64,000 bases of DNA from a candidate division KSB1 bacterium (GTDB lineage Bacteria; Zhuqueibacterota; Zhuqueibacteria; JANLFK01; Oleimicrobiaceae), in assembly GCA_024655945.1 (NCBI GenBank), contig JANLFK010000001.1, forward strand, positions 124,001 to 188,000, written 5' to 3'. This document shows positions 1 to 64,000 of this stretch, one piece after another. The translations under genes were made by a program, and so were the position numbers. The notes below the pieces were generated by a model. It saw only the letters and a list, made by a program, of their open reading frames with translations, searched no databases and was not told where the DNA came from. Numbering within the stretch: the stretch's first letter is position 1; every line of letters begins with the position of its first letter.

Positions 1-912
1 CACGCCGACGAAGGCGTTGCCGGGCGCCACTGCCTCGGCGACGGGACAAGGTTCTCTTTTCCGGAGCAGCACGATGGGCCTTTCCCGCGACTCGAGCAGC
101 TCCTGTTCGGCGCGGCTAACACAGGCGAATTGCTGCACCGCCGCCAGGTCGGGCGACATCACGGCCAGCGGCTTTTCCTCGCGGTGCTTGCGGGCACGCA
201 GCCTGGCCACCGCCTCGTGGTTGGTGGCATCCACCGCTAAGTGAAAGCCTCCCAGTCCCTTGACGGCCACCACGAAGCCGGCCCGCAGCAGTTCCACCGC
301 CGCGCCGAGCACGTCAGAAGCCTCGACCTTGCGACCCTCTGCGTCAAGCAGCCAGAGGCGCGGGCCGCACACGGGACAGGCATTCGGCTGCGCATGAAAG
401 CGCCGGTCCAGCGGGTCGTCGTACTCCCTCTGGCAGTCCGGGCACATGGTGAATGGCGCCATGCTGGTGTTCGGACGGTCATACGGAACATCGCCGGTGA
501 TGGTGAAGCGCGGGCCACAGTTGGTGCAGTTGATGAAGGGGTAGCGGTAGCGACGGTCAGCCTGGTCGAAGAGCTCGCGCAGGCAGTCGTCACACGTGGC
601 CACGTCCGGGGAGATGAGCACCGAGCGCTCGATATCCGCTTCGCTGGCTACTATTGCAAAGCGCTCAAAGCTGGTCGGTGGCAGCGGCTGCACGGTCATT
701 TCCGTGATCTTAGCCAACGGGGGCGGCGACTGCCTTATCTGCTCCACGAACGCAGCAAGGTTGCCGTTATCGCCTTGAGCATCGACAAGCACGCCGTGCG
801 CGTCGTTCCGCGCCGTGCCTAAGATATGGTGTTCGCTAGCGAGGCGATAGAGAAAAGGGCGAAACCCTACGCCTTGCACTACGCCCGCAATTCTTATGCG
901 CGCCCGTTGCAC
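1..912 (-). CDS. hypF: HypF carbamoyltransferase, N-terminal part (runs off the window)
   Basis: HypF transfers the carbamoyl group of carbamoyl phosphate to HypE, the first step in making the cyanide ligands of the [NiFe] hydrogenase centre. The frame is open to the window edge and gives about 304 residues. It shows the acylphosphatase motif VVQGVGFRPF near residues 11-20, then the paired zinc-finger motifs (CTNCGPRF, CPDCQREYDDP, CPVCGPRL between about residues 105 and 185), then the beginning of the YrdC-like domain. I chose a GTG start at 912 because AGAAGG lies a few bases upstream; in-frame GTG codons at 933 and 960 are alternatives. Its presence fits the [NiFe] hydrogenase operon at 8.4-22.8 kb. 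The C-terminal Kae1-like domain lies outside the window. Confidence 0.93.
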   Translation of the reverse strand, partial: MQRARIRIAGVVQGVGFRPFLYRLASEHHILGTARNDAHGVLVDAQGDNGNLAAFVEQIRQSPPPLAKITEMTVQPLPPTSFERFAIVASEADIERSVLISPDVATCDDCLRELFDQADRRYRYPFINCTNCGPRFTITGDVPYDRPNTSMAPFTMCPDCQREYDDPLDRRFHAQPNACPVCGPRLWLLDAEGRKVEASDVLGAAVELLRAGFVVAVKGLGGFHLAVDATNHEAVARLRARKHREEKPLAVMSPDLAAVQQFACVSRAEQELLESRERPIVLLRKREPCPVAEAVAPGNAFVGV

Positions 913-982
913 TTGTGCCTTCTGACCATCCACCCGTTTGTGCAGAGCTCTGTGCCGCACTCCGTTTCCTGGTACCTTGCGA

Positions 983-1915
983 CTATGACCGCCTGCCCTT
1001 GCAGACAAGGGCCCCCAGCGCAACCGACATCAGTTTCGCATCGGCAGTATCCGAGCGCGAAGGGATGAGCACCGGAGCCTTCGCGCCCACGATCACATGC
1101 GCCAGCCGAAAGCCGGCAAAGTAAGTGGTGCTCTTGGCCAGCATATTGGCCGCCTCGATGCCCGGGCACACCAGAATATCCGCCTTTCCTGCCACCTCCG
1201 AGGAGATGCCCTTGATGCGGGCAGCTTCCTCGCTTACGGCATTATCCAGGGCCAACGGGCCATCGACAATGCACCCGTTGATCTGGCCCCTTTCCCACAT
1301 TTTCGTGATGATCGCCGCATCGACAGTGGACGGCAGCCCTGGAACCACGGTCTCAACCGCCGAGAGGAGCGCCACACGCGGCCTGCTCATGCCGAGCGCA
1401 TGGGCCACCTCCACGGCGTTCTGAATGATTTCCACTTTCTGATTGATGTCCGGGGCCAGCGTTACGCCACCGTCGGTAATCATGAGCAGCTTGTTGCCCT
1501 TGCGACGGGGATCTTCGCATAGAAAGACGTCGCTCAGCAGACGACCGGTGCGCAGCCCTGAGGCGGCGTCCAACACTGCTTTCAGCAAAGTGGCCGTCTT
1601 TGTCTTTCCCTTGAGAAGGATGTCGGCTTCCCCTTGGCGAACTGCTGCCACCGCCGCACGCACCGCCTCTCCCTCATCGGCGCAGGGGCGAAGCGCCATG
1701 CTCTGGGGAAGGGGCCCGCCGATTTCGTCCCACACTTTGCGGATCTCGGCTTCCGGCCCGTAGAGCAGTGCTTCGGCCAGTCCCACGCGGTCTGCTTCGT
1801 ACAGCGCCGAGAGCGCCGCCTCGTCCTGCGCTGCAGCGACCGCTACTCTCACCTTACCGGCCGCCTTTGCGGCCTCGAGTAGTTCGTCCAGGGACCTAAT
1901 TTCTCGTTCCGGCAT
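983..1915 (-). CDS. ptb: Phosphate butyryltransferase (phosphate acyltransferase family)
   Basis: This enzyme interconverts butyryl-CoA (or branched acyl-CoA) and the acyl phosphate in the cytoplasm. The 310-residue length and overall sequence match the PTA_PTB family, with the conserved core around DGPLALDNAVS and a closing VLIPSRSDTADAKLMS segment. It lies in a cluster with butyrate kinase (buk, 2744-3802), so the pair would conserve acyl-CoA energy as ATP. The substrate cannot be told from sequence: butyrate, isobutyrate and isovalerate are all possible. A DUF1189 membrane protein gene sits between ptb and buk. Confidence 0.92.
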   Translation of the reverse strand: MPEREIRSLDELLEAAKAAGKVRVAVAAAQDEAALSALYEADRVGLAEALLYGPEAEIRKVWDEIGGPLPQSMALRPCADEGEAVRAAVAAVRQGEADILLKGKTKTATLLKAVLDAASGLRTGRLLSDVFLCEDPRRKGNKLLMITDGGVTLAPDINQKVEIIQNAVEVAHALGMSRPRVALLSAVETVVPGLPSTVDAAIITKMWERGQINGCIVDGPLALDNAVSEEAARIKGISSEVAGKADILVCPGIEAANMLAKSTTYFAGFRLAHVIVGAKAPVLIPSRSDTADAKLMSVALGALVCKGRRS

Positions 1916-1930
1916 GCAGCATTTCCCTCT

Positions 1931-2722
1931 CTAGGTGGTTTCCACAGCCACGCCTCGGTGGATTCTGATCACGGCAACTGCCAACAAGAGACAGTAGCCT
2001 ATCCAGAGCACCAGCAAGAATGAGCCGGAAAACAGACCGGCCAGCAGTACCGCGCTCAACACCACGGTGAAAGGAGTGAGCGCGTACACTGCCACGGCAA
2101 ATGCGTCCTTGGGGCGCAGGGGGCCATGCCGCAGGCCGTCCAAGAGGAGCACGTATCCCGCACCCAAAAGAGCGGCGATGGAGCCCACGAGCAGGACAGC
2201 CACTACTCCGCCCACGGCGAGCATCGCAATCCCCACCGTCAGCACCTGCTTCAGGAGTGCCGGTGCGTTCTTCGGCGTGATGATGAGCGGCACCGAAGCA
2301 CGAAGTGAGTCAAAGGCATAGCGGCGGACGCCGTGGCGGCTCTTCACTTCCAGGCCCCTATTGGTCACCAGCACACTGCCAACCGGGAGACTTTCCACTG
2401 AGGCAAAAACGCCTGTGGTGTCGATTACCACCTGCGCCCCATTCTCAAGCTCCACCCTGGTCGGCAGCGAGCCCGCAAAAGAGACTCGTTTGCCATCTAA
2501 GTGGATTTCTGGAAAGCGCTCGTCGTAGTAGCTCACGTAGCGTTTGGCCACGGCAGTTACTCGGCTGGCAAATGGGATGAGCGTGACGGCAAGCACGGCG
2601 CTGCTCAGCACAAGGAGATGCAGAACAACCAAAGGATGTCGCCTGTGCGGCACCGCCGCATAGAACGAAAGGCTGCTCACGCTTCCCAAGAAGTTGCCAA
2701 AGAAATTGCTTTTCTCCTTCAT
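1931..2722 (-). CDS. DUF1189-family membrane protein
   Basis: A 263-residue membrane protein resembling the DUF1189 family. It has one hydrophobic segment near residues 30-55, a soluble middle domain of about 110 residues rich in beta-type sequence (EIHLDGKRVSF, VVIDTTG), then a block of hydrophobic helices from about residue 155 to the end. The function of the family is not established. It lies between buk and ptb with gaps of only 15 and 21 bases, so it is almost certainly co-transcribed with them. Whether it has any role in acyl phosphate metabolism is unknown. Confidence 0.8.
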   Translation of the reverse strand: MKEKSNFFGNFLGSVSSLSFYAAVPHRRHPLVVLHLLVLSSAVLAVTLIPFASRVTAVAKRYVSYYDERFPEIHLDGKRVSFAGSLPTRVELENGAQVVIDTTGVFASVESLPVGSVLVTNRGLEVKSRHGVRRYAFDSLRASVPLIITPKNAPALLKQVLTVGIAMLAVGGVVAVLLVGSIAALLGAGYVLLLDGLRHGPLRPKDAFAVAVYALTPFTVVLSAVLLAGLFSGSFLLVLWIGYCLLLAVAVIRIHRGVAVETT

Positions 2723-2743
2723 CGCCCAGCAGTGTCTGTGCAG

Positions 2744-3802
2744 TTAGTACTCCAGAGCCTCTTCCTCGCCACGCAGCACGCGCAGCACCCCTGCGACCAT
2801 GGCCTCCATCTCGAACTCGCCGGCAAGGACCATCACCGGAGCAAGGAATCCGACGCGCTGGGACACCCAGTCCACTAAGAGGCGCGAGTGGGCCAGTCCA
2901 CCCGTCAGCACCACTGCGTCGACGCTGCCGGCCAGGACGGTGGCCATGGCACCGATTTCCTTGGCAATCTGGTACGCCATTGCCTCGTAGACTTGCCGGG
3001 CCATTTCGTCGCCTTCGGCAATGCGCCGCTCAACTTCCTCGGCGGAACTTGTGCCGAGATAAGCCACCAGTCCCCCCTTGCCCATCACCAAGGTGCGCAT
3101 CTCCTTCTCGGTGTATCGTCCCGAGTAACAGAGGCCGATGAACGGCTGCAGCGGCAAGCCTCCGGTGCGCTCCGGCGAGAAAGGGCCGTCGCTTGAGGCA
3201 TCGTTGACGTCAACTATCCTTCCCGCTTTGACCGGTGCCACAGAGATGCCGCCGCCAAGGTGGGCAACTACCAGGTTCGTCTCCGCCAGCGATTTGCCCA
3301 GCCTTGCGGCGGCGCGGCGCGCGACCTCGTGGATGCTCAGCGCATGCGCCAACGCGCGCCTTTGAATGAGTGGATGTCCGGAGTAGCGCGCGAGCGGCCC
3401 GAACTCGTCCACCGACACCGGGTCGGTGACATAGGCCTCGACACCGGCTTGCCGCGCAAAGTCAAAAGCCAGCGCACACCCCAAATTGGCCACATGTTCG
3501 CCCTGCAGGTTAGCCTTGGCATCGGTCAGCATCTTCTCGTTCACGCGGTAGGTCCCCCCGGCGACGCTGCGCAAGAGCCCACCCCGCCCGGCAACTGCCG
3601 CCAAGGACCGCAATTCCAAGCGCTGCCTGGCAACAAAGTCGGCTATTGCCGCCCGGCGCATCTCAAACTGGTCCCACACATGAGGATGCTTGGCCAGCTC
3701 TTCAGGAGGGTGCGTCAAAGTCTCTCGTGCTTCTGCCTGCTCTGCCACGAAAAGCGCCACCTTTGTGCTCGTCGACCCAGGGTTGATGACCAGTATGCGC
3801 AC
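2744..3802 (-). CDS. buk: Butyrate kinase
   Basis: Transfers phosphate from butyryl phosphate (or a branched acyl phosphate) to ADP. The 352-residue protein starts with the ASKHA-fold phosphate-binding loop INPGSTSTKVALF and shows family blocks GRGGLLRSVAGGTY, HLGGGISVAPVKAG and NDASSDGPFSPERTGGLP. The start is GTG at 3802, preceded by GGAGAG at a suitable distance. It is the first gene of the buk-DUF1189-ptb group. The acetate kinase family is the nearest alternative, but the length and the Ptb partner favour Buk. Confidence 0.93.
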   Translation of the reverse strand: MRILVINPGSTSTKVALFVAEQAEARETLTHPPEELAKHPHVWDQFEMRRAAIADFVARQRLELRSLAAVAGRGGLLRSVAGGTYRVNEKMLTDAKANLQGEHVANLGCALAFDFARQAGVEAYVTDPVSVDEFGPLARYSGHPLIQRRALAHALSIHEVARRAAARLGKSLAETNLVVAHLGGGISVAPVKAGRIVDVNDASSDGPFSPERTGGLPLQPFIGLCYSGRYTEKEMRTLVMGKGGLVAYLGTSSAEEVERRIAEGDEMARQVYEAMAYQIAKEIGAMATVLAGSVDAVVLTGGLAHSRLLVDWVSQRVGFLAPVMVLAGEFEMEAMVAGVLRVLRGEEEALEY

Positions 3803-3933
3803 GAATCACTCTCCGCTGCTTGCGACTGCCATTGCTGAGCACATCGCCATATCGCAAAGCACACTCGGCCCTGCGCGCTGCCAAGCGCGCCAACACGCAC
3901 GACCCTGCCGGATCTCGAGCGGCGCAGGCACGC

Positions 3934-4509
3934 TCACGACCGAGCTCGCGCTCCGGAAAGCTGTGCCCCCAACACGATAACCACTCCGGCAAGACACGCA
4001 AGGAAGAGGAAGTACAAGGGCATGGACAACGAGCCGGCGCGAGGGGCAACAAGGAGAGCCGCCAGTCCCACGAGCGCAAGAGCGGCCATGATGATGCTGT
4101 TGCGCCGCTCCTTTTTCAGGCGGATGTTCTCCACCGTCAGCTTGCGATGCTCCAGCACGCGCCGAATGACGTTGGTCAGTTTCTCTGGCGGAAAGGGCTT
4201 CATGAGGTAGTCGTAAGCCCCTTCGCGCATGGCCTGCACTGCCGTTTCCACGCTGGCGTGGGCGGTGATAATGACCACCGGGAGGTCCGCTTGTGCCTCG
4301 CGCAGCTTCTTCTGCAACACGATGCCGTCCATGCCAGGCATGCGAATGTCGATGACGGCAACATCGAACGGGCGCTCCTTGACCACTGCCAGCGCCTTGA
4401 GCGCATCATCGGCCGTCTCGACCTCAAACCCTTCGTCCTCAAGCCAAGCGCGGAGCGAGTCGCGCATGACCTGCTCATCATCAACCACGAGTACTTTCGC
4501 CTTTTCCAT
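3934..4509 (-). CDS. Receiver-domain protein with C-terminal membrane anchor (two helices)
   Basis: A 191-residue response regulator without a DNA-binding or enzymatic output. Residues 1-120 form a CheY-like receiver with acidic pocket D10/D11, phosphoacceptor D54 (VIDIRMPGMDG), T82 and K104 (MKPFPPEKL). A charged helical linker follows (about 112-133), then two predicted membrane helices to the C terminus. ATG at 4509 is preceded by GGAGG seven bases upstream. It is the last of three related receivers downstream of the H-cluster sensor kinase (6261-8273), and the receivers look like tandem duplicates. Phosphorylation by that kinase is inferred from context. Confidence 0.88.
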   Translation of the reverse strand: MEKAKVLVVDDEQVMRDSLRAWLEDEGFEVETADDALKALAVVKERPFDVAVIDIRMPGMDGIVLQKKLREAQADLPVVIITAHASVETAVQAMREGAYDYLMKPFPPEKLTNVIRRVLEHRKLTVENIRLKKERRNSIIMAALALVGLAALLVAPRAGSLSMPLYFLFLACLAGVVIVLGAQLSGARARS

Positions 4510-4604
4510 CCTCTTGCCTCCAGCACTGTCTCGCCCACAAGCATCGGCCTGTCCCGCGAAGGCCAAACTCAGTCCAAAGCCTCCTACGCGCGGATCGCGC
4601 TCGG

Positions 4605-5093
4605 CTACCTTGCAAAAAGGAAGTAGGCGGCCAAGAGAAGCACGACCAAGGTTACCAGAGCAGTAATGGCGATGTGCAGCACCTGCTTGCGTTCCTTGCG
4701 CAAGCGGATGTTCTCCTCCACAAGCCGACGGTGCTCCACGATGCGCCGGATGAGGTTCGTCAGCTTCTCCGGCGGGAAGGGCTTCATCAGATAGTCGTAG
4801 GCCCCTTCCTTCATGGACTGGATGGCGTTCTCCACAGTGGCGTGAGCCGTGATCATCACCACGGGGAGATCCTTGTGCACCTCGTGGAGCTTCTTGAGCA
4901 AAGTGACGCCGTCCATGCCGGGCATCTTGATGTCCACCACCGCCACATCCACAGGGTGGTCCCTGACAAAGTTGATGGCGGCGAGCCCTTCGGCCTCGGT
5001 GTGGACCTGGAAGCCTTCCTCCTGGAACCACGCGCTAAGGGATTCGCGCATGATCGCCTCGTCATCAACGATAAGCACGCTTGCCTTGTCCAT
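4605..5093 (-). CDS. Receiver-domain protein with single C-terminal membrane helix
   Basis: A 162-residue response regulator closely related to its neighbour at 3934-4509. The receiver carries D10/D11, phosphoacceptor D54 (VVDIKMPGMDG) and K104 (LMKPFPPEKLTN). A basic helical linker leads to one hydrophobic helix of about 20 residues that ends the protein. There is no output domain. I chose ATG at 5093 (GGGAG upstream), not the ATG ten codons earlier, because it aligns with the start of the neighbouring receiver. The anchor suggests action at the membrane, perhaps on the hydrogenase or as a phosphate sink; this is inference. Confidence 0.88.
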   Translation of the reverse strand: MDKASVLIVDDEAIMRESLSAWFQEEGFQVHTEAEGLAAINFVRDHPVDVAVVDIKMPGMDGVTLLKKLHEVHKDLPVVMITAHATVENAIQSMKEGAYDYLMKPFPPEKLTNLIRRIVEHRRLVEENIRLRKERKQVLHIAITALVTLVVLLLAAYFLFAR

Positions 5094-5144
5094 CGCTTCA
5101 CTCCCATCCTGGTTGCACATCAATTGTGGCCAAGTGCCTCTTCT

Positions 5145-6264
5145 CTAAGCACGGTCAAACAGGACCACAAGTGCCATCTGCCCTTCGGGCAGAGAGCGGG
5201 TTTCGAACCTGCCACCGTAACGCTCCGCCACAATTCTTGCCACCGCCAAGCTGAGCACTGGGGGCGTTGGGCATTGACCAAGAAAGGGCGGCCGCTCGAG
5301 GGCGGCGACGATCTCCGGCGCAAGGCCTTCCCCGGCAAAGGAGACGGTCACCTCCACCATCTGCGCCGTAGCTGCAGCTCGCAGGGCAATCGCCCCCTCT
5401 CCTCCCAGGTAGCTGCCCGCGAAGTCCAGAAGGTTCTGAATCACCTGCACAAGACTCCAAAATTCTGCGCGGGCTGCGGGAAGGTCATCTGGGATGCCGA
5501 TTTCCACCTGCAGTTGGCTGAACGCTGGCACGTGGCGCATCACGGTCAGGGCGTGCTCAGCCGCCTCTTGCACGTTGACCGCTTGTGGCTGCGGCCTCCC
5601 CTCGGTGACGCACCGCATGGCATTCTCGATGGCGCGCAAAGAGGCCTTTGTCTCGCTCTCCGCAGCGGTGAGGCAGTCCATGAGGTGGCGCCGCTGGTCG
5701 GGTTCCAGCGCCACTCCTTCCCGGTACTCTCTCATGCGTTCCAAGGACTGAACCGCTCTCCGCAGGTCGCGGCCACAGTAGCTGACAAAGGCCTCGAAGG
5801 CTTGACCCACGTTCAGCAACTGCCGCGAATAGGTGAGCCAAGGGCGCACTTGCTCCCAGTCGGCATTCAGGCGATCGTACTCCATGGCCAGCCGCTGGTG
5901 AGTGATAATGTGCCGGATGAGGTTGGGCAGCTTCTCCGGAGGGAAAGGGCTTCATGACATAGTCGTATGCCCCATCCCGCATGCTGCGCACCGCGCTCTC
6001 CACCGTAGCATGGGCGGTCATCATCACCACTGGCAGGCGGTCATCCAGCTCACGCAGGCGCCTGAGCAGGGTGAGGCCGTCCATCCCCGGCATTTTGATA
6101 TCCAGCACGGCAATATCTGGCTTCGCCTGCTCGAAAAGCTCCAGGGCCTGTTCGCCAGATTCTACTGCGCACACGGCAAAGCCCTCGTCTTCCAGCCAAG
6201 CGCTGAGGGAATCGCGCACGATAGGCTCGTCATCGACAAGGAGTATGCGGGTCCGATCGCTCAG
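5145..6264 (-). CDS. Receiver fused to a degenerate histidine-kinase-like module, split by a one-base frameshift
   Basis: The first part, from about 6264 to 5940, encodes a receiver (LLVDDEPIVRDS, VLDIKMPGMDG, YVMKPFP) in one frame. The continuation lies in another frame: PPEKLPNLIRH runs into a 246-residue segment that begins MEYDRLNADWEQ and ends at 5145. Compared with its two paralogues there is one extra G in the run at 5941-5943, next to KPFP. The C-terminal part resembles a kinase dimerisation and ATPase region with an N-box-like VIQNLLDFAG but no clear G1/G2 boxes. No ATG or GTG start precedes the first receiver strand; a CTG at 6264 overlapping the kinase stop is one possibility. It may be a sequencing indel, a true mutation or a +1 slip on CCC-U. 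Confidence 0.7.
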
Positions 6265-8273
6265 GTGACTTCCACACCTCGGGTTTCCACTCCGCTCTTG
6301 GTCGGCATGAACAGCCTGAAGGTGGTTCCCTTGCCCACGGTGCTCTGCACATCAATGCGCCCGCCGTGCTTGGCCACAATGCTCGACACCACCGACAGTC
6401 CAAGCCCGGTTCCCTTCTGGTTCACCTTGGTGGTGAAAAATGGGTCAAAAATCCGCGGCAAGTTTTCCGGCGGTATCCCCACACCTGTGTCCTCAATCTC
6501 GATGAGCACATGCTCGTCATGGTCATTTGCCCGGCGTGCGGAGATGCGCAACTCGCCGCCTTCAGGCATCGCCTGGGCAGCGTTGATGATCAGGTTCAGC
6601 AGCACCTGTTGCATCTGTTTGCCATCGGCCATGAGGGGGGGAAGCCCTTCCTCATAGCGCTCGACGATGTTGATATTCTGCAGGGCAATCTGGTGCCGAA
6701 CCAAGAACAGGCTCTTCTTGACGATCTCTTCCACGGCCAAGGGCGTGATCGAGGGCTCGCTGGGCCGGGCAAACTCCAGCAGGTTTCTCACGATGTCCGA
6801 GCAACGAATGGTCTCGTGCTCCATGGTTTGCAAGTACTGGCGCAACTTGGCCAGGTCATCCCGCGGCACCTGGTCCGCAGAGAGCTTCTTTTGGATCAAC
6901 TTCAGGTAGGTCAATACCCCTGCCAGGGGATTGTTGATCTCGTGCGCCACGCCCGCAGCTAACTCGCCCATCGAAGCCAAGCGCGCCGAGCGAATCAACC
7001 GCTCCTGGGCTTCGATGATCTCGCGGTTCATTCTCTCCAGCCTGTCAATCAGGTACGGCAAACACATCTCCAGCTCGGCCAACCCCTGGAACACGGCGAC
7101 GGCCTTTTCCCGGCAGCTATTGTAGCCGCACGCGCCGCAGTTCAACTCGTCTTCCGGTCGAACTTTGGTGATTTTGGCCAGGATCTCCCTGATCTGCGCT
7201 TCGCTGGGCACCGGGCGGAGCTGGTTGTCGCTGGTCAAGCCGCGACTCAGCGGCACGGAGCGCAGCTCTTGGTATTGCCTTTCGCTGGAGGCCGCATCCA
7301 ACTCTGCCAGACGATTGCGCGCGTATCGGGCGACGATGTCTTTGCGAATGAACACGGAGAGCTCGTTATCCATCTTGGGGCCGGCAATGCAGCCACGACA
7401 GAACAGGAGGTCCAGAAAGCGCGCCTCTACCTTGCCCTCCTCCACCTTGTCCAGAATCTCGATCACGCGCTCTGGCCCTTCGGTGACGATGATGTCGTTG
7501 TCCAAGACATCCGCTTCGAGGGCCGCAGTCCTCAGCAAGCCGCCCGAGACCGGGAAAATACGGCCCACCCGCGGATGCGGGGGATCGAAGCTGCTCTCCT
7601 CCTCGGCCGCCAAGTCGATGCCCGCCTCGTTCAGCATCTCCTTGAGTTCTTGATAGGTCAGCACCTCGTCGATGACCCCGCCTACTTTGGGATCCACCTT
7701 TTCTTTCTTCTTGGCAATGCACGGGCCGATGAACACCAGATGGCTGTCCGGATCGTACTTGGCCTTGATTGCCCGGCCCGTCGCAATCATGGGAGAGACA
7801 ATGGGCGCCATGTGCAGAAGAAGCGCCGGGTGGTACTTCTGGATGAACTCGACAATAGCCGGACAGGGCGTGCTGATAATGGTAGTCATCGAGCTCTGCC
7901 GGAACAGACGCGCGTACTCGCTGGCAATCATGTCCGCGCCGACTGCCACTTCGACGACCTTTGCGAAACCCAACTTCTTGAGGGCCGCGACCAATTGCCC
8001 TGGCCGATGATCAGGAAAAGCCGCCGGGAACGAAGGCGCCAGCAGCGCGTAGACCAAACGGCCGTTGGCCAGAAGCTCGCGCGTGTGTTCAATGCCGCTC
8101 TCGATCCTCTTAGCCTTCTGCGCGCACACGAGGACGCAGTTGCCGCAGCCGATGCACCGCTCCTTGATGACCTCAGCCTGGCCCTCGACGATCTTGATGG
8201 CACGCGCGGGGCAATTGCGCACACAGGAGTAGCAGCGCTTGCACTTGTCACGAATTGTCTGGACGACCGGCAT
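6261..8273 (-). CDS. [FeFe]-hydrogenase-like (HsfB-type) sensor fused to a histidine kinase
   Basis: A 670-residue redox or H2 sensor kinase. Residues 1-55 hold two ferredoxin-type [4Fe-4S] motifs (CKRCYSCVRNC; CIGCGNCVLVC). Residues 70-320 resemble the large-subunit catalytic domain of [FeFe] hydrogenases and keep all four H-cluster cysteines: C137 (TPCPA), C185 (GPCIAKKKE), C292 and C295 (FCRGC). The proton-relay cysteine before C137 is proline. C379, C382, C387 and C404 form a CxxCG-type FeS domain. HisKA follows with H444 (GVAHEINNPLAG) and a full HATPase (NLIINAAQA, DTGVGI, GTGLGLS). No membrane segment is seen. It resembles group C sensory hydrogenases, but those usually carry PAS domains. 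It overlaps the downstream receiver gene and probably phosphorylates the three receivers. Confidence 0.9.
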   Translation of the reverse strand: MPVVQTIRDKCKRCYSCVRNCPARAIKIVEGQAEVIKERCIGCGNCVLVCAQKAKRIESGIEHTRELLANGRLVYALLAPSFPAAFPDHRPGQLVAALKKLGFAKVVEVAVGADMIASEYARLFRQSSMTTIISTPCPAIVEFIQKYHPALLLHMAPIVSPMIATGRAIKAKYDPDSHLVFIGPCIAKKKEKVDPKVGGVIDEVLTYQELKEMLNEAGIDLAAEEESSFDPPHPRVGRIFPVSGGLLRTAALEADVLDNDIIVTEGPERVIEILDKVEEGKVEARFLDLLFCRGCIAGPKMDNELSVFIRKDIVARYARNRLAELDAASSERQYQELRSVPLSRGLTSDNQLRPVPSEAQIREILAKITKVRPEDELNCGACGYNSCREKAVAVFQGLAELEMCLPYLIDRLERMNREIIEAQERLIRSARLASMGELAAGVAHEINNPLAGVLTYLKLIQKKLSADQVPRDDLAKLRQYLQTMEHETIRCSDIVRNLLEFARPSEPSITPLAVEEIVKKSLFLVRHQIALQNINIVERYEEGLPPLMADGKQMQQVLLNLIINAAQAMPEGGELRISARRANDHDEHVLIEIEDTGVGIPPENLPRIFDPFFTTKVNQKGTGLGLSVVSSIVAKHGGRIDVQSTVGKGTTFRLFMPTKSGVETRGVEVT

Positions 8274-8305
8274 AGGGGCCCGTTCTTACCTTCACCGTCG
8301 GGACA

Positions 8306-8334
8306 AATGTACTAAAACTTGGGCGAAATTGCAA
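8306..8334 (-). promoter_or_regulatory. Promoter of the sensor kinase-receiver operon
   Basis: On the minus strand TTGCAA (8329-8334), a 17-base spacer and TACATT (8306-8311) form a sigma-70-type promoter about 30 bases upstream of the sensor kinase ATG. It follows directly after the terminator of the hydrogenase operon, so the two units can be expressed separately. Confidence 0.6.
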
Positions 8335-8336
8335 CC

Positions 8337-8381
8337 AAACAAAAATCGGATGCACTCCGTGGCTGCCCAAGGGTGCATCCG
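8337..8381 (-). terminator. Rho-independent terminator of the hydrogenase operon
   Basis: On the minus strand the perfect 9-bp stem CGGATGCAC / GTGCATCCG (arms at 8373-8381 and 8347-8355, 17-base loop) is followed by ATTTTTGTTTG. It lies 39 bases after the stop of the small-subunit gene and before the sensor kinase promoter. Confidence 0.85.
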
Positions 8382-8419
8382 ACCTTCGCGCGCGCATGCT
8401 GACAAACTGAACCTCCCCC

Positions 8420-8917
8420 TCACTTGCTGCCGATCATCGGGATATCCAGCTCCTCGAGGCTGGGAAAGTCGGTGAGTACCTTGCGTGCGACCTTTTTCGG
8501 GGCCAGTCCCAGCGCCACCGCCACGCCGTAGAGAATCGCCTCTGGCCGCGGGGGACAACCGGGCACGTAGAAGTCCACGGGGATTACCTTACCTACACCA
8601 CCGTAGATGTTGTAACTATCATAGAACACGTCACCGCCGCAGGCGCAAGAGCCTATGGCGAACACCAATTTCGGATTCGGGGTGGCGTCGTACAATCGCC
8701 GCAAAGAAGGGGCAATCTGGCGATTCACCGAGCCGGTCACCAGCAGGACATCGGCGTGCCGCGGCGACCCCACCAACTTGATGCCGAAGCGCTCGGCGTC
8801 ATAGTACGGCGTGAGCACGTTGATAATCTCAATGTCACAGCCGTTGCATGCCGAGGCATTGGTGTGATAAACCCACAACGCCTTGGGGAACGCTTTCAGA
8901 CAAAGTTTGCGCAACAT
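8420..8917 (-). CDS. hyfI: Group 4 [NiFe] hydrogenase small subunit (HyfI/EchC-like)
   Basis: This 165-residue subunit is homologous to NuoB and holds the [4Fe-4S] cluster that passes electrons to the [NiFe] site. The cluster ligands are visible as ACNGCDIE near residues 24-31, GSCACGG near residue 95 and the PGCPPRPE motif near residue 120. Like other group 4 small subunits it has no signal peptide and only one cluster. ATG at 8917 has GAGGTGA upstream. It is the last gene of the operon and ends just before a strong terminator. Confidence 0.93.
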   Translation of the reverse strand: MLRKLCLKAFPKALWVYHTNASACNGCDIEIINVLTPYYDAERFGIKLVGSPRHADVLLVTGSVNRQIAPSLRRLYDATPNPKLVFAIGSCACGGDVFYDSYNIYGGVGKVIPVDFYVPGCPPRPEAILYGVAVALGLAPKKVARKVLTDFPSLEELDIPMIGSK

Positions 8918-8950
8918 TCGGTCACCTCGGAAAGTGGGTACTCTAACCGG

Positions 8951-10483
8951 TCATGGGGTAGCCACACCCCTAGCCCAAATGGCGAGGACCGCGCGCGTGG
9001 CCGAGTCCAACGCCGGATGGAGGATGTGCGGATAGACACCAATCAAGATGCACAACAGGGCCAATACCACGATGCTGAACCGCATACCGAAGGGGACCTC
9101 GCGGAACTCACTTTGCTCTGACGCCCCCTCGACATTCTGTGGTTTCCGCCAGAACACGCGATAGGCGGCCCACACCAGGCAGGCCAGCGTGAGTAGACCA
9201 GTGAAGATAGAAATCGCCATTGCCCAATAGAGCCGCTCCTCGCCTATTGCCAAAAAGATGGTGAACTTGCTAACAAAGCCGTTGAACGGCGGCAACCCGC
9301 CCAAGGAAAGCGCGCCCACAAAGAAACAGAACGCGGTGATGGGCATCTTCTTGGCCAGTCCTCCCAGGCGCGAGATGCGGCGCACACCCCCGGTCGCGTA
9401 CATTACCGCCCCCACGCTCATGAAGAGCAGGGCCTTGACGATCGTATGGTTGACCACGTGGAACAACCCCCCGTAAATGCCCACGTATGTGCCCAAGCCC
9501 AGGCCTTCGAACACGTAGCTGATCTGACTGACACTGGAAAAGGCCAGCATGCGCTTCAGATCGTCTTGGACCAAGGCCATGAAGATGCCGATCAACATGC
9601 TCGCCGAGCTCAGGATGGCGATGAACACGATGACCGCATGGTAGGTGGGCGCAAAAATCGTGACGGTGCGCGATAGGGCGTAGGCGCCGAGCTTGATGAT
9701 CAGGCCGGAGAGCAGCGCACTGACCGGCGTAGGCGCCTCCGAGTGTGCGTCAGGAAGCCAGGCGTGGAACGGCACCAGACCGGCCTTGGTGGCAAAGCCC
9801 GCGGTCATAAACGCCACAGCAATGAGAGCGATGTTCTTGGGAATACGGGGAGCCACCATCCCGATCTCGGTGAGGCGCAGCGCGTGAATGCCCTCCGGCC
9901 GGAACTGGACAGCAGCGGCGAAAATCAGCACCATGCCGAAGAGAGCGAACGTCATGCCCACCACTACCAACAACACGTACTTGTAACCAGCTTCCAGGGA
10001 CGCTCTGCTCCGGTAGAAGGCCACCAACAAGGCCGTAGCCAATGTCGAGCCTTCCATCGCCACAAACAGCATGAGCATGTTGTTGGTGGTCACCGTCCAC
10101 ATCATGGTGCCGGTGAAAAGGAGGACGAGGGAATAGTAGAGGGCCAGGCGGCCTTCCGAAAAGGCCCCCTTCGCCTGCTCCTTGGCCATGTAGCGGCCCG
10201 ACTGGATGGTGATGAGCGTCACCATAAACGCCACCAGCAGGCTCATCAGCGCGCTCAAACCGTCGACGCTTATCGCCTCCCCAACGGCAACCACCCTGTG
10301 GCCAGACCAGACTGTGGCCGCCAATCGCACCGCAAGGGCGAGCTCCACCACCAGAATCGCCAGAGCCAGGGAATGGCGCGGCACGCGCACCTTGCCCAGA
10401 CTGAGCAGGGCGGTGAACACGGCACCGACAATGGGCAGGACAACGAGAACCAGGGGCAGCGCCGACGATACCGTTTCCGACAT
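8951..10483 (-). CDS. hyfF: Antiporter-like proton-channel subunit (HyfF/NuoN-M-like)
   Basis: A 510-residue, about 14-helix membrane protein of the proton-conducting NADH:quinone oxidoreductase/Mrp family. The signature AFHAWLPDAHSE-type block appears as LVPFHAWLPDAHSEAP, followed by a GLIIKLGAYAL helix bearing the conserved lysine. It would translocate H+ or Na+ coupled to electron flow through the hydrogenase. ATG at 10483 has GAGGGTAA upstream. It is one of three antiporter-like subunits in the operon, as many as in respiratory complex I. The assignment to HyfF rather than HyfD is by gene order. Confidence 0.9.
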   Translation of the reverse strand: MSETVSSALPLVLVVLPIVGAVFTALLSLGKVRVPRHSLALAILVVELALAVRLAATVWSGHRVVAVGEAISVDGLSALMSLLVAFMVTLITIQSGRYMAKEQAKGAFSEGRLALYYSLVLLFTGTMMWTVTTNNMLMLFVAMEGSTLATALLVAFYRSRASLEAGYKYVLLVVVGMTFALFGMVLIFAAAVQFRPEGIHALRLTEIGMVAPRIPKNIALIAVAFMTAGFATKAGLVPFHAWLPDAHSEAPTPVSALLSGLIIKLGAYALSRTVTIFAPTYHAVIVFIAILSSASMLIGIFMALVQDDLKRMLAFSSVSQISYVFEGLGLGTYVGIYGGLFHVVNHTIVKALLFMSVGAVMYATGGVRRISRLGGLAKKMPITAFCFFVGALSLGGLPPFNGFVSKFTIFLAIGEERLYWAMAISIFTGLLTLACLVWAAYRVFWRKPQNVEGASEQSEFREVPFGMRFSIVVLALLCILIGVYPHILHPALDSATRAVLAIWARGVATP

Positions 10484-10493
10484 GGGTTACCCT

Positions 10494-11159
10494 CTATCGC
10501 TTGAGTTCCGATAGTTTGGCCGAGTCCGTAGTGCCGAATACCTGGTAGATGTTACTACTGATGTAGAGGAGGATGAGCACAGCCGCGGCAACGTTGGTCA
10601 AAATGCCGATCATGGTGGTTTCCGAAAGCTGGGGCGCTAAAGCAAGCAGCACCAAGTGCACGCCATTTTCCATGAGCGCCAACCCCAGGACGGTCTTGAC
10701 TACGTCCCGGCGCGTGAGCAAGGCCCATAGACCCAGCGAAAAGATGGTAAAGGCCCCGGCAAGCAAAGAGCGTACCGGTTCGGTGCGAGCCGCCTCGTTC
10801 GGCGCAAGCAGGTAGGAATGGCTCTGAAAGAGCCGAAAGAAGACCACCACCAAGACGCCGATGGCCAGCACCGAGATCCCATGCCCGAGCATCGGCCTGT
10901 GCTCCTTGCTCGGGAACCTCTTGGCAAACTGGAAAAGGAGAGTGGGAATCACAATGATCTTGGTCAGAAAACAGGTGGCCGACCAAAGGTAAAGCGACGG
11001 GTTCTTAAAGAGGTAAGCATAGGCCGTTATTATCGAGAACAACAAGACCGAATGAAACAGGTAGAAGAAGGTGGTACTGCGCAAGTTGCGCAATTCCACA
11101 GCAACTACCGAGGTGATGAGGATGCCGAGGCTGAGCGTGACCAGAATGTTCCCTTCCAT
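10494..11159 (-). CDS. hyfE: HyfE-like membrane subunit (NuoK-related)
   Basis: A 221-residue membrane protein with about six hydrophobic helices. The C-terminal half (TVLGLALMENGVHLV) resembles NuoK/MrpC, as in hydrogenase-4 component E. It is predicted to sit between the antiporter-like and HyfC-like subunits in the proton-pumping arm. Only 10 bases separate it from the next gene and 3 from the previous one, so it is translated within the operon. ATG at 11159 follows GGGAGTAGGCA. Confidence 0.88.
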   Translation of the reverse strand: MEGNILVTLSLGILITSVVAVELRNLRSTTFFYLFHSVLLFSIITAYAYLFKNPSLYLWSATCFLTKIIVIPTLLFQFAKRFPSKEHRPMLGHGISVLAIGVLVVVFFRLFQSHSYLLAPNEAARTEPVRSLLAGAFTIFSLGLWALLTRRDVVKTVLGLALMENGVHLVLLALAPQLSETTMIGILTNVAAAVLILLYISSNIYQVFGTTDSAKLSELKR

Positions 11160-11162
11160 TGC

Positions 11163-11654
11163 CTACTCCCTCTGTCTCGGGCGCGGACCTCCATGGGGCA
11201 TGGAGGGGCCAACGAAGTTCCGGCCCTCGCGGTGGCGCCGCACCGGGATCTTGTCAATCGCGTTCTCCGTCTCAAAGCAGCGGCCACACCGCGCACAGGT
11301 CGCCATGTACAGCTCCTGCTCAATGTACAGGTCTTCCTTGTGGTCGGTGCTGTTCTCAAATTCCAGCGTCATGGTAATAGCCTGCTCAGGGCACACTTCG
11401 GCACACCGGCCACAATAGGTGCACCGATCCAGAATAAACTCCATGCGCGTGCGCTCGCCCTCGTCGTAGAACCGTATCAACCGCGAGGGGCAGACATTGG
11501 CGCAACCGCCGCAGGCGATGCAGCGCGTCTGGTCCACGGTGATCTTGCCCCGAAACCCTTCAGGCAGTTCCGCGCCAGGCCCGAAAGGATAAGGCAAGGT
11601 GACGCGAGGGTTCGAAAAACAGATGACCGCTTCCTTGAACTTGGCTCTGAACAT
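11163..11654 (-). CDS. hyfH: Ferredoxin-like Fe-S subunit (HyfH/NuoI-like)
   Basis: A 163-residue polyferredoxin that should link the electron-input module to the small subunit. Two [4Fe-4S] motifs are clear: CIACGGCANVCP near residue 45 and CTYCGRCAEVCP near residue 78. A third cysteine cluster, CARCGRC near residue 119, lies in the C-terminal tail and may bind another metal site; it is not general in HyfH. ATG at 11654 follows AGGGAG. It lies between hyfC and hyfE. Confidence 0.92.
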   Translation of the reverse strand: MFRAKFKEAVICFSNPRVTLPYPFGPGAELPEGFRGKITVDQTRCIACGGCANVCPSRLIRFYDEGERTRMEFILDRCTYCGRCAEVCPEQAITMTLEFENSTDHKEDLYIEQELYMATCARCGRCFETENAIDKIPVRRHREGRNFVGPSMPHGGPRPRQRE

Positions 11655-11703
11655 TGCGCTCCCTTTAGGCGATACCTGTTCTCTTGCTGTGCTCTATCGT
11701 TCC

Positions 11704-12621
11704 CTACGAACCTACCAACGCAAAGGCCAGTCCGGCAGCCGAGGCGAAAATAAGCAGCCCAAAGAACTGAATGGACTGATCGATGCGAAGGCGCGGGTTC
11801 ACCGCGTGTACCACGCCGACCAGAACCAAGAGCACAACCACCTTTGCGAGGGTAATGAGAGCATCAACTGCTAACTTACCCACGTGCGGCCAGGGGATGA
11901 ACACCGAAACAAGCAGCGAGGCGAAAATCAACTGCTTCGCGTAAAATCCCCATTTGAACAGAGCCAGCTTTGGCCCGCTCTGTTCCACAAAAGGCCCTGC
12001 CATGATCTCCTGGTCCGCCTCCACGATATCGAAGGGCAATCTGGCTACCTGCGCGACAATGGCCAAGAAGAGGGCTACTCCAACGATGACCATCGAGATT
12101 GAAGGTGGATGCGTCAGCTGCCAGCTCACCATGTCGCCGAACATCATCGAGCCAGATTTGACCGCCGCAGTGATGAGCGCGATGGCCAGCACTGGCTCCA
12201 CGGTCAGCACCATCATCACCTCTCGTCCGGCCCCCACAAGCCCGTACGGACTGCCAGAGCTTACGCCGCTCATGAAGATCATCACCGCTACCACCGAGAT
12301 GAGGTAGACAAACACGATGACCTCACCGGCAAAACCGAGCGGCGGTCTGCCCAACATCGGCACCAAGAGGCTGGCGGTCAGCACCGCCGTGAGCGCGATG
12401 ACTGCGGAGTAGCGAAAAAGAAAACTTCGCGAGCTTGCGATCTCCTCCTTGCCCAGCAGTTTGAGGATGTCCAGGTACGGCTGGAACAACGGAGGCCCGA
12501 TGCGCGAGTGGACAAAGGCGATGAGCTTCCGAATCACTCCCTCCAGCAGCGGGGAGAGCAGGAGCACCAGCGCCACTTGCAGCACGCTCAGACCAATTGT
12601 CTGGCCGAGACCGTAGTCCAT
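11704..12621 (-). CDS. hyfC: HyfC/NuoH-like membrane anchor subunit
   Basis: A 305-residue membrane protein with about eight helices, homologous to NuoH, HyfC and EchB. It anchors the hydrogenase head to the membrane and forms the first part of the coupling path. Recognisable blocks are RIGPPLFQPYLDILKLLGKEE near residue 40, SGSPYGLVGAGREVMM near residue 122 and LPFDIVEADQE near residue 195, the last with family-typical acidic residues. ATG at 12621 follows GGAGGAAAG. Confidence 0.93.
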   Translation of the reverse strand: MDYGLGQTIGLSVLQVALVLLLSPLLEGVIRKLIAFVHSRIGPPLFQPYLDILKLLGKEEIASSRSFLFRYSAVIALTAVLTASLLVPMLGRPPLGFAGEVIVFVYLISVVAVMIFMSGVSSGSPYGLVGAGREVMMVLTVEPVLAIALITAAVKSGSMMFGDMVSWQLTHPPSISMVIVGVALFLAIVAQVARLPFDIVEADQEIMAGPFVEQSGPKLALFKWGFYAKQLIFASLLVSVFIPWPHVGKLAVDALITLAKVVVLLVLVGVVHAVNPRLRIDQSIQFFGLLIFASAAGLAFALVGS

Positions 12622-12669
12622 CTTTCCTCCATGCCTTCGCCTGCGTGCGGCCTGCTATCCGCCGCAGTG

Positions 12670-14352
12670 CTACCTCTTGCTCCACCTCTCCTTGCAAAGT
12701 CGGAAGAGGTCAGCTTTGGTATAGACCTTGACCTCGCCCGAGCGCACGTCCACCGTCTCCAAGCGCTCGGTGCAAGAGAAACAGGGGTCGATGCTGCCCA
12801 GGGCGATGGGCACATCGGCGATGGTTTCGCCGAGCACCATGATAGGCACGCCCTGGAGGTTTTGGAACGTCGGCGCGCGCGCCTTCCACCGGTAAGGTCT
12901 GTTGTCCTCACCGGTGATGACGTAATGGTGTGTCTCGCCGCGAGGGGCTTCCACCGAAGATTGGCCAATGCGTCCGGGCGGGATTGGCTCGGTGATCTTG
13001 GCCTGAAGCGGCCCTCCAGGCATCATCGCCAAGCAGTCGCGGATGATGCGGATGGAATCTAAAGTCTCCTTGATGCGCACCACGGTGCGCGCCCAGATGT
13101 CCTCGGAGGTCTCCACCATCACGTTGGTCTCCACCTCGCCGTATGCGGCGTAGGGGTGGTCCACACGGATGTCGATGGCCACGCCCGAGCCACGCGCGGT
13201 GGGTCCAAGGAGCGAGTAGGCGCTGGCGTCCTTGTTGGGCAAGATCCCCACGTTCGCCAAACGGGCCAGCAGCGTGGTATCGGTCACCACGGCATCCAGC
13301 ACCGCCTTGGTCTCCCTCTCGATGCGCCCCAGGACCTCCATGAGCTCCGGGTGCATGGCCTTGGGAATGTCGCGCCGCACCCCGCCGACCACGTTGATGC
13401 CATAAAGCTTGCGGTTGCCGGTAATCTTTTCGCACAACCACATCACCGGCTCGCGGATGCGCCACGCTTGCATCAAGACGGTGTCGAAGCCGATGATATG
13501 CGCGGCGATGCCCAGCCACAGCAGATGGCTCTGGATGCGCTCCAACTCAAGGACGATGGTTCTGATATAGCGCGCCCGTCGCGGAACCTCGATTCCCCCT
13601 GCTTTTTCCACTGCCTGACAGTAACCCGTACTGTGCACCGTCCCTCATATACCACAAATCCGTTCGGCGAGGAACGGCACCTGGTTGTAGTTGAGCTGGC
13701 TGTCGGCAATTTTTTCCACGCCGCGATGGTTGTAGAAGCCGCGATAGTCGCCACCGACCACCCGCTCTCCTTCCACGAAGATCCGCCAATAGGAAGGCTC
13801 CTCCAGCACTGGGAAGAAGGGGCCGATGGGCACCACGGTCGCCCCTGGCGGGGGTTCTTTCAAAGGTGGCGCCGCTTCAGCCGCTGGCGGATTCCCGTTC
13901 CACGGGAAATCGCGGCGCAGGGGATGGAGTCCCTCGGGCCAGTCGTCGGCCAACACCAGGCGACGTGGGTCTGGGTGATTGCGCAGACGCACACCGAGCA
14001 GGTCTTGAACCTCCCGCTCGGCCCAGTTGGCAGCCGGGATGTCCGCGCTCCCGGTAATGGACTCGATCCACAGGTCATCCTCGGCCAACGGCGTGCGCAC
14101 CGTGACGAACAGATGGTCAGCCGCCAGGGAAAAGACGTGGTCCACCAGGTAACCACCATTGGCGTCGCGGTAGTCGGTGCCGGCGGTAATCACAAAGCGC
14201 CCACTCCGCTCGTGGAAAATGTGTCGCGCCACTTCCACGACAGCGTCGCGCTCCACGGTAAAGATCACCATGTCCGGCACCGGGTTGTCCGCCGACCTGA
14301 TGCGCGGCCCGAACCGACTGGTCATCTGGACGATTAGTTCACGTGCGGTCAT
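12670..14352 (-). CDS. hyfG: Group 4 [NiFe] hydrogenase large subunit with predicted selenocysteine (HyfG-like)
   Basis: A 560-residue catalytic subunit if an in-frame TGA (13645-13647) is read as selenocysteine. Residues 1 to about 110 are NuoC-like and the rest is NuoD-like, the same layout as E. coli HyfG/HycE. The N-terminal nickel motif reads R-I-C233-G-I-U236-G-T-V-H, where all known relatives have CGxCxxxH. Sequence similarity continues without a break on both sides (VPFLAER before, [14 protein letters not shown] after), in the same frame. The C-terminal motif DPC524-FSC527 keeps both cysteines and is followed by a 33-residue tail for HycI-type cleavage. A hairpin after the TGA fits a bacterial SECIS. 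I chose ATG 14352 (GGAGGTG upstream). The alternative is a Cys-to-stop mutation or a base-call error. Confidence 0.88.
13612..13637 (-). promoter_or_regulatory. Candidate bacterial SECIS hairpin
   Basis: On the minus strand, beginning 7 bases after the TGA, TGC-ACAGTA pairs with TACTGT-(CAG)-GCA, giving 9 base pairs with a 3-base bulge and the 5-base apical loop CGGGT. The distance from TGA to the loop is 16 bases and the second loop base is G, both as expected for bacterial SECIS elements recognised by SelB. It lies entirely inside the coding sequence. Confidence 0.65.
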
Positions 14353-14407
14353 GTCAGATAGGCACCTCCGCGTGCATGTCCGAACCTCATCAGGATCACT
14401 CCCATTT

Positions 14408-16483
14408 TCAGAGGCCTCCCCCTGCCAAAGCAAACAGAATCACTACTCCCATGAGCACCCCGATCGCCAACCAGAGCAAGTAGACGTGGGGGATTCCCAC
14501 ATGAGTGCCGCTGAAAAAACGCATGAGCTTCATGAACCCGTCGGTGAGCGGATAGAAGAACCAATTGTCGACGTTCAGAACACGGCGCAGAAGCTTCCGC
14601 TGGTCGAGCTGCACGCGCGGGTAGCGGACCTGCGGATAGACACCAGGCTGCTCGTAGGCACCTATGCGGATCTTGAAAAACTGCTTGAAGGACAGGTACA
14701 GGCCGCGCGCCTTGTAGCGCACCTCCTCGTCGCTATGCACCTCGCCGCAATACCAGGTGGCGTCCTCGCGCACCGGCGCCGCCCCTGCCCGAAAAAGGCT
14801 CCATGAGAGAAGAAAACATATCACCGCGGCGATCAATATGACCAGCGGATTCCATGCTGCAACGGTACCGCTCCCCAAATCCACCAGCAATGGGCTGACA
14901 ATGCCTGCTGACGCAAGGGTGCCACTGCAGCCTGCCACGTCGCTTCCCACCAGAGCAAGCACCCCTTTCTGCACGGGCCCCACCGCTATCCACGGCAGGA
15001 TGCCAAAGAGCACCGAGGCCGCAGCCATCGCCACCTGCGGGACGAGCATGTTCACCGGCACCTCGCCCTCCCCATTCCTGGCCTGGCCTGGATTGAACTT
15101 GCCGAAAAAGGCGATGCCAAAGAACTTGACCCCATACGCCAGCGTGACCACCGAAATGAAGAGAGCCACAAGGGCAAGAAGCATAAACAGGGGCATCCGC
15201 ACACCGGCCTGCAACGAAGCCTGGAAGAAGAGCCACTTGCTGGAGAACCCGGCCAGCAGAGGCATCCCCGCCATGGATAAGCCGGCAATGACCGCCGTCG
15301 TGGCACTGATCGGCATGAGCCGCGCCAGTCCGCCCACCAGGTTCAGATCGCGCGTGCCCGAACGGTAGTAGACGGCGCCTGCATTGTAGAACAAACACGA
15401 CTTGAAGAGGACGTTGTTGACCAGATGGAACAGGGTTGCCACCAGGGCGATCGTTGCCCACAGCGGCGCACTGGGCAGGAAATACAGGCCGATGCCGATG
15501 CCCAAGAGCAGGTACCCCATCTGCCCCACCACCGAGAAGGAAAGAAGCTTCTTGGTGTCATCCTGCGCCAAGGCGGTCATCGACCCCAAGAAGATGGACA
15601 ACGTGCCGCAAAGCGCCATCACCAAGCCCCAGGGCTTGTCAATCTCTGCCACCGTGCCCGGGGAAAAGAAGACACGCAAGAGCCCGTACAGGCCGATCTT
15701 GGACATGATGCCACCGAAAGTGGCCGCAGCCGGGGCCGGAGCCGCCGGGTACGCATCTGGCAACCAGTCTCCAAAGGGAAGAATGCCCGCCTTGGTCGAA
15801 AAGCCCACGAAGAAGAACGTCAATGCGATGTGCAACAGCCCCCGCTGCTCTTGTACCATCCCGGCCATCGCCGCGCCAAGATCGGAAAAGGCAAAGGAGC
15901 GGCTTTGGGTGTACACGATGACGGCGCCCACAAACATCAGAGTTGTGGCCACGTGGGTCATGAAAAAGTACTTGAACCCTGCGCGTGTTCGCTCCGCCTG
16001 GTCTTTGTTGAAGATCACCAGCACGTACGAAGTCAGCGTCATTATCTCCCAGAAGATGAAAAAGAAAAACAGGTCGGCAGTCACCACGATGCAGGAGATG
16101 GCGGCAAGGAAGCAGAGGAAGAAAGGATAGAAGGCCCGCAGGCTAAGTCCGGCATAGAGGGGCAGCGCCATGAACCGCGTGGCATAGAGGGCCGACATGG
16201 TGCCGAGCAAAGAGATGAGCAACAAGAAGACCGCACTGAGCGCGTCGATACTCAACACCAAACTGGCCCCGAGGCCGGGCACGGTCATCAGCGGCCTGTC
16301 CGTCACTACGGCGCCACCGACGAGCACCTGCACAGCAGCCAAGCTCAGCCCGATGGCTGCCAAGAGGGTTGCCACAAACGAGAGGTATCCGACCAAGGTG
16401 CGCTTTCTACCAAACGCCAGCGCAAGCGCCGCACCCACCAGCAGAATGCCAATCGACCACTGAAATAGCACGATGGGGTTCAT
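14408..16483 (-). CDS. hyfB: Antiporter-like subunit with long C-terminal extension (HyfB-like)
   Basis: A 691-residue membrane protein of the NuoL/HyfB type. The proton-channel core (about residues 60-430) shows [13 protein letters not shown] and [18 protein letters not shown], with the TM-lysine block [13 protein letters not shown]. After residue 480 an extra region includes a soluble loop ([19 protein letters not shown]) and a final membrane helix, comparable to the lateral-helix region of NuoL and HyfB. ATG at 16483 follows GGGAG. Its stop lies 55 bases before the large-subunit start. Confidence 0.9.
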
Positions 16484-16535
16484 CTATGAGGACTCCCTTC
16501 TGCAGTGCAACTATTCTCTCTGCCGTCCTTCTCCC

Positions 16536-18065
16536 TCAGAAACCGATCTGATGAGCGAAAGCAAGCGCCACAAAGGGGGCAACCACACAGAGCACTATCA
16601 GCACCACCAAAGAGAAAGACATGGCAAGAGGGGGATTGCCCGCAACCTCTGCCGCAGGGCTCACCCTGCCGAAGAAGACCTTCTGGCCCACGCGCAAAAA
16701 CCAGGCAAAGGCGATGATGATTTCCAGCAGAAACGGCACCAGAAGGAGATAACCGGCGACTCCTCCCACCTCCACGGCACCAAGGATCAGGAAGAACTTG
16801 CTCCAGAATCCGGAGAATGGGGGCACACCCAGGATGGCGAACATCCCCACCAGGAAAGCCACGGCAATGAGGGGCGCCTTCTTGGCGAGCCCGCTGAGCT
16901 CCTTGATGCTGCGCGTGCCGGTCACGTAGGAAATCGCCCCCACGCACAAGAAGAGCAGGCCCTTGCCCACGCCGTGATTCATGATGTGCATAATCCCGCC
17001 CAGCATGCCGGAACGCGAGCCCATGATGCCGAAAGACAGGCCCAGGAGAATGTACGATAGGTGCGTGATCGTGGAAAAGGCAAGTAAGCGCTTCAAATCA
17101 TCCTGGAAAAAGAACATGTAGACGCCGACCAACATGGTGACCACGGCCATGATGCCAAGGAGCAGTCCGGACCCCATCGACAGCTGCTCGGTGGCGGTGC
17201 TTACGCGGGCAATCAAGAAGACGCCGGCTTTGACCATGGCGGCCGCGTGCAAGTACATGCTGACGGTAGTCGGTGCCGCCATGGCATCGGGCAACCAGGT
17301 GTAGAAGGGAACCTGTGCGGACTTGGCCCAGGCGGCAACCAAAAAGCAAGCAAAGAGTAAGCTGCGCAGGCCTGGCGTCAATTGGTCTAAGGCACCAAAG
17401 TCAAAGGTACCGGTCTTCACGAAGATGGCGACCAGGGCCACCGCGAAAAAGACCCCGCCGGAGTAGGTCATGAGCAAAGCCTTGAAACCGGCGCGGAGCG
17501 ACTCGTCGTTACGATAGTGGGAGATCAGCGCGTAAGAGGTGAGCGTGGTGAGCTCCCAGAAGATGTAGAGCTGGAGCAGGTTTGGCGAAATCGCCACCCC
17601 GATCATTGAGGCCACGAAAAGGAGCAACCAGAAGTGGTGGCGCTCCTTCCCTTCGCGGGAGGAGTGCTCCTTGTTGCCTTTGCCAATGTAGTCCAGGGCG
17701 TAGACGATCACCAAGAACCCGAGCACGGCAACCACCGTGAGCATGAGCATGCCTAAAGGATCCAGCAGGTAGCCGAACAGCGGCACTGGCTCGGCGCCGA
17801 GGCGCGGCACCGTGCCTGCCGGCCCTGCTTCGACCTGCATCGGCCGCTCTTCGGCTTCCCCGCGGAACTTGATCAGCCACGGCACCGAGATGGTCACCGA
17901 GCGCTCCGTTCCCGGAAAAACGCCGCCGATGATCGAAGCCGCCACAATCAGCATGAGCCCCACGGCTACCAGGGCCGAGAGGTCGCTCCACTTCCGCCGC
18001 AATAGCCCGGAAAGAACTGCACCTGCCACGGGAAACAATAGGAGAAGCACTACAAGTGTACTCAT
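16536..18065 (-). CDS. hyfD: Antiporter-like subunit (HyfD/MrpA-ND5-like)
   Basis: A 509-residue membrane protein with the ND5/MrpA-type signature QVPFYTWLPDAMAAPTTVS followed by LHAAAMVKAGVFL. These carry the lysine and histidine residues used for proton transfer in the family. An acidic, charged soluble loop (around residues 75-100) interrupts the first helices. Its ATG overlaps the stop of the maturation protease gene (ATGA), which indicates translational coupling. The hyfD label follows gene order only; sequence alone would also allow an MbhH- or MrpD-like name. Confidence 0.87.
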   Translation of the reverse strand: MSTLVVLLLLFPVAGAVLSGLLRRKWSDLSALVAVGLMLIVAASIIGGVFPGTERSVTISVPWLIKFRGEAEERPMQVEAGPAGTVPRLGAEPVPLFGYLLDPLGMLMLTVVAVLGFLVIVYALDYIGKGNKEHSSREGKERHHFWLLLFVASMIGVAISPNLLQLYIFWELTTLTSYALISHYRNDESLRAGFKALLMTYSGGVFFAVALVAIFVKTGTFDFGALDQLTPGLRSLLFACFLVAAWAKSAQVPFYTWLPDAMAAPTTVSMYLHAAAMVKAGVFLIARVSTATEQLSMGSGLLLGIMAVVTMLVGVYMFFFQDDLKRLLAFSTITHLSYILLGLSFGIMGSRSGMLGGIMHIMNHGVGKGLLFLCVGAISYVTGTRSIKELSGLAKKAPLIAVAFLVGMFAILGVPPFSGFWSKFFLILGAVEVGGVAGYLLLVPFLLEIIIAFAWFLRVGQKVFFGRVSPAAEVAGNPPLAMSFSLVVLIVLCVVAPFVALAFAHQIGF

Positions 18066-18562
18066 GTAGTCGCGCCCTCGTCTGATGTCATCCCAAGCAG
18101 CTCGTTGATAAGTGCCCGCAGAAGTTCCACGCTCTCCCGCACTGCAGGGGAGAGTCCAGCGCCGAGCCCGAGTTCGGCCGGCTGAATGCCGATGAGCACC
18201 ACCTCAGCCCCTGTCTCCGCCCGCAGATAGTCGATCACCGTGCGCAATGAGGCGTGATGCGTGTCAAACCTCTTTTCCGTCAAGCCATCTGCATCGAGGA
18301 TGGCGATCGCCCCCGGCTCTTCCCCCAAGTCAAGCGCATCCGCAATCAGTATCGTATCCGGCTGGAAGTCTTTGACCGGGCCCGTATACGCTTCGGGCAC
18401 GTCCCCGCAGTCAATTGGGCAGAACCGCCCGCTCCGCACCAGGCCCCTTGCCAGAATCGAACCCGCCTGATCATCGCCCCGCCACTCGCTACCCACGCCC
18501 ATGAGCACCACCCGCCCATGGAGCAGCGATTCGAGGGCGCCGGCCAGGCCCTCCGGCTTCAT
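18062..18562 (-). CDS. hycI: Hydrogenase maturation endopeptidase, HycI type
   Basis: A 166-residue protease that removes the C-terminal peptide of the large subunit after nickel insertion. The family motif GVGSEWRGDDQAG (about residues 22-34) has Ser where most members have Asn; IADALDLGEEPG and the FDTHHASL block supply the other nickel-sensing residues. The likely target is the TER|LETVDV site after C527 of the large subunit. The gene is coupled by ATGA overlaps to both neighbours. The dedicated protease shows the enzyme is matured despite the in-frame TGA in its substrate gene. Confidence 0.9.
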   Translation of the reverse strand: MKPEGLAGALESLLHGRVVLMGVGSEWRGDDQAGSILARGLVRSGRFCPIDCGDVPEAYTGPVKDFQPDTILIADALDLGEEPGAIAILDADGLTEKRFDTHHASLRTVIDYLRAETGAEVVLIGIQPAELGLGAGLSPAVRESVELLRALINELLGMTSDEGATT

Positions 18563-18867
18563 TCCTCCTCTCGTTTCAGCAATACCACAAAAATGAAAAA
18601 CGCGGTCGCCAGCGTGGCGACTACTTGCACCACCAGGGAGAAGGTGGCCACGAAAGGCCTATACGCCGGCCTTGCCCATTGTTCCATACCCTGGGTGGAT
18701 AAGAGCCTGGTCTGAACCCCGCTGCCGGCCTGGCTCTCCAGCTGGGCAGCACGCACCGCGCTGTCCGCCAGCGCCTGGGTTGGCTCGGTTGCAATCAAGC
18801 TCCCCAAGGCCACGCAGGCACCAATCACCAGGAACAAAATGGCACTCCGCAGATTCCTCACCGTCAT
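18559..18867 (-). CDS. Small two-helix membrane protein of the hydrogenase operon
   Basis: About 102 residues, with a hydrophobic helix near the N terminus (LRSAILFLVIGACVALGSL), a polar stretch of about 45 residues, and a second helix close to the C terminus before KREEE. I do not recognise the family. It sits between the diaphorase-like gamma gene and the protease gene and overlaps the latter by 4 bases, so it is probably a structural or assembly component of the complex. ATG at 18867 has GGAG ten bases upstream; a TTG two codons earlier is the alternative start. Confidence 0.75.
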   Translation of the reverse strand: MTVRNLRSAILFLVIGACVALGSLIATEPTQALADSAVRAAQLESQAGSGVQTRLLSTQGMEQWARPAYRPFVATFSLVVQVVATLATAFFIFVVLLKREEE

Positions 18868-18903
18868 GAGCAAGTCACTCCACTCGGCTCGCGTCGTACC
18901 CGA

Positions 18904-19728
18904 TCAGCGCTCGGGCAACACCTTGATCTGTCGCCAGCTGAACACCGGCCCGTCCACGCAGATGTACTTGTGGCCAATGGCGCAATGGCCACACTTCCCC
19001 ACGCCGCATTTCATGTAGCGCTCTAAGGTGGAGATGATGTGATCGTCCGCAAAGCCCATGGCCAACAGATCCTGAATGACGAACCGGATCATGATCGGCG
19101 GTCCGCAGGTGAATGCGAAAGTGCGCTTCGGGTCCACCTTGATTTTCTCAAAGAGAGTGGTGACCACCCCGACCGGCCCGGTCCACGTCTCATCGGCGCG
19201 GTCGACGGTCTGGAGAAGGCGCACATCGTCGCGCGCGGCCCACTCCTCCAGGGCGTCCTTGTACACCCGATCAGTTGGGGTGCGCGCCCCGTACAGGATG
19301 GTAAACTCTCCGAACTTGTTTCTCTTGTCGAAAATGGGTTCGATGAGGGAGCGCAGCGGCGGCAACCCGATGCCACCGGCCACAATGAGGATGTCGTGGC
19401 CCATCACCTCTTCGAAGGGAAAGCTGTTGCCAAGGGGGCCGCGTACGCCGAACACGTCGCCGACTTTGGCCTCATGCAGGGCGTTGGTCACCGTGCCGGT
19501 GGCACGCACCGTGATGCGGAAGTTACCCTTGCGCAGGGGGTTTGAGCACAGCCCGAAGGGGGCCTCCCCCTTGCCAAAGACGGACACTTCCACAAATTGC
19601 CCTGGCTTGTAACTGAAGGCCTTGTTGTACCTCTCGTCCAAAAAATGAAGGGTGAACGTCTTGGTATCGGGTGTCTCATCCACAATCTGGTCGATGACCG
19701 CCAGCTGTGGGAGGTAGAGGTTTTCCAT
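18904..19728 (-). CDS. FAD/NAD(P)-binding reductase subunit (sulfhydrogenase gamma / AsrB-like)
   Basis: A 274-residue ferredoxin-NADP reductase-type protein. FAD binding is indicated by PFGLCSNPLRKG and the GPLGNSFPF loop, NAD(P) binding by VAGGIGLPPLRSL and FTCGPPIM. The C-terminal cysteines CGVGKCGHCAIG...C bind a [2Fe-2S] cluster, as in HydG of Pyrococcus hydrogenase I and in the dihydroorotate dehydrogenase electron-transfer subunit. In this operon it would exchange electrons with NAD(P)H. ATG at 19728 follows AGGAAG. It is paired with the beta-like subunit directly upstream. Confidence 0.9.
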   Translation of the reverse strand: MENLYLPQLAVIDQIVDETPDTKTFTLHFLDERYNKAFSYKPGQFVEVSVFGKGEAPFGLCSNPLRKGNFRITVRATGTVTNALHEAKVGDVFGVRGPLGNSFPFEEVMGHDILIVAGGIGLPPLRSLIEPIFDKRNKFGEFTILYGARTPTDRVYKDALEEWAARDDVRLLQTVDRADETWTGPVGVVTTLFEKIKVDPKRTFAFTCGPPIMIRFVIQDLLAMGFADDHIISTLERYMKCGVGKCGHCAIGHKYICVDGPVFSWRQIKVLPER

Positions 19729-19752
19729 TCCGCTACTTCCTCGCCTTGTCGT

Positions 19753-20841
19753 TCACGAAGAGTGCCGTTGTGCGCCCAGCTGCTCGGGCTCTGGTTGTCC
19801 TTCACGCCGCAGCCGCTTGACCACGGCGGGCAAGTCCAAGAGCCCGATGGCCTCGCAGACCGTGATGCACCTTCCGCAACCTACGCAGCCTTGGTGGCCG
19901 TCCAGCTTGACGTAGGCATAGCTCAACTTGTGGTAGAAGCGGCGCTTGATGCGCTCCTTGGTCTTTTCGCGCGGATTGTGCCCAGACGCCTCTCGCGTGA
20001 AGCCGGAATATTGACACGAATCCCAACAGCGCAAGCGCACCCCGCACGTCGGCGACTCCATGTAGTCAGCCACGTCGTAGCAAGTGCAGACCGGACAGAC
20101 GTGGGTACAGCCTCCACAGCTGAAGCATTCGAAACCCATCTCCTCCCACAGCTCCTCCCGGACGCGATTATTGGTGATCTGGATGATGGCCTTGGCCACA
20201 TAGGCGGTGGGCACCATCTGGCTGTCGCACTTGGCCATGAGCTCCTTGCGCCGCTGCAAGTCCTCCTGCGTGGCAGCCACCAGCCCCTTCTTGATTTTCT
20301 CCAGGATGGCAATCCCCTTTTTGCTCCCCACGTGGATGAGATAACGGTCACCAAAGTCGGTCAGCTGCAGGTCAAATCCAGCCTCCAGCCACGGACCGCC
20401 ATCACAGCAGATACAAAAGCAGGTGTCTAAAGGCTTATTGCAGGCGACGCTGATGATTGTGGTGTTCGCCCGCTTTTCGAGGTAGTAGTTGTCCAAGTAG
20501 GTGCCGGAGAAAAACTTGTCCCAATGCAGGATCCCCTTCACGTCGCAGGAGCGAATGCCACAGAGGACCTGTGGGGAGGAGTCCACCAGCGGCTCAAAGG
20601 TCGGGCGTTTGCCCAGGGTGAAGCGAAACAAGTCCTGCCGATGCGGGATGAGGAACCGTTTGACAGGGTCGAACTCGTTGACATAGTCGAAGGTGAACTC
20701 CGCCACGGAAGCCACCTCGCGGAAAACCACATCGCCGTCCGGTCCGGGTGTCGGCCCGATCAACTTGGCGCCCTTTCGCAGCGAGTCGAGCACGGCGAGG
20801 AACGCCTGTTTGTCGATGGTGTACTTCTGGCCGACCTTCAT
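19753..20841 (-). CDS. Fe-S electron-transfer subunit (sulfhydrogenase beta / AsrA-like)
   Basis: A 362-residue cytoplasmic Fe-S protein of the HydB/AsrA family. The N-terminal domain has GIRSCDVKGI and the cysteine cluster CNKPLDTCFCICCDGG. Two ferredoxin motifs follow: CFSCGGCTHVCPVC near residue 234 and CVGCGRCITVC near residue 315. In group 3b hydrogenases and anaerobic sulfite reductase this subunit bridges the FAD/NAD subunit and the catalytic core, so here it likely passes electrons between NAD(P)H and the hydrogenase arm. ATG at 20841 (GGAGG upstream) overlaps the stop of the FdhA-like gene (ATGA), so I prefer it to the in-frame start eight codons earlier. Confidence 0.9.
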   Translation of the reverse strand: MKVGQKYTIDKQAFLAVLDSLRKGAKLIGPTPGPDGDVVFREVASVAEFTFDYVNEFDPVKRFLIPHRQDLFRFTLGKRPTFEPLVDSSPQVLCGIRSCDVKGILHWDKFFSGTYLDNYYLEKRANTTIISVACNKPLDTCFCICCDGGPWLEAGFDLQLTDFGDRYLIHVGSKKGIAILEKIKKGLVAATQEDLQRRKELMAKCDSQMVPTAYVAKAIIQITNNRVREELWEEMGFECFSCGGCTHVCPVCTCYDVADYMESPTCGVRLRCWDSCQYSGFTREASGHNPREKTKERIKRRFYHKLSYAYVKLDGHQGCVGCGRCITVCEAIGLLDLPAVVKRLRREGQPEPEQLGAQRHSS

Positions 20842-22805
20842 GCTACCTCCACTCTTGCCGCGCAAACCTTCATCTCGGGGATCTTGGACTGCTGTTCGAG
20901 CTTATCGTTGGCCAAAACATTGGTGAGGCCATCTTTGTAGTGAAGGGAGGCAAAAACGACTTTCGGTGGCACACCGCGCGTCACCTGTACCGTGCGCTCG
21001 ATGGTACCACGCGGGGTCGTCACCCTGGCTTTCCATCCGGAGCGGAGACCAAGCTCCTTGGCATCATCGGTATTCACTTCCAGGACCCCCTCTGGATACT
21101 CTTTGGCCAAGGTGAACGAGCGCGAAACCAATGTGCCCGACACGCGGTGTACGCGCCCCCGGCCAATGACGAGGGTGAATGGGTAGTTCTGGTCGGGGAA
21201 CTCACTGGGAGGCACGTAGCGCGCAGCAAGAAGCTTGGCATCGGCCAAAGATGGCAACGGTCGTGCCACCGGCCACTGCACGCCCCCAGGTCGATTTAAA
21301 TCCTGGTAGCTGATGCCCTGGTACCACGGATTGACAGTGGCAATTTCCGCAAAGACGTCCGCAGGCGAACGATACGCCATGCGTGCAGCCAGCTTCTTGG
21401 CCAGGGTGAGGAATATCTCCCAGTCTGGCTTTGCCTCCCCCACTGGCGGAATGGCCGCGCGCACCCTTTGGATGCGCCGCTCCAAGTTGGTAAATGTGCC
21501 CTCCTTCTCCGCGTAGCTGCAGGCAGGCAGCACCACGTGCGCAAGCTCTGCAGTTTCGGTCAGGAAAAGATCCTGGACCACAAGGAAGTCCAGCCGCTCC
21601 AACGCAGCTTTGGCAGCGCCAGAGTTGGGTGCATCCCAGACCAGATTCTCGCCGACCACGTACATGGCCTTTATCTGGTCGCCGGCGGCCTGCAGCATCT
21701 CGCCAAGTGTCAAGCCTGGCTTCTTCGGCAACGCGCTGGGAAGGACTTTGCCCAAGCAGGAAGCAGCCTCCCGGTCCTCCAACCGGGCGAAACCAGGCAA
21801 AAACCCTGGAGCCAGCCCCATATCCAACACACCCTGCATGTTGTTGGCCGGGTGAAGGGGCAAGAGACCCGCCCCTGGTCTGCCGATGTTGCCGGTGAGC
21901 ACGAGCAGGTTAACCAGCGCCTTGACTGCCTCAGTTCCCGAAGCCTGCTGCGTGACCCCGTTCCCGTAGAGAACGAGCAACCGTTGCGCGCCGCTGACAG
22001 TTTCGCCCAACCTTGCCAGCTGCTCGGAGGGGATTCCGCTGAGCTGGGCGGCACTGTCCGGCGTAAAGGATTCCAACGCCTTGGCCAAGGCATTGACGCC
22101 ACGAGCCTCCGCAACTTGGCGATTGCTGCGAATCAGCCAGTTGCACAGCGCGTTCAGCCACACCACGTCGCTGCCCGGCTTGGGGCGCAGATGAAGAGTG
22201 GCAAAGTGGGAAAGTTCGGTCTCTCTGGGATCAACGACGACAACCTTGGCGCCGTGGCGGGCGGCCCACAGCACGTACGACCCCGCCTTGGCGCTTTGCT
22301 CCTTAGGATTGGCGCCCACCACGAGCAGCACGTCGGCCTCTTCAATATCGGTGAGGGAAGCGGTAGCCGCAGCAAAACCGAGCTGGGCGCTGAGCGCATG
22401 CAGGGTGGGCGCTTGGTAGAACCGGGCGCCCGTGTCTACGTTGTCGGTACCAAGCACCCCACGGGCAAGTTTCATCAGCAGGTAGCTGTCCTCGTTGGTG
22501 CACTTGGTGGAGCCCACCACGCCGATGCCTGTCGGGTCAAAGCTCTTGAGCGTCTTGGCTACCAGGGCAATTGCCGCCTCCCAAGACGCCTCCTGAAACT
22601 TGCCGTTCTTCTTGATGAGAGGCCTGCGTAACCGGCCGGGGTGGTGGATGATCTGGTGCCCGTTCCACCCTTTGACGCAGAGGGTCCCCCTACTCACAGG
22701 GTGTCGACGTTGCGGCGCTACCCCTAAGACTCGTTCCCCCTCGACAGCCAAGAGAACACCACATCCGCACCCGCAGAAAGGACACGTCGTGAGGACCTTG
22801 CTCAC
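20838..22805 (-). CDS. FdhA/NuoG-like molybdopterin-fold subunit lacking the catalytic Cys/Sec
   Basis: A 655-residue member of the molybdopterin oxidoreductase family and first gene of the operon. The N-terminal [4Fe-4S] site is intact (C8, C11, C15, C43 followed by VKG), and the MopB core (VGSTKCTNEDSYLLMKL; VVGANPKEQ; VVDPRE) and the C-terminal molydopterin-dinucleotide binding domain are present. At the position where formate dehydrogenases have AR-x-Cys/Sec-His it reads A-R-F-Y130-Q131, so both the metal ligand and the catalytic histidine are gone. Formate oxidation is therefore unlikely; a NuoG-like electron-transfer role is more plausible. GTG start at 22805 with AAGGAG upstream. The codon at 130 is TAC, so this is not a second recoding site. 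Confidence 0.85.
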   Translation of the reverse strand: MSKVLTTCPFCGCGCGVLLAVEGERVLGVAPQRRHPVSRGTLCVKGWNGHQIIHHPGRLRRPLIKKNGKFQEASWEAAIALVAKTLKSFDPTGIGVVGSTKCTNEDSYLLMKLARGVLGTDNVDTGARFYQAPTLHALSAQLGFAAATASLTDIEEADVLLVVGANPKEQSAKAGSYVLWAARHGAKVVVVDPRETELSHFATLHLRPKPGSDVVWLNALCNWLIRSNRQVAEARGVNALAKALESFTPDSAAQLSGIPSEQLARLGETVSGAQRLLVLYGNGVTQQASGTEAVKALVNLLVLTGNIGRPGAGLLPLHPANNMQGVLDMGLAPGFLPGFARLEDREAASCLGKVLPSALPKKPGLTLGEMLQAAGDQIKAMYVVGENLVWDAPNSGAAKAALERLDFLVVQDLFLTETAELAHVVLPACSYAEKEGTFTNLERRIQRVRAAIPPVGEAKPDWEIFLTLAKKLAARMAYRSPADVFAEIATVNPWYQGISYQDLNRPGGVQWPVARPLPSLADAKLLAARYVPPSEFPDQNYPFTLVIGRGRVHRVSGTLVSRSFTLAKEYPEGVLEVNTDDAKELGLRSGWKARVTTPRGTIERTVQVTRGVPPKVVFASLHYKDGLTNVLANDKLEQQSKIPEMKVCAARVEVA

Positions 22806-22836
22806 CGAGGCACTCCTTCTCTTGCTTGCGCATTCC

Positions 22837-22876
22837 AGACCAGTTCAGGCGGGCAACCTTGTCAAACCTCATGCCA
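22837..22876 (-). promoter_or_regulatory. Candidate promoter of the hydrogenase operon
   Basis: On the minus strand TTGACA (22860-22865) with a 17-base spacer leads to a weak -10, TGGTCT (22837-22842), 32 bases before the GTG. The same stretch (22861-22876) also reads TGGCATG-N4-TTGAC, close to a sigma-54 -24/-12 element but with GA in place of GC at -12. Either could be the promoter; a weak -10 suggests activation. Confidence 0.4.
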
Positions 22877-22878
22877 AA

Positions 22879-22947
22879 GCATTGGGCTCCACGGCGCAAC
22901 CACGGCCATTGGCCCCTTGATTTCCCAATGCTTACAAAACCCAATGC
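22879..22947. repeat. Three copies of an 8-base motif (CCCAATGC / GCATTGGG) upstream of the operon
   Basis: CCCAATGC occurs at 22924-22931 and 22940-22947 as a direct repeat 16 bases apart, and its reverse complement GCATTGGG at 22879-22886. They lie about 75-140 bases upstream of the first hydrogenase gene in an otherwise empty region. They may be regulator binding sites; no factor can be named. Confidence 0.4.
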
Positions 22948-22975
22948 GTTGCCCTGCGTGTGGCCAGCCGAATCA

Positions 22976-23022
22976 TTCCCACTTCTGGGACGAGTGGCGG
23001 CATGCGTTCCCACAAATGGGAA
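22976..23022. repeat. Twin palindromes TTCCCA-N4-TGGGA
   Basis: Two similar inverted repeats, TTCCCA-CTTC-TGGGA (22976-22990) and TTCCCA-CAAA-TGGGAA (23007-23022), start 31 bases apart, about three helical turns. They lie between the end of pgk and the hydrogenase operon promoter. No T-run follows on either strand, so an operator is more likely than a terminator. Confidence 0.4.
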
Positions 23023-23077
23023 AGGCGCTGGATGGGCTCGGTGTGTGGCGCAGCGCTCCAGCGCCTCTCCCCCTGGC

Positions 23078-24274
23078 CTACGCTTCGGTCAGGGCCTCAA
23101 CGCCAGGGAGCTTGAGTCCTGACAGGAACTCCAGCGATGCGCCCCCGCCTGTCGACACGTGCGACACCTTGTCCGAGAGCTTTGCCTTGGCAATGGCAGC
23201 CGCGCTGTCGCCACCGCCGACGATGGTGACCGCACCCTGCGCCGTGGCATCGGCGAGGGCCTTGGCGATCTCCATCGTGCCCTTGGCGAATGCTCCCTTC
23301 TCGAACATGCCGAGCGGCCCGTTCCAGACGACTGTGCGCGCACCGAGGATCTTCTTCTTGAATTCCTCAATGGCCTTGGGCCCTATGTCCAGGCCCATCA
23401 GACCATCGGGTATCGCCTCGCCGACAATGACCTTCGCCTCGGCTTCGGTCTCGGCATTGGGTGCCACCACATGGTCCACAGGAAGCAGCAGTTCCACGCC
23501 GCGCTGCTGCGCTCGTTGCAGGAGCTGGGCAGCAAGGTCAAGCTTGTCGGCCTCCACAAGGGAGGAGCCAACCGCCACGCCACGGGCCTTCAGGAATGTG
23601 TAGGCCATTGCGCCGCCCACCAGGAGCGAATTGACGTTTCCCAGGAAATTCTCGATCAGCTCAATCTTGTCGGAGATCTTCGCGCCGCCCATGATGGCCA
23701 CAAAGGGCTTGGCTGGCGACTGCAAGGCCTTGCTCAGGTAGAGCAGCTCCCGTTGCATCAGATAGCCGGCTGCGCACTTCTCGAAGTACTTGGTGACCCC
23801 CTCGGTCGAGGCGTGAGCACGGTGGGCACTCCCAAAAGCGTCGTTAACGTACACGTCGCCGAGCTTGGCGAGCTGCCTGGCAAAGTCGGGGTCGTTGTCG
23901 GTCTCCGCCTTGTGGAAGCGCAGGTTCTCCAGCATCAGCACCTCGCCTGGTTTCATGGCACGAACCATAGCCTCCACCTCGGGGCCCACACAGTCGGGCG
24001 CCATCTTCACTTCCCGTCCCAGCAGCTCGCTGAGCCGGGCTGCGGCGGGTCGCAGGCGCATCTCCTCCTTGACCTGGCCCTTGGGTCTGCCCAGGTGCGA
24101 CATGAGGATGGCCATGCCACCGGCATCGATTACCTTCTTGATGCTGGGAATGGCGGCACAGATACGGGTGTCATCGGCAACCTTTAGGTCCACTGTCAGG
24201 GGCACGTTGAAATCAACGCGCATAAGCACGCGCTTGCCTTTCAGGTCCAAATCATCAATGCTCAACTTGGCCAT
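23078..24274 (-). CDS. pgk: Phosphoglycerate kinase
   Basis: A 398-residue glycolytic enzyme that makes ATP from 1,3-bisphosphoglycerate. The N-terminal substrate site (RVDFNVPL at residues 18-25, SHLGRPKG near residue 59), the GGAKISDKI motif near residue 199 and the nucleotide site GGGDSAAA near residue 366 are all present. The length is normal for bacteria. ATG at 24274 follows GGAGGACAG, and a promoter lies about 65 bases upstream. Confidence 0.98.
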
Positions 24275-24337
24275 GTCGTCTGTCCTCCGTTCGTCATCAC
24301 ACCTTTCATGTCCCTACGCGAGAAAACGTCGGGTAGA

Positions 24338-24365
24338 AAGATATACTTTTCCCCTACAAAGTCAA
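24338..24365 (-). promoter_or_regulatory. Promoter of pgk
   Basis: On the minus strand TTGACT (24360-24365), a 16-base spacer and TATCTT (24338-24343). The leader to the pgk start codon would be about 55 bases. TATATC, overlapping by two bases, is an alternative -10 with too short a spacer. Confidence 0.6.
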
Positions 24366-24707
24366 GCGGAATTTGCTGGCGAGGCTCATTTTCGCAGGCA
24401 AGCGGGTTCTCGCACCTGCCCGGCCGCAAGATTGCCGGCGCTCCTCCGCCCCCTGGGACACGCAGGCTGGCTGGCCCTGCGCAATGGGCGGCGTCCGATC
24501 TTCCGCACTGCCCAGAGGCAGCTCGTATGACTCCAGCCGTGCTCGCGGGGCTTACGGGCCCTCTCTGGAATAGCTAAGCCAGTGCTGACCACCTGCTGCG
24601 ATGACGTGGGCCTCGCTTGCCTCACCGCAGCGGCAGAGCGCTCAAGCGCCGGCCGGAAAGAAGTCCCCCCACAGGTCCTGCCCCCACCTCGCCTGGCCTG
24701 GGGCCAT
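24366..24707. other. Intergenic region of about 340 bases between rpiB and pgk with no recognised gene
   Basis: The stretch is GC-rich and has no coding sequence with recognisable homology on either strand. I looked for tRNA T-loops, RNase P, SRP and tmRNA signatures and saw none. A possible long-range stem CCAGAG/CTCTGG can be drawn on the minus strand, but nothing identifies an RNA family. No convincing terminator of rpiB was found. Confidence 0.5.
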
Positions 24708-25355
24708 TCAGCCTCGCAGGTAGCGCCGCTCGATCTTCTCTACCTTCTTGATGCGCCGCTCGTGCCGGCCACCGCCAAAGTCGGTGGTCAACCACACACG
24801 CACAATCTGTGCTGCTGTCTCTTGGTCCACCATGCGCGAGCCAAGAGCCAGGATGTTGGCATCGTTGTGCTCGCGACTATTCCTGGCCGCCTCGACGCTG
24901 GCGCAGGTGGCCGCCCGGATGCCGGGCAGCTTGTTAGCCACGATCGCCGAGCCGATCCCCGCTCCGTCAATGACAATGCCCCGCACGGTGCGGCGCCGCG
25001 CCACGTCCTGCGCCACCTGGAGGGCGATGTCCGGGTAATCCACTGGCGTCTCATCAAAGGCACCCCGGTCGACTACCTGGTATCCTTCGCCCGCAAGGAA
25101 AGTCTTCAGAAATTCTTTGAGGCGAAAGCCTGCGTGGTCGCTGCCCAAAGAGATTATGGCTCCGGCCTCTTTTGCTGCGACGGCGCGGCCGGTTAACTTG
25201 CCGAATCTCTCACCCTCTCTCTTCAGGACGATACCCAAGCGCCGTGCGGCGTCAGCAGCCGAGGGCGTGACGAGGGTAACTGCATCCAGCAGAATCTCCC
25301 GCTGCCCGTCTTTGTTGGCCTTGAGGACGTCTTTTTCGGTCAGCAGCTTCTTCAT
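24708..25355 (-). CDS. rpiB: Ribose-5-phosphate isomerase B with an N-terminal extension
   Basis: A 215-residue RpiB/LacAB-family isomerase, interconverting ribose 5-phosphate and ribulose 5-phosphate. The catalytic domain starts near residue 68 (SLGSDHAGFRLKEFL) and holds DGAGIGSAIVANK and GIRAATCASVEAARNSREHNDANILALGSR, with the usual cysteine and histidine. The first 65 residues are additional to typical RpiB (about 145-150 residues): TEKDVLKA, then LVTPSAADAARRLGI. This resembles the N-terminal segment of EutT/EutQ-type proteins of ethanolamine utilisation. No microcompartment genes are seen nearby. The start codon ATG at 25355 has only a weak ribosome binding site. Confidence 0.88.
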   Translation of the reverse strand: MKKLLTEKDVLKANKDGQREILLDAVTLVTPSAADAARRLGIVLKREGERFGKLTGRAVAAKEAGAIISLGSDHAGFRLKEFLKTFLAGEGYQVVDRGAFDETPVDYPDIALQVAQDVARRRTVRGIVIDGAGIGSAIVANKLPGIRAATCASVEAARNSREHNDANILALGSRMVDQETAAQIVRVWLTTDFGGGRHERRIKKVEKIERRYLRG

Positions 25356-25406
25356 TCGCTGCGGCGCGTCTCTCCCGAGAAGTGCGGTGCTGGCATAGCC
25401 TCCCCG

Positions 25407-26177
25407 TCAATTGCGGTGGCGGGGCTTGCGCTCGGCCTCGCCGGTCATCGGCACGAAGCGAACCGGCAACACCGACTCCTCTTTCACCCGCTTCTCGTCC
25501 ATCTTGGTGACCACTACCAGCTCCTGGTACATTGAGCCTACGGGAATGACCATCCTGCCCCCAACCTTGAGCTGCTCCACCAACGGCTGCGGGATGTGGT
25601 CGGGCGCGGCTGTGACGATGATGGCGTCGAAGGGCGCCTTGTCAGGCAGACCGCGGTAGCCATCTCTCTGGCGCACGTTCACGTTCTTGTAGCCCAGCCG
25701 CTTGAGACGCTCTTTGGCCTGCAGGGCCAGGTCACCCACGATCTCGATGGAAAAGACCGAGTCGACGATCTCGGCAAGAACCGCCGCCTGGTATCCCGAA
25801 CCGGTGCCCACCTCGAGGACGCGCTCCCCTCCCTTCAGCCTGAGGCACTCGGTCATGAAGGCGACGATGTACGGTTGCGAGATGGTCTGCCCATGCCCAA
25901 TGGGCAGCGGCGAATCGTCGTAGGCGGAATCCCGGAGGTTGTCGGGAACAAACAAGTGACGTGGAACCTTGCGCATCGCCTCCAGGACGAGGGGGTCCTT
26001 CACCTCACGGGCCGCAATCTGCGATTCCACCATGCGGAGACGCTGCTGCGCGAACTCCGCCTCATGGGTCTCTGGTTGCCTGCCACGCTGTTCAGTCTTC
26101 GGACTCTTCACGCAGGCCTCTCCGGCGATAGTCACAGCCGCTGCCAGGGCCGTGACACACAAGAGTCTCACCGTCAC
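25407..26177 (-). CDS. pcm: Protein-L-isoaspartate O-methyltransferase, probably exported
   Basis: A 256-residue PCMT that methylates isoaspartyl residues to start their repair. The methyltransferase core shows [15 protein letters not shown] (about residues 118-132), [22 protein letters not shown] and [12 protein letters not shown]. Upstream of the usual start there is a hydrophobic N terminus ([15 protein letters not shown]) followed by Cys and a polar linker, consistent with a signal peptide, possibly a non-canonical lipoprotein signal. Periplasmic PCMTs are known in some bacteria. GTG start at 26177 with GAGGTGA upstream. Confidence 0.9.
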
Positions 26178-26267
26178 TCACCTCACTCCGGCGATACAAT
26201 CCCAATCCTTGACCTTTGGCGCTTCCACCTCCCAAAAGCGCTTTCGCCCGCCACGAGACCAAGCAAA

Positions 26268-27212
26268 TCACGCGGCCATAAGCATCGCGATATGGTCGCA
26301 GACGCACGTACGCAGTGCGTCCAAGCGATAGCCACCTTCGAGAACCGAAACAACTTTCCCGTCGCAGGTTGAGCCGGCAACCTCGAGCACCACTCGCAGC
26401 ATGGTTCTGAACCCCTCCTCGCTGACGCGCATCCCGCCCAGGGGGTCCGCATGATGCGGGTCAAAACCGGCAGAGATCAGTACAAAGTCAGGTTGAAAGG
26501 TTTTCGCTGCCGGCAACAGCTTTTCTTCGAAGACTTTCTCGTAAACGCCGTCATCAGCGCCGGCTGGCAGCGGCACGTTAAGGGTGAAGCCTCTGCCCTT
26601 GTCTTCGCCGGTCTCGCTGGCTGCCCCGGTACCCGGGTAGTAAGGGTAGCGATGCACGGAGAAGTAGAAGACGGTTTCGTCGTAGTAGAACGCTTCCTGG
26701 GTCCCGTTGCCGTGATGGACATCCCAATCGACGATCAGAACGCGTTCCAGGCCGTGCACCCGCTGGAGATGGCGCGCAGTCAGCGCCACGTTGTTGAAAA
26801 TGCAGAAACCCATCGCCTTGGCGTGCGTCGCATGATGCCCTGGGGGGCGAACCGCGCAGAAGGCGTTGTCAACCTTGCCCTCGACCACAGCGTCCACCGC
26901 GCACAGCGCCGCTCCTACGGCCAGCTTGGCTGCCAGGAAGGAATCGGGACAAATCTCGGTGTCCAGAGAGTCCAGAAAGCCGTCCCCCCGCGAACAGGCC
27001 CACTTTACCCTCTCCACATAGTCCGCGGCATGCACGGTGGTCAACTCATCGAGCTCGGCAGCCCGAGGCGCCAACGGCGTCAACTTCCCCAAGAGGCCTG
27101 TTTCCTCCAAGGCACCAACGATGGCCTGGAGGCGCGCCGGTTGTTCCGGGTGGAGGCTGCTCACCCGGTGCATGAGAAAAGTAGGGTCGTAGACGAACCC
27201 GGTGCGCGCCAC
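26268..27212 (-). CDS. Histone-deacetylase-family amidohydrolase
   Basis: A 314-residue zinc hydrolase of the class II HDAC-like/acetylpolyamine amidohydrolase superfamily. The active site blocks are PPGHHATHAKAMGFC, DWDVHHGNGTQEAFY and SAGFDPHHADPLGG, which give the His-Asp charge relay and the three zinc ligands. The bacterial substrate is unknown; acetylated small amines or proteins are possible. I prefer GTG at 27212 (GGAG five bases upstream) over GTG at 27218, which would overlap the stop of the endonuclease V gene. The two genes are essentially contiguous and probably co-transcribed. Confidence 0.92.
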   Translation of the reverse strand: MARTGFVYDPTFLMHRVSSLHPEQPARLQAIVGALEETGLLGKLTPLAPRAAELDELTTVHAADYVERVKWACSRGDGFLDSLDTEICPDSFLAAKLAVGAALCAVDAVVEGKVDNAFCAVRPPGHHATHAKAMGFCIFNNVALTARHLQRVHGLERVLIVDWDVHHGNGTQEAFYYDETVFYFSVHRYPYYPGTGAASETGEDKGRGFTLNVPLPAGADDGVYEKVFEEKLLPAAKTFQPDFVLISAGFDPHHADPLGGMRVSEEGFRTMLRVVLEVAGSTCDGKVVSVLEGGYRLDALRTCVCDHIAMLMAA

Positions 27213-27214
27213 GG

Positions 27215-27961
27215 TCACTCCTCACTATCTCGACACCTGCTCGCCAGTAGATGAGCCTGGCGAAGTGGCTCTGGCAATCGATAACGGGTAGAGGTGGCCA
27301 GCACCAACTGGATGGCCCGCTCCTGGCTCATGCGATGCCCCGCAGACACGTACACTGGCTTTACTCCAGCGCGCGTGCGAACCGCAGCTCCGACTTTTTG
27401 CCCGTTGAGCATGAGCCAGCTGAAGGCTCCTCTCCCCATGCCCACCGGGGCATGCTCACCAACAAGCCGGCTCTTCGCGCACCCCACCGTGGGCAGGCCC
27501 AAACACAGTCCCATGTGGCTGGCCAACCCGAGGCCCCGTGGGTGGGCGGTCCCTTGACCATCAAACAGTGCCACATCGGGCATAGAGCGCAGCAAGGAGA
27601 AGGCCTTAAGCAAGACCGGACCTTCCCGGAATGACAGCAGACCGGGGACGTATGGAAAGGAGGTCCCTGCTTCGGCCAAAGCAAACTCGATCAGACTCAG
27701 GTCCGACATCTGGTACAGGACCACCGCTGCCCACACCCTGTCCCCGTGGCGAGCGTAGGCCACATCCCCCGCGGCGATGGTGGCAACGGGCCCCTCAAAA
27801 AGTTTCCCATCTCCCAAGAGCCCTGCCATCTTTGCTTGCACGGCGCGCGCCTCGCTCACCGAGACCCTTGGCGGACAGAGAGGATGGGACCCCTCCCCAC
27901 TGCCTTCGCCGCTATCTCTCTCACCCGGGCCGCTGACGGAGTAACTGCTGTGGGTCGCCAT
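27215..27961 (-). CDS. nfi: Endonuclease V (deoxyinosine 3'-endonuclease)
   Basis: A 248-residue DNA repair nuclease that cuts 3' to deoxyinosine. The family blocks are AAGDVAYARHGDRVWAAVV (first catalytic Asp), LLSFREGPVLLKAF, and the signature LFDGQGTAHPRGLGLASHMG near residues 137-156. The start at ATG 27961 (AGGA upstream) is preferred because the extra upstream residues lack family similarity. The N-terminal 25 residues are Ser/Gly rich and likely disordered. It precedes the HDAC-like gene with no gap. Confidence 0.92.
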   Translation of the reverse strand: MATHSSYSVSGPGERDSGEGSGEGSHPLCPPRVSVSEARAVQAKMAGLLGDGKLFEGPVATIAAGDVAYARHGDRVWAAVVLYQMSDLSLIEFALAEAGTSFPYVPGLLSFREGPVLLKAFSLLRSMPDVALFDGQGTAHPRGLGLASHMGLCLGLPTVGCAKSRLVGEHAPVGMGRGAFSWLMLNGQKVGAAVRTRAGVKPVYVSAGHRMSQERAIQLVLATSTRYRLPEPLRQAHLLASRCRDSEE

Positions 27962-28103
27962 GAAGGATTCCTGCGTCCTACTACTGTGCTGTGTGAGGTG
28001 CACGATGCAATTACCCCTGGCAGCTAGCATTACGCATGCTATGGGCGAAATCCTCGAGGGCTGTTGCCCACGACGTGCCCTGCTGTCCACGGAGATTCTA
28101 CCC

Positions 28104-28616
28104 CTATCGGCTTTTCCCCTGCTTCACCTGGCGGGCCGCCTCCTGCAGAACGCGACAGTGACTGGCAAATGCCATTTCCGGAAGAGGCTTGCTCACGGGG
28201 AAGAAGCGCGCATCTTCGGCGTCGTCGCCCGCCACCAGCTTGCCGCCGACTATTTCAGCCCCGTAGACGATGAGCACCACGCGCACACGGGGATCGTCGT
28301 CACCCGCGTAGACCCCCAGCAAAGGGCCGACGCGCACGTCCAGGCCCGTCTCCTCGCGTGCCTCTCTGACCGCTGTCTCGGTGGGCGTCTCGTCGACTTC
28401 CATGAAGCCCGCGGGCAGGCTCCACATGCCCTGGCGAGGCGGGTACTTGCGCTTCACTAGCAGGAACTGCCCATCGTCGACCACGACCACGCCAACCGCC
28501 GGCACCGGATTCTCGTAGTGGACAAATCCGCACTCGCTGCAGACCAGCCGTTCGCGCCCCTCCAGCTCCCTTCTGCGCAATGTCTCCCCACATGCCGGGC
28601 AAAACCGGTAGCGCAC
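28104..28616 (-). CDS. Nudix hydrolase with N-terminal zinc ribbon
   Basis: About 170 residues from the chosen start. A CPACG...CSECG zinc ribbon occupies residues 6-30, followed by the Nudix domain with the box G-x5-E-x7-REVREETGL-like element (GFMEVDETPTETAVREAREETG). The arrangement resembles NADH pyrophosphatase (NudC) and ADP-ribose hydrolases; the substrate is not determined. GTG at 28616 has AGGA six bases upstream and starts just before the zinc ribbon as in relatives; the frame stays open to a GTG at 28742, which would add 42 low-similarity residues. Confidence 0.85.
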   Translation of the reverse strand: MRYRFCPACGETLRRRELEGRERLVCSECGFVHYENPVPAVGVVVVDDGQFLLVKRKYPPRQGMWSLPAGFMEVDETPTETAVREAREETGLDVRVGPLLGVYAGDDDPRVRVVLIVYGAEIVGGKLVAGDDAEDARFFPVSKPLPEMAFASHCRVLQEAARQVKQGKSR

Positions 28617-28860
28617 GCTGTTCCTCACTTCCTCATCTTCGAGAGGTTCATGAAGCGAGCTTGCCAAGCTGCCTTGACACAGACTGGCAAGATGATTGGG
28701 TGCCAAGTTTTCGCTCTTCGGCAGGGACAAGACCTCCTGCACTTGCCCTCAGCGCCCCCAGCCTCAGGTCAGGAGCCCGGCAGATGAGCACCCGACAAGG
28801 GATGATTCCTTCCCAGGGCAACTGCCACTCTCTCCAAAGAGCCCCGCGGTGTCTTGGCGC

Positions 28861-29205
28861 TCAGCACGTCAGATGGAACGCAGCCACCACTCGCTTGCTG
28901 TCCGCAACGGCGTTGAACTTTTCGACCGCTTCGTCTGTGCGCGCCACCACCAGCTCGACGCCATGCTCGCGAAGGAGCTGCACAGTCTCCGGGAGCACCC
29001 TCATCAGTCCGTACTTGCCGGTGCCAACGATGAGAAGTTCCGGCTTGTCGCTGCGCACGACCTCCTCAATGTCCACGGGCTGCAGCTTGTGTCCCTCTTT
29101 GCGCCACCAGTCTGGTACAATTCCCCCTGGGCCAACTATCAGGTCGCGCTCGTAAGCAGCACCGTCTATGACGATTTGACCAAAGCGGTACCTTTCAACC
29201 TTCAT
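28861..29205 (-). CDS. Mth938-like domain protein (DUF498)
   Basis: A 114-residue protein of the Mth938/DUF498 family, a small alpha/beta fold related to the mitochondrial complex I assembly factor NDUFAF3. The family features are YRFGQIVIDGAAYERDLIV near the N terminus and ELLIVGTGKYGLMRVLPE in the middle. Its bacterial function is unknown. ATG at 29205 is preceded by GGAGGGTG and aligns with family starts. Confidence 0.85.
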   Translation of the reverse strand: MKVERYRFGQIVIDGAAYERDLIVGPGGIVPDWWRKEGHKLQPVDIEEVVRSDKPELLIVGTGKYGLMRVLPETVQLLREHGVELVVARTDEAVEKFNAVADSKRVVAAFHLTC

Positions 29206-29245
29206 CGACCGCACCCTCCCCTGTAATGCGCCAGCCGACGCTTTA

Positions 29246-30217
29246 CTAAGCCTTTGGCAATCGCCGCACTTCTGCCTTGGCCGTTCGATAAGCAGCCAAC
29301 TGGCTGGAATAGAACAAAAGGCGAACAAACACTTTGACCATGATCAACAACTGGAGCAAAAGGAAGGCGGCAAATATCCCCCCTCCTTTGCTCTGGGGAA
29401 TCAGCGAGGTGAGCCCGAACAACAGCAGCACTGCGGCTCCCCCCGCGACACCGACCAACCAGTACAACCCCAGGCACTTTCCCAAATTGGCCACGACGAA
29501 CTTGGTAGCAATCCAGAGAGCCTCTGCTGCCGACTGACGGTTCTCGTGGACCACAACTGCCTTGGCATAGTCAAACACGAGGTTTACGAACGCGAGCAGG
29601 AAAAGGATGACAAGGGTTCCCAAACCGCCGACGAAGAAAGCCGCCCGCTCCGTGGCGAGCCCTTCCGAAAGGCGCGTTACGATATTTCGTACCAATCCTC
29701 CCGCGCCCTTGTACACAAGGAAGTAGCAAAAAACGCCCATGAGCACCAGGCTCAGGAAACGGGCAAAGAACTGGCCAGCCGCCCCGAACATGCGCGTCAT
29801 GGTCTGCTTCTGTCGTTCCGCCGCGTATGCGGCGAATGCCCCGCCAGCCAAGAAGGCATTGATCACCAAGTACACCAAGCCCACGAGCAAAACCATGAGC
29901 CCAAACCTGCCGAAGCGGCCCTGTACGAGAAACTCAGCGTTTTCCAAAAACGGGCCAAGCCCGCTGACTTCCGGCCGGAACGTCTTGGCAAGTCCCTCCG
30001 CATGCGCCGAAAACTCCGTCCACCAATCGTAGTCAAAGCCCAGAGCCATCGTCTCGCGCACAGCGCTATGGGCGAACGAGGCGTGCAGAATCCTGTACAT
30101 CGGCAGGGCCAAAATCATGGCCAAGGCAAGATTGGTCAGGTAGACGGCTACCGCTACCTTCGGGTTGCCCAACACCGCCTGTATCCCTGACTTTAGCGAC
30201 TGGAACACTTTCATCAT
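29246..30217 (-). CDS. Polytopic membrane protein, function unknown
   Basis: A 323-residue protein with about six hydrophobic helices: one near residues 22-45, three between about 100 and 170, and two in the C-terminal third (VVANLGKCLGLYWLVG; AAFLLLQLLIMVKVFV). The general look (paired helices, central FDYAKAVVVHE) resembles DUF4013/YesL-like membrane proteins of unknown function. I cannot name a family with confidence. ATG at 30217 follows GGGAGC. It lies 69 bases after the end of the M1 peptidase gene. Confidence 0.7.
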   Translation of the reverse strand: MMKVFQSLKSGIQAVLGNPKVAVAVYLTNLALAMILALPMYRILHASFAHSAVRETMALGFDYDWWTEFSAHAEGLAKTFRPEVSGLGPFLENAEFLVQGRFGRFGLMVLLVGLVYLVINAFLAGGAFAAYAAERQKQTMTRMFGAAGQFFARFLSLVLMGVFCYFLVYKGAGGLVRNIVTRLSEGLATERAAFFVGGLGTLVILFLLAFVNLVFDYAKAVVVHENRQSAAEALWIATKFVVANLGKCLGLYWLVGVAGGAAVLLLFGLTSLIPQSKGGGIFAAFLLLQLLIMVKVFVRLLFYSSQLAAYRTAKAEVRRLPKA

Positions 30218-30286
30218 GAGCTCCCTGGCGAACCTCTATTCCGCAGCCGGCTCTGTCTGCTGATGCCCAACAACAAAGCGACCCAC

Positions 30287-32281
30287 TCAGACGAAAAAGG
30301 CAAAGACTTCCAGCAGGTGCTGCAGCCAGCCAAGCCACCGCACCGTCCACTTTAGCGCCGCGCCTGACTCGGGCTGGCGAAAGCGACTGTTGTTGGTAAA
30401 ATCGATGTCGAGGAGCACTTTCCGCGAAGGGTCAACCTCGGCAGACATTACCTGCGCCGGTCGCACATAGCGGAATCTGCGCCAGAGGTCGTTCCCATCC
30501 CACTTCTCCGTCACGCTCTCGCCGTCTTCAAAGCGCACCTGCAGCTCCACAGGAAACCGCACCTCTCCCCGCCTCTGCACCAGCACTTCGGACTCATAGA
30601 GCAGCGAAGCGGGTTTCGCTTTCTCCCCCGGCTTCTTGTAGCGCATCTGTTCCCCCGTACCAAAGTAACCTTCTGGTGCAGGAACGGCCCTTGCGGACAC
30701 GGAGGTCACTGCATAGTCCAGAATCCCAGAGCCCGTGAAGAGTTGGCCGAAGAACCAGTCCATGTTCTCCGGGACCAGTTCATTGACGACCCGCACGAAA
30801 TCCTCTGGCCGAGGGTGTTTGAAGCGGTAACGCTCGGCATAGGTTCGCAGGATGGAGGTGAAGAGCTCATCGCCCAGGTACCCTTCGAGCGTAGCAAGCA
30901 TGAGCGCCGGCTTGCGGTAGGCGTTGACGCTGTAGCTCTGTCCGTCCACAAATTCCCAGCCGCGTCTATCCATACGGTCGGGCTTGGCGGTGAGCATAGG
31001 CCCGCGCCACCGGGTGCGCATCGGCCTTTTCACCTCAGGGAAGACCACCGGCACTCCCAAGTAGCGCCGCATGTAGAGGTCGTCGCCGTAGGCAGCGTCT
31101 GCGCAACGCCCATCGGCATAGGAGTTGATGCCCTCATCGAGCCAGGGATGCTCGAACTCGTTGCTGCCCACCAGGCCGTACCACCATTGGTGCCCGCACT
31201 CGTGGATGGTCAACCACTCTGGGGTGAGCACCCCAGCGGGGAGCCACCACTCACTCCCGCCGCAGAAGAGCGTGGGATACTCCATGCCGTCCGCGCGGCT
31301 GTTCCACGCCGGGTCGACGATGGTAACGTAACCGTAGGGATAAGCACCGTACCAAAGGCCATAGTACTTCAGCGTGTTGGCGGTGGCGCCGAAATAGGCC
31401 TCCTCATCCCCCTTGTGTTCAGGCTGAAGAAGGAGGCGCATGGTGACCGGCGCTAACTCGGGGTGCTCGAAGCGGCGTGTGCGTACCAGAAAACGCGGGC
31501 TTGCTGTCCAAGCAAAGTCGTGCACGCACTCCTGCACGAAGCGGTAGGTCACCGTCCCGTCCGCGTGTGCAGTCGAGTCGCGGAGTGTCCCTGTGGCCCC
31601 CACAATGAAGCGCGCAGGCACGGTTATCCGCACGTCATAGTCGCCATAGTCTGCAAAAAACTCCGTGTTCGTATGAAAAGGGTGACAGTTCCAAACCCCG
31701 TCCCAGAGCACGCCGACCTTGGGGAACCACTGGCCGAAGAAGAAAAAGTCACCCCGGTAGCCAGTGCGGGGCTGTTTGGTGGGAATCTTGGCGCGAAAGC
31801 CGAGCGCGATGCTGATTGTCTGCCTGGGCAGCACCGGTCTGGGCAGCACCACGCGCAGTACCGTTTCATCTTCGCTCTCGCCGGCCCCCGGGGCGGCAAA
31901 GGCCACGTGCGTGCTCAGGTCCTCGCTGCGGCCGTCATCCTCAAGTCGCATTTCGGTCACGTCAATCCAGCCCCACTCTTTGGGAGAGCGGCCCTCCAGT
32001 TCGCGTTGACTCCAGTTGAGACCTTGCCTCGACTCTGTTGCGAACACAGAACGGTTGTTCTTGAAGGCGTTCCAGTAGAGGTGGAAGTAGAGAGTGTCCA
32101 CTGGTCTCGAGGAGGCATTTGTCCAGGTCAGTACCTCCTTCCCCGCCAGGGTGCGCGCTACCGCATCCAGGGACACCTCAATCTGGTAGTTGGCCATCTT
32201 CTGGCAATCCAGCCCTTGGCTTAGGCAAAGAGAGGAGGAGAAAAGCAGAGCGAAGATGGTACCGAGGAGCTGTCTTTTCAT
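30287..32281 (-). CDS. Secreted M1-family zinc metallopeptidase
   Basis: A 664-residue protein with a clear signal peptide (MKRQLLGTIFALLFSSSLC) and a gluzincin catalytic domain. The zinc motif HECGH starts at residue 360 and is followed by WLDEGINSYADG, supplying the third ligand Glu. The N-terminal beta domain (about 30-250) and the substrate block DGMEYPTLF (in place of GAMEN) fit the M1 family of FCB bacteria. A hydrophobic segment near the C terminus may be a membrane anchor. ATG 32281 was chosen because GGAGAAGG lies just upstream; the TTG at 32296 would precede that site. Confidence 0.9.
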   Translation of the reverse strand: MKRQLLGTIFALLFSSSLCLSQGLDCQKMANYQIEVSLDAVARTLAGKEVLTWTNASSRPVDTLYFHLYWNAFKNNRSVFATESRQGLNWSQRELEGRSPKEWGWIDVTEMRLEDDGRSEDLSTHVAFAAPGAGESEDETVLRVVLPRPVLPRQTISIALGFRAKIPTKQPRTGYRGDFFFFGQWFPKVGVLWDGVWNCHPFHTNTEFFADYGDYDVRITVPARFIVGATGTLRDSTAHADGTVTYRFVQECVHDFAWTASPRFLVRTRRFEHPELAPVTMRLLLQPEHKGDEEAYFGATANTLKYYGLWYGAYPYGYVTIVDPAWNSRADGMEYPTLFCGGSEWWLPAGVLTPEWLTIHECGHQWWYGLVGSNEFEHPWLDEGINSYADGRCADAAYGDDLYMRRYLGVPVVFPEVKRPMRTRWRGPMLTAKPDRMDRRGWEFVDGQSYSVNAYRKPALMLATLEGYLGDELFTSILRTYAERYRFKHPRPEDFVRVVNELVPENMDWFFGQLFTGSGILDYAVTSVSARAVPAPEGYFGTGEQMRYKKPGEKAKPASLLYESEVLVQRRGEVRFPVELQVRFEDGESVTEKWDGNDLWRRFRYVRPAQVMSAEVDPSRKVLLDIDFTNNSRFRQPESGAALKWTVRWLGWLQHLLEVFAFFV

Positions 32282-32335
32282 GGCAACCTTCTCCAAAGTC
32301 GCACCGGCTGCTGGGGGGAGCTTCCTCTTTGAGCG

Positions 32336-33232
32336 CTACGTGCTCGACTGCGCTGACCACGCATCCAGCACTTGCCGGAACAGCTTGATGTGCTCGACGG
32401 TGGTGCCGCAACAGCCGCCCACCAACATGGCACCCGCGCGCAGCAGGTCCGGCACACGCGATGCCATGTACTCCGGCGTTTCGGTGTAAATTACCTTGCC
32501 AGCGCGCATCTGCGGAAGCCCCGCATTCGGCTCGGCAAGGAGTGGCAGATGCGTGTGCGCGCGCATTTCCTGGATTATGGCGACCATATCGTCGATGCCG
32601 GTGCCGCAGTTGCTGCCGGTGGCATCGGCACCAGCATCTTCCAGTCGGCGCACGGCCGTAGGGATATCGGTCCCCATCACCGTGCAATAGCCCTTCTTGC
32701 CTGGCTCGAAAGACATGGTGGCTACCACAGGCAGGGTGCACACGCTTTTGGCCGCCTTCACGGCCAGGCATGCCTCGCCCACATCCGTCATCGTCTCCAC
32801 GGCAATCAGGTCAGCGCCCCCATCCACCAGGCCACGCACCTGCTCCTGATAGGCTTCGAGAACGTCGCTTTCGGAGACTTCGCCGAGGGCAAGCATGAGC
32901 CCGGTGGAGCCCACCGACCCGGCCACGAACGCGCGTGTGCCTGCCGCCTTGCGCGCCAGCTCCGCAGCGCGCCGGTTCACCTCGTAGGCACGCCCAGCCA
33001 GCGGGGTCTCGCGCAGGCGAAAGCGGTTGGCGCCCAGAGTGTTGGTGATGACGACGTCTGCTCCCACTTCAACGTAGCCGCGATGGGTCTGCACGACCGC
33101 CTCGGGGTTTTCCAAGTTCCAGACCTCGGGCAGTGTGCCCACAGGCAGGCCCAAGGCCTGCAAGGTGGTACCTGTCGCGCCGTCAAAGAGCAAGATTTTG
33201 GTGCCGAGCTCAGCTCGAAAAGAGCGATCCAT
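32336..33232 (-). CDS. Homocysteine S-methyltransferase-family protein (MetH N-domain-like)
   Basis: A 298-residue zinc-dependent methyltransferase corresponding to the homocysteine-binding domain of MetH. The motifs LFDGATGTTLQALG (N terminus), ATGSNCGTG (first zinc Cys, near residue 208) and GGCCGTT (last two Cys, near residue 275) are complete. A stand-alone protein like this usually works with a corrinoid or betaine-type methyl donor protein; none is seen in the window. ATG at 33232 follows GGGAGGAAG. Confidence 0.88.
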   Translation of the reverse strand: MDRSFRAELGTKILLFDGATGTTLQALGLPVGTLPEVWNLENPEAVVQTHRGYVEVGADVVITNTLGANRFRLRETPLAGRAYEVNRRAAELARKAAGTRAFVAGSVGSTGLMLALGEVSESDVLEAYQEQVRGLVDGGADLIAVETMTDVGEACLAVKAAKSVCTLPVVATMSFEPGKKGYCTVMGTDIPTAVRRLEDAGADATGSNCGTGIDDMVAIIQEMRAHTHLPLLAEPNAGLPQMRAGKVIYTETPEYMASRVPDLLRAGAMLVGGCCGTTVEHIKLFRQVLDAWSAQSST

Positions 33233-33247
33233 AGTCTTCCTCCCGGC

Positions 33248-34048
33248 CTAACGCCGCACTATCCGGAAAGGCAGCCCGTGGCGGGCCTGGAGCTCCTCAC
33301 CCTTTCTGCGTGCGGCCTCCTCACTTTGGAACGATCCCACCCAGACGAGGTAAAACAGGTCGCGCCCGCGTTCCTTGGGCACGACCTCACACTGGTAACC
33401 CTCTCTGCCAAGAGCGCGCGCCAGCTTCTCAGCATTGGCCTTTTCCCTGAACGCGCCGACCTGCACGCTATACTGCTCCGGAGATGCTTGCCCCCGAGCC
33501 GTGGGCGTGGGCGCGGGTTGCTGGCTGGCAGCCTTGCTGGCTACTTCGAGAGCCGCTAAGCGAGCATAAGGCGAGTCGGGATATTTCTTCAAGAACCACT
33601 CCAGGGCATAGGCGGCAGAGTCGCGCTCATCACGAGCCAAAAGGCACTGGGCGCGCACATAATGAGCATCGTCGCACAGGGGGGAATCCGGGTACTGGCA
33701 GGCTAGCTGGAGGCAGTGTTGCGCGGCGCTGTGGTAGAGGCCAAGGGCAAAGTCGTACTCGGCCAGACGAAACAGCGCCTCATCGGCAAAGGCAGTCGTC
33801 GGGAACTCCTCGGCTACTCGCTTGTAGTAACGCGCCGCCCGCGCCCCCTCGGTCTCGGTCGCCCCCTGAAGGAAAAGGACCGTCGGGTCATTGGGAAACT
33901 GTCGCACAAGGTCCGGCAGCCGCTGTTTGATCTCGGCAAGTCGATTCTGCTCGAGGAGCAGCGTGACAGTCTCCGGCACTTGCGCGAGGAGCAATGGCGT
34001 CACGGACGCCACAAGCGCCAAACTGAGTGGAAGCCAGTAATGACGCAT
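33248..34048 (-). CDS. Secreted TPR protein with C-terminal SPOR domain
   Basis: About 266 residues. A signal peptide (RHYWLPLSLALVASVTPLLLA) is followed by tetratricopeptide-like repeats in the YbgF/CpoB style (residues about 25-180), a Pro/Ala-rich linker and a SPOR domain (YSVQVGAFREKANAEKLARAL...FYLVWVGSF) that binds denuded peptidoglycan glycans. This suggests a role in cell division or envelope maintenance. ATG at 34048 places the signal peptide at the N terminus; an ATG six codons upstream, at 34066, overlaps the lapB stop and is an alternative. Confidence 0.85.
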   Translation of the reverse strand: MRHYWLPLSLALVASVTPLLLAQVPETVTLLLEQNRLAEIKQRLPDLVRQFPNDPTVLFLQGATETEGARAARYYKRVAEEFPTTAFADEALFRLAEYDFALGLYHSAAQHCLQLACQYPDSPLCDDAHYVRAQCLLARDERDSAAYALEWFLKKYPDSPYARLAALEVASKAASQQPAPTPTARGQASPEQYSVQVGAFREKANAEKLARALGREGYQCEVVPKERGRDLFYLVWVGSFQSEEAARRKGEELQARHGLPFRIVRR

Positions 34049-34065
34049 CCTCAACTCTCTGCCCA

Positions 34066-35238
34066 TCAGCCTTGCTGCGCGCCGCCAGCTGCTGTGGCCA
34101 CCGGCATTGGGCGGAGGCACTGCACGCAGCGCGGGCTGGGCACCTCTGACGTCCAACCACAATGCTGACATACGTAGCGGGCTCGCTGCCGGTCGGTATG
34201 CTCCAGGACCTCCAGCGCCTGACTGGCCGCCTCGTTGTGGCGCCCCACTGCGTGGAGGAAGCGGGCTAAATAGATCTTCGCGGCGAGGTTATCGGGATCT
34301 TTGCCGAGTGCCTGCCTGCACAGCTCGATTGCCCGCTGGTGCTGTCCCATCTTCGCCTGCAGCGAGGCAAGTCCCAAGTAGGCCTCTGCCGAGTCGGGAG
34401 CCCGCTGGATGATCGACGTGTACACGTTCTCGATATCGCCGAAATCGCCCGCTTCGTACAGCACGTCCTCAATGAGCTCAAAAGCCGCGGCGGCATGCTC
34501 AGGAGCTGCCTCCACCAAGCGCCTCAGCACATTGAGCGCATCGCGGTAGCGCCTCTCTGACCTGTAGGAGGAAGAGAGCTCAAGATAGGCCGCCACGCAC
34601 TTTTCGTCCAGTTTGATAGCCTCGCGAAACCTGAGGCGGCCCTCTCTACCTTTGCCTTCTTCCACCAGCTGCTTGCCCCTTTGTACCTTGTAAAAGGCCA
34701 ACGTTTGATTGTCAGCAGTGCCTTTGACCTTGCAGAAGCGCTCAAGTGCATCGTAGGCGCCGTCCCAGTCGCGCATTTGCTCACAGAAGCGGGTTTTCCA
34801 ACGAAGAGCCCAGGCATCGTCCCTGTCGCGCGCCAACAGCGCGTCCACGTACTCAAGCCCTCGCTCCTGTTTGCCGGCGGCGAAATAGTCGCGCACCAGG
34901 CTCCTGTGCAGCGCCTGTGACTGCTCCGGGGTCAAGCCCTCTCTTGCCTGCTGTTCCTGATGAACGTGGATGGCCTGCTCTACGCGGCCGGTCAGGCGGA
35001 AGACATCGCCGATTTTGATATAGGCGCTAACAAAGTCGCTGTTGCGCTCCACGATGGCCCGCAGGAGCTCTTGGGCCTGCTCGAGCTCGCCGCTCATGAG
35101 GAGCTCCAGAGCACGGGCATAGTCGCGCCACACTTGGTCGTCACGTTTCCGCTGGCGCCTGCTGGAGGGAAAGAACACGGCCACGCCGATCAAGAAAAGC
35201 GCGGTCATAACGATGGCCAGGATGACGATCTTGTCCAT
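34066..35238 (-). CDS. lapB: LapB-like TPR protein with C-terminal rubredoxin-type zinc site
   Basis: A 390-residue membrane-anchored TPR protein. An N-terminal helix (ILAIVMTALFLIGVAVFF) is followed by about nine tetratricopeptide repeats and the C-terminal metal site CQHCGWTSEVPSPRCVQC, the defining pattern of LapB/YciM. In Gammaproteobacteria LapB regulates LpxC turnover and lipopolysaccharide assembly. Its pairing with lapA immediately upstream repeats the lapAB arrangement and suggests an outer membrane with lipopolysaccharide-like lipid. Confidence 0.88.
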   Translation of the reverse strand: MDKIVILAIVMTALFLIGVAVFFPSSRRQRKRDDQVWRDYARALELLMSGELEQAQELLRAIVERNSDFVSAYIKIGDVFRLTGRVEQAIHVHQEQQAREGLTPEQSQALHRSLVRDYFAAGKQERGLEYVDALLARDRDDAWALRWKTRFCEQMRDWDGAYDALERFCKVKGTADNQTLAFYKVQRGKQLVEEGKGREGRLRFREAIKLDEKCVAAYLELSSSYRSERRYRDALNVLRRLVEAAPEHAAAAFELIEDVLYEAGDFGDIENVYTSIIQRAPDSAEAYLGLASLQAKMGQHQRAIELCRQALGKDPDNLAAKIYLARFLHAVGRHNEAASQALEVLEHTDRQRARYVCQHCGWTSEVPSPRCVQCLRPMPVATAAGGAQQG

Positions 35239-35262
35239 GGCAGCTTCTCCGCTCGAAGGACC

Positions 35263-35613
35263 TTACGTCCGTTCCAACTCCTCTTCTATAGCGCCAGGGG
35301 TGAGTTTGGCAGGCGCCAACATTCCTTCTTGCACTGAAATGTTGCGAAGTCGTCCGAGTTCGGCTTTCAACTTCTCGTTTTCCTTGGTCAGCCGACGAAT
35401 GTCCGCGCGCAGCGCGAAGACGCGAATGAGCGAGATGAGCAGCCAGGTGAGAAGTCCTGCCGCGTAGCTCAGGTACATCACCACCCAGAGCGGAAGCTCG
35501 ACACTCTGCCACTTGTAGAAACGCACCACCACCTGCAGGGCTGAGTTCTGGGTGGCCAGCACCACCAGTACCAGCACGACCACAATCGCGCCAATCCAAC
35601 GCACCAACCACAT
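35263..35613 (-). CDS. lapA: LapA-like inner-membrane protein (DUF1049)
   Basis: A 116-residue protein with two membrane helices (about residues 6-22 and 42-65, with the NSALQVVVRFYKW motif between them) and a C-terminal charged coiled-coil-like helix (RRLTKENEKLKAEL). This matches the LapA/DUF1049 family. It lies 24 bases upstream of lapB and the two are surely co-transcribed. Confidence 0.88.
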   Translation of the reverse strand: MWLVRWIGAIVVVLVLVVLATQNSALQVVVRFYKWQSVELPLWVVMYLSYAAGLLTWLLISLIRVFALRADIRRLTKENEKLKAELGRLRNISVQEGMLAPAKLTPGAIEEELERT

Positions 35614-35637
35614 ACATGAACCTCCTTGCCGATAGGC

Positions 35638-36993
35638 TCAGCCTTGCTCCGTGGCCGCCTCGGCCAGCGACCGCCGACCGACCACTTTGCCAAACAGGGT
35701 GTGGCCTTCTGCACCAGTCACGAGCACCTGCACCAGCCTTCCGGGGCTCAGGTACCGCTCCTGCAACACGACGATCATGTTTCCTCCCGTGCGGCCCATG
35801 ACCTGCCGGGCCGACTTCTTGCTCGGCCCCTCGATGAGTACCTCGACGACCGAACCAACACGCCCGCGGTTCTTCTCGAGAGTGATCTGCTTCTGCAAGG
35901 CAATGAGTTCCTCGAGCCTTGCCTGCTTCTCATCTTCGCTCACCGTCTCTTGGAGCCGACAAGCTGCCGTGCCTTCGCGGGGCGAGTACTTGAAGAGGAA
36001 AGCGGCATCAAACCGCACCTCTTCCAATAGCCAGCGTGTGTGCGCAAAGTCCGCCGCCTCTTCGCCCGGAAAGCCAACGATCACGTCCGTGCTCAACGCA
36101 ATCTCCGGCATCGCGCTACGGAGCTCGGCCACGAGCCGCAAGTACTGCTCTCTGGTGTAGCCGCGGTTCATCGCCCGCAGCACCCTGTTGCTCCCGGACT
36201 GCACCGGCAGGTGGACATGCTTGCAAATGACCCCGTGAGCGGCGATCGTCTGAATCAGCTTCGTGGACAGGTCCTTGGGATGGGAAGTGGCGAAACGCAG
36301 TCGCACCAAGCCAGGCACCTGAGCCACTCGGGCGAGCAAGTCGGCAAAGTCATGCCCGCCGTCGCGGTAGGAGTTCACGTTCTGGCCAAGGAGCGTGACT
36401 TCCACGAACCCCAGGGCAATGAGTCTCTCTACCTCGGCGACGATCGAGTCAACCGGGCGGCTCCTTTCCCGGCCCCGCACGTAGGGCACCACGCAATAGG
36501 AGCAAAAGTTGTTGCACCCGCGCATTATTGCTACCCAGGCACTCACCCCCGGCTGGCGAACGGGCTCGATGCCTGCGTAGGTCTCCGAGGTGCAGGAGGC
36601 GTCACGAAGCACGCTGACTGTTCGTCTGGCGAAGATCTCGTCAAGAAGCTCGGGGAGCCGCCGGTATTCGTCCGGCCCGAGCACCAAGTCCACCGCGGGG
36701 TGCTCTCTGAGGAGGCGCTCCCGGAGACGATCAGCCATGCACCCGATCACCCCAAGCACCCGGCAGGAACCATCGGACTTGGGCGCCCTCAGGGCGTTCA
36801 GTCTACCCCGCACCCTCCTCTCGGCGCTTTCGCGAACGGAGCACGTATTGACCAAGACGACCTCGGCTGCGGACAGGGACTCTGCGGCCTGGTAGCCAGC
36901 AGCATGCAAGATGCCGGCCACCAGTTCCGAGTCGTACTTGTTCATCTGGCAGCCGTATGTCTCAATCCAGTATGTGCGTTCTCTGTCGCTCAT
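35638..36993 (-). CDS. miaB: tRNA-2-methylthio-N6-dimethylallyladenosine synthase
   Basis: A 451-residue radical SAM methylthiotransferase that adds the 2-methylthio group to i6A37 of tRNA. The N-terminal UPF0004 domain begins with WIETYGCQMNKYDSE and carries the three auxiliary cluster cysteines. The radical SAM motif is CNNFCSYCVVPYVRG near residue 155, and a TRAM domain ends the protein (EVLIEGPSKKS...). The start ATG at 36993 has a weak ribosome binding site. It is followed upstream by its paralogue mtaB 44 bases away. Confidence 0.93.
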   Translation of the reverse strand: MSDRERTYWIETYGCQMNKYDSELVAGILHAAGYQAAESLSAAEVVLVNTCSVRESAERRVRGRLNALRAPKSDGSCRVLGVIGCMADRLRERLLREHPAVDLVLGPDEYRRLPELLDEIFARRTVSVLRDASCTSETYAGIEPVRQPGVSAWVAIMRGCNNFCSYCVVPYVRGRERSRPVDSIVAEVERLIALGFVEVTLLGQNVNSYRDGGHDFADLLARVAQVPGLVRLRFATSHPKDLSTKLIQTIAAHGVICKHVHLPVQSGSNRVLRAMNRGYTREQYLRLVAELRSAMPEIALSTDVIVGFPGEEAADFAHTRWLLEEVRFDAAFLFKYSPREGTAACRLQETVSEDEKQARLEELIALQKQITLEKNRGRVGSVVEVLIEGPSKKSARQVMGRTGGNMIVVLQERYLSPGRLVQVLVTGAEGHTLFGKVVGRRSLAEAATEQG

Positions 36994-37037
36994 AGCACTG
37001 GATCAAGGGGACGCCCCTTGTCGAAAGCGGCACCCCC

Positions 37038-38426
37038 TCAATCATCCTCGTCGCGCGCCCCAACCACCGCAGGCCGTGCACTGCTGATTGGCCAGTGCCG
37101 CGCCGGCAACACCGTAGCGCGGGCCTGGGCATCAAGAAGATGGCCCCCCAGGGTGCAGTCTTCTCCAAGCGCATCGACATAGACGACTGCGAGCACATTG
37201 CGCAGGTCGCGTGTCCCCTTCGGAACGCGAACCCTCAAGTAGTTGTCGCTCAATCCGTGGGCCCAGCCATCTGCTTCGCGCTCGAAGAGCACCTGCAAAC
37301 GGCGCCCCACAAAGCTTGCGGCAAATTCCATTCGCTTCTTTGCCCCCAATGCGCGCAAACGAGCCGCTCTCTGCTCGGCCACGGGCGGGGGTACCTCATT
37401 ACCCAGCTCTGCCGCCGCAGTGTGCGGCCGCTTCGAATAGCGAAACACATGCAAGTAAGTCAAAGGAGCCTTCTCCACGCATTCCACCGTGGCGCGGAAA
37501 TCGCGATCCTGCTCCCCTGGGTAGCCGACAATTACGTCGCTGCCGATGCTCGCTTCCGGAAAGGCGGCGCGCAGGTTCCTTAGGCAGTCCAGGAATTCGC
37601 CGGCCGAATATGGCCGTCGCATCGAGGCCAAGATCGCATCGCTGCCGCTTTGCAGCGGCACGTGAAAATGGCGACAGACCTGCCGGTGCCCAGCGATGAC
37701 CTGCAGAAGGGGCCCACTGATTTCCGTGCACTCCAGTGAACTGAGACGGAAGCGGACCTCGGGCAGCGCGCTGCACAGACGGTCAAGCAGTGCCGGCAAG
37801 TCGGTGCACGGCTGCAGGTCGCGCCCGTACGCGCCAATGTGCACGCCGGTGAGGACGAGCTCTTTGTGGCCCCGTTCGGCCAGTTGAGTTGCTCTTGCTA
37901 ACACATCCTCCACCTCGGCACTACGTGCAGGCCCGCGCGCCAGCGGCACGGTGCAATAGCTGCAGCCGGCGTCGCATCCGTCCTGAATTTTCAGGAAGGC
38001 ACGCGTGCGTGGGGTCGCATTCCCCGCACAAGGGGCAACGAAACAATGTTCTGGCCCTGCAAGACGCACCAGCGGCTCCTTGCGCTTGCGGCCCCCATTC
38101 AGGTAATCAAAGAGCTGGAATTTCGCTTCGGCGCCCAAGACCACATCCACACCCGGCAGGGCCGCGAGCTGCTCAGGGGCAAGTTGCGCATAGCAGCCCG
38201 TTACGACGAGAAACGCCTGAGGCAGCTCTCTGGCGGCGCGTCGCACTGCCTGGCGGGAGCATGCATCCGTCCGCTGCGTGACGCTACAGGTGTTGATCAC
38301 CACCACATCGGCGGGAGCGCCAAAGGGCACGAGTCGAAAGCCCTTACGGCAGAACTCCTCCGCCAACATGGAACCTTCGGCTTGATTGAGCTTGCAGCCC
38401 AGGGTGTAGATAGCTACTCTGCGCAC
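37038..38426 (-). CDS. mtaB: tRNA (t6A37) methylthiotransferase MtaB
   Basis: A 462-residue methylthiotransferase, paralogous to MiaB, that converts t6A37 to ms2t6A in tRNA. YTLGCKLNQAEGSML opens the UPF0004 domain and CDAGCSYCTVPLARG is the radical SAM motif. MtaB-type features (KLNQ near the N terminus, FLKIQDGCDAGC) separate it from MiaB and RimO. There is no ATG; GTG at 38426 (GGA upstream) is my choice and TTG at 38435 is an alternative. Tandem mtaB-miaB concentrates position 37 modification in one unit. Confidence 0.9.
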   Translation of the reverse strand: MRRVAIYTLGCKLNQAEGSMLAEEFCRKGFRLVPFGAPADVVVINTCSVTQRTDACSRQAVRRAARELPQAFLVVTGCYAQLAPEQLAALPGVDVVLGAEAKFQLFDYLNGGRKRKEPLVRLAGPEHCFVAPCAGNATPRTRAFLKIQDGCDAGCSYCTVPLARGPARSAEVEDVLARATQLAERGHKELVLTGVHIGAYGRDLQPCTDLPALLDRLCSALPEVRFRLSSLECTEISGPLLQVIAGHRQVCRHFHVPLQSGSDAILASMRRPYSAGEFLDCLRNLRAAFPEASIGSDVIVGYPGEQDRDFRATVECVEKAPLTYLHVFRYSKRPHTAAAELGNEVPPPVAEQRAARLRALGAKKRMEFAASFVGRRLQVLFEREADGWAHGLSDNYLRVRVPKGTRDLRNVLAVVYVDALGEDCTLGGHLLDAQARATVLPARHWPISSARPAVVGARDEDD

Positions 38427-38443
38427 AACGTCCAAATGGCGTT

Positions 38444-38467
38444 GTCGGGCCGCAAAGCGGACCCGAC
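38444..38467 (-). terminator. GC-rich hairpin between rpsA and mtaB
   Basis: On the minus strand GTCGGG-T-CCGC pairs with GCGG-CCCGAC around a TTT loop, giving 10 base pairs with one bulged T. It lies about 60 bases after the rpsA stop and about 18 bases before the mtaB start. No T-run follows, so it may attenuate or protect the rpsA transcript end and not fully terminate. Confidence 0.4.
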
Positions 38468-38529
38468 ACCCTCCAAGTCATCACACTGACCGCAGTTGCT
38501 CCTCCACCAGAGGAACCATGAGCTCTGCG

Positions 38530-40649
<2,120 letters not shown>

Positions 40650-40653
<4 letters not shown>

Positions 40654-41546
40654 TCAGCACTACCTCCTTTTATGTGTTTTTCGTGCCCGTGTGTGCGGGC
40701 AACGTGTGCGACGTGAGATGCCACCCGCTCCAGCAACCAGCGCGGAGTGGAGGCCCCCCCTGTTATCCCCACCGCTTCCCCTGGGCTGAACCACTCTGCC
40801 TGCACATCCTCGGCGCTTTCCACCCAGAAGGAGCGCTTGTTGCTCTGCTGGCATATAGTGAACAATTGCCGAGAGTTGGAACTCTCCTTGCCGCCGACAA
40901 ACACTACCACGTCGCGTGCTCCTGCGAAGGCTACGATGCTTTCCTGTCGGCGGCTCACGGCACGACAGGTGGTGTTAAACACTTCCAACGACGGAAGCCG
41001 CCGCCGTAAGGCGGCCTCTACCTCGTGGAAGTGCTCCTCGGGTGCGGTCGTCTGCGCCACCAGTACCGTGGGCGGCCCCGGGGCTATCTTGTCTGCCTCT
41101 TCCAGGGAGTTGACCACGACCGCCCCTTGCGGGCAATGGCCCACGAGTCCCAGAACTTCGGGGTGCTCTCTCTTGCCAAAGACCACCACGCGATAGCCTC
41201 GCGCGCAGTAGTCCTTGACCAGCTGCTGCACATGCCGCACGATGGGACAAGTGCCGTCAACCACATCCAGCCCTGCCTCCGCAAGGCGAGCCCGCAGCGA
41301 CTCAGAGACGCCGTGGCTGCGAATCAGCACGCGCCGCGTCCGCAAGGCCTTCAAGTCACCGCTTTCCACTTCTTCCTGCGGGACGGTCACCAGGCCCTTC
41401 TGTTGCAGTCGTGCCACTTCCGCAGGGTTATGGATCACCGGGCCGATGGAAGCCACCCGCCCCTTGGCGAGCGCTCTCTCTGCCAAGGCGATTGCGCGTG
41501 CCACGCCGGCGCAGAAGCCGGCACTCTTATCTATGTCAACAGTCAC
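40650..41546 (-). CDS. ispH: 4-Hydroxy-3-methylbut-2-enyl diphosphate reductase
   Basis: A 298-residue [4Fe-4S] enzyme producing IPP and DMAPP, the last step of the MEP isoprenoid pathway. The three cluster cysteines are C12 (GFCAGV), C100 (TCPIV) and C194 (NTTCRA), with the catalytic TTAPEE near residue 168. The start is GTG at 41546. Its stop overlaps the rpsA start; in Clostridia and relatives IspH and S1 are fused into one protein, so the adjacency is a recurring association. Confidence 0.95.
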
Positions 41547-41568
41547 CGCAGAGCTGGGCTGTTGAGCC

Positions 41569-42273
41569 TCACGCCTGCGCTGCTCCCGTGTCGCCGAGAT
41601 GTTCCTGTACCTTCCGAAGAACGAACTCGACCTGCTGGTCGATGGTCAGGTTCGTTGTATCCACTTCAATGGCATCTGGGGCTTTGCGCAGCGGCCCATG
41701 GGCGCGCCGCGCGTCGTCCTGGTCCCGGCGCTGTAACTGGGCAGCCAATTCCTCGAGAGGCGCCTGCACCGACCTGGCTGCATATTCGGCCTGGCGGCGT
41801 CGCGCCCGCACTTCCAAAGAGGCGGTGAAGTAGAATTTGAGATCGGCATTAGGGAAAATCACCGTGCCGATGTCCCGCCCTTCTGCCACTACCCCGCCTT
41901 GGGCGCCAATGGCGCGCTGCAGGGCAACCATCTGCTCGCGCACCGCGCGATTGGCCGCCACCGGGCCGATCTTCTCCGCAACCTCCGGCGCGCGAATCTC
42001 CTCGGTCACATCCTGACCGTCCAAGAGGACGCGCAGATGTGCACCTTTCTGCTCTAACTGGATCGTCGTCGCGCGCGCCAGGGCGGCCACCCCGTCCTCG
42101 TCGGCAGGGTCAATGCCCTTCCACAGCACCTTGAGCGTCAACGCCCGGTACAGTGCCCCAGAATCTAAGTAAAGGTAACCTAACTTCTCTGCCACCAGGC
42201 GTGCCGTGCTGCTCTTGCCAGAAGCGGCGACGCCGTCGATGGCGATGATCAGCTTCCTGCGCCTTCCCTCCAC
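41569..42273 (-). CDS. cmk: Cytidylate kinase
   Basis: A 234-residue (d)CMP kinase. Walker A GVAASGKSS lies at residues 14-22, followed by YLYLDSGALYRALTL, the QDVTEEIRAPEVAEK insertion typical of type I CMP kinases and VVAEGRDIGTVIFPNADLKFY. No ATG is available; GTG at 42273 comes just after the rluB stop, which I prefer to longer readings that would overlap rluB. Cmk next to rpsA and ispH is a common arrangement in bacteria. Confidence 0.92.
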   Translation of the reverse strand: MEGRRRKLIIAIDGVAASGKSSTARLVAEKLGYLYLDSGALYRALTLKVLWKGIDPADEDGVAALARATTIQLEQKGAHLRVLLDGQDVTEEIRAPEVAEKIGPVAANRAVREQMVALQRAIGAQGGVVAEGRDIGTVIFPNADLKFYFTASLEVRARRRQAEYAARSVQAPLEELAAQLQRRDQDDARRAHGPLRKAPDAIEVDTTNLTIDQQVEFVLRKVQEHLGDTGAAQA

Positions 42274-42283
42274 CCCTGCCCTC

Positions 42284-43054
42284 TCATCCCTCCACAGTCG
42301 CACAGCAGTCGGTCGACGCAGGGTACGAGCTCTTGCTTGCCAGACCGGCAGCTTGGTGAAGTTGTGCAACTTCCTCATCGGTCAAGTGGCGCCAGGAACC
42401 GATTGGCAGCTCGCCCAAGCTGAGAGGGCCAAATGCCACTCGGCGAAGGAGGAGGACGCGGTAGCCCAGCGCCGCGAACATGCGCCTCACCTGCCGTTTG
42501 CGGCCCTCGCGCAAAGTGAGCTCCACCACCTTGCCCTGCGGAAGGGCGTCCAGCAGGCGCGCCTCGCACGGGCCGGTCATGCCATCGTCCAGGGCGATCC
42601 CTCCACGCAGCTTTTCAATGTCGTGCACCGCGACTTCACGGTCGAGCACGGCCACGTAGGTCTTGGCGACTTTGAAGCGCGGGTGGAGCAGGCGATTGGT
42701 CAATTCACCGTCGTCGGTCAGCAGGAGCAGCCCCTCCGTATCGATGTCCAGGCGGCCGACCGGGAACAGGCGTGAGCCCATGGGCACAAGGTCCACCACC
42801 TTGGGCCTGCCACGGGTATCGCGCACCGTGGTCACATATCCCCGCGGCTTGTGCAGCATGATGTACACGCGACCTTGCTTAGGCCGCACCGCTTGCCCGT
42901 CCACGGCAACCTCGTCCTTTTGCTCGTCGATGCGAGTGCCAAGAGAGGTTACCGTCTGCCCGTTAACGGTGACACGTCCGCTCCTGATGAGCTCACCGCA
43001 TGCGCGGCGCGAGGCGACTCCGCAGCCAGCAAGGAACTTATTGAGTCTCACCAT
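42284..43054 (-). CDS. rluB: 23S rRNA pseudouridine synthase (RsuA/RluB family)
   Basis: A 256-residue enzyme. The N-terminal S4 domain (MVRLNKFLAGCGVASRRACGELI) is followed by the pseudouridine synthase domain with the catalytic motif VGRLDIDTEGLLLLTDDGEL near residue 105 and REGRKRQVRRMFAALG near residue 185. ATG at 43054 aligns with the S4 start and overlaps the end of scpB by 17 bases. RluB and not RsuA is favoured by the scpAB neighbours, as in many genomes. The C-terminal 20 residues are unusually Ser/Ala rich. Confidence 0.92.
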   Translation of the reverse strand: MVRLNKFLAGCGVASRRACGELIRSGRVTVNGQTVTSLGTRIDEQKDEVAVDGQAVRPKQGRVYIMLHKPRGYVTTVRDTRGRPKVVDLVPMGSRLFPVGRLDIDTEGLLLLTDDGELTNRLLHPRFKVAKTYVAVLDREVAVHDIEKLRGGIALDDGMTGPCEARLLDALPQGKVVELTLREGRKRQVRRMFAALGYRVLLLRRVAFGPLSLGELPIGSWRHLTDEEVAQLHQAAGLASKSSYPASTDCCATVEG

Positions 43055-43682
43055 CAGCGCTCTGCCCCTCGTCTTCCACCCTTTCTCCCGGTGCAACCAC
43101 CTCGACGCCCGTCTCCTCGGCCGTTGGTTCAGGCTCCTCTCGCGGCGCACGAGCCTTGAGCAGTGCCTCCACCTCCTCTAAGGAGGGAAGGTCGGCGAGG
43201 CTATTGATGCCAAAGTAAGCCAGAAAGTGCTCGGTCGTTTTGTACAGCACCGGCCTGCCAACGGTCGACGCCCGTCCCGCCATGGTAATGAGGTTGCGCT
43301 CTAACAAGTTCTTGAAGACCCCATCGGAATTCACGCCACGGACTGCAGCCACCTCGGCCCTGCTGATCGGTTGCTTGAAGGCAATGATGGCCAGCGCCTC
43401 CAGAGCTGCACGTGACAGGCGGTGACGCGCCCGGCCACGGTGGTACTTGCGCACCCACTGCGCCAGATGAGGGCGCGTAAACATCTGAAAACCGCCGGCC
43501 ACGCGCCGGATTTCAAAGGCGTGTCCGTGCTCCCGGTATTCGTCATTGAGCTGTTCTACCGCCTGCTCCAGCAGGTCCGCGTCGATCTCTTCCAGTGCTG
43601 CCCGAATGCGCTGCAAGGTGACTGGCGCATCCGAGGCGAAGATGAGCGCCTCAATGATCTCCTTGGCGGTCTCGAACTCCAT
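43038..43682 (-). CDS. scpB: Segregation and condensation protein B
   Basis: A 214-residue winged-helix subunit of the SMC-ScpAB condensin. Family blocks are EALIFASDAPVTLQRI near the N terminus, RLSRAALEALAIIAFKQPISRAEVAAVRGV in the middle and GRPVLYKTTEHFLAYFG toward the end. The last 40 residues are acidic and disordered-looking. Its ATG overlaps the stop of scpA by one base (TGATG). Confidence 0.95.
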   Translation of the reverse strand: MEFETAKEIIEALIFASDAPVTLQRIRAALEEIDADLLEQAVEQLNDEYREHGHAFEIRRVAGGFQMFTRPHLAQWVRKYHRGRARHRLSRAALEALAIIAFKQPISRAEVAAVRGVNSDGVFKNLLERNLITMAGRASTVGRPVLYKTTEHFLAYFGINSLADLPSLEEVEALLKARAPREEPEPTAEETGVEVVAPGERVEDEGQSADGETQ

Positions 43683-44392
43683 CAGGCTCCGTATATCCAG
43701 ATCTCGGCAAAAGGGGCAGACTGCCGCACGACCACCGCCCCTCGCCGCATCAGCTCCAACAGGGCCAAGAAGGTGGCAATCATCACCAACTTGCTCTCCA
43801 GACCGGCGATGAGGTCAGCAAAGAGCGCCTCGCCGTGCGTGTGGAGATAGTCGAGGATGTAGGTAATCTGCTCATCTACTGAGGCTTCGGCCTCACGAAT
43901 TTCGTGATAGGTAACACTGGAGGCGCGCTCCAGAAGCACACTGAAAGCGGCCACCAGGTCGTAAAGAGACACCTCCTGAGCGTCCCACTCCTCCTCTGCG
44001 TACCCGTCTCTATCCAGCGCGACTTGCAGGCGAGGAAAGTGGTCACGCTCCCGCTCTTCAAGTTCCGAGAGGCCGACTGCTACCTGCTTGTACTTTTGGT
44101 ACTCCAGCAGCCTTTGCACCAGTTCGGCGCGAGGGTCTTCCTGCTCCTCTTCCAACTCTTCCGGGCGCGGCAAGAGCATCTGCGCCTTGATGTGCATCAA
44201 CCTGGCGGCCATGAAAATGAACTCCCCGGCCAGGTCGATGTCCAGATAGCGCATGAGGTCGAGGTACTGCAGGTACTGCGCCGTGATCTCCGCGATAGGG
44301 ATGTCGAAGATGTCCACCTCGTTCTTGCGGATGAGGAAGAGGAGGAGTTCGAGGGGTCCCTCGAACTTTTGCAGACACACTGTGTAAGACAT
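43682..44392 (-). CDS. scpA: Segregation and condensation protein A
   Basis: A 236-residue kleisin subunit of condensin that bridges the SMC heads. It starts with KFEGPLELLLFLIRKNEVDIFDIPIAEIT and continues with FIFMAARLMHIKAQMLLPRP, both highly characteristic. The C-terminal winged helix ends with IATFLALLELMRRGAVVVRQ. ATG at 44392 overlaps nothing but lies three bases after the trpS stop, and scpB follows directly. Confidence 0.95.
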   Translation of the reverse strand: MSYTVCLQKFEGPLELLLFLIRKNEVDIFDIPIAEITAQYLQYLDLMRYLDIDLAGEFIFMAARLMHIKAQMLLPRPEELEEEQEDPRAELVQRLLEYQKYKQVAVGLSELEERERDHFPRLQVALDRDGYAEEEWDAQEVSLYDLVAAFSVLLERASSVTYHEIREAEASVDEQITYILDYLHTHGEALFADLIAGLESKLVMIATFLALLELMRRGAVVVRQSAPFAEIWIYGA

Positions 44393-44395
44393 GCG

Positions 44396-45379
44396 TTATC
44401 CAATCCTCATCGCGGCGCGCACGAGGGTCATGGTCTGTGCCGCTTCCGCGCGCGCCCGGGCGTTCCCCTGCGCTATGATGTCGCGCACTTCGTCCATGTG
44501 GGCGACATAGTAGCTACGCCTCTCCCTGATGGGCTCCAGGAACGAAGCCAATTTGCCAGCCAGGTTCTTCTTGCACGCCACACACCCCAACGCACCACTG
44601 CGGCAGTCACGCTCGATGTCGGCGACCTCATCCGGGTTGAACTTGCGGTGGAAAGTAAAGACCAGACAAATCTCCGGCCGTCCCGGGTCGCCGCGTCGGA
44701 TCTTCTGGGGATCGGTCACCGCCGTCATGACCTTGCGCTGGATCTCCTCAGGCCCATCGGAAAGCAAGATGGTATTGCCCGCCGACTTGCTCATGCGGTT
44801 GCCGTCCAAACCCGGCAGACGCGCGAACTCGGTCAGCAGCGCTTCCGGTTCAGGAAAGACCTCCCCATAAAGGGAATTGAACCGCCGGGCGATCTCGCGG
44901 GTAAGTTCCACGTGCGGGACTTGATCCTCGCCAACCGGCACGGCGTGTGCGCGATAGATGAGAATGTCTGCGGCCTGCAGGACCGGATAGCCCAGATGTC
45001 CGTACGACATCCGACTGTCCAACCCTAAGTCACGCGCTTGCTCCTTCACGGTTGGGTTACGTTCCAACCGAGGCACCGTGACCAGCATGGCAAAGAGAAG
45101 AAACAGCTCGGCCTGTTCCTTCACCTGCGACTGGACAAAGAGCACGCTCTTGCCCGGGTCGATACCAGCGGCCAGCCAGTCGATCACCATCTCGATGGTG
45201 TCATCGTAGATGCCGCTCGTGTCTTCGTACGAGGTGGTCAAGGTGTGCCAGTCGGCCACCATGTGGAAATTCTCGTACTCCCCCTGCAATCGCACCCAAT
45301 TTTCCAGTGCGCCCGCATAGTTGCCCAAATGCAGACGGCCAGTCGGGCGCATCCCACTGAGAATTCGTTTCTTGCTCAA
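44396..45379 (-). CDS. trpS: Tryptophanyl-tRNA synthetase
   Basis: A 327-residue class I aminoacyl-tRNA synthetase. The HIGH-like motif is HLGN at residues 17-20 and the KMSKS-like motif is RMSKSAGN near residue 195. I chose TTG at 45379 because it gives MSKKRILSGMRPTG, as in relatives, and GGGAG lies nine bases upstream; a GTG twelve codons earlier is possible. The cysteine set CVACKKNL near the C-terminal third may bind zinc or an Fe-S cluster, as in some bacterial TrpRS. Confidence 0.95.
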   Translation of the reverse strand: MSKKRILSGMRPTGRLHLGNYAGALENWVRLQGEYENFHMVADWHTLTTSYEDTSGIYDDTIEMVIDWLAAGIDPGKSVLFVQSQVKEQAELFLLFAMLVTVPRLERNPTVKEQARDLGLDSRMSYGHLGYPVLQAADILIYRAHAVPVGEDQVPHVELTREIARRFNSLYGEVFPEPEALLTEFARLPGLDGNRMSKSAGNTILLSDGPEEIQRKVMTAVTDPQKIRRGDPGRPEICLVFTFHRKFNPDEVADIERDCRSGALGCVACKKNLAGKLASFLEPIRERRSYYVAHMDEVRDIIAQGNARARAEAAQTMTLVRAAMRIG

Positions 45380-45446
45380 AGACTCACAGCTCCCTACAGT
45401 GCGTTGGCTGCCCACGCTCTTCCCCGCACGACCGGACCGTGTGGTG

Positions 45447-45962
45447 TCAGTTCATGAAGAGGTAGGGTTTCCACCGCTCGTCACTCACGCCGACAAGGTG
45501 CTGGATGAAGAAGAGGTTGTTCGGCTTGCGCGGCTGGCGCAGCAGGCGCATCCCTGCCTCCTCTGGCGTACGGTTCCCTTTGCGCGTGTTGCAGCGCACG
45601 CATGCGCACACCAGATTCTCCCACGTGTCGGTGCCGCCGTGATCCTTGGGTACCACGTGGTCGACCGTGAGTGGACTTCTGGTAGTCCCGCAGTACTGGC
45701 ACCGGTGGCCGTCCCGCTTGAGGATGTTGCGCCGCGTCAGAAGAATCCTTTTGCGCGGCACCTGGATGAAGCGCACCAGGCGCACAATGCTCGGCAGCGG
45801 CAAAACAGTCGACACAGAGCGCACCAGGTAGGGGTGGCGCTCGATGATCTCTGCCTTGCCAAGGTAGATGAGCACGATTGCCTTCTTGGCACTGGTAACG
45901 CTCATCGGCTCATAGTTCTGATTCAGCAGCAGAACGCCTTTGTTGAGTGTGGCCGCAGACAT
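45447..45962 (-). CDS. HNH endonuclease family protein
   Basis: A 171-residue protein with a C-terminal HNH domain: zinc-binding CQYCG...CVRCNTRKG and the catalytic LTVDHVVPKDHGGTDTWENLV. The N-terminal 70 residues (VLLLNQNYEPMSVTSAKKAIVL) are typical of a widely conserved stand-alone HNH family whose biological role is not settled. It is not next to phage genes. A good promoter lies 46 bases upstream. Confidence 0.88.
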   Translation of the reverse strand: MSAATLNKGVLLLNQNYEPMSVTSAKKAIVLIYLGKAEIIERHPYLVRSVSTVLPLPSIVRLVRFIQVPRKRILLTRRNILKRDGHRCQYCGTTRSPLTVDHVVPKDHGGTDTWENLVCACVRCNTRKGNRTPEEAGMRLLRQPRKPNNLFFIQHLVGVSDERWKPYLFMN

Positions 45963-46007
45963 CTCTTTGCTTTTCTAACCGTTACCCTCCTTTCCGGCTT
46001 GACTTTG

Positions 46008-46036
46008 AATTTAGCACAATGCGCCCAAATAGTCAA
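46008..46036 (-). promoter_or_regulatory. Promoter of the HNH endonuclease gene
   Basis: On the minus strand TTGACT (46031-46036), a 17-base spacer and TAAATT (46008-46013). A second TTGACT on the plus strand at about 45999-46004 makes the site an imperfect inverted pair, which might also matter for regulation. Confidence 0.65.
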
Positions 46037-46065
46037 GCTGTTTTTGGCTCTACCCCACCGCGCGC

Positions 46066-46230
46066 TCAGAACGATTCTGCCTCGTCGATCAGCATGATGG
46101 GGATATCGTCTTCCACCCGGTACTTCAGGCGGCAGGCGTGGCAGATCAGCTTCTCGTTCTTCTGGTCGTATTCCAGTTCGCCTTTGCACTTGGGGCACGC
46201 CAGGATCTCCAACAGTTCCTTGTCAAGCAT
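46066..46230 (-). CDS. Trm112-like zinc-ribbon protein
   Basis: A 54-residue protein of the Trm112/YcaR family: MLDKELLEILACPKC, then KGELEY, LICHACRLKYRV and IPIMLIDEA. The CPKC/CHAC pairs can bind one zinc. Such proteins activate methyltransferases in eukaryotes and archaea; the bacterial role is uncertain. The ATG is preceded by a perfect GGAGGA and the gene ends with TGA. Confidence 0.9.
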   Translation of the reverse strand: MLDKELLEILACPKCKGELEYDQKNEKLICHACRLKYRVEDDIPIMLIDEAESF

Positions 46231-46314
46231 AGGTTCCTCCGTGAAAGACTCACTTCACCCAACACCCAGTTTTCGAAAAATACCTCCCGCAGATGGTGGC
46301 CGTCGATGGTGCTT

Positions 46315-47607
46315 CTATACTCCCTCTTGCCCTACCCTGCGGATGACCATAAGGGTAATATCATCTGCTTGGGGGATCCCTGCGCAGAATCGCTCCACAT
46401 CGGCGAGGAGTGCCTCGAGCACCTGTTGCGCACTCTGATTGCGGCGGTGCTTGAGGACTGCTAACAGTCGTTTCTCCTCGTACTGCTCCCCGTGCTTGCC
46501 ACGGGCTTCGGTCACGCCGTCTGTGTAAAGCACCAGCATTTCGCCGGGACGCAAGACGAGGGAGCCTTCCTCATAGTCGGCCTCCTCCACTGCTCCCAAA
46601 ATGAGGCCGCCTTTCTGCAATTTGGTCACCTTGCCGGAACGATCCACATGCAAGGGCGGGTTGTGGCCGCAGTTAATGTAGGCAACCTCGCCAGTGCGCG
46701 GACAGAGCTCCCCGTGGAAGAAGGTAATGAAGGTGCCGGCTGCAGTACACTCGAAAACGAGCCGGTTGAGATTGCGCACGCGCTGCGTCAAGGGCCGGCG
46801 ACTGTGCACCTGCGCATGCAACCCGCCGTGCAGCGTGGCCATGAGCAATGCGGCAGGGATTCCCTTGCCGGAGACATCCCCTATGGCGAACACCACCCGC
46901 TCTCGATGCTTTTCCAGGAAGTCGAAATAGTCGCCGCCTACCTCGTGGCAGGGTCGGTTGCTTGCGGCAAACTCGTAGCCGGGGACATCCGGGCTCTGCG
47001 TAGGCAGAAGGCGCTGCTGGATTTCGCGCGCCACGGCCAGTTCGCCGTCCAACCGTTTCTTCTCCAGGGCCTGCTGGTAGAGCTTGGCGTTCTCCACGGC
47101 GATGGCGGCATGCACAGAGAGCGCGTCGAGAAATTCTTCGTCCTCGGTGGTGAAGCGCCCTCTCCTCTTGTTCAGTACCTGAAAGACGCCGATCACCTTG
47201 CCTGCGTTGTTGCGCATCGGCATGCACAGCACGCTGCGGGTGCGAAACCCGCTCTTCTGGTCCATCTCCGCGTCGAAGCGCGGGTCGGCATAGGCATCGG
47301 CCAGATTGACCGTCTCACCGGTCTGCGCCACCTGTCCCGCGATCCCTCGCCCAAGCGGCAGACGGATTTCCATTTTCCTATCCGAGAGGAGGACCCGCGA
47401 CCATATCTCGCCTCTTTCCTCGTCCACCAGGTAGATAGTGCCGGCCGTTGCAGCGGTGTTTTCCAAGGCGGTGTTGAGAATCAGCTCCAAAAGTCGACTG
47501 AGGTCAAGCGTCGAGTTGATAATCTTGCTTGCCTCCACCAGGGACTGCAAGTGACGCATGCGTTCCAACGCGGAGCGCAGCTTTTCGGCAGTGCTTACCT
47601 GGATCAT
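46315..47607 (-). CDS. GAF-PP2C (SpoIIE/RsbU-type) serine phosphatase
   Basis: A 430-residue signalling phosphatase. A short N-terminal helix precedes a GAF domain (about residues 25-175, with RSVLCMPMRNNAGKVIGVFQVLNK), a helical linker (ELAVAREIQQRLLP) and a PP2C-type SpoIIE domain with the metal-binding motifs GGDYFDF and AIGDVSGKGIPAALLM and the closing DDITLMVIRR. Such proteins usually dephosphorylate an anti-sigma-factor antagonist; no such partner is in the window. ATG at 47607 follows GAGGGAC and comes after the accA stop. Confidence 0.92.
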   Translation of the reverse strand: MIQVSTAEKLRSALERMRHLQSLVEASKIINSTLDLSRLLELILNTALENTAATAGTIYLVDEERGEIWSRVLLSDRKMEIRLPLGRGIAGQVAQTGETVNLADAYADPRFDAEMDQKSGFRTRSVLCMPMRNNAGKVIGVFQVLNKRRGRFTTEDEEFLDALSVHAAIAVENAKLYQQALEKKRLDGELAVAREIQQRLLPTQSPDVPGYEFAASNRPCHEVGGDYFDFLEKHRERVVFAIGDVSGKGIPAALLMATLHGGLHAQVHSRRPLTQRVRNLNRLVFECTAAGTFITFFHGELCPRTGEVAYINCGHNPPLHVDRSGKVTKLQKGGLILGAVEEADYEEGSLVLRPGEMLVLYTDGVTEARGKHGEQYEEKRLLAVLKHRRNQSAQQVLEALLADVERFCAGIPQADDITLMVIRRVGQEGV

Positions 47608-47632
47608 GAGTCCCTCTTCGCGCCCTTGGGGG

Positions 47633-48589
47633 CTATTTTTCCTGCCACGCTCCCATGCGCGCAAACTTTTCGATGCGTAGCCGCACCAGCTCTTCCGGAG
47701 GCAACTTTTCCAAGGGCGGCAACTCTTCCAGGATCGCCTCCTTCACCAATGCTGCGGCCTCCTGCGGATTGCGATGCGCCCCTCCCGCAGGCTCGGGTAT
47801 GATGCGGTCGATGACTCCCATCTTGAGCAGGTCCGGAGCGGTGACCTTCATCGCCTCTGCGGCCTGAGGTGCTTTGCTCGCGTCGCGGTAAAGAATTGCC
47901 GCGCACCCTTCTGGGGAAATGACCGAGTACCAGGTGTTCTCCTGCATCATCACGCGATCGCCAACTCCGATTCCCAAGGCCCCACCGCTGGCGCCTTCGC
48001 CGATAATGACCACGATGATCGGCACCGGCAGGCGCGACATTTCTAAAAGATTGCGGGCGATGGCTTCTGCCTGCCCCCGTTCTTCGGCGCCAATGCCGGG
48101 GTAGGCACCAGGCGTGTCCACCAAGCTAATTACCGGACGGCGGTACTTGGCGGCAAGCTTCATGAGGCGCAGCGCCTTTCGGTATCCCTCCGGGTGCATC
48201 ATGCCAAAATTGCGATAGATCTTCTGTTTGACGTCTCTGCCCTTCTGCTGCCCGAAGATGACCACAGGCTTGCCATCGAGTTTGGCGATGCCGCCCACCA
48301 GCGCGGGGTCGTCGGCAAATGCCCGGTCACCGTGGAGTTCGATAAAATCGGTAGTCATGTACTCGATATAGTCGAGCGTGTAAGCCCGCTGTGGATGACG
48401 GGCAAGCTGCACGCGTTGCCACCGCGTCAGCCGCGAGTAGATCTGCTTGCGCAACTTCAGAGCCTTCTGCTCCAGCCGGTGGATCTCCGCGTCCATATCG
48501 ACGTTCTCTGTGCTGGAGTAGACCTTCAACTCGGCGATTTTCTTTTCCAGTTCGACCAGCGGCCGTTCAAAATCCAGTACGAAGCCCAT
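47633..48589 (-). CDS. accA: Acetyl-CoA carboxylase carboxyltransferase subunit alpha
   Basis: A 318-residue subunit of the enzyme that makes malonyl-CoA for fatty acid synthesis. Clear blocks are [17 protein letters not shown] at the N terminus, [73 protein letters not shown] and the oxyanion region [15 protein letters not shown]. The subunit AccD is not in the window. ATG at 48589 follows AGAGGAAAGG. Confidence 0.97.
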
Positions 48590-48613
48590 ACCTTTCCTCT
48601 GGCAGGATTACGT

Positions 48614-50686
48614 TCACAGGTCAAGCACAGCCTTGATAAGAATCTCCACATCGAGCCACAAGGAGTAGTTTTTCATGTAGTACAGAAGCTGACGTTCCTT
48701 CTCCTTGGAGGTCAGGGCTCTACTCCCCTTCAATTGGGTGATACCGGTGATGCCCGGCTTGAGCTGCTTCGGTACCTCAGGGCTGGGCTCGCTGCTAAAT
48801 TCTGCCCCCACGAGGGTCAGGTTACCCACCAGGACATCCCAAAGCAAGGGGAGGCGAGAGCTCCTTGTGCCATCCCGAGCCACAAGCTCGTGCGCGGCCA
48901 CCAGTTTTCCTTCTCGCCCCACAAGGAGCCGTCGCCGCAGGCGGTAGCCGCGAGCCACCACCAGGTACAGCATGACCGGCGCAACCAACACAAGGCCCGG
49001 CAGGGCCACGGCGAGGTCCAGCACCCGCTTCACGAAGCGGTGCCAGGCGCTGCTGAAGCGATATTCGACTTCCACCAAAGGTATCTCGGCGAGGCTATCG
49101 ATGGACGCCTTGCCGATGATCACTTCCAGGTGGCTGGGCACCAACTTGAAACTCACCCGCGACCGGTTGGCGCGATCCATCAGGTCCAGGATGCGGTCAT
49201 ACGGGATGCGATCAGTGGAAAAGATGACCTCCTGCACGCGATGGGCCCGGAAGAGCTCGTCCAACTGGCCACTGGCCGCGAACACCGGTACCCCCTCCAT
49301 CTCCTCCCCACTTGCCGCGCCGTCCAGGCTGACGACCCCCACCACTTCGTAGGCGCTCTCGAATCTGCTGCGCAGCCTGCGCAACAGGTCGCGCACCGAA
49401 CGACGGTCGCCGACCAGAAGCGTCCGCCGCTTGAGCAAAGACTTGCCCAGCGTCCCGCGGAAAGGGAGGCCAAGGCGAGGCAACAGACGCACAAGAATGC
49501 GCCAGCCGGAGATCAGCACCAGGTTCAGCACCCCGGAAATCAGCACCACCGCCCGGGAGAAGCCATACTGCTTGAAGAAAAACGTCCACGCCGAGTTGAT
49601 CACCAGCCCGGCAAGCACCGCGGCAGTGGCCGCAGTAGACGAGTACCGCCTCGCCCCGTAGCAGCCATTCGCTGCCAGGCATGCCAGCCACACCAGCGAG
49701 TAGAAGGCATTCACGGCGAGGAAGCTGGGCAAGTGGACGAGGTTACCGAACCAGATCTCCACAGCGACGGTCACTGCCACGTACATCAACGCCAAGTCAA
49801 CTACCGGTACCGCAGCCACCTTTGCCGCGCGGTTGAAAAACGAGAGTGCAGCCCGCAGCCAGATCGCCAGCACTAGGAACCAGCGCAAGGGGAAGAATGA
49901 ACGGCTGGCGAAGTGCTTGCGTACGAAGAGATGCATTGCTTGATAGAAGAGGCGCAAGCTGTCGAACCCGCTGCGCCGCGAGCTCTCCCCTTTAAAGTGC
50001 ACAATCTTGGTCTCCGGGACGTAGTAGACCTTCCAGCCTGCATTCCTGAAGCGCAGGCACCAGTCGAGGTCCTCGCCGTAGAGGAAGAAAGTCTCGTCCA
50101 GCAAACCCACCTGCGCCACCGCTTCCCGCCGCACCATCATAAAGGAGCCGGAAATGGCTTCCACCTCATAGGTCTTGTCCGGGTCAAGGTACGTGAGGTT
50201 GTAGCGCCCAAAAAGCTTGCTTCTTGGGAAAAGGCGGCTCAAGCCCACCAGTTTGGTGAACGCCACCCAGGGCGTGGGAATGCTCCGCCTGCAGGCCTGC
50301 TGCAGGGAGCCGTCCGGATTCAGGATCTTGCAACCGACCATCCCCACATCAGGATGCGCCCGCAGGAAAGCCAAAAGAGTTCGGAACGTGTCCTCTTGCA
50401 CTACAGTGTCGGGGTTGAGAAGGCAGAACACCTGGGCTTCACTCTGGCGCAACACCTGATTGTTGGCAGCCGCAAAGCCTACGTTCCTCTGATTGGCGAT
50501 GAGCCGCACCCCCGGGAAAGAGCGTCCCACCATCGCCACCGTGCCGTCGGTGGAAGCATTGTCAACCACCCACACCTCGGCCGCAATCCCCTGCACAGCC
50601 TTGCGCACAGAGGTGAGGGCCTGCTCCAGGAAATCACGCACGTTGTAGCTTACAATGATGATTGCAAGCTCTGGGGCTGCGCTCAT
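48614..50686 (-). CDS. GT2 glycosyltransferase fused to a WbaP/WcaJ-like sugar-phosphotransferase module
   Basis: A 690-residue chimera. Residues 1-250 form a rhamnosyltransferase-like GT2 domain (IIIVSYNVRDFLEQALTSV, VDNASTDGT, FFLYGEDLDWCLRFRNAG). Residues about 265-400 contain four or five membrane helices. A Rossmann-like segment follows (RTLLVGDRRSVRDLLRRL), and the C-terminal 150 residues resemble the polyprenyl-phosphate hexose-1-phosphate transferase domain (FVKRVLDLAVALPGLVLVAPV; LPLLWDVLVGNLTLVG; LKPGITGITQLKG). The transferase motif usually reading VGPRP is VGAEF, so that half may be altered. The gene likely makes a lipid-linked surface glycan. ATG at 50686 has a weak ribosome site; a strong promoter lies upstream. 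Confidence 0.85.
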   Translation of the reverse strand: MSAAPELAIIIVSYNVRDFLEQALTSVRKAVQGIAAEVWVVDNASTDGTVAMVGRSFPGVRLIANQRNVGFAAANNQVLRQSEAQVFCLLNPDTVVQEDTFRTLLAFLRAHPDVGMVGCKILNPDGSLQQACRRSIPTPWVAFTKLVGLSRLFPRSKLFGRYNLTYLDPDKTYEVEAISGSFMMVRREAVAQVGLLDETFFLYGEDLDWCLRFRNAGWKVYYVPETKIVHFKGESSRRSGFDSLRLFYQAMHLFVRKHFASRSFFPLRWFLVLAIWLRAALSFFNRAAKVAAVPVVDLALMYVAVTVAVEIWFGNLVHLPSFLAVNAFYSLVWLACLAANGCYGARRYSSTAATAAVLAGLVINSAWTFFFKQYGFSRAVVLISGVLNLVLISGWRILVRLLPRLGLPFRGTLGKSLLKRRTLLVGDRRSVRDLLRRLRSRFESAYEVVGVVSLDGAASGEEMEGVPVFAASGQLDELFRAHRVQEVIFSTDRIPYDRILDLMDRANRSRVSFKLVPSHLEVIIGKASIDSLAEIPLVEVEYRFSSAWHRFVKRVLDLAVALPGLVLVAPVMLYLVVARGYRLRRRLLVGREGKLVAAHELVARDGTRSSRLPLLWDVLVGNLTLVGAEFSSEPSPEVPKQLKPGITGITQLKGSRALTSKEKERQLLYYMKNYSLWLDVEILIKAVLDL

Positions 50687-50725
50687 CGATTCAGGCGGAC
50701 GAAGGTCACCTCAGCTGCCCAGTGC

Positions 50726-50754
50726 AACATACGAAAAACTTGGTAAATAGTCAA
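50726..50754 (-). promoter_or_regulatory. Promoter of the GT2/sugar-transferase fusion gene
   Basis: On the minus strand TTGACT (50749-50754), a 17-base spacer and TATGTT (50726-50731), about 40 bases upstream of the ATG. It separates this gene from the dpm-like gene behind it. Confidence 0.7.
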
Positions 50755-50883
50755 GCTCAATCTCCCGAAACATCGACGCCTGGCCTCTGCCCCTGGGCCA
50801 ACAAGCGGGTCGCTTCGCCTGGCTATGAGAAAGGCAAACCCGCTGGTTTGCCTCCCCGGACCAAGCTGGTGGAACACCGCAGG

Positions 50884-51603
50884 CTACAGTTTGCCGATGA
50901 GGTCGTAGAATCGCAGTTTCCACACCATCCACACCGCCTCGAGCACGATTTTCTTGGACATCTTGGACGTGCCGCTGCGCCGCTCAACAAAGGTGATGGG
51001 CACCTCGCAGACCTTGAACCCTTTGCGAAAGGCCTTGAACGACATCTCGATCTGAAAGGAGTAGCCATCTGAGCGGATGTCGTCCAGGTCAATAGTCTCC
51101 AGCACTCGTCGCCGGAAGCACTTGAAGCCGCTGGTGCAATCGTGGATCTTCAAGCCGGTCACGGCGCGGACGTATTTGCTGGCCCCGATGCTGAGCATCA
51201 GCCGCTTGAGCGGCCAGCGCACCACCGTGATTCCATCCACATACCGCGAGCCGACGACCAAGTCGCAGCCACCCTGCGCTTTTGCCAGCAGCAACTTGAT
51301 CTCTTCCGGATCATGGGAAAAGTCGGCGTCCATCTCCAGCACATAGTCGAAGTCGCGCTGCAGGGCGTACTTGAAGCCCAAGACGTAGGCGCTGCCGAGC
51401 CCAAGCTTCCGCTCGCGCTGCAGGAGGTGCACCCTCTGGTCCTTGGCCGCAATGTCCTTAACGACCTCGGCCGTCCCGTCCGGCGAGGCGTCGTCGACCA
51501 CCAATACCTCCGTGCCGGGTGGCGTCTCTGCCAGAATCCGCGGGATGAGCTTGCCGATGCTGTCCGCCTCGTTGTAGGTAGGCACCACGACCAGTGTTTT
51601 CAT
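50884..51603 (-). CDS. Dolichol-phosphate-mannose synthase-like glycosyltransferase (GT2)
   Basis: A 239-residue cytoplasmic GT2 enzyme predicted to charge polyprenyl phosphate with a hexose. The catalytic blocks are VVPTYNEADSIGKLIPRIL, VDDASPDGTAEVVKDIA, YVLEMDADFSHDPEEI and CTSGFKCFRRRVLETIDLD. It has no C-terminal membrane helices, like Pyrococcus and yeast soluble-type DPMS catalytic domains. A DUF2723 protein and other glycosyl transfer genes nearby could use its product. ATG at 51603. Confidence 0.9.
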   Translation of the reverse strand: MKTLVVVPTYNEADSIGKLIPRILAETPPGTEVLVVDDASPDGTAEVVKDIAAKDQRVHLLQRERKLGLGSAYVLGFKYALQRDFDYVLEMDADFSHDPEEIKLLLAKAQGGCDLVVGSRYVDGITVVRWPLKRLMLSIGASKYVRAVTGLKIHDCTSGFKCFRRRVLETIDLDDIRSDGYSFQIEMSFKAFRKGFKVCEVPITFVERRSGTSKMSKKIVLEAVWMVWKLRFYDLIGKL

Positions 51604-51609
51604 GCCCGG

Positions 51610-52542
51610 CTATGCGTTTTCCGACTTTGCAGTGAGTGCCAGTGGTGAACCTGCTGCCTCCAGTTCCTCCTTGAAACGGAGCAAGGCGTCCCTTGTCCCC
51701 GAAAGGCGAATGCCAAAATCTTCAAAGACTTTCTCGATGATGAGGCCCGAGCGCAGCGGCCGCGGGGCAGCCTGGTGTAGCTCAGCAGTCCGCACCGGCG
51801 TGATGAACGAGCGCTCAAGGCCAAAGACCTCCGCCAGGGTCAAGGCAAAGTCATAGCGGCTGACAATCTCGCTTCCGGCAACATGGTAGATGCCTATTGC
51901 CCCATGCAGTACCAGCCGCCATAGTGCTTGGGCGAGCTCACTGGCAAGCGTGGTGTTTCCCATCTGGTCGGTCACTATCTTGACCTCTTCGCCGGCACCG
52001 AGTTTGCGCAGGAGCCAGGTGGCAAAGTTATCCCGTATCTTCTGCCCATGCCCATATAGCACCATCGTCCTGACGATGACATACGGCACTGCACTCCCCT
52101 TCACCGCGTTCTCCGCCGCCAGTTTCGATTTGCCGTAGTAACCCAGAGGGTTTGGGCGTGCAGTCTCTGCGTAAGGGCCCTTGCGCCCGTCAAAGATATA
52201 GTCGGTGGAGAGGTGCAGCATGTGCGCACCGCAGCTTTCTGCTGCCCAGGCAAGGTTTTCGGTGGCCACCACGTTCCCTTGCCAACAAGCCTCCTTTTCG
52301 GCCTCCGCGCCGTCCACGTTGTTGTAGCCTGCGGTGTGGATGACCCAAGCCGGCTTGACACTAGTCACAAGTCCTTTAGTCGCACTGCGGTCCCGCAGAT
52401 CGAGACGGTGGTACTCGAGCTCTCCGCCCTTGCCATAGAAGGAATCTGCAAGGTCAACGCCGAGCAGTTCGATCGCGGCCGGTTTGTGTGCCACCAAGTT
52501 CTGTCCCAACAGCCCGTTGCAACCCGTGAGCAATACCTTCAC
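51610..52542 (-). CDS. rfbD: dTDP-4-dehydrorhamnose reductase-like NAD(P)-dependent protein
   Basis: A 310-residue short-chain dehydrogenase of the RmlD/RfbD family. The nucleotide motif is TGCNGLLGQNLV at residues 6-17; the catalytic STDYIFDGRKGPYAE and YYGKSKLAAE (YxxxK) are present, with STD the usual RmlD signature. No rmlA, B or C is in the window, so a role in another deoxysugar or in methionine adenosyltransferase regulation-like function cannot be excluded. GTG start at 52542 is coupled to the pfkB stop. Confidence 0.87.
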   Translation of the reverse strand: MKVLLTGCNGLLGQNLVAHKPAAIELLGVDLADSFYGKGGELEYHRLDLRDRSATKGLVTSVKPAWVIHTAGYNNVDGAEAEKEACWQGNVVATENLAWAAESCGAHMLHLSTDYIFDGRKGPYAETARPNPLGYYGKSKLAAENAVKGSAVPYVIVRTMVLYGHGQKIRDNFATWLLRKLGAGEEVKIVTDQMGNTTLASELAQALWRLVLHGAIGIYHVAGSEIVSRYDFALTLAEVFGLERSFITPVRTAELHQAAPRPLRSGLIIEKVFEDFGIRLSGTRDALLRFKEELEAAGSPLALTAKSENA

Positions 52543-53534
52543 GTCGCCGCACTCCTCTCCCTGTGGTTCATGCTCGATTGCGATTCGCCATGCAACCTGC
52601 GCAGCCCTTCGGCAATTGCGTCCACATTCTCCGCGCCCAACAGCGAACAGTTGATGGCCGCCACCTTGTTGGCAAAGAGCGCCGCTGCCTGTGCGTCACC
52701 AGTCTCCAGGTAGTGATGGAGAAAGCCCGCGGCGAATGCATCCCCACAGCCGGTGGGGTCCACCACCCGTTCCACATGGCACGCGGGCACCAACTGGCCA
52801 CGCACCGCTGATGCAGCCTTTTCTGCCACGAACGCCCCCTTTTCTGCCAGCGTCACCAACAGGACTTTGGCTCTTCCGTGCAGTGCCTGGTGGGCGAGCT
52901 CGGTCAACCGCTCTTCCCGCACCGGACAGGCGCAGTCGAGCAGGGAGCTCGCCTCGTGCTCGTTCATCTGCACGATGTCTGCGCCAGAAACCCACTGCTG
53001 CCAATTGGGGTTCTTCCACAAAGAACGCTTGCCCTCCTGGTCGCGCACCCAGGCCAGACTGTGGTAATCCTCGTGGATGAGGCCGGTGGCCACTTGGGAT
53101 AGGCGGGCAAAGCACTCTGGGCTCAACTCTGCGCCGGTGATGAAATTCACCAAGACCACATCGCAGCCGGCCACCGCCTGGACCTGCTCCCATTGCAAGG
53201 GAGTCATCGGCTCCGTGGTCACCTCCTGCCGGAGGTTTTCGGTCAAGTAGGTGAGCCGCACCTGGGTGTTGAGCCGCTCCTCCCGACGGAGAAGGCTCAG
53301 GTCGATGTGCGGATAGCGCGCCAGTCGGGCACAGACCTGGTCAAAAATGTCCGAACCAACCATGGCAACAGGACGGATGAGCCAGCCGCGCGCAAAGACC
53401 GTTGCCAAGTACGTGAGCGTGTAGTAGATGCCTCCAAGACTTCGCGCCACTGGTGCCGCATAGGGTTCGATCAGATCGGACACGAAGGTTCCGATCACGC
53501 CCAGTGTCTTGTCTGCTGTCCCTCGTACGCTCAT
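52539..53534 (-). CDS. PfkB-family carbohydrate kinase
   Basis: A 331-residue ribokinase-fold sugar or nucleoside kinase. The C-terminal signature VDPTGCGDAFAAGFLHHY near residue 265 holds the catalytic Asp (GCGD for the usual GAGD), and ADIVQMNEHEASSLL lies in the middle. The N terminus (GVIGTFVSDLIEPY) is atypical. Substrate not determined; inosine-guanosine or ribose-like sugars are possible given the purine permease and purE nearby. It overlaps rfbD by 4 bases. Confidence 0.85.
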   Translation of the reverse strand: MSVRGTADKTLGVIGTFVSDLIEPYAAPVARSLGGIYYTLTYLATVFARGWLIRPVAMVGSDIFDQVCARLARYPHIDLSLLRREERLNTQVRLTYLTENLRQEVTTEPMTPLQWEQVQAVAGCDVVLVNFITGAELSPECFARLSQVATGLIHEDYHSLAWVRDQEGKRSLWKNPNWQQWVSGADIVQMNEHEASSLLDCACPVREERLTELAHQALHGRAKVLLVTLAEKGAFVAEKAASAVRGQLVPACHVERVVDPTGCGDAFAAGFLHHYLETGDAQAAALFANKVAAINCSLLGAENVDAIAEGLRRLHGESQSSMNHRERSAAT

Positions 53535-53576
53535 GCCGAAGCCGCTCGGTCTAAGACGCCAGCCATCCCACGCACC

Positions 53577-54914
53577 CTAAGGTTTCAGGAAGGAATGGAA
53601 CACATAGAAAAGGAGCGAAAGCCCGCCCAACACCCACATTGGCGCCGTCACCTCCCGCACTCTTCCCGCGATCAGCTTGACTATCGGGTAAAGGACGAAG
53701 CCCGCCGTCATGCCGACGCCCATGTTGTAGGTGAAGCTCATCAATACGATGACCGCGAAAGAAGGCACCAGCTCAGTCAGGTCATCAAACTTGATGTTGG
53801 TGATCGGCTTCATCATGAGCATGCCCACCATCACCAGCGCGGGTCCGTACGCGAACGGCGGGACGGCCTCCACGAATTTGCAGAAGAAGAGCGTGATCAG
53901 GAAGAGAAAGGCAGTCACCACCGAGGCAAAGCCTGAGCGGCCCCCCTCTTCGATTCCGGCAGCGGACTCGATGTAGGTGCCGGTGGTCGTGGTTCCGAGC
54001 AGGGCGCCGACCACGGTAGCAACGGCATCGGCCAGCATGGGCTTTTCGATCTCGGGCAAGTTGCCGCGCTCGTCAAGGAAACCAGCACGTGCCGAGACGC
54101 CGATGAGGGTGGCCATCGTGTCCAAAAAGTCCATGAGAAAGACCACCAGGAGCACGGGCAGGAAGCCCCAGGAGAACACGCGCCCAAAGTCCAGCTCGGC
54201 CATGATGGGCCTGGGGTCAGGCGGGAGCCCGATGGGCACACCCTGCAATGGCTTGAGCGAGGGGATGGCCACGTGGAATACACCTGCCAGCACATTAGCC
54301 AGGAGAGTCACCACAATGACGGAGATTAAGATGCTGCCCCGCACGCGCAGGATCATCAGGCCGGCCATCAGCACCAGGCCGATCACCCCAAGAATGGCGG
54401 AGGTGCTGGTGACGTCGCCCAATTGGACCGGCGGCCCGCCCGGCACCCCTGCTTGCACCAAACCCATGTCGCTCAAGCCGATGAAGGTCAGGAACAGGCC
54501 AATCCCCACCACGAAGCTGTATTTCATGCTCTCGGACGCGGCCGAGGCAAGCCAGCTGCGCAGCTTGAGAAGGGTGAGCGCGACAAATAACACGCCACCG
54601 ATAAAGATGGCGGCCAACCCTTGCTGCCACGTGTAGCCCAAAGTACCCACCACGGTCACGGCGATGAAAGCGTTCTCGCCCATGTAGGGAGCAATGGCGA
54701 AAGGCCGCTTGGCATAGAGACCCATGAGCAAAGTGCCCACGAAGGCCGCCAGGATCGTGGCCACCGTACTCGGCCCTACCGGGATGCCGGCCCCTTGCAG
54801 GATGAGCGGGTTGACCACGACTATGTACGCCATGGTAATGAAAGTCGTGGCACCTGCCAGGATCTCCGTCCGGTAGTTGGTCCCCAGCTCATCGAACTTG
54901 AAATAGCGGCGCAT
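53577..54914 (-). CDS. AzgA-type NCS2 purine permease
   Basis: A 445-residue transporter with about 12 membrane helices, related to AzgA/YicO/PbuG-type adenine-guanine-hypoxanthine permeases. The family start (KFDELGTNYRTEILAGATTFITMAYI) and the signature GTTTGTYIESAAGIEEGGRSGFASVV near residue 310 are present, along with MDFLDTMATLIGVSARAG. It lies 33 bases upstream of purE on the same strand reading order, an arrangement that links purine uptake with purine synthesis. ATG at 54914 follows GGAGGTG. Confidence 0.92.
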   Translation of the reverse strand: MRRYFKFDELGTNYRTEILAGATTFITMAYIVVVNPLILQGAGIPVGPSTVATILAAFVGTLLMGLYAKRPFAIAPYMGENAFIAVTVVGTLGYTWQQGLAAIFIGGVLFVALTLLKLRSWLASAASESMKYSFVVGIGLFLTFIGLSDMGLVQAGVPGGPPVQLGDVTSTSAILGVIGLVLMAGLMILRVRGSILISVIVVTLLANVLAGVFHVAIPSLKPLQGVPIGLPPDPRPIMAELDFGRVFSWGFLPVLLVVFLMDFLDTMATLIGVSARAGFLDERGNLPEIEKPMLADAVATVVGALLGTTTTGTYIESAAGIEEGGRSGFASVVTAFLFLITLFFCKFVEAVPPFAYGPALVMVGMLMMKPITNIKFDDLTELVPSFAVIVLMSFTYNMGVGMTAGFVLYPIVKLIAGRVREVTAPMWVLGGLSLLFYVFHSFLKP

Positions 54915-54947
54915 GACATCACCTCCCAAGCCGTGCGGTTGAGGTGG

Positions 54948-55430
54948 CTATTTGGGGAGTACGCTGCCTGCCTGTCTGAATTCAGCCAGCGCCCGGGTCA
55001 GCTCGGCATCAGAAATCGCAAGAATCTGCACTGCCAGGAGGGCGGCGTTGGCCGCCGCCCCGATGCCCACCGAGGCCACCGGGACCCCTTTGGGCATCTG
55101 CACGATGGAGTAGAGCGCATCGACGCCGTGCAGCGGTGAGGCATCCAGCGGCACGCCAATGACCGGCAGCGTAGTGTGGGCGGCCACCACACCTGGCAGA
55201 TGGGCGGCCATCCCAGCGCCGGCAATGACCACCGCGAATCCACGCTCTGCGGCGCTCTTTGCAAACTGTGCAGCCGCCTCGGGCGTACGGTGCGCCGAAA
55301 GGACATGAGTCTCAAAAGGCACCTTGAAATGCGCAAGCACGGACTCGGCCGCACTCATCACGGAGCGGTCCGATTCGCTGCCCATCAGGATGGCGACTTT
55401 GCGCGGCGACGGCCCGGGGTGGCTCATCAT
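54948..55430 (-). CDS. purE: N5-carboxyaminoimidazole ribonucleotide mutase
   Basis: A 160-residue class I PurE of de novo purine synthesis. The motifs [52 protein letters not shown] and the closing AISDAEL are complete, with the catalytic Ser and His of the SxxSD and SAHR motifs (here SESDRS). Tandem ATG codons at 55430/55427 follow GGAGG. No purK is in the window. Confidence 0.95.
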
Positions 55431-55431
55431 C

Positions 55432-56466
55432 TCAGCCTCCCATTCCTTTTTGCCGCGTGCGGAACGTGCGCGCCATGACATCCATTTGCCGCATGTAGGG
55501 CATCTTCCGCTCGCCTGGGGCAAAGCAAGCCATGTCGATCAGAAACAGCCTTGCGGAACCGTGGTCATAGAAGGCGTAGACATGGAACGGGCCCCCAACT
55601 ACCTTCACCGAATCCTCCCACAGCCCCCACATTTCGATCGCCCGTCTCCCGTCAAAGTCCACCCACTCCCACTTGGTGTACCCGTCGACAATCCGTTCGC
55701 CCGTGTAGAAACTCTCTCCGATCCACTGCCTCTTTTTCAAACACCACTCTGGAGTGAGCTGCGAGGGGTCGTCGCTCTCCTCCCAGTGCACCAGGAACCA
55801 CCGTTCTGGCGGGATGCGCCGCAGCCAGACGATCCGGTCGCCAGGCTTTTCCAGGGGATGGTAGTCGTGTTGGATGCGCACGGCCCATCCATACTTCCGT
55901 AGCAACTCCTCTGACAAGGCCTTCTGTTCATGTTTGCCAAACATCTGCTTGGTCATCACCTCGCGGACATGCGCGAGCATGAGGCCGTACAGACGATCCG
56001 CATTCTCCTGCATTCTGCGGGTGAGGGTCGCCGTATCGTTGGCCACCACCACCAGCAGGAGCTGGTCAAATGCCCAAGGGTTGTCCTTCTTGAATAGGAA
56101 GCTGCTGTCCTGCTCGACGCGGCGCATGTCCGTCGGGGAAAGCATGCTCTTGAAAAGCTGCTGCATAACCGGACTCCCCGAGAGAGTGCCGATCACCAGA
56201 AACGAGTGATAGCGCTTGAAAGCGCCCCACTTTTCCGGCGGCACCCAGCGCACGCGCAGCAGCGATTCCGGCTGCGGGGTATAGACCTGGCGCTCGAGCG
56301 CAGCACTCACTGCCGGACGGAGCGCTTCCCATTCCACGGAATCCGCCAAGGCGATGATCAGATCCTCCGACCCATAACCCGGCTTCTTGCTACTACACCC
56401 GCCCAGAATGCCCTGTAGGGCAATGAGCAGGCCGGCGAAGAACAGCAAGAGAACACACTTTCGCAT
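55432..56466 (-). CDS. DUF4837-family lipoprotein
   Basis: A 344-residue lipoprotein with signal peptide and lipobox ([19 protein letters not shown], modified Cys at about 24). The mature part resembles DUF4837, a family found mainly in Bacteroidota and related FCB bacteria: [60 protein letters not shown]. No function is known. GGAGGGAGG precedes the ATG at 56466. The gene ends two bases before the purE start. Confidence 0.85.
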
Positions 56467-56468
56467 GC

Positions 56469-57500
56469 CTACCTCCCTCCTTTCGTGCCCTCTGGCCAGG
56501 GGGCCGCCAGTTGCACGCCATGTTGCTTAGCCACTCGTTGTTCTCGTCTTACCGCCAGGATGATACCTCCCGGTACGGTGGCGGCTACCCCGACCAGATA
56601 CGCAAGAAACTGCATGGCGACGGCTGCTGGCTCCGGCACGCCAACTTGCGAGAAGAGCAAGGCGCCACTCTGCTCGCGGACCCCGATGCCTCCCACAGAT
56701 ACGGGAACACTGGAAAGCAAGGCGATAATCGGCACGAATACCAGGAACAACGAAAAGCTCACTCGCACACCAACCGAAAGCGCAGTCAAGTAGTGCACGG
56801 CGATGCGCAGCACCTGCACCACCAGCGACATGCTCAGCACCTGAGCAAGCAGCAGCCGCCCGTGCCGGTAGTCGTTCACCTGGGCATAGACCTGCTTGGC
56901 CTTGTTCTTAAAGCCCAACGGGAGAACCCGGTTAGCCACGAACACGACCGGTTTGGCCACGCGTCTGCTGAAGAAGAACAGCAGCACCAGTAGCCACAAC
57001 CCGAACACACCCAGCACCACCGCAAGGGACGTGGCATGGCCCGCATAGCTGTGCCACAGGAGCGCCGCCACCACCGCCACGGACGTCAAGGTGGCGAAGC
57101 CGATCAGCCTGTCGAACAGAACTGCCGACATGGCCTCCGCAGGCTTTCCGGAAGCGCGCGCGGCGTCAAACACGCGAAACGCATCTCCGCCAACGTAGCC
57201 GATGAGAAAATTGTTGAAGAACAGCCCCACGAAGTAGTATCCCACCACCTGACGCAGAGGCAAACGGATATCCCGCGCCCGCAAGAGCATCCACCACTGG
57301 AAAGCGCCCAGCAGATTGCTCAGCGTAAACACCGACACTGCAGCAAGCAGCCACCAGAGGTCCGCTCCCACTATGCTTTCCCGCAGGCGAGCCGGCCCGA
57401 TGCGCCAAACCGCCAGCCCAAGGAGCGAGATGCTCACGAGGACTTTTCCGGCGGTCAACGGCACGCGACGCCAGCGCCCGGCAGTGCGTGGTCGGCCCAC
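56469..57500 (-). CDS. Flippase-like integral membrane protein (UPF0104 / LPG-synthase TM region)
   Basis: About 343 residues with eight or more membrane helices. It resembles the UPF0104 family (MprF N-domain and AglD-type), with family blocks FLIGYVGGDAFRVFDAARASG, LFDRLIGFATL and PVSVGGIGVREQSGALLF. Such proteins are thought to move lipid-linked sugars or phospholipids across the membrane. I took GTG at 57500 as the start since it comes just after the stop of the DUF2723 gene (57508); a GTG at 57464 is another possibility. Confidence 0.82.
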   Translation of the reverse strand: MGRPRTAGRWRRVPLTAGKVLVSISLLGLAVWRIGPARLRESIVGADLWWLLAAVSVFTLSNLLGAFQWWMLLRARDIRLPLRQVVGYYFVGLFFNNFLIGYVGGDAFRVFDAARASGKPAEAMSAVLFDRLIGFATLTSVAVVAALLWHSYAGHATSLAVVLGVFGLWLLVLLFFFSRRVAKPVVFVANRVLPLGFKNKAKQVYAQVNDYRHGRLLLAQVLSMSLVVQVLRIAVHYLTALSVGVRVSFSLFLVFVPIIALLSSVPVSVGGIGVREQSGALLFSQVGVPEPAAVAMQFLAYLVGVAATVPGGIILAVRREQRVAKQHGVQLAAPWPEGTKGGR

Positions 57501-57507
57501 CGGCGGC

Positions 57508-60390
57508 TCAACCCCTGTTGTCCTGCGGCGGCGCCACCGCCGTGTCGGGGACTGCTTCTGTCGCCTTGCGACGGAGTTCATCCAACTTTTCGCCGGCCTC
57601 TTTGTCGCCGGGGTGTTTCTGCACCCAATGCTCAAGAACCTCGGCAGCATCCGCGTACCGTCCCTGCTGTTCGTAGAGCAGCACCAGCCAGCCGTGCGCC
57701 TCCCCAAAATCGGGATTTGCGGCCGCCAGCTTCTTCAGACGCCTTTCGCTTTCGTCCTTCCGCCCGCCCAGATAGTAGAGCTTGGCGATCTCCAATTGGG
57801 CCCGCAGGTCCAAGACCGGGATAACCGCCTCCGGCATCACCTGCTCCATCTTGTCCAGGGCCTCCAGCATCTCCGCGTGCCGCTGCGCACGCGCATACTC
57901 AGTTGCCAGGCGCAGGAACGCCGCCCGGTAGTTCTGCAGCAGCCCCTTGACATTGTCATTGAAGTAGACCGTGGGGTCAGCCAAGCTGCGATAGCGGAAC
58001 ACCTCGAAGAGATTCTTCCGCAGGCGGTCCACCGCGATCTGGTATTCCCCAGGCACCGTCACCACCTTGAAACAGAGGCCGTCCATCCTCAGGTAGTTGA
58101 AGAGGTTGAGCTTGTTGTCGTTGGAAACCGTCACCGCGAAGTAGACTGGTCGTCGCCACTGGTTGTCGTATAGGATGCGCAGGATCATATAGTCCTGAAC
58201 ACGGATGCCCTGGCCCATGAGGGTCGGCAGCACGTCGATGCTGATCCTGTCGACATTTGTCGGCGCTTTGGGTGGCGCCCAATCCCCGAGCTCTGCCAAG
58301 TCGCGCTCGTACACACCAGGGGGCACCGGGATGCTAACCCGCACCTTTTTCGGTGGGTTGCGGCGCAGGCCCTCCAACTCTTGCTCGTTGAGTTGGCCGC
58401 TCATCGCCAGTAGCTCCAGCATGCTCATGGGGCGCAGCGCCTCGATCTGGCTGTCGCTCATGCGGATCGGCACCTTCGGCTCCTGATCGCGCAATTGGCG
58501 AATGTACCAGTCCGTGTTGAGCAGGCTGAGGTTGACGACCCGCACGTCCTTCCGCACGCCGCACACTTCCTGCAGGAACCACAGCGGGAAGGTGTCATTA
58601 TCGCCATTGGTAAACACAATGGCGTCTTTGTCGCACGTCTGGAGCAGGTTGTACGAATAGTCGCTCGGCACATAGTCCCCGGTACGGTCGTGCGAGTGGA
58701 AATTGAAAGCAAAAAGATTGATCGGCGCAGCGACCAAAAGAACCAGGGCTGCGCCTGCAATCGCCAGCTCCCTGATCCTGCCGCGCCGCTTGACCGCCTC
58801 TCCGATCCATTCCAAGATAGCCGACACGCCCACGCCGACCCAGATGGCGAAGGCAAAGAACGAGCCCACGTACACATAGTCCCGTTCCCTGGGCTGCGGG
58901 TCTTCCTGATTCAGGTAGACGACGATGGCCACCCCAGTCATCACGAAGAGCACCAACACCGGCAACGCGCGCTTCCAGTCCCGGAAGAAATGGTGCACCA
59001 TCCCGAAGAGCCCTATGAGGAAAGGCAAGGCGTACAGCCCGCGCAGAGATATGGTCTCCACAATGTAGCCGTCGCTGCCGATGGTATTGCCCTTCCCGAT
59101 AAACTGCCAACCAAAGTAGCGCCAGTACATCTTCTTCAGCTGGTAGTTCAGGAAGAAATTGACCTGCTTGCCAAACTGGTAGAACTTGTAGTTTTCACCC
59201 GGATACCTCTGCCTGAACTCCCACTCGAACGGGATATTTGGAAACCGGCGCGGCAAGATCCCCCAGGTGCCGTACTGCTCGCGGTTGAGGTAGCGCACCA
59301 TGCCCGCTGCTGTCTCGGGGTCGTTTTCATCAATCGCCGGGTCGAAGTTCGAACGGATGTACAGCGCAGTGTAGGTGGAGTACCCCAGCACGATGAGGAA
59401 GAGCGACATCACCGAGAGCGCAACCCAGCGTCGGCGCTCGCTCACCGCCACCCCGGCGGCAATGAGCAAGGCAAGCATGAGAAGCAATATCACCTCGATG
59501 AAGGTCTTTTCCGCAAGATGCGGAATGCCCTTGATGACCCCAGGGTAGATCGCCACAAAGACCGTTGTCCCGACTCCCAAGGTGAGGGCTAACTGCGCAT
59601 ATCTCTTACCGGCTTCACTCAATTTGCCTCGCCAGTAGAAATAGTGCCCCACCAGATAGATAGCAAGCCCGATGTACACGAACCTGAACACCAGGCCAAC
59701 GAACGCGCACGCGCCAAGCATGGCAGAGGCTATGACCAAATGCCAGACAAACTCCTTGAAGGAGGCCGGCTTGCAGGTGCGGAAATAGAAAATCAAAAAG
59801 ACAAAGGGTAGAGCGAGGATGTTGAGTAGATGTACACCGATGGCCAAGCCCACACAGTAAGCGATCGTCAACAAGTAGCGGTCGCTGCGTGGATCGTCGG
59901 CCTTCTCCATCCATTTCATGATCAACCACACGACTGCAGCGGTGAAAAACATGCTGAGCGCGTAGACTTCGGCCTCGACGGCATTGAACCAAAAGGAGTC
60001 CGTGAAGGCAAAGGCAAGGGCACCTATGGCCCCGCTGCTGTAGAGAATGATGCGATCGAGACTGCTGCTCGGCTTGCCCCGCCACAGAATCACCATGCGA
60101 ACGATGATGAGGTAGAGGAAGAGCACGGTCAAAGCGCTCGCCACGGGCGAAATGAGATTCACGCGAAAGGCGATGTCTTTGGCAAAGGGGACCATCGAGA
60201 AGAGGCGTCCCAGAAGGATGTAGAGCGGCGCACCAGGAGGATGCGGCACCCCCAAGATGTACGAGCAGGCGATGAACTCTCCACAGTCCCAAAAGGAGAC
60301 TGTGGGCGCGATGGTACGCAGATAGGTGAGGAAAGCAATCAAGGTGACTGCACCACCCACCAGAGCGTTCAGCTTGCGATGATTGTCCAT
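57508..60390 (-). CDS. DUF2723 protein (protein O-mannosyltransferase-like) with C-terminal TPR domain
   Basis: A 960-residue membrane protein. The first 110 residues carry the DUF2723 signature (APTVSFWDCGEFIACSYILGVPHPPGAPLY), with the conserved acidic residue of GT-C enzymes, and about 13 helices continue to residue 620. A periplasmic domain follows, with TPR-like repeats in the last 150 residues (KLYYLGGRKDESERRLKKL; LLYEQQGRYADAAEVLE). It is predicted to transfer sugar from a polyprenyl donor to extracellular targets. Activity is inferred from the GT-C fold. ATG at 60390 follows GGAGGAG. Confidence 0.88.
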   Translation of the reverse strand: MDNHRKLNALVGGAVTLIAFLTYLRTIAPTVSFWDCGEFIACSYILGVPHPPGAPLYILLGRLFSMVPFAKDIAFRVNLISPVASALTVLFLYLIIVRMVILWRGKPSSSLDRIILYSSGAIGALAFAFTDSFWFNAVEAEVYALSMFFTAAVVWLIMKWMEKADDPRSDRYLLTIAYCVGLAIGVHLLNILALPFVFLIFYFRTCKPASFKEFVWHLVIASAMLGACAFVGLVFRFVYIGLAIYLVGHYFYWRGKLSEAGKRYAQLALTLGVGTTVFVAIYPGVIKGIPHLAEKTFIEVILLLMLALLIAAGVAVSERRRWVALSVMSLFLIVLGYSTYTALYIRSNFDPAIDENDPETAAGMVRYLNREQYGTWGILPRRFPNIPFEWEFRQRYPGENYKFYQFGKQVNFFLNYQLKKMYWRYFGWQFIGKGNTIGSDGYIVETISLRGLYALPFLIGLFGMVHHFFRDWKRALPVLVLFVMTGVAIVVYLNQEDPQPRERDYVYVGSFFAFAIWVGVGVSAILEWIGEAVKRRGRIRELAIAGAALVLLVAAPINLFAFNFHSHDRTGDYVPSDYSYNLLQTCDKDAIVFTNGDNDTFPLWFLQEVCGVRKDVRVVNLSLLNTDWYIRQLRDQEPKVPIRMSDSQIEALRPMSMLELLAMSGQLNEQELEGLRRNPPKKVRVSIPVPPGVYERDLAELGDWAPPKAPTNVDRISIDVLPTLMGQGIRVQDYMILRILYDNQWRRPVYFAVTVSNDNKLNLFNYLRMDGLCFKVVTVPGEYQIAVDRLRKNLFEVFRYRSLADPTVYFNDNVKGLLQNYRAAFLRLATEYARAQRHAEMLEALDKMEQVMPEAVIPVLDLRAQLEIAKLYYLGGRKDESERRLKKLAAANPDFGEAHGWLVLLYEQQGRYADAAEVLEHWVQKHPGDKEAGEKLDELRRKATEAVPDTAVAPPQDNRG

Positions 60391-60409
60391 CAACGTCTCC
60401 TCCACCGAG

Positions 60410-61522
60410 TCAGCGGTTCAACTCCTCAGTGATGATCTCTAAGAGCCGCGCAGCAGACTTCTCCCAGCTAAACTCCGCTGCCCAGCGCTGCCCACCCTCC
60501 CCCAGGCGCATGCGCAGCTGCTGGTCTTGCAGCACCAGGCGCACCTTCGCCGCCAGGAGATCAGGTCTATCCCACGGATAGAGCAGTCCCGTGCATCCAT
60601 CCACCACGGCGTCGCGCAAACCAGGGGAATCGGCGGCGACTACTGGCACGCCGCACGCGCTGGCCTCCAACACTGTGATGCCCCATCCCTCCTTCGCAGA
60701 AGGGTTCACCATCACCCACATGCGGTTCAGGAGCTCGACCTTCCGCTCTTCGCTCACGGCACCGGTGAAGGTGACCCGACCTGCAATGCCCATCTCTTCA
60801 GCGAGTCTCTGCAGGTCGGGGCGGGCATCGCCTTCGCCCACAATCAGCAAACGCGCCTCAGGGATGTCCTCAAGAATCGACGCGAACGCGACCAATAGCC
60901 TATCAATGCACTTGTAGCGCTTCACCCGGCCAAAGTAGCCAACTATGGGCTCTGCCGCCCTGAGTTCCGGCCTGGGCCGGCACAGCTGACGATTGACGGC
61001 GTTGTAGGCGATGTCCTGAGGGCTACAACGCAGCCCGAGTGCTGCCAGTTCCCGTTGGGTGCTCTTAGAAACAACAATGAAGCGCGTATGGCGATAGACG
61101 CGCGGAATCAGCCTCTCGTGAGCTTGAACATACCAGGCGCTCAAGGGGCCAGTTTCCAGCCGTATGGTCGGCCCAAAAAGATGGTGGACAATCGCAACTA
61201 CGGGCTCGCGGGCGTAGAACGGGGTGTAGAACGGCACCTTGTTGATGTCTTCCAAGACCACATCGAAGGTGTGTCTTCTGCGCAGGGCGGCGTAAAGTCC
61301 CGGCACAAAGTAGTTGAAGACAGGACGTGGTCCTCTCCGCACAATCCGGATGCCGTCTACTACCTCCTCTCGCGCGCACCCGCGAAAGGTACAACTCAGC
61401 TGCGTCACCTCATGGCCCACTGCGACGAGCCGCCTGAGAATCTCGTGGGCATGAACCTCCGCGCCGCCTCCGAGGGGGTGGCGGATGTCCTGCCAATTGA
61501 TGAGCAGAATCCGCAGACTCAT
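60410..61522 (-). CDS. GT4-family glycosyltransferase
   Basis: A 370-residue GT-B glycosyltransferase. The N-terminal GGGAEVHAHEILRRL segment binds the acceptor side. The C-terminal donor domain contains IVGYFGRVKRYKCIDRLL, LLIVGEGDARPDL and the E-x7-E region KEGWGITVLEASACGVPVVAADSPGLRDAV. It overlaps the methyltransferase gene behind it (ATGA). Sugar specificity unknown; it belongs to the surface glycan group. Confidence 0.92.
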   Translation of the reverse strand: MSLRILLINWQDIRHPLGGGAEVHAHEILRRLVAVGHEVTQLSCTFRGCAREEVVDGIRIVRRGPRPVFNYFVPGLYAALRRRHTFDVVLEDINKVPFYTPFYAREPVVAIVHHLFGPTIRLETGPLSAWYVQAHERLIPRVYRHTRFIVVSKSTQRELAALGLRCSPQDIAYNAVNRQLCRPRPELRAAEPIVGYFGRVKRYKCIDRLLVAFASILEDIPEARLLIVGEGDARPDLQRLAEEMGIAGRVTFTGAVSEERKVELLNRMWVMVNPSAKEGWGITVLEASACGVPVVAADSPGLRDAVVDGCTGLLYPWDRPDLLAAKVRLVLQDQQLRMRLGEGGQRWAAEFSWEKSAARLLEIITEELNR

Positions 61523-62307
61523 CGACCCTGCACCGGTCTGCGCGCCACCGCGCCGATATCAAGACAGGTATTGAGCATCACCGGCCAGCGCAGCAGCAGA
61601 CCACGCAGATGACCGCGCAACGAGCGCAGGAACTTGCTGCTCGGCGGATACATGGGCAAGCGGACGCCGAGCCGTCGCAACCCTTCTCGGAGCGTGCGAT
61701 AAAGGAGACTTGGTCGCATGTAGTCTCCGTACATCCACCACACCTCGAACCCGGCTCGTTGCATCACTGTGGCAAGTCCGCGCACCGTGAAATCGGTCTC
61801 CCATCCGGCAAACCACCTGTCAAGCGCCATGAGCACGCGTTTCAGCAAACCGTAGATGTGGTAACGCTGAGGCACGTCGACCACGGCCACGCCGCCAGGC
61901 CGTAGGACGCGCAGGTTCTCCTGCAACAGTGGCAGCGGCTCCCGGAAATGCTCCAAGAGGCCTTGATGGAACACCAAGTCCAAGCTTGCGCTCCGGAACG
62001 GCAAGGCAAACGCGTCACCCCGAACTATGTAGACCCCCTTGCGTCCGCGCGTCACGCCGCGCATCATCGCCACCGCCTGCTCCGCATAGTCGAGGAGCAC
62101 GACTTTTCCGCCGCGTTCTGCCAACCGCACCCCGTCGCGCCCAGTGCCGGCTCCCACCTCCAACGCCCAGCCGGCTGGGAGGGGAACTGCCCGCTCTATC
62201 TGCCTGACGACGCGATCGGCATTGGAGTAGTAGTCGTCCGGGGCGGCTCTTTCAGCCCAGTAAGACTCCCAGTGCTCGCGCCGTGACTCTCTTGCGTGGG
62301 TCTTCAT
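61519..62307 (-). CDS. SAM-dependent methyltransferase
   Basis: About 262 residues, class I methyltransferase. The AdoMet-binding site is WALEVGAGTGRDGVRLAERGGKVVLLDY near residues 50-77, followed by GDAFALPFRSASLDLVFHQGLLEHF. ATG at 62307 was chosen because it matches the methyltransferase N terminus; an upstream extension would consist of low-similarity sequence across the promoter at 62327-62355. Substrate unknown; a glycan or lipid carrier is plausible given the neighbours. Confidence 0.88.
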   Translation of the reverse strand: MKTHARESRREHWESYWAERAAPDDYYSNADRVVRQIERAVPLPAGWALEVGAGTGRDGVRLAERGGKVVLLDYAEQAVAMMRGVTRGRKGVYIVRGDAFALPFRSASLDLVFHQGLLEHFREPLPLLQENLRVLRPGGVAVVDVPQRYHIYGLLKRVLMALDRWFAGWETDFTVRGLATVMQRAGFEVWWMYGDYMRPSLLYRTLREGLRRLGVRLPMYPPSSKFLRSLRGHLRGLLLRWPVMLNTCLDIGAVARRPVQGR

Positions 62308-62326
62308 CGTTTCTCGCTTGGCTGGA

Positions 62327-62355
62327 AAAGTAGCAAAAAAACCCCAATTAGTCAA
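62327..62355 (-). promoter_or_regulatory. Promoter of the methyltransferase-glycosyltransferase operon
   Basis: On the minus strand TTGACT (62350-62355), a 17-base spacer and TACTTT (62327-62332), 20 bases before the methyltransferase ATG. It drives the run toward the GT4, DUF2723 and flippase genes. Confidence 0.7.
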
Positions 62356-62458
62356 GGTAAAAGACTTGGGGGAGCAGATTCTTGGCGGGGTTCGCGGCTC
62401 GCGCGCCAGCGGCCAAGGCGGCAGCAAGCCTGCGCACACGGTACCCCATAGAACGCGT

Positions 62459-62486
62459 GAGGGGCCTCATGATGCCGAGGCCCCTC
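62459..62486 (-). terminator. Strong hairpin after the radical SAM gene
   Basis: GAGGGGCCTC and GAGGCCCCTC form a perfect 10-bp stem around an 8-base loop. It lies 26 bases after the stop of the radical SAM gene and upstream of the next promoter. There is no T-run on the minus strand, so termination would be Rho-assisted or weak. Confidence 0.55.
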
Positions 62487-62511
62487 GTTGCCATCCGGTA
62501 TGTGCGAGCTC

Positions 62512-63951
62512 TTAATGGGGCAAGTCGAACGCGACGTCTTGCCAGAACTCCGCCTTTATTCGCCCCCCTTTCCTCGCCCGCAACACATCAAGCAACCGCA
62601 GGTAGAGCCCGTTCCTCTTGCGCCACAGGCTGTTGAGGCGACGTGCGTAGTGGGCGATGGCCACTTCTTCCAGGCGAAAAGCCAACAAGCGCCGCGCTAT
62701 TTCGGCCAGCGAATAGAAGCGCTGGTGAGCCCAGATCTGAGCCATCTGCAATTCCATCAGGGAAAAGCCACGCGGCTCGAAGACCACATGGTGCGCGTCG
62801 TACAGGCTCCAGTCGGTGAAGGTTATGCGGTCCTCGGCCCGCAGCTCCTCATAGCAACGGCTGCCAGGAAGAGGAGTGAGGATGAGGAATTGGGCAGAGG
62901 CCAACTGATGTTTCTTGGCAAAGCGCACCGTCTCCTTCACCGAAGCGAAGGTATCGTGATCCAGGCCGAGGATGAACATCCCGTGCACGTTGATGCGGTG
63001 GCGGCGGAACACGCGGGTGGCCTCCTCCATCTCCGCCACGGTCTGGTGCTTTTTGGTGGCCACCAGACTCTCCGGGTTCACTGTCTCGAATCCCACGAAC
63101 ACGGTGTGGCAGCCTGCGCGATGCATCAGGCGCACCAGGTCCTCATCTCGGGTGATGTCGGCCCGTACCTGCGTCGACCAGCGGAACTTGAACCCCTCTG
63201 CGATCATCGCCTCAAGAAGTCTGCGCGTGTGGGCAGGGTTCGCCGCAAAGTTGTCGTCATAGAAGAAGACAAAGTTCCCTGGTTGGTTGTACCGCCGGAG
63301 CTCGGCGATGACGTTCTCGGTGGAACGAAAGCGGTATTTCCTGCCGAACATCCCGGTCACCGAACAGAAAGAGCAGTCGAAAGGGCAGCCGCGAGAGGTC
63401 TGCACAGGGATGATGCGCTTGCCCGCCACTTTCTTTTCCCTGCTCTTGATGAGTGAGAAATCCGGAAAGGGAATCTCATCCAGCACCACGGGTGGCGCCG
63501 GCACGGTGGTCGTGAAGGGCTTTCCGTCGCGCAAGTAGACCAGCTTTGGCACCTCGTCCAGGCTGCGCTGCCCGGCCACCGCTTCCAACAACAGGGGAAA
63601 TGACGACTCTGCCTCACCAAGCATCACATAGTCGGCGTGCACGAGGGCCTCCTCGGGCAGGTAGGTCACATGTGTCCCGCCGAGCACCACCGGAATCCCC
63701 AAGTTGCGCACGCGCTCAGCTATGGCGTAAGCACGCGGGGCAGTGGAGGTGACCGTAGAAATGCCGACCAGATCTGCGCTCGCCACTTCTTGCCAGTCTA
63801 CCGCTCCTTGCTCTTCCACATAGACGGCAGCGTCCCATCCCGCCTTCTGCGCGATAGTGGCCAAAATGATGGTTCCCAACCGTGGAAGAGGAAAGCGTGT
63901 GAAGATGTGAAGGTTGGGGGCCTTTGGTTCGATAAGGACTACTTTTGCCAT
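62512..63951 (-). CDS. B12-binding domain radical SAM enzyme
   Basis: A 479-residue enzyme with an N-terminal cobalamin-binding domain (about 1-140; IPVVLGGTHVTYLPEEAL) and a radical SAM domain. The cluster motif is RGCPFDCSFCSVTGMFG near residue 195, followed by FVFFYDDNFAANPAHTR and GFETVNPESL. This is the layout of cobalamin-dependent methylases and of hopanoid or lipid-modifying enzymes such as HpnP/HpnJ. The substrate cannot be told. ATG at 63951; the window ends 49 bases later with nothing recognisable. Confidence 0.9.
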   Translation of the reverse strand: MAKVVLIEPKAPNLHIFTRFPLPRLGTIILATIAQKAGWDAAVYVEEQGAVDWQEVASADLVGISTVTSTAPRAYAIAERVRNLGIPVVLGGTHVTYLPEEALVHADYVMLGEAESSFPLLLEAVAGQRSLDEVPKLVYLRDGKPFTTTVPAPPVVLDEIPFPDFSLIKSREKKVAGKRIIPVQTSRGCPFDCSFCSVTGMFGRKYRFRSTENVIAELRRYNQPGNFVFFYDDNFAANPAHTRRLLEAMIAEGFKFRWSTQVRADITRDEDLVRLMHRAGCHTVFVGFETVNPESLVATKKHQTVAEMEEATRVFRRHRINVHGMFILGLDHDTFASVKETVRFAKKHQLASAQFLILTPLPGSRCYEELRAEDRITFTDWSLYDAHHVVFEPRGFSLMELQMAQIWAHQRFYSLAEIARRLLAFRLEEVAIAHYARRLNSLWRKRNGLYLRLLDVLRARKGGRIKAEFWQDVAFDLPH

Positions 63952-64000
63952 GACGCACTATACCTCGAGGTTAGCTTTGCTTGCCTTGGCTGTCGGCGGT

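Follow-up and report, generated by a model that had tools for sequence, protein, structure and literature searches.

In [NiFe] hydrogenase structures, the second cysteine of the L1 motif bridges nickel and iron, and the first L1 cysteine is a terminal nickel ligand. Nature replaces one of the four cysteine ligands by UGA-inserted selenocysteine in the [NiFeSe] hydrogenases, which include HysA of Desulfovibrio and FrhA/VhuU of methanogens, and in these enzymes the selenocysteine is located in a C-terminal UxxC motif, where it serves as a terminal nickel ligand. The group 4 membrane-bound hydrogenases, among them HycE of the E. coli formate hydrogenlyase and Mbh of P. furiosus, combine a NuoC-NuoD-like large subunit bearing L1 and L2 with antiporter-like membrane subunits and a HycI protease, and their known members carry four cysteines. 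Selenocysteine has been placed in L1 by engineering, in the E. coli Hyd-2 variants C61U and C64U, each of which is man-made and holds one selenocysteine (PMC11212049). Among other selenoproteins, selenocysteine pairs with UxxU spacing are known from proteins of the thiol oxidoreductase type, which are thioredoxin-like or metal-binding and not hydrogenases (PMC13188914). A 2026 inventory of prokaryotic selenoproteins, which distinguishes 119 families and subfamilies and counts different selenocysteine positions separately, lists selenocysteine-containing hydrogenase large subunits with the UxxC motif only and no L1 type (PMC13188914). Likewise, a natural selenocysteine in L1 did not turn up in searches limited to openly accessible papers.

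The locus described here, from an uncultured bacterium, lies within a 64,000-nucleotide stretch of DNA (the window) and encodes a group-4-type large subunit whose L1 motif is interrupted by an in-frame TGA. It is likened to the [NiFeSe] hydrogenases by a predicted UGA-inserted selenocysteine at one of the four ligands, but differs from them in hydrogenase group, in retaining a C-terminal CxxC, and in the position of the predicted selenocysteine, which falls in the N-terminal L1 at the bridging ligand or, in some relatives, at both L1 ligands. Compared with known group 4 enzymes, it shares the general architecture but adds the predicted selenocysteine and an FdhA-like partner that lacks catalytic residues. 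The features of the gene are as follows.

12670-14352 (-): HycE-like (NuoC-NuoD fusion) [NiFe] hydrogenase large subunit, read through one TGA
13654-13656 (-): first L1 cysteine codon, TGT, Cys233; replaced by TGA in L019 and the double-TGA relatives described below
13645-13647 (-): in-frame TGA at the second L1 cysteine position, predicted selenocysteine 236
13618-13634 (-): putative SECIS upper hairpin, ACAGTA-CGGGT-TACTGT, with its loop at 13624-13628 and a lower stem reaching about 13609-13640
12772-12783 (-): C-terminal DPCFSC with Cys524 and Cys527, both cysteine codons; the classical selenocysteine site is unused

The frame comprises 561 codons including a TAG stop, such that readthrough would yield a product of 560 residues, and a plain list of open reading frames broke the gene in two at the UGA. 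The motif reads RICGI-U-GTVH, the TGA replacing the second cysteine; AERICGI lies directly N-terminal to the TGA-encoded position and the frame stays open on both sides. An earlier note on this DNA, made from the letters alone, had claimed a TGA at the second L1 cysteine with homology continuing in the same frame on either side, and this is borne out by the best solved relative, E. coli HycE (PDB 7z0s chain E; 411 bits, residues 25-555), which aligns across the site with a cysteine at the matching position. An AlphaFold2 model of the large subunit (pLDDT 84) superimposes on the same chain with a TM score of 0.90. The note's reading of the C-terminal motif as keeping both cysteines is also correct, and with two cysteines in DPCFSC and no UxxC a classical [NiFeSe] hydrogenase is ruled out.

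Taken together, the data described below favor the interpretation, with a probability of roughly 0.93, that selenocysteine is inserted at the UGA at 13647-13645, giving a full-length group-4-type large subunit with a selenolate at the second L1 ligand. The note's selenocysteine interpretation is thereby supported.

The machinery such decoding would require, for which the note had proposed a search, is present. The genome encodes selB (350 bits), a tRNA-Sec (75 bits, anticodon TCA) within 1 kb downstream of it, selA (568 bits) and two selD genes scoring over cut-off, so that SelA, SelB, SelD and tRNA-Sec are all represented. One of the two selD genes (L091 from base 1531, genome G000, contig 19) contains a UGA of its own within SAAGUAAK, and this second SelD is predicted to be another selenoprotein, with selenocysteine at the UxxK site of SelD. 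Most of the UGA-bearing genomes yielded a tRNA-Sec or SelB. Neither was found in G008 (loci L075 and L108), which is rated 100% complete and has both UGA and hairpin, although its congener G003 has both, nor was either found in G059 and G107, which are less complete; in G106, the genome of L019, a tRNA-Sec is present and SelB has no match at the threshold used. Only a fraction of the candidates is scored in the tRNA search, so a tRNA-Sec may have been missed.

Conservation of the site was assessed by a single scan of a species-genome collection, which returned 71 related loci, and the codons at both L1 positions were read from the alignment. The note had suggested that close relatives be compared: among genomes searched in the window's class, every one of the 15 close orthologues (65-100% identity, counting the genome's own copy) has a single TGA, none has a cysteine codon at that site, and more distant homologues use TGC or TGT. 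For the part of the gene past the TGA, pairwise dN/dS, where computable, is 0.02-0.06, a sign of strong purifying selection; this part is therefore translated and selected.

Evidence at the level of RNA comes from the putative SECIS element. The hairpin starts 10 nt past the UGA, and 16 nt separate the UGA from the loop. Published bSECIS criteria call for a loop of 3-9 nt with G in one of the first two places, a stem of 4-16 bp, a spacing of 16-37 nt and a minimum free energy of at most -7.5 kcal/mol (PMC13188914). The window hairpin lies within all of these bounds (loop CGGGT, 6 bp, 16 nt, -9.9 kcal/mol with the extended stem), and that of L009 falls short in energy (-6.8 vs -7.5 kcal/mol). 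Given the protein encoded, the window hairpin taken alone is not beyond chance (energy z = +0.47; best-stem p = 0.09), and for this reason single-sequence folding was dropped as evidence. It is only through comparison among relatives that the hairpin becomes convincing, and here the case for a SECIS element appears strong: the six Watson-Crick stem pairs are intact in 21 of 21 TGA genes and in none of 63 cysteine homologues, and the loop G is found in 21/21 and 5/63, respectively. The note's claim of a SECIS hairpin at 16 bases thus holds with respect to the published criteria and the comparison of genes, but not as a significant feature of the window by itself.

Additional signals surround the hairpin. 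The isoleucine codon preceding the second-site UGA (13648-13650 (-) in the window) is ATA in 20/20 UGA genes as compared with 3/63 cysteine genes, perhaps reflecting decoding context. At the site, a stretch of 12 codons shows a synonymous codon identity of 0.85, compared with 0.455 (sd 0.089) as the mean over the gene; the highest-scoring segment of the gene begins four codons further on, and the cysteine genes reach 0.53 there. Judged by sequence comparison, selection on the RNA at this site is specific to the UGA genes. In the stem of L059 a U-A pair has been replaced by C-G, a compensatory change, and at the same place L179 forms a 7-bp stem of unrelated sequence (ACTCCAC/GTGGAGT). Since five of the six stem pairs are invariant, the aligned UGA genes show only weak covariation, and an Rfam scan of the site returned no hit at E values up to 1. 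In three cysteine homologues, L014, L057 and L017, the RNA forms six stem pairs when G-U is allowed, and L014 belongs to the sister group of the window's clade; these stems are possible SECIS remnants or a pre-adaptation.

Going beyond the earlier note, the relatives include other lineages in which TGA replaces the first L1 cysteine, or both of them. In one clade (L037, L049, L058, L140, L142) and, separately, in L059 of the Armatimonadota, TGA takes the place of both L1 cysteines (RI-U-GI-U-G); in these double-TGA relatives the frame is otherwise open, DPCFSC is kept, and the UGAs lie nine bases apart with one hairpin after them. In L019 only the first L1 cysteine is replaced, and in L179, whose genome is outside the window's class set, only the second. 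A quick tree, built minus the site columns, without bootstrap and with L179 left out, groups the window's type as one clade (SH-aLRT 95) and places the double type at two positions. The tree takes four changes for the four states, and at least three for the cysteine group alone. The predicted L1 selenocysteine has arisen at least three times.

The gene is situated in an operon whose remaining members are listed here.

20838-22805 (-): FdhA-like molybdopterin protein without catalytic Cys/Sec and His
18904-20865 (-): FAD/NAD-binding HydG-like subunit and 4Fe-4S HydB-like subunit (Pfam, synteny)
18062-18562 (-): HycI-type maturation protease (TIGR00142 102.8 bits, below the cut-off of 119.1; TIGR00072 over its cut-off; PF01750)
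14408-18065 (-): HyfB-like (14408-16483) and HyfD-like (16536-18065) membrane subunits (synteny)
8420-12621 (-): homologues of HyfC, HycF, HyfE, HyfF and HycG, the NuoB-like small subunit (synteny)

The order FdhA-like, 4Fe-4S protein, FAD/NAD protein, HycI, HyfD, HyfB, HycE, followed by HyfC, HycF, HyfE, HyfF and HycG, is conserved within the window's class and mostly so in other lineages, where hycI is relocated and hyfD is sometimes undetected. L1 and L2 thus occur on a NuoD-like subunit accompanied by NuoH- and NuoL-like membrane subunits and a NuoB-like small subunit, as in group 4 [NiFe] hydrogenases. The FdhA-like protein reads DTGARFYQAPT where FdhF of HDCR reads DHCARLCHAPT, and its syntenic homologues likewise have no Cys/Sec there; it is likely an electron-transfer or structural subunit. 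No formate dehydrogenase subunit with a catalytic Cys/Sec followed by His was found in the operon, and because the FdhA-like subunit lacks these residues the complex is probably not a formate hydrogenlyase. Given the presence of a flavin/NAD-binding subunit, NAD(P)H or ferredoxin is the more likely electron donor. Adjoining the operon, at 6261-8273 (-), is a histidine kinase fused to [FeFe]-hydrogenase-like and ferredoxin domains, a possible H2 or redox sensor that also adjoins the operon in L205-L207. Successive response-regulator-like open reading frames, two of them with hydrophobic stretches at the end, occupy 3934-6219 (-).

Several explanations other than selenocysteine insertion can be offered for the TGA. 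Because this genome, like those of its relatives, is a draft assembly, a stop-codon pseudogene or an error of sequencing or assembly might be suspected, but the same TGA recurs in 14 distinct sequences that stem from separate genomes and assemblies, and this conservation, together with the low dN/dS downstream of the codon, effectively refutes the suggestion. The note had argued against decay from a maturation protease and an intact operon, and both are present, the protease being of the HycI type. A genome recoded such that TGA is a sense codon throughout would account for the one TGA read through in HycE; it was already judged unlikely in the note and can now be ruled out, since 9 of the 14 genes in and next to the operon terminate in TGA, which is thus a normal stop in this genome, HycE alone has a well-internal TGA, and the selenocysteine pathway is present. 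The cysteine found at the site in homologues would suit a UGA read as cysteine, or as another residue, by a near-cognate or mischarged tRNA. This reading is highly improbable in view of the full selenocysteine pathway, a hairpin within the bSECIS bounds, and RNA-level selection confined to UGA genes.

If selenocysteine insertion is correct, SelB and tRNA-Sec would decode the UGA, guided by the hairpin 16 nt downstream, and in the product the second L1 ligand, a thiolate bridging nickel and iron in known enzymes, would become a selenolate. Some relatives seem to use a single hairpin for both UGAs, which would place selenocysteine at two L1 ligands. We infer both the selenium in the protein and its bridging position, the bridging role from homology to solved enzymes. 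During maturation of E. coli HycE, C244 is probably the first site to take up the Fe(CN)2CO group, and C241 is required for HypC binding (PMC12134894). Since C244 is the equivalent of the window's TGA site, a selenocysteine there would presumably matter in maturation as well as in the form of a bridging selenolate. The chemistry is plausible, for E. coli Hyd-2 variants with selenocysteine engineered at any one of the four ligands were all active; a marked electrochemical change was seen only for C546U, the classical position (PMC11212049).

This last result lends some weight to the idea that the UGA acts mainly as a selenium-dependent switch, at which the ribosome would stop and no hydrogenase would be made when selenium is lacking, the selenocysteine itself having no chemical advantage over cysteine. 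Such a switch is unlikely, though less so than the alternatives above: it could sit anywhere in the gene, and repeated origins at the same two ligands, even at both at once, would not be expected of it. Under selenocysteine insertion with a chemical benefit, the most likely advantages, offered as best guesses, are easier reductive rescue of an oxidised site or faster maturation and cofactor insertion.

That the L1 pair appears to have changed from cysteine to selenocysteine several times in group-4-type enzymes would point to a selective benefit of selenium there. It is quite probable that nature has [NiFe] hydrogenases in which a selenolate bridges nickel and iron, and others with selenolates at two of the four ligands at once, and that selenocysteine in L1 is beneficial to them. 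Unlike the engineered Hyd-2 variants, the predicted selenocysteines are natural, conserved and, in some lineages, double, the last with the UxxU spacing of the oxidoreductase-type selenoproteins; it appears that nature, too, employs active-site designs hitherto known only in engineered form. Gene prediction that ends a frame at UGA cuts such genes short, and these enzymes may therefore be missed in annotations. The double-UGA genes, in turn, provide a natural test of one SECIS element serving two UGA codons. Selenium in [NiFe] hydrogenases has so far been recorded at one ligand, a position that engineering work treats as special; recurrent natural selenocysteine at the bridging ligand, at the other L1 ligand or at both would make the role of each ligand in catalysis, oxygen recovery and cofactor insertion testable.
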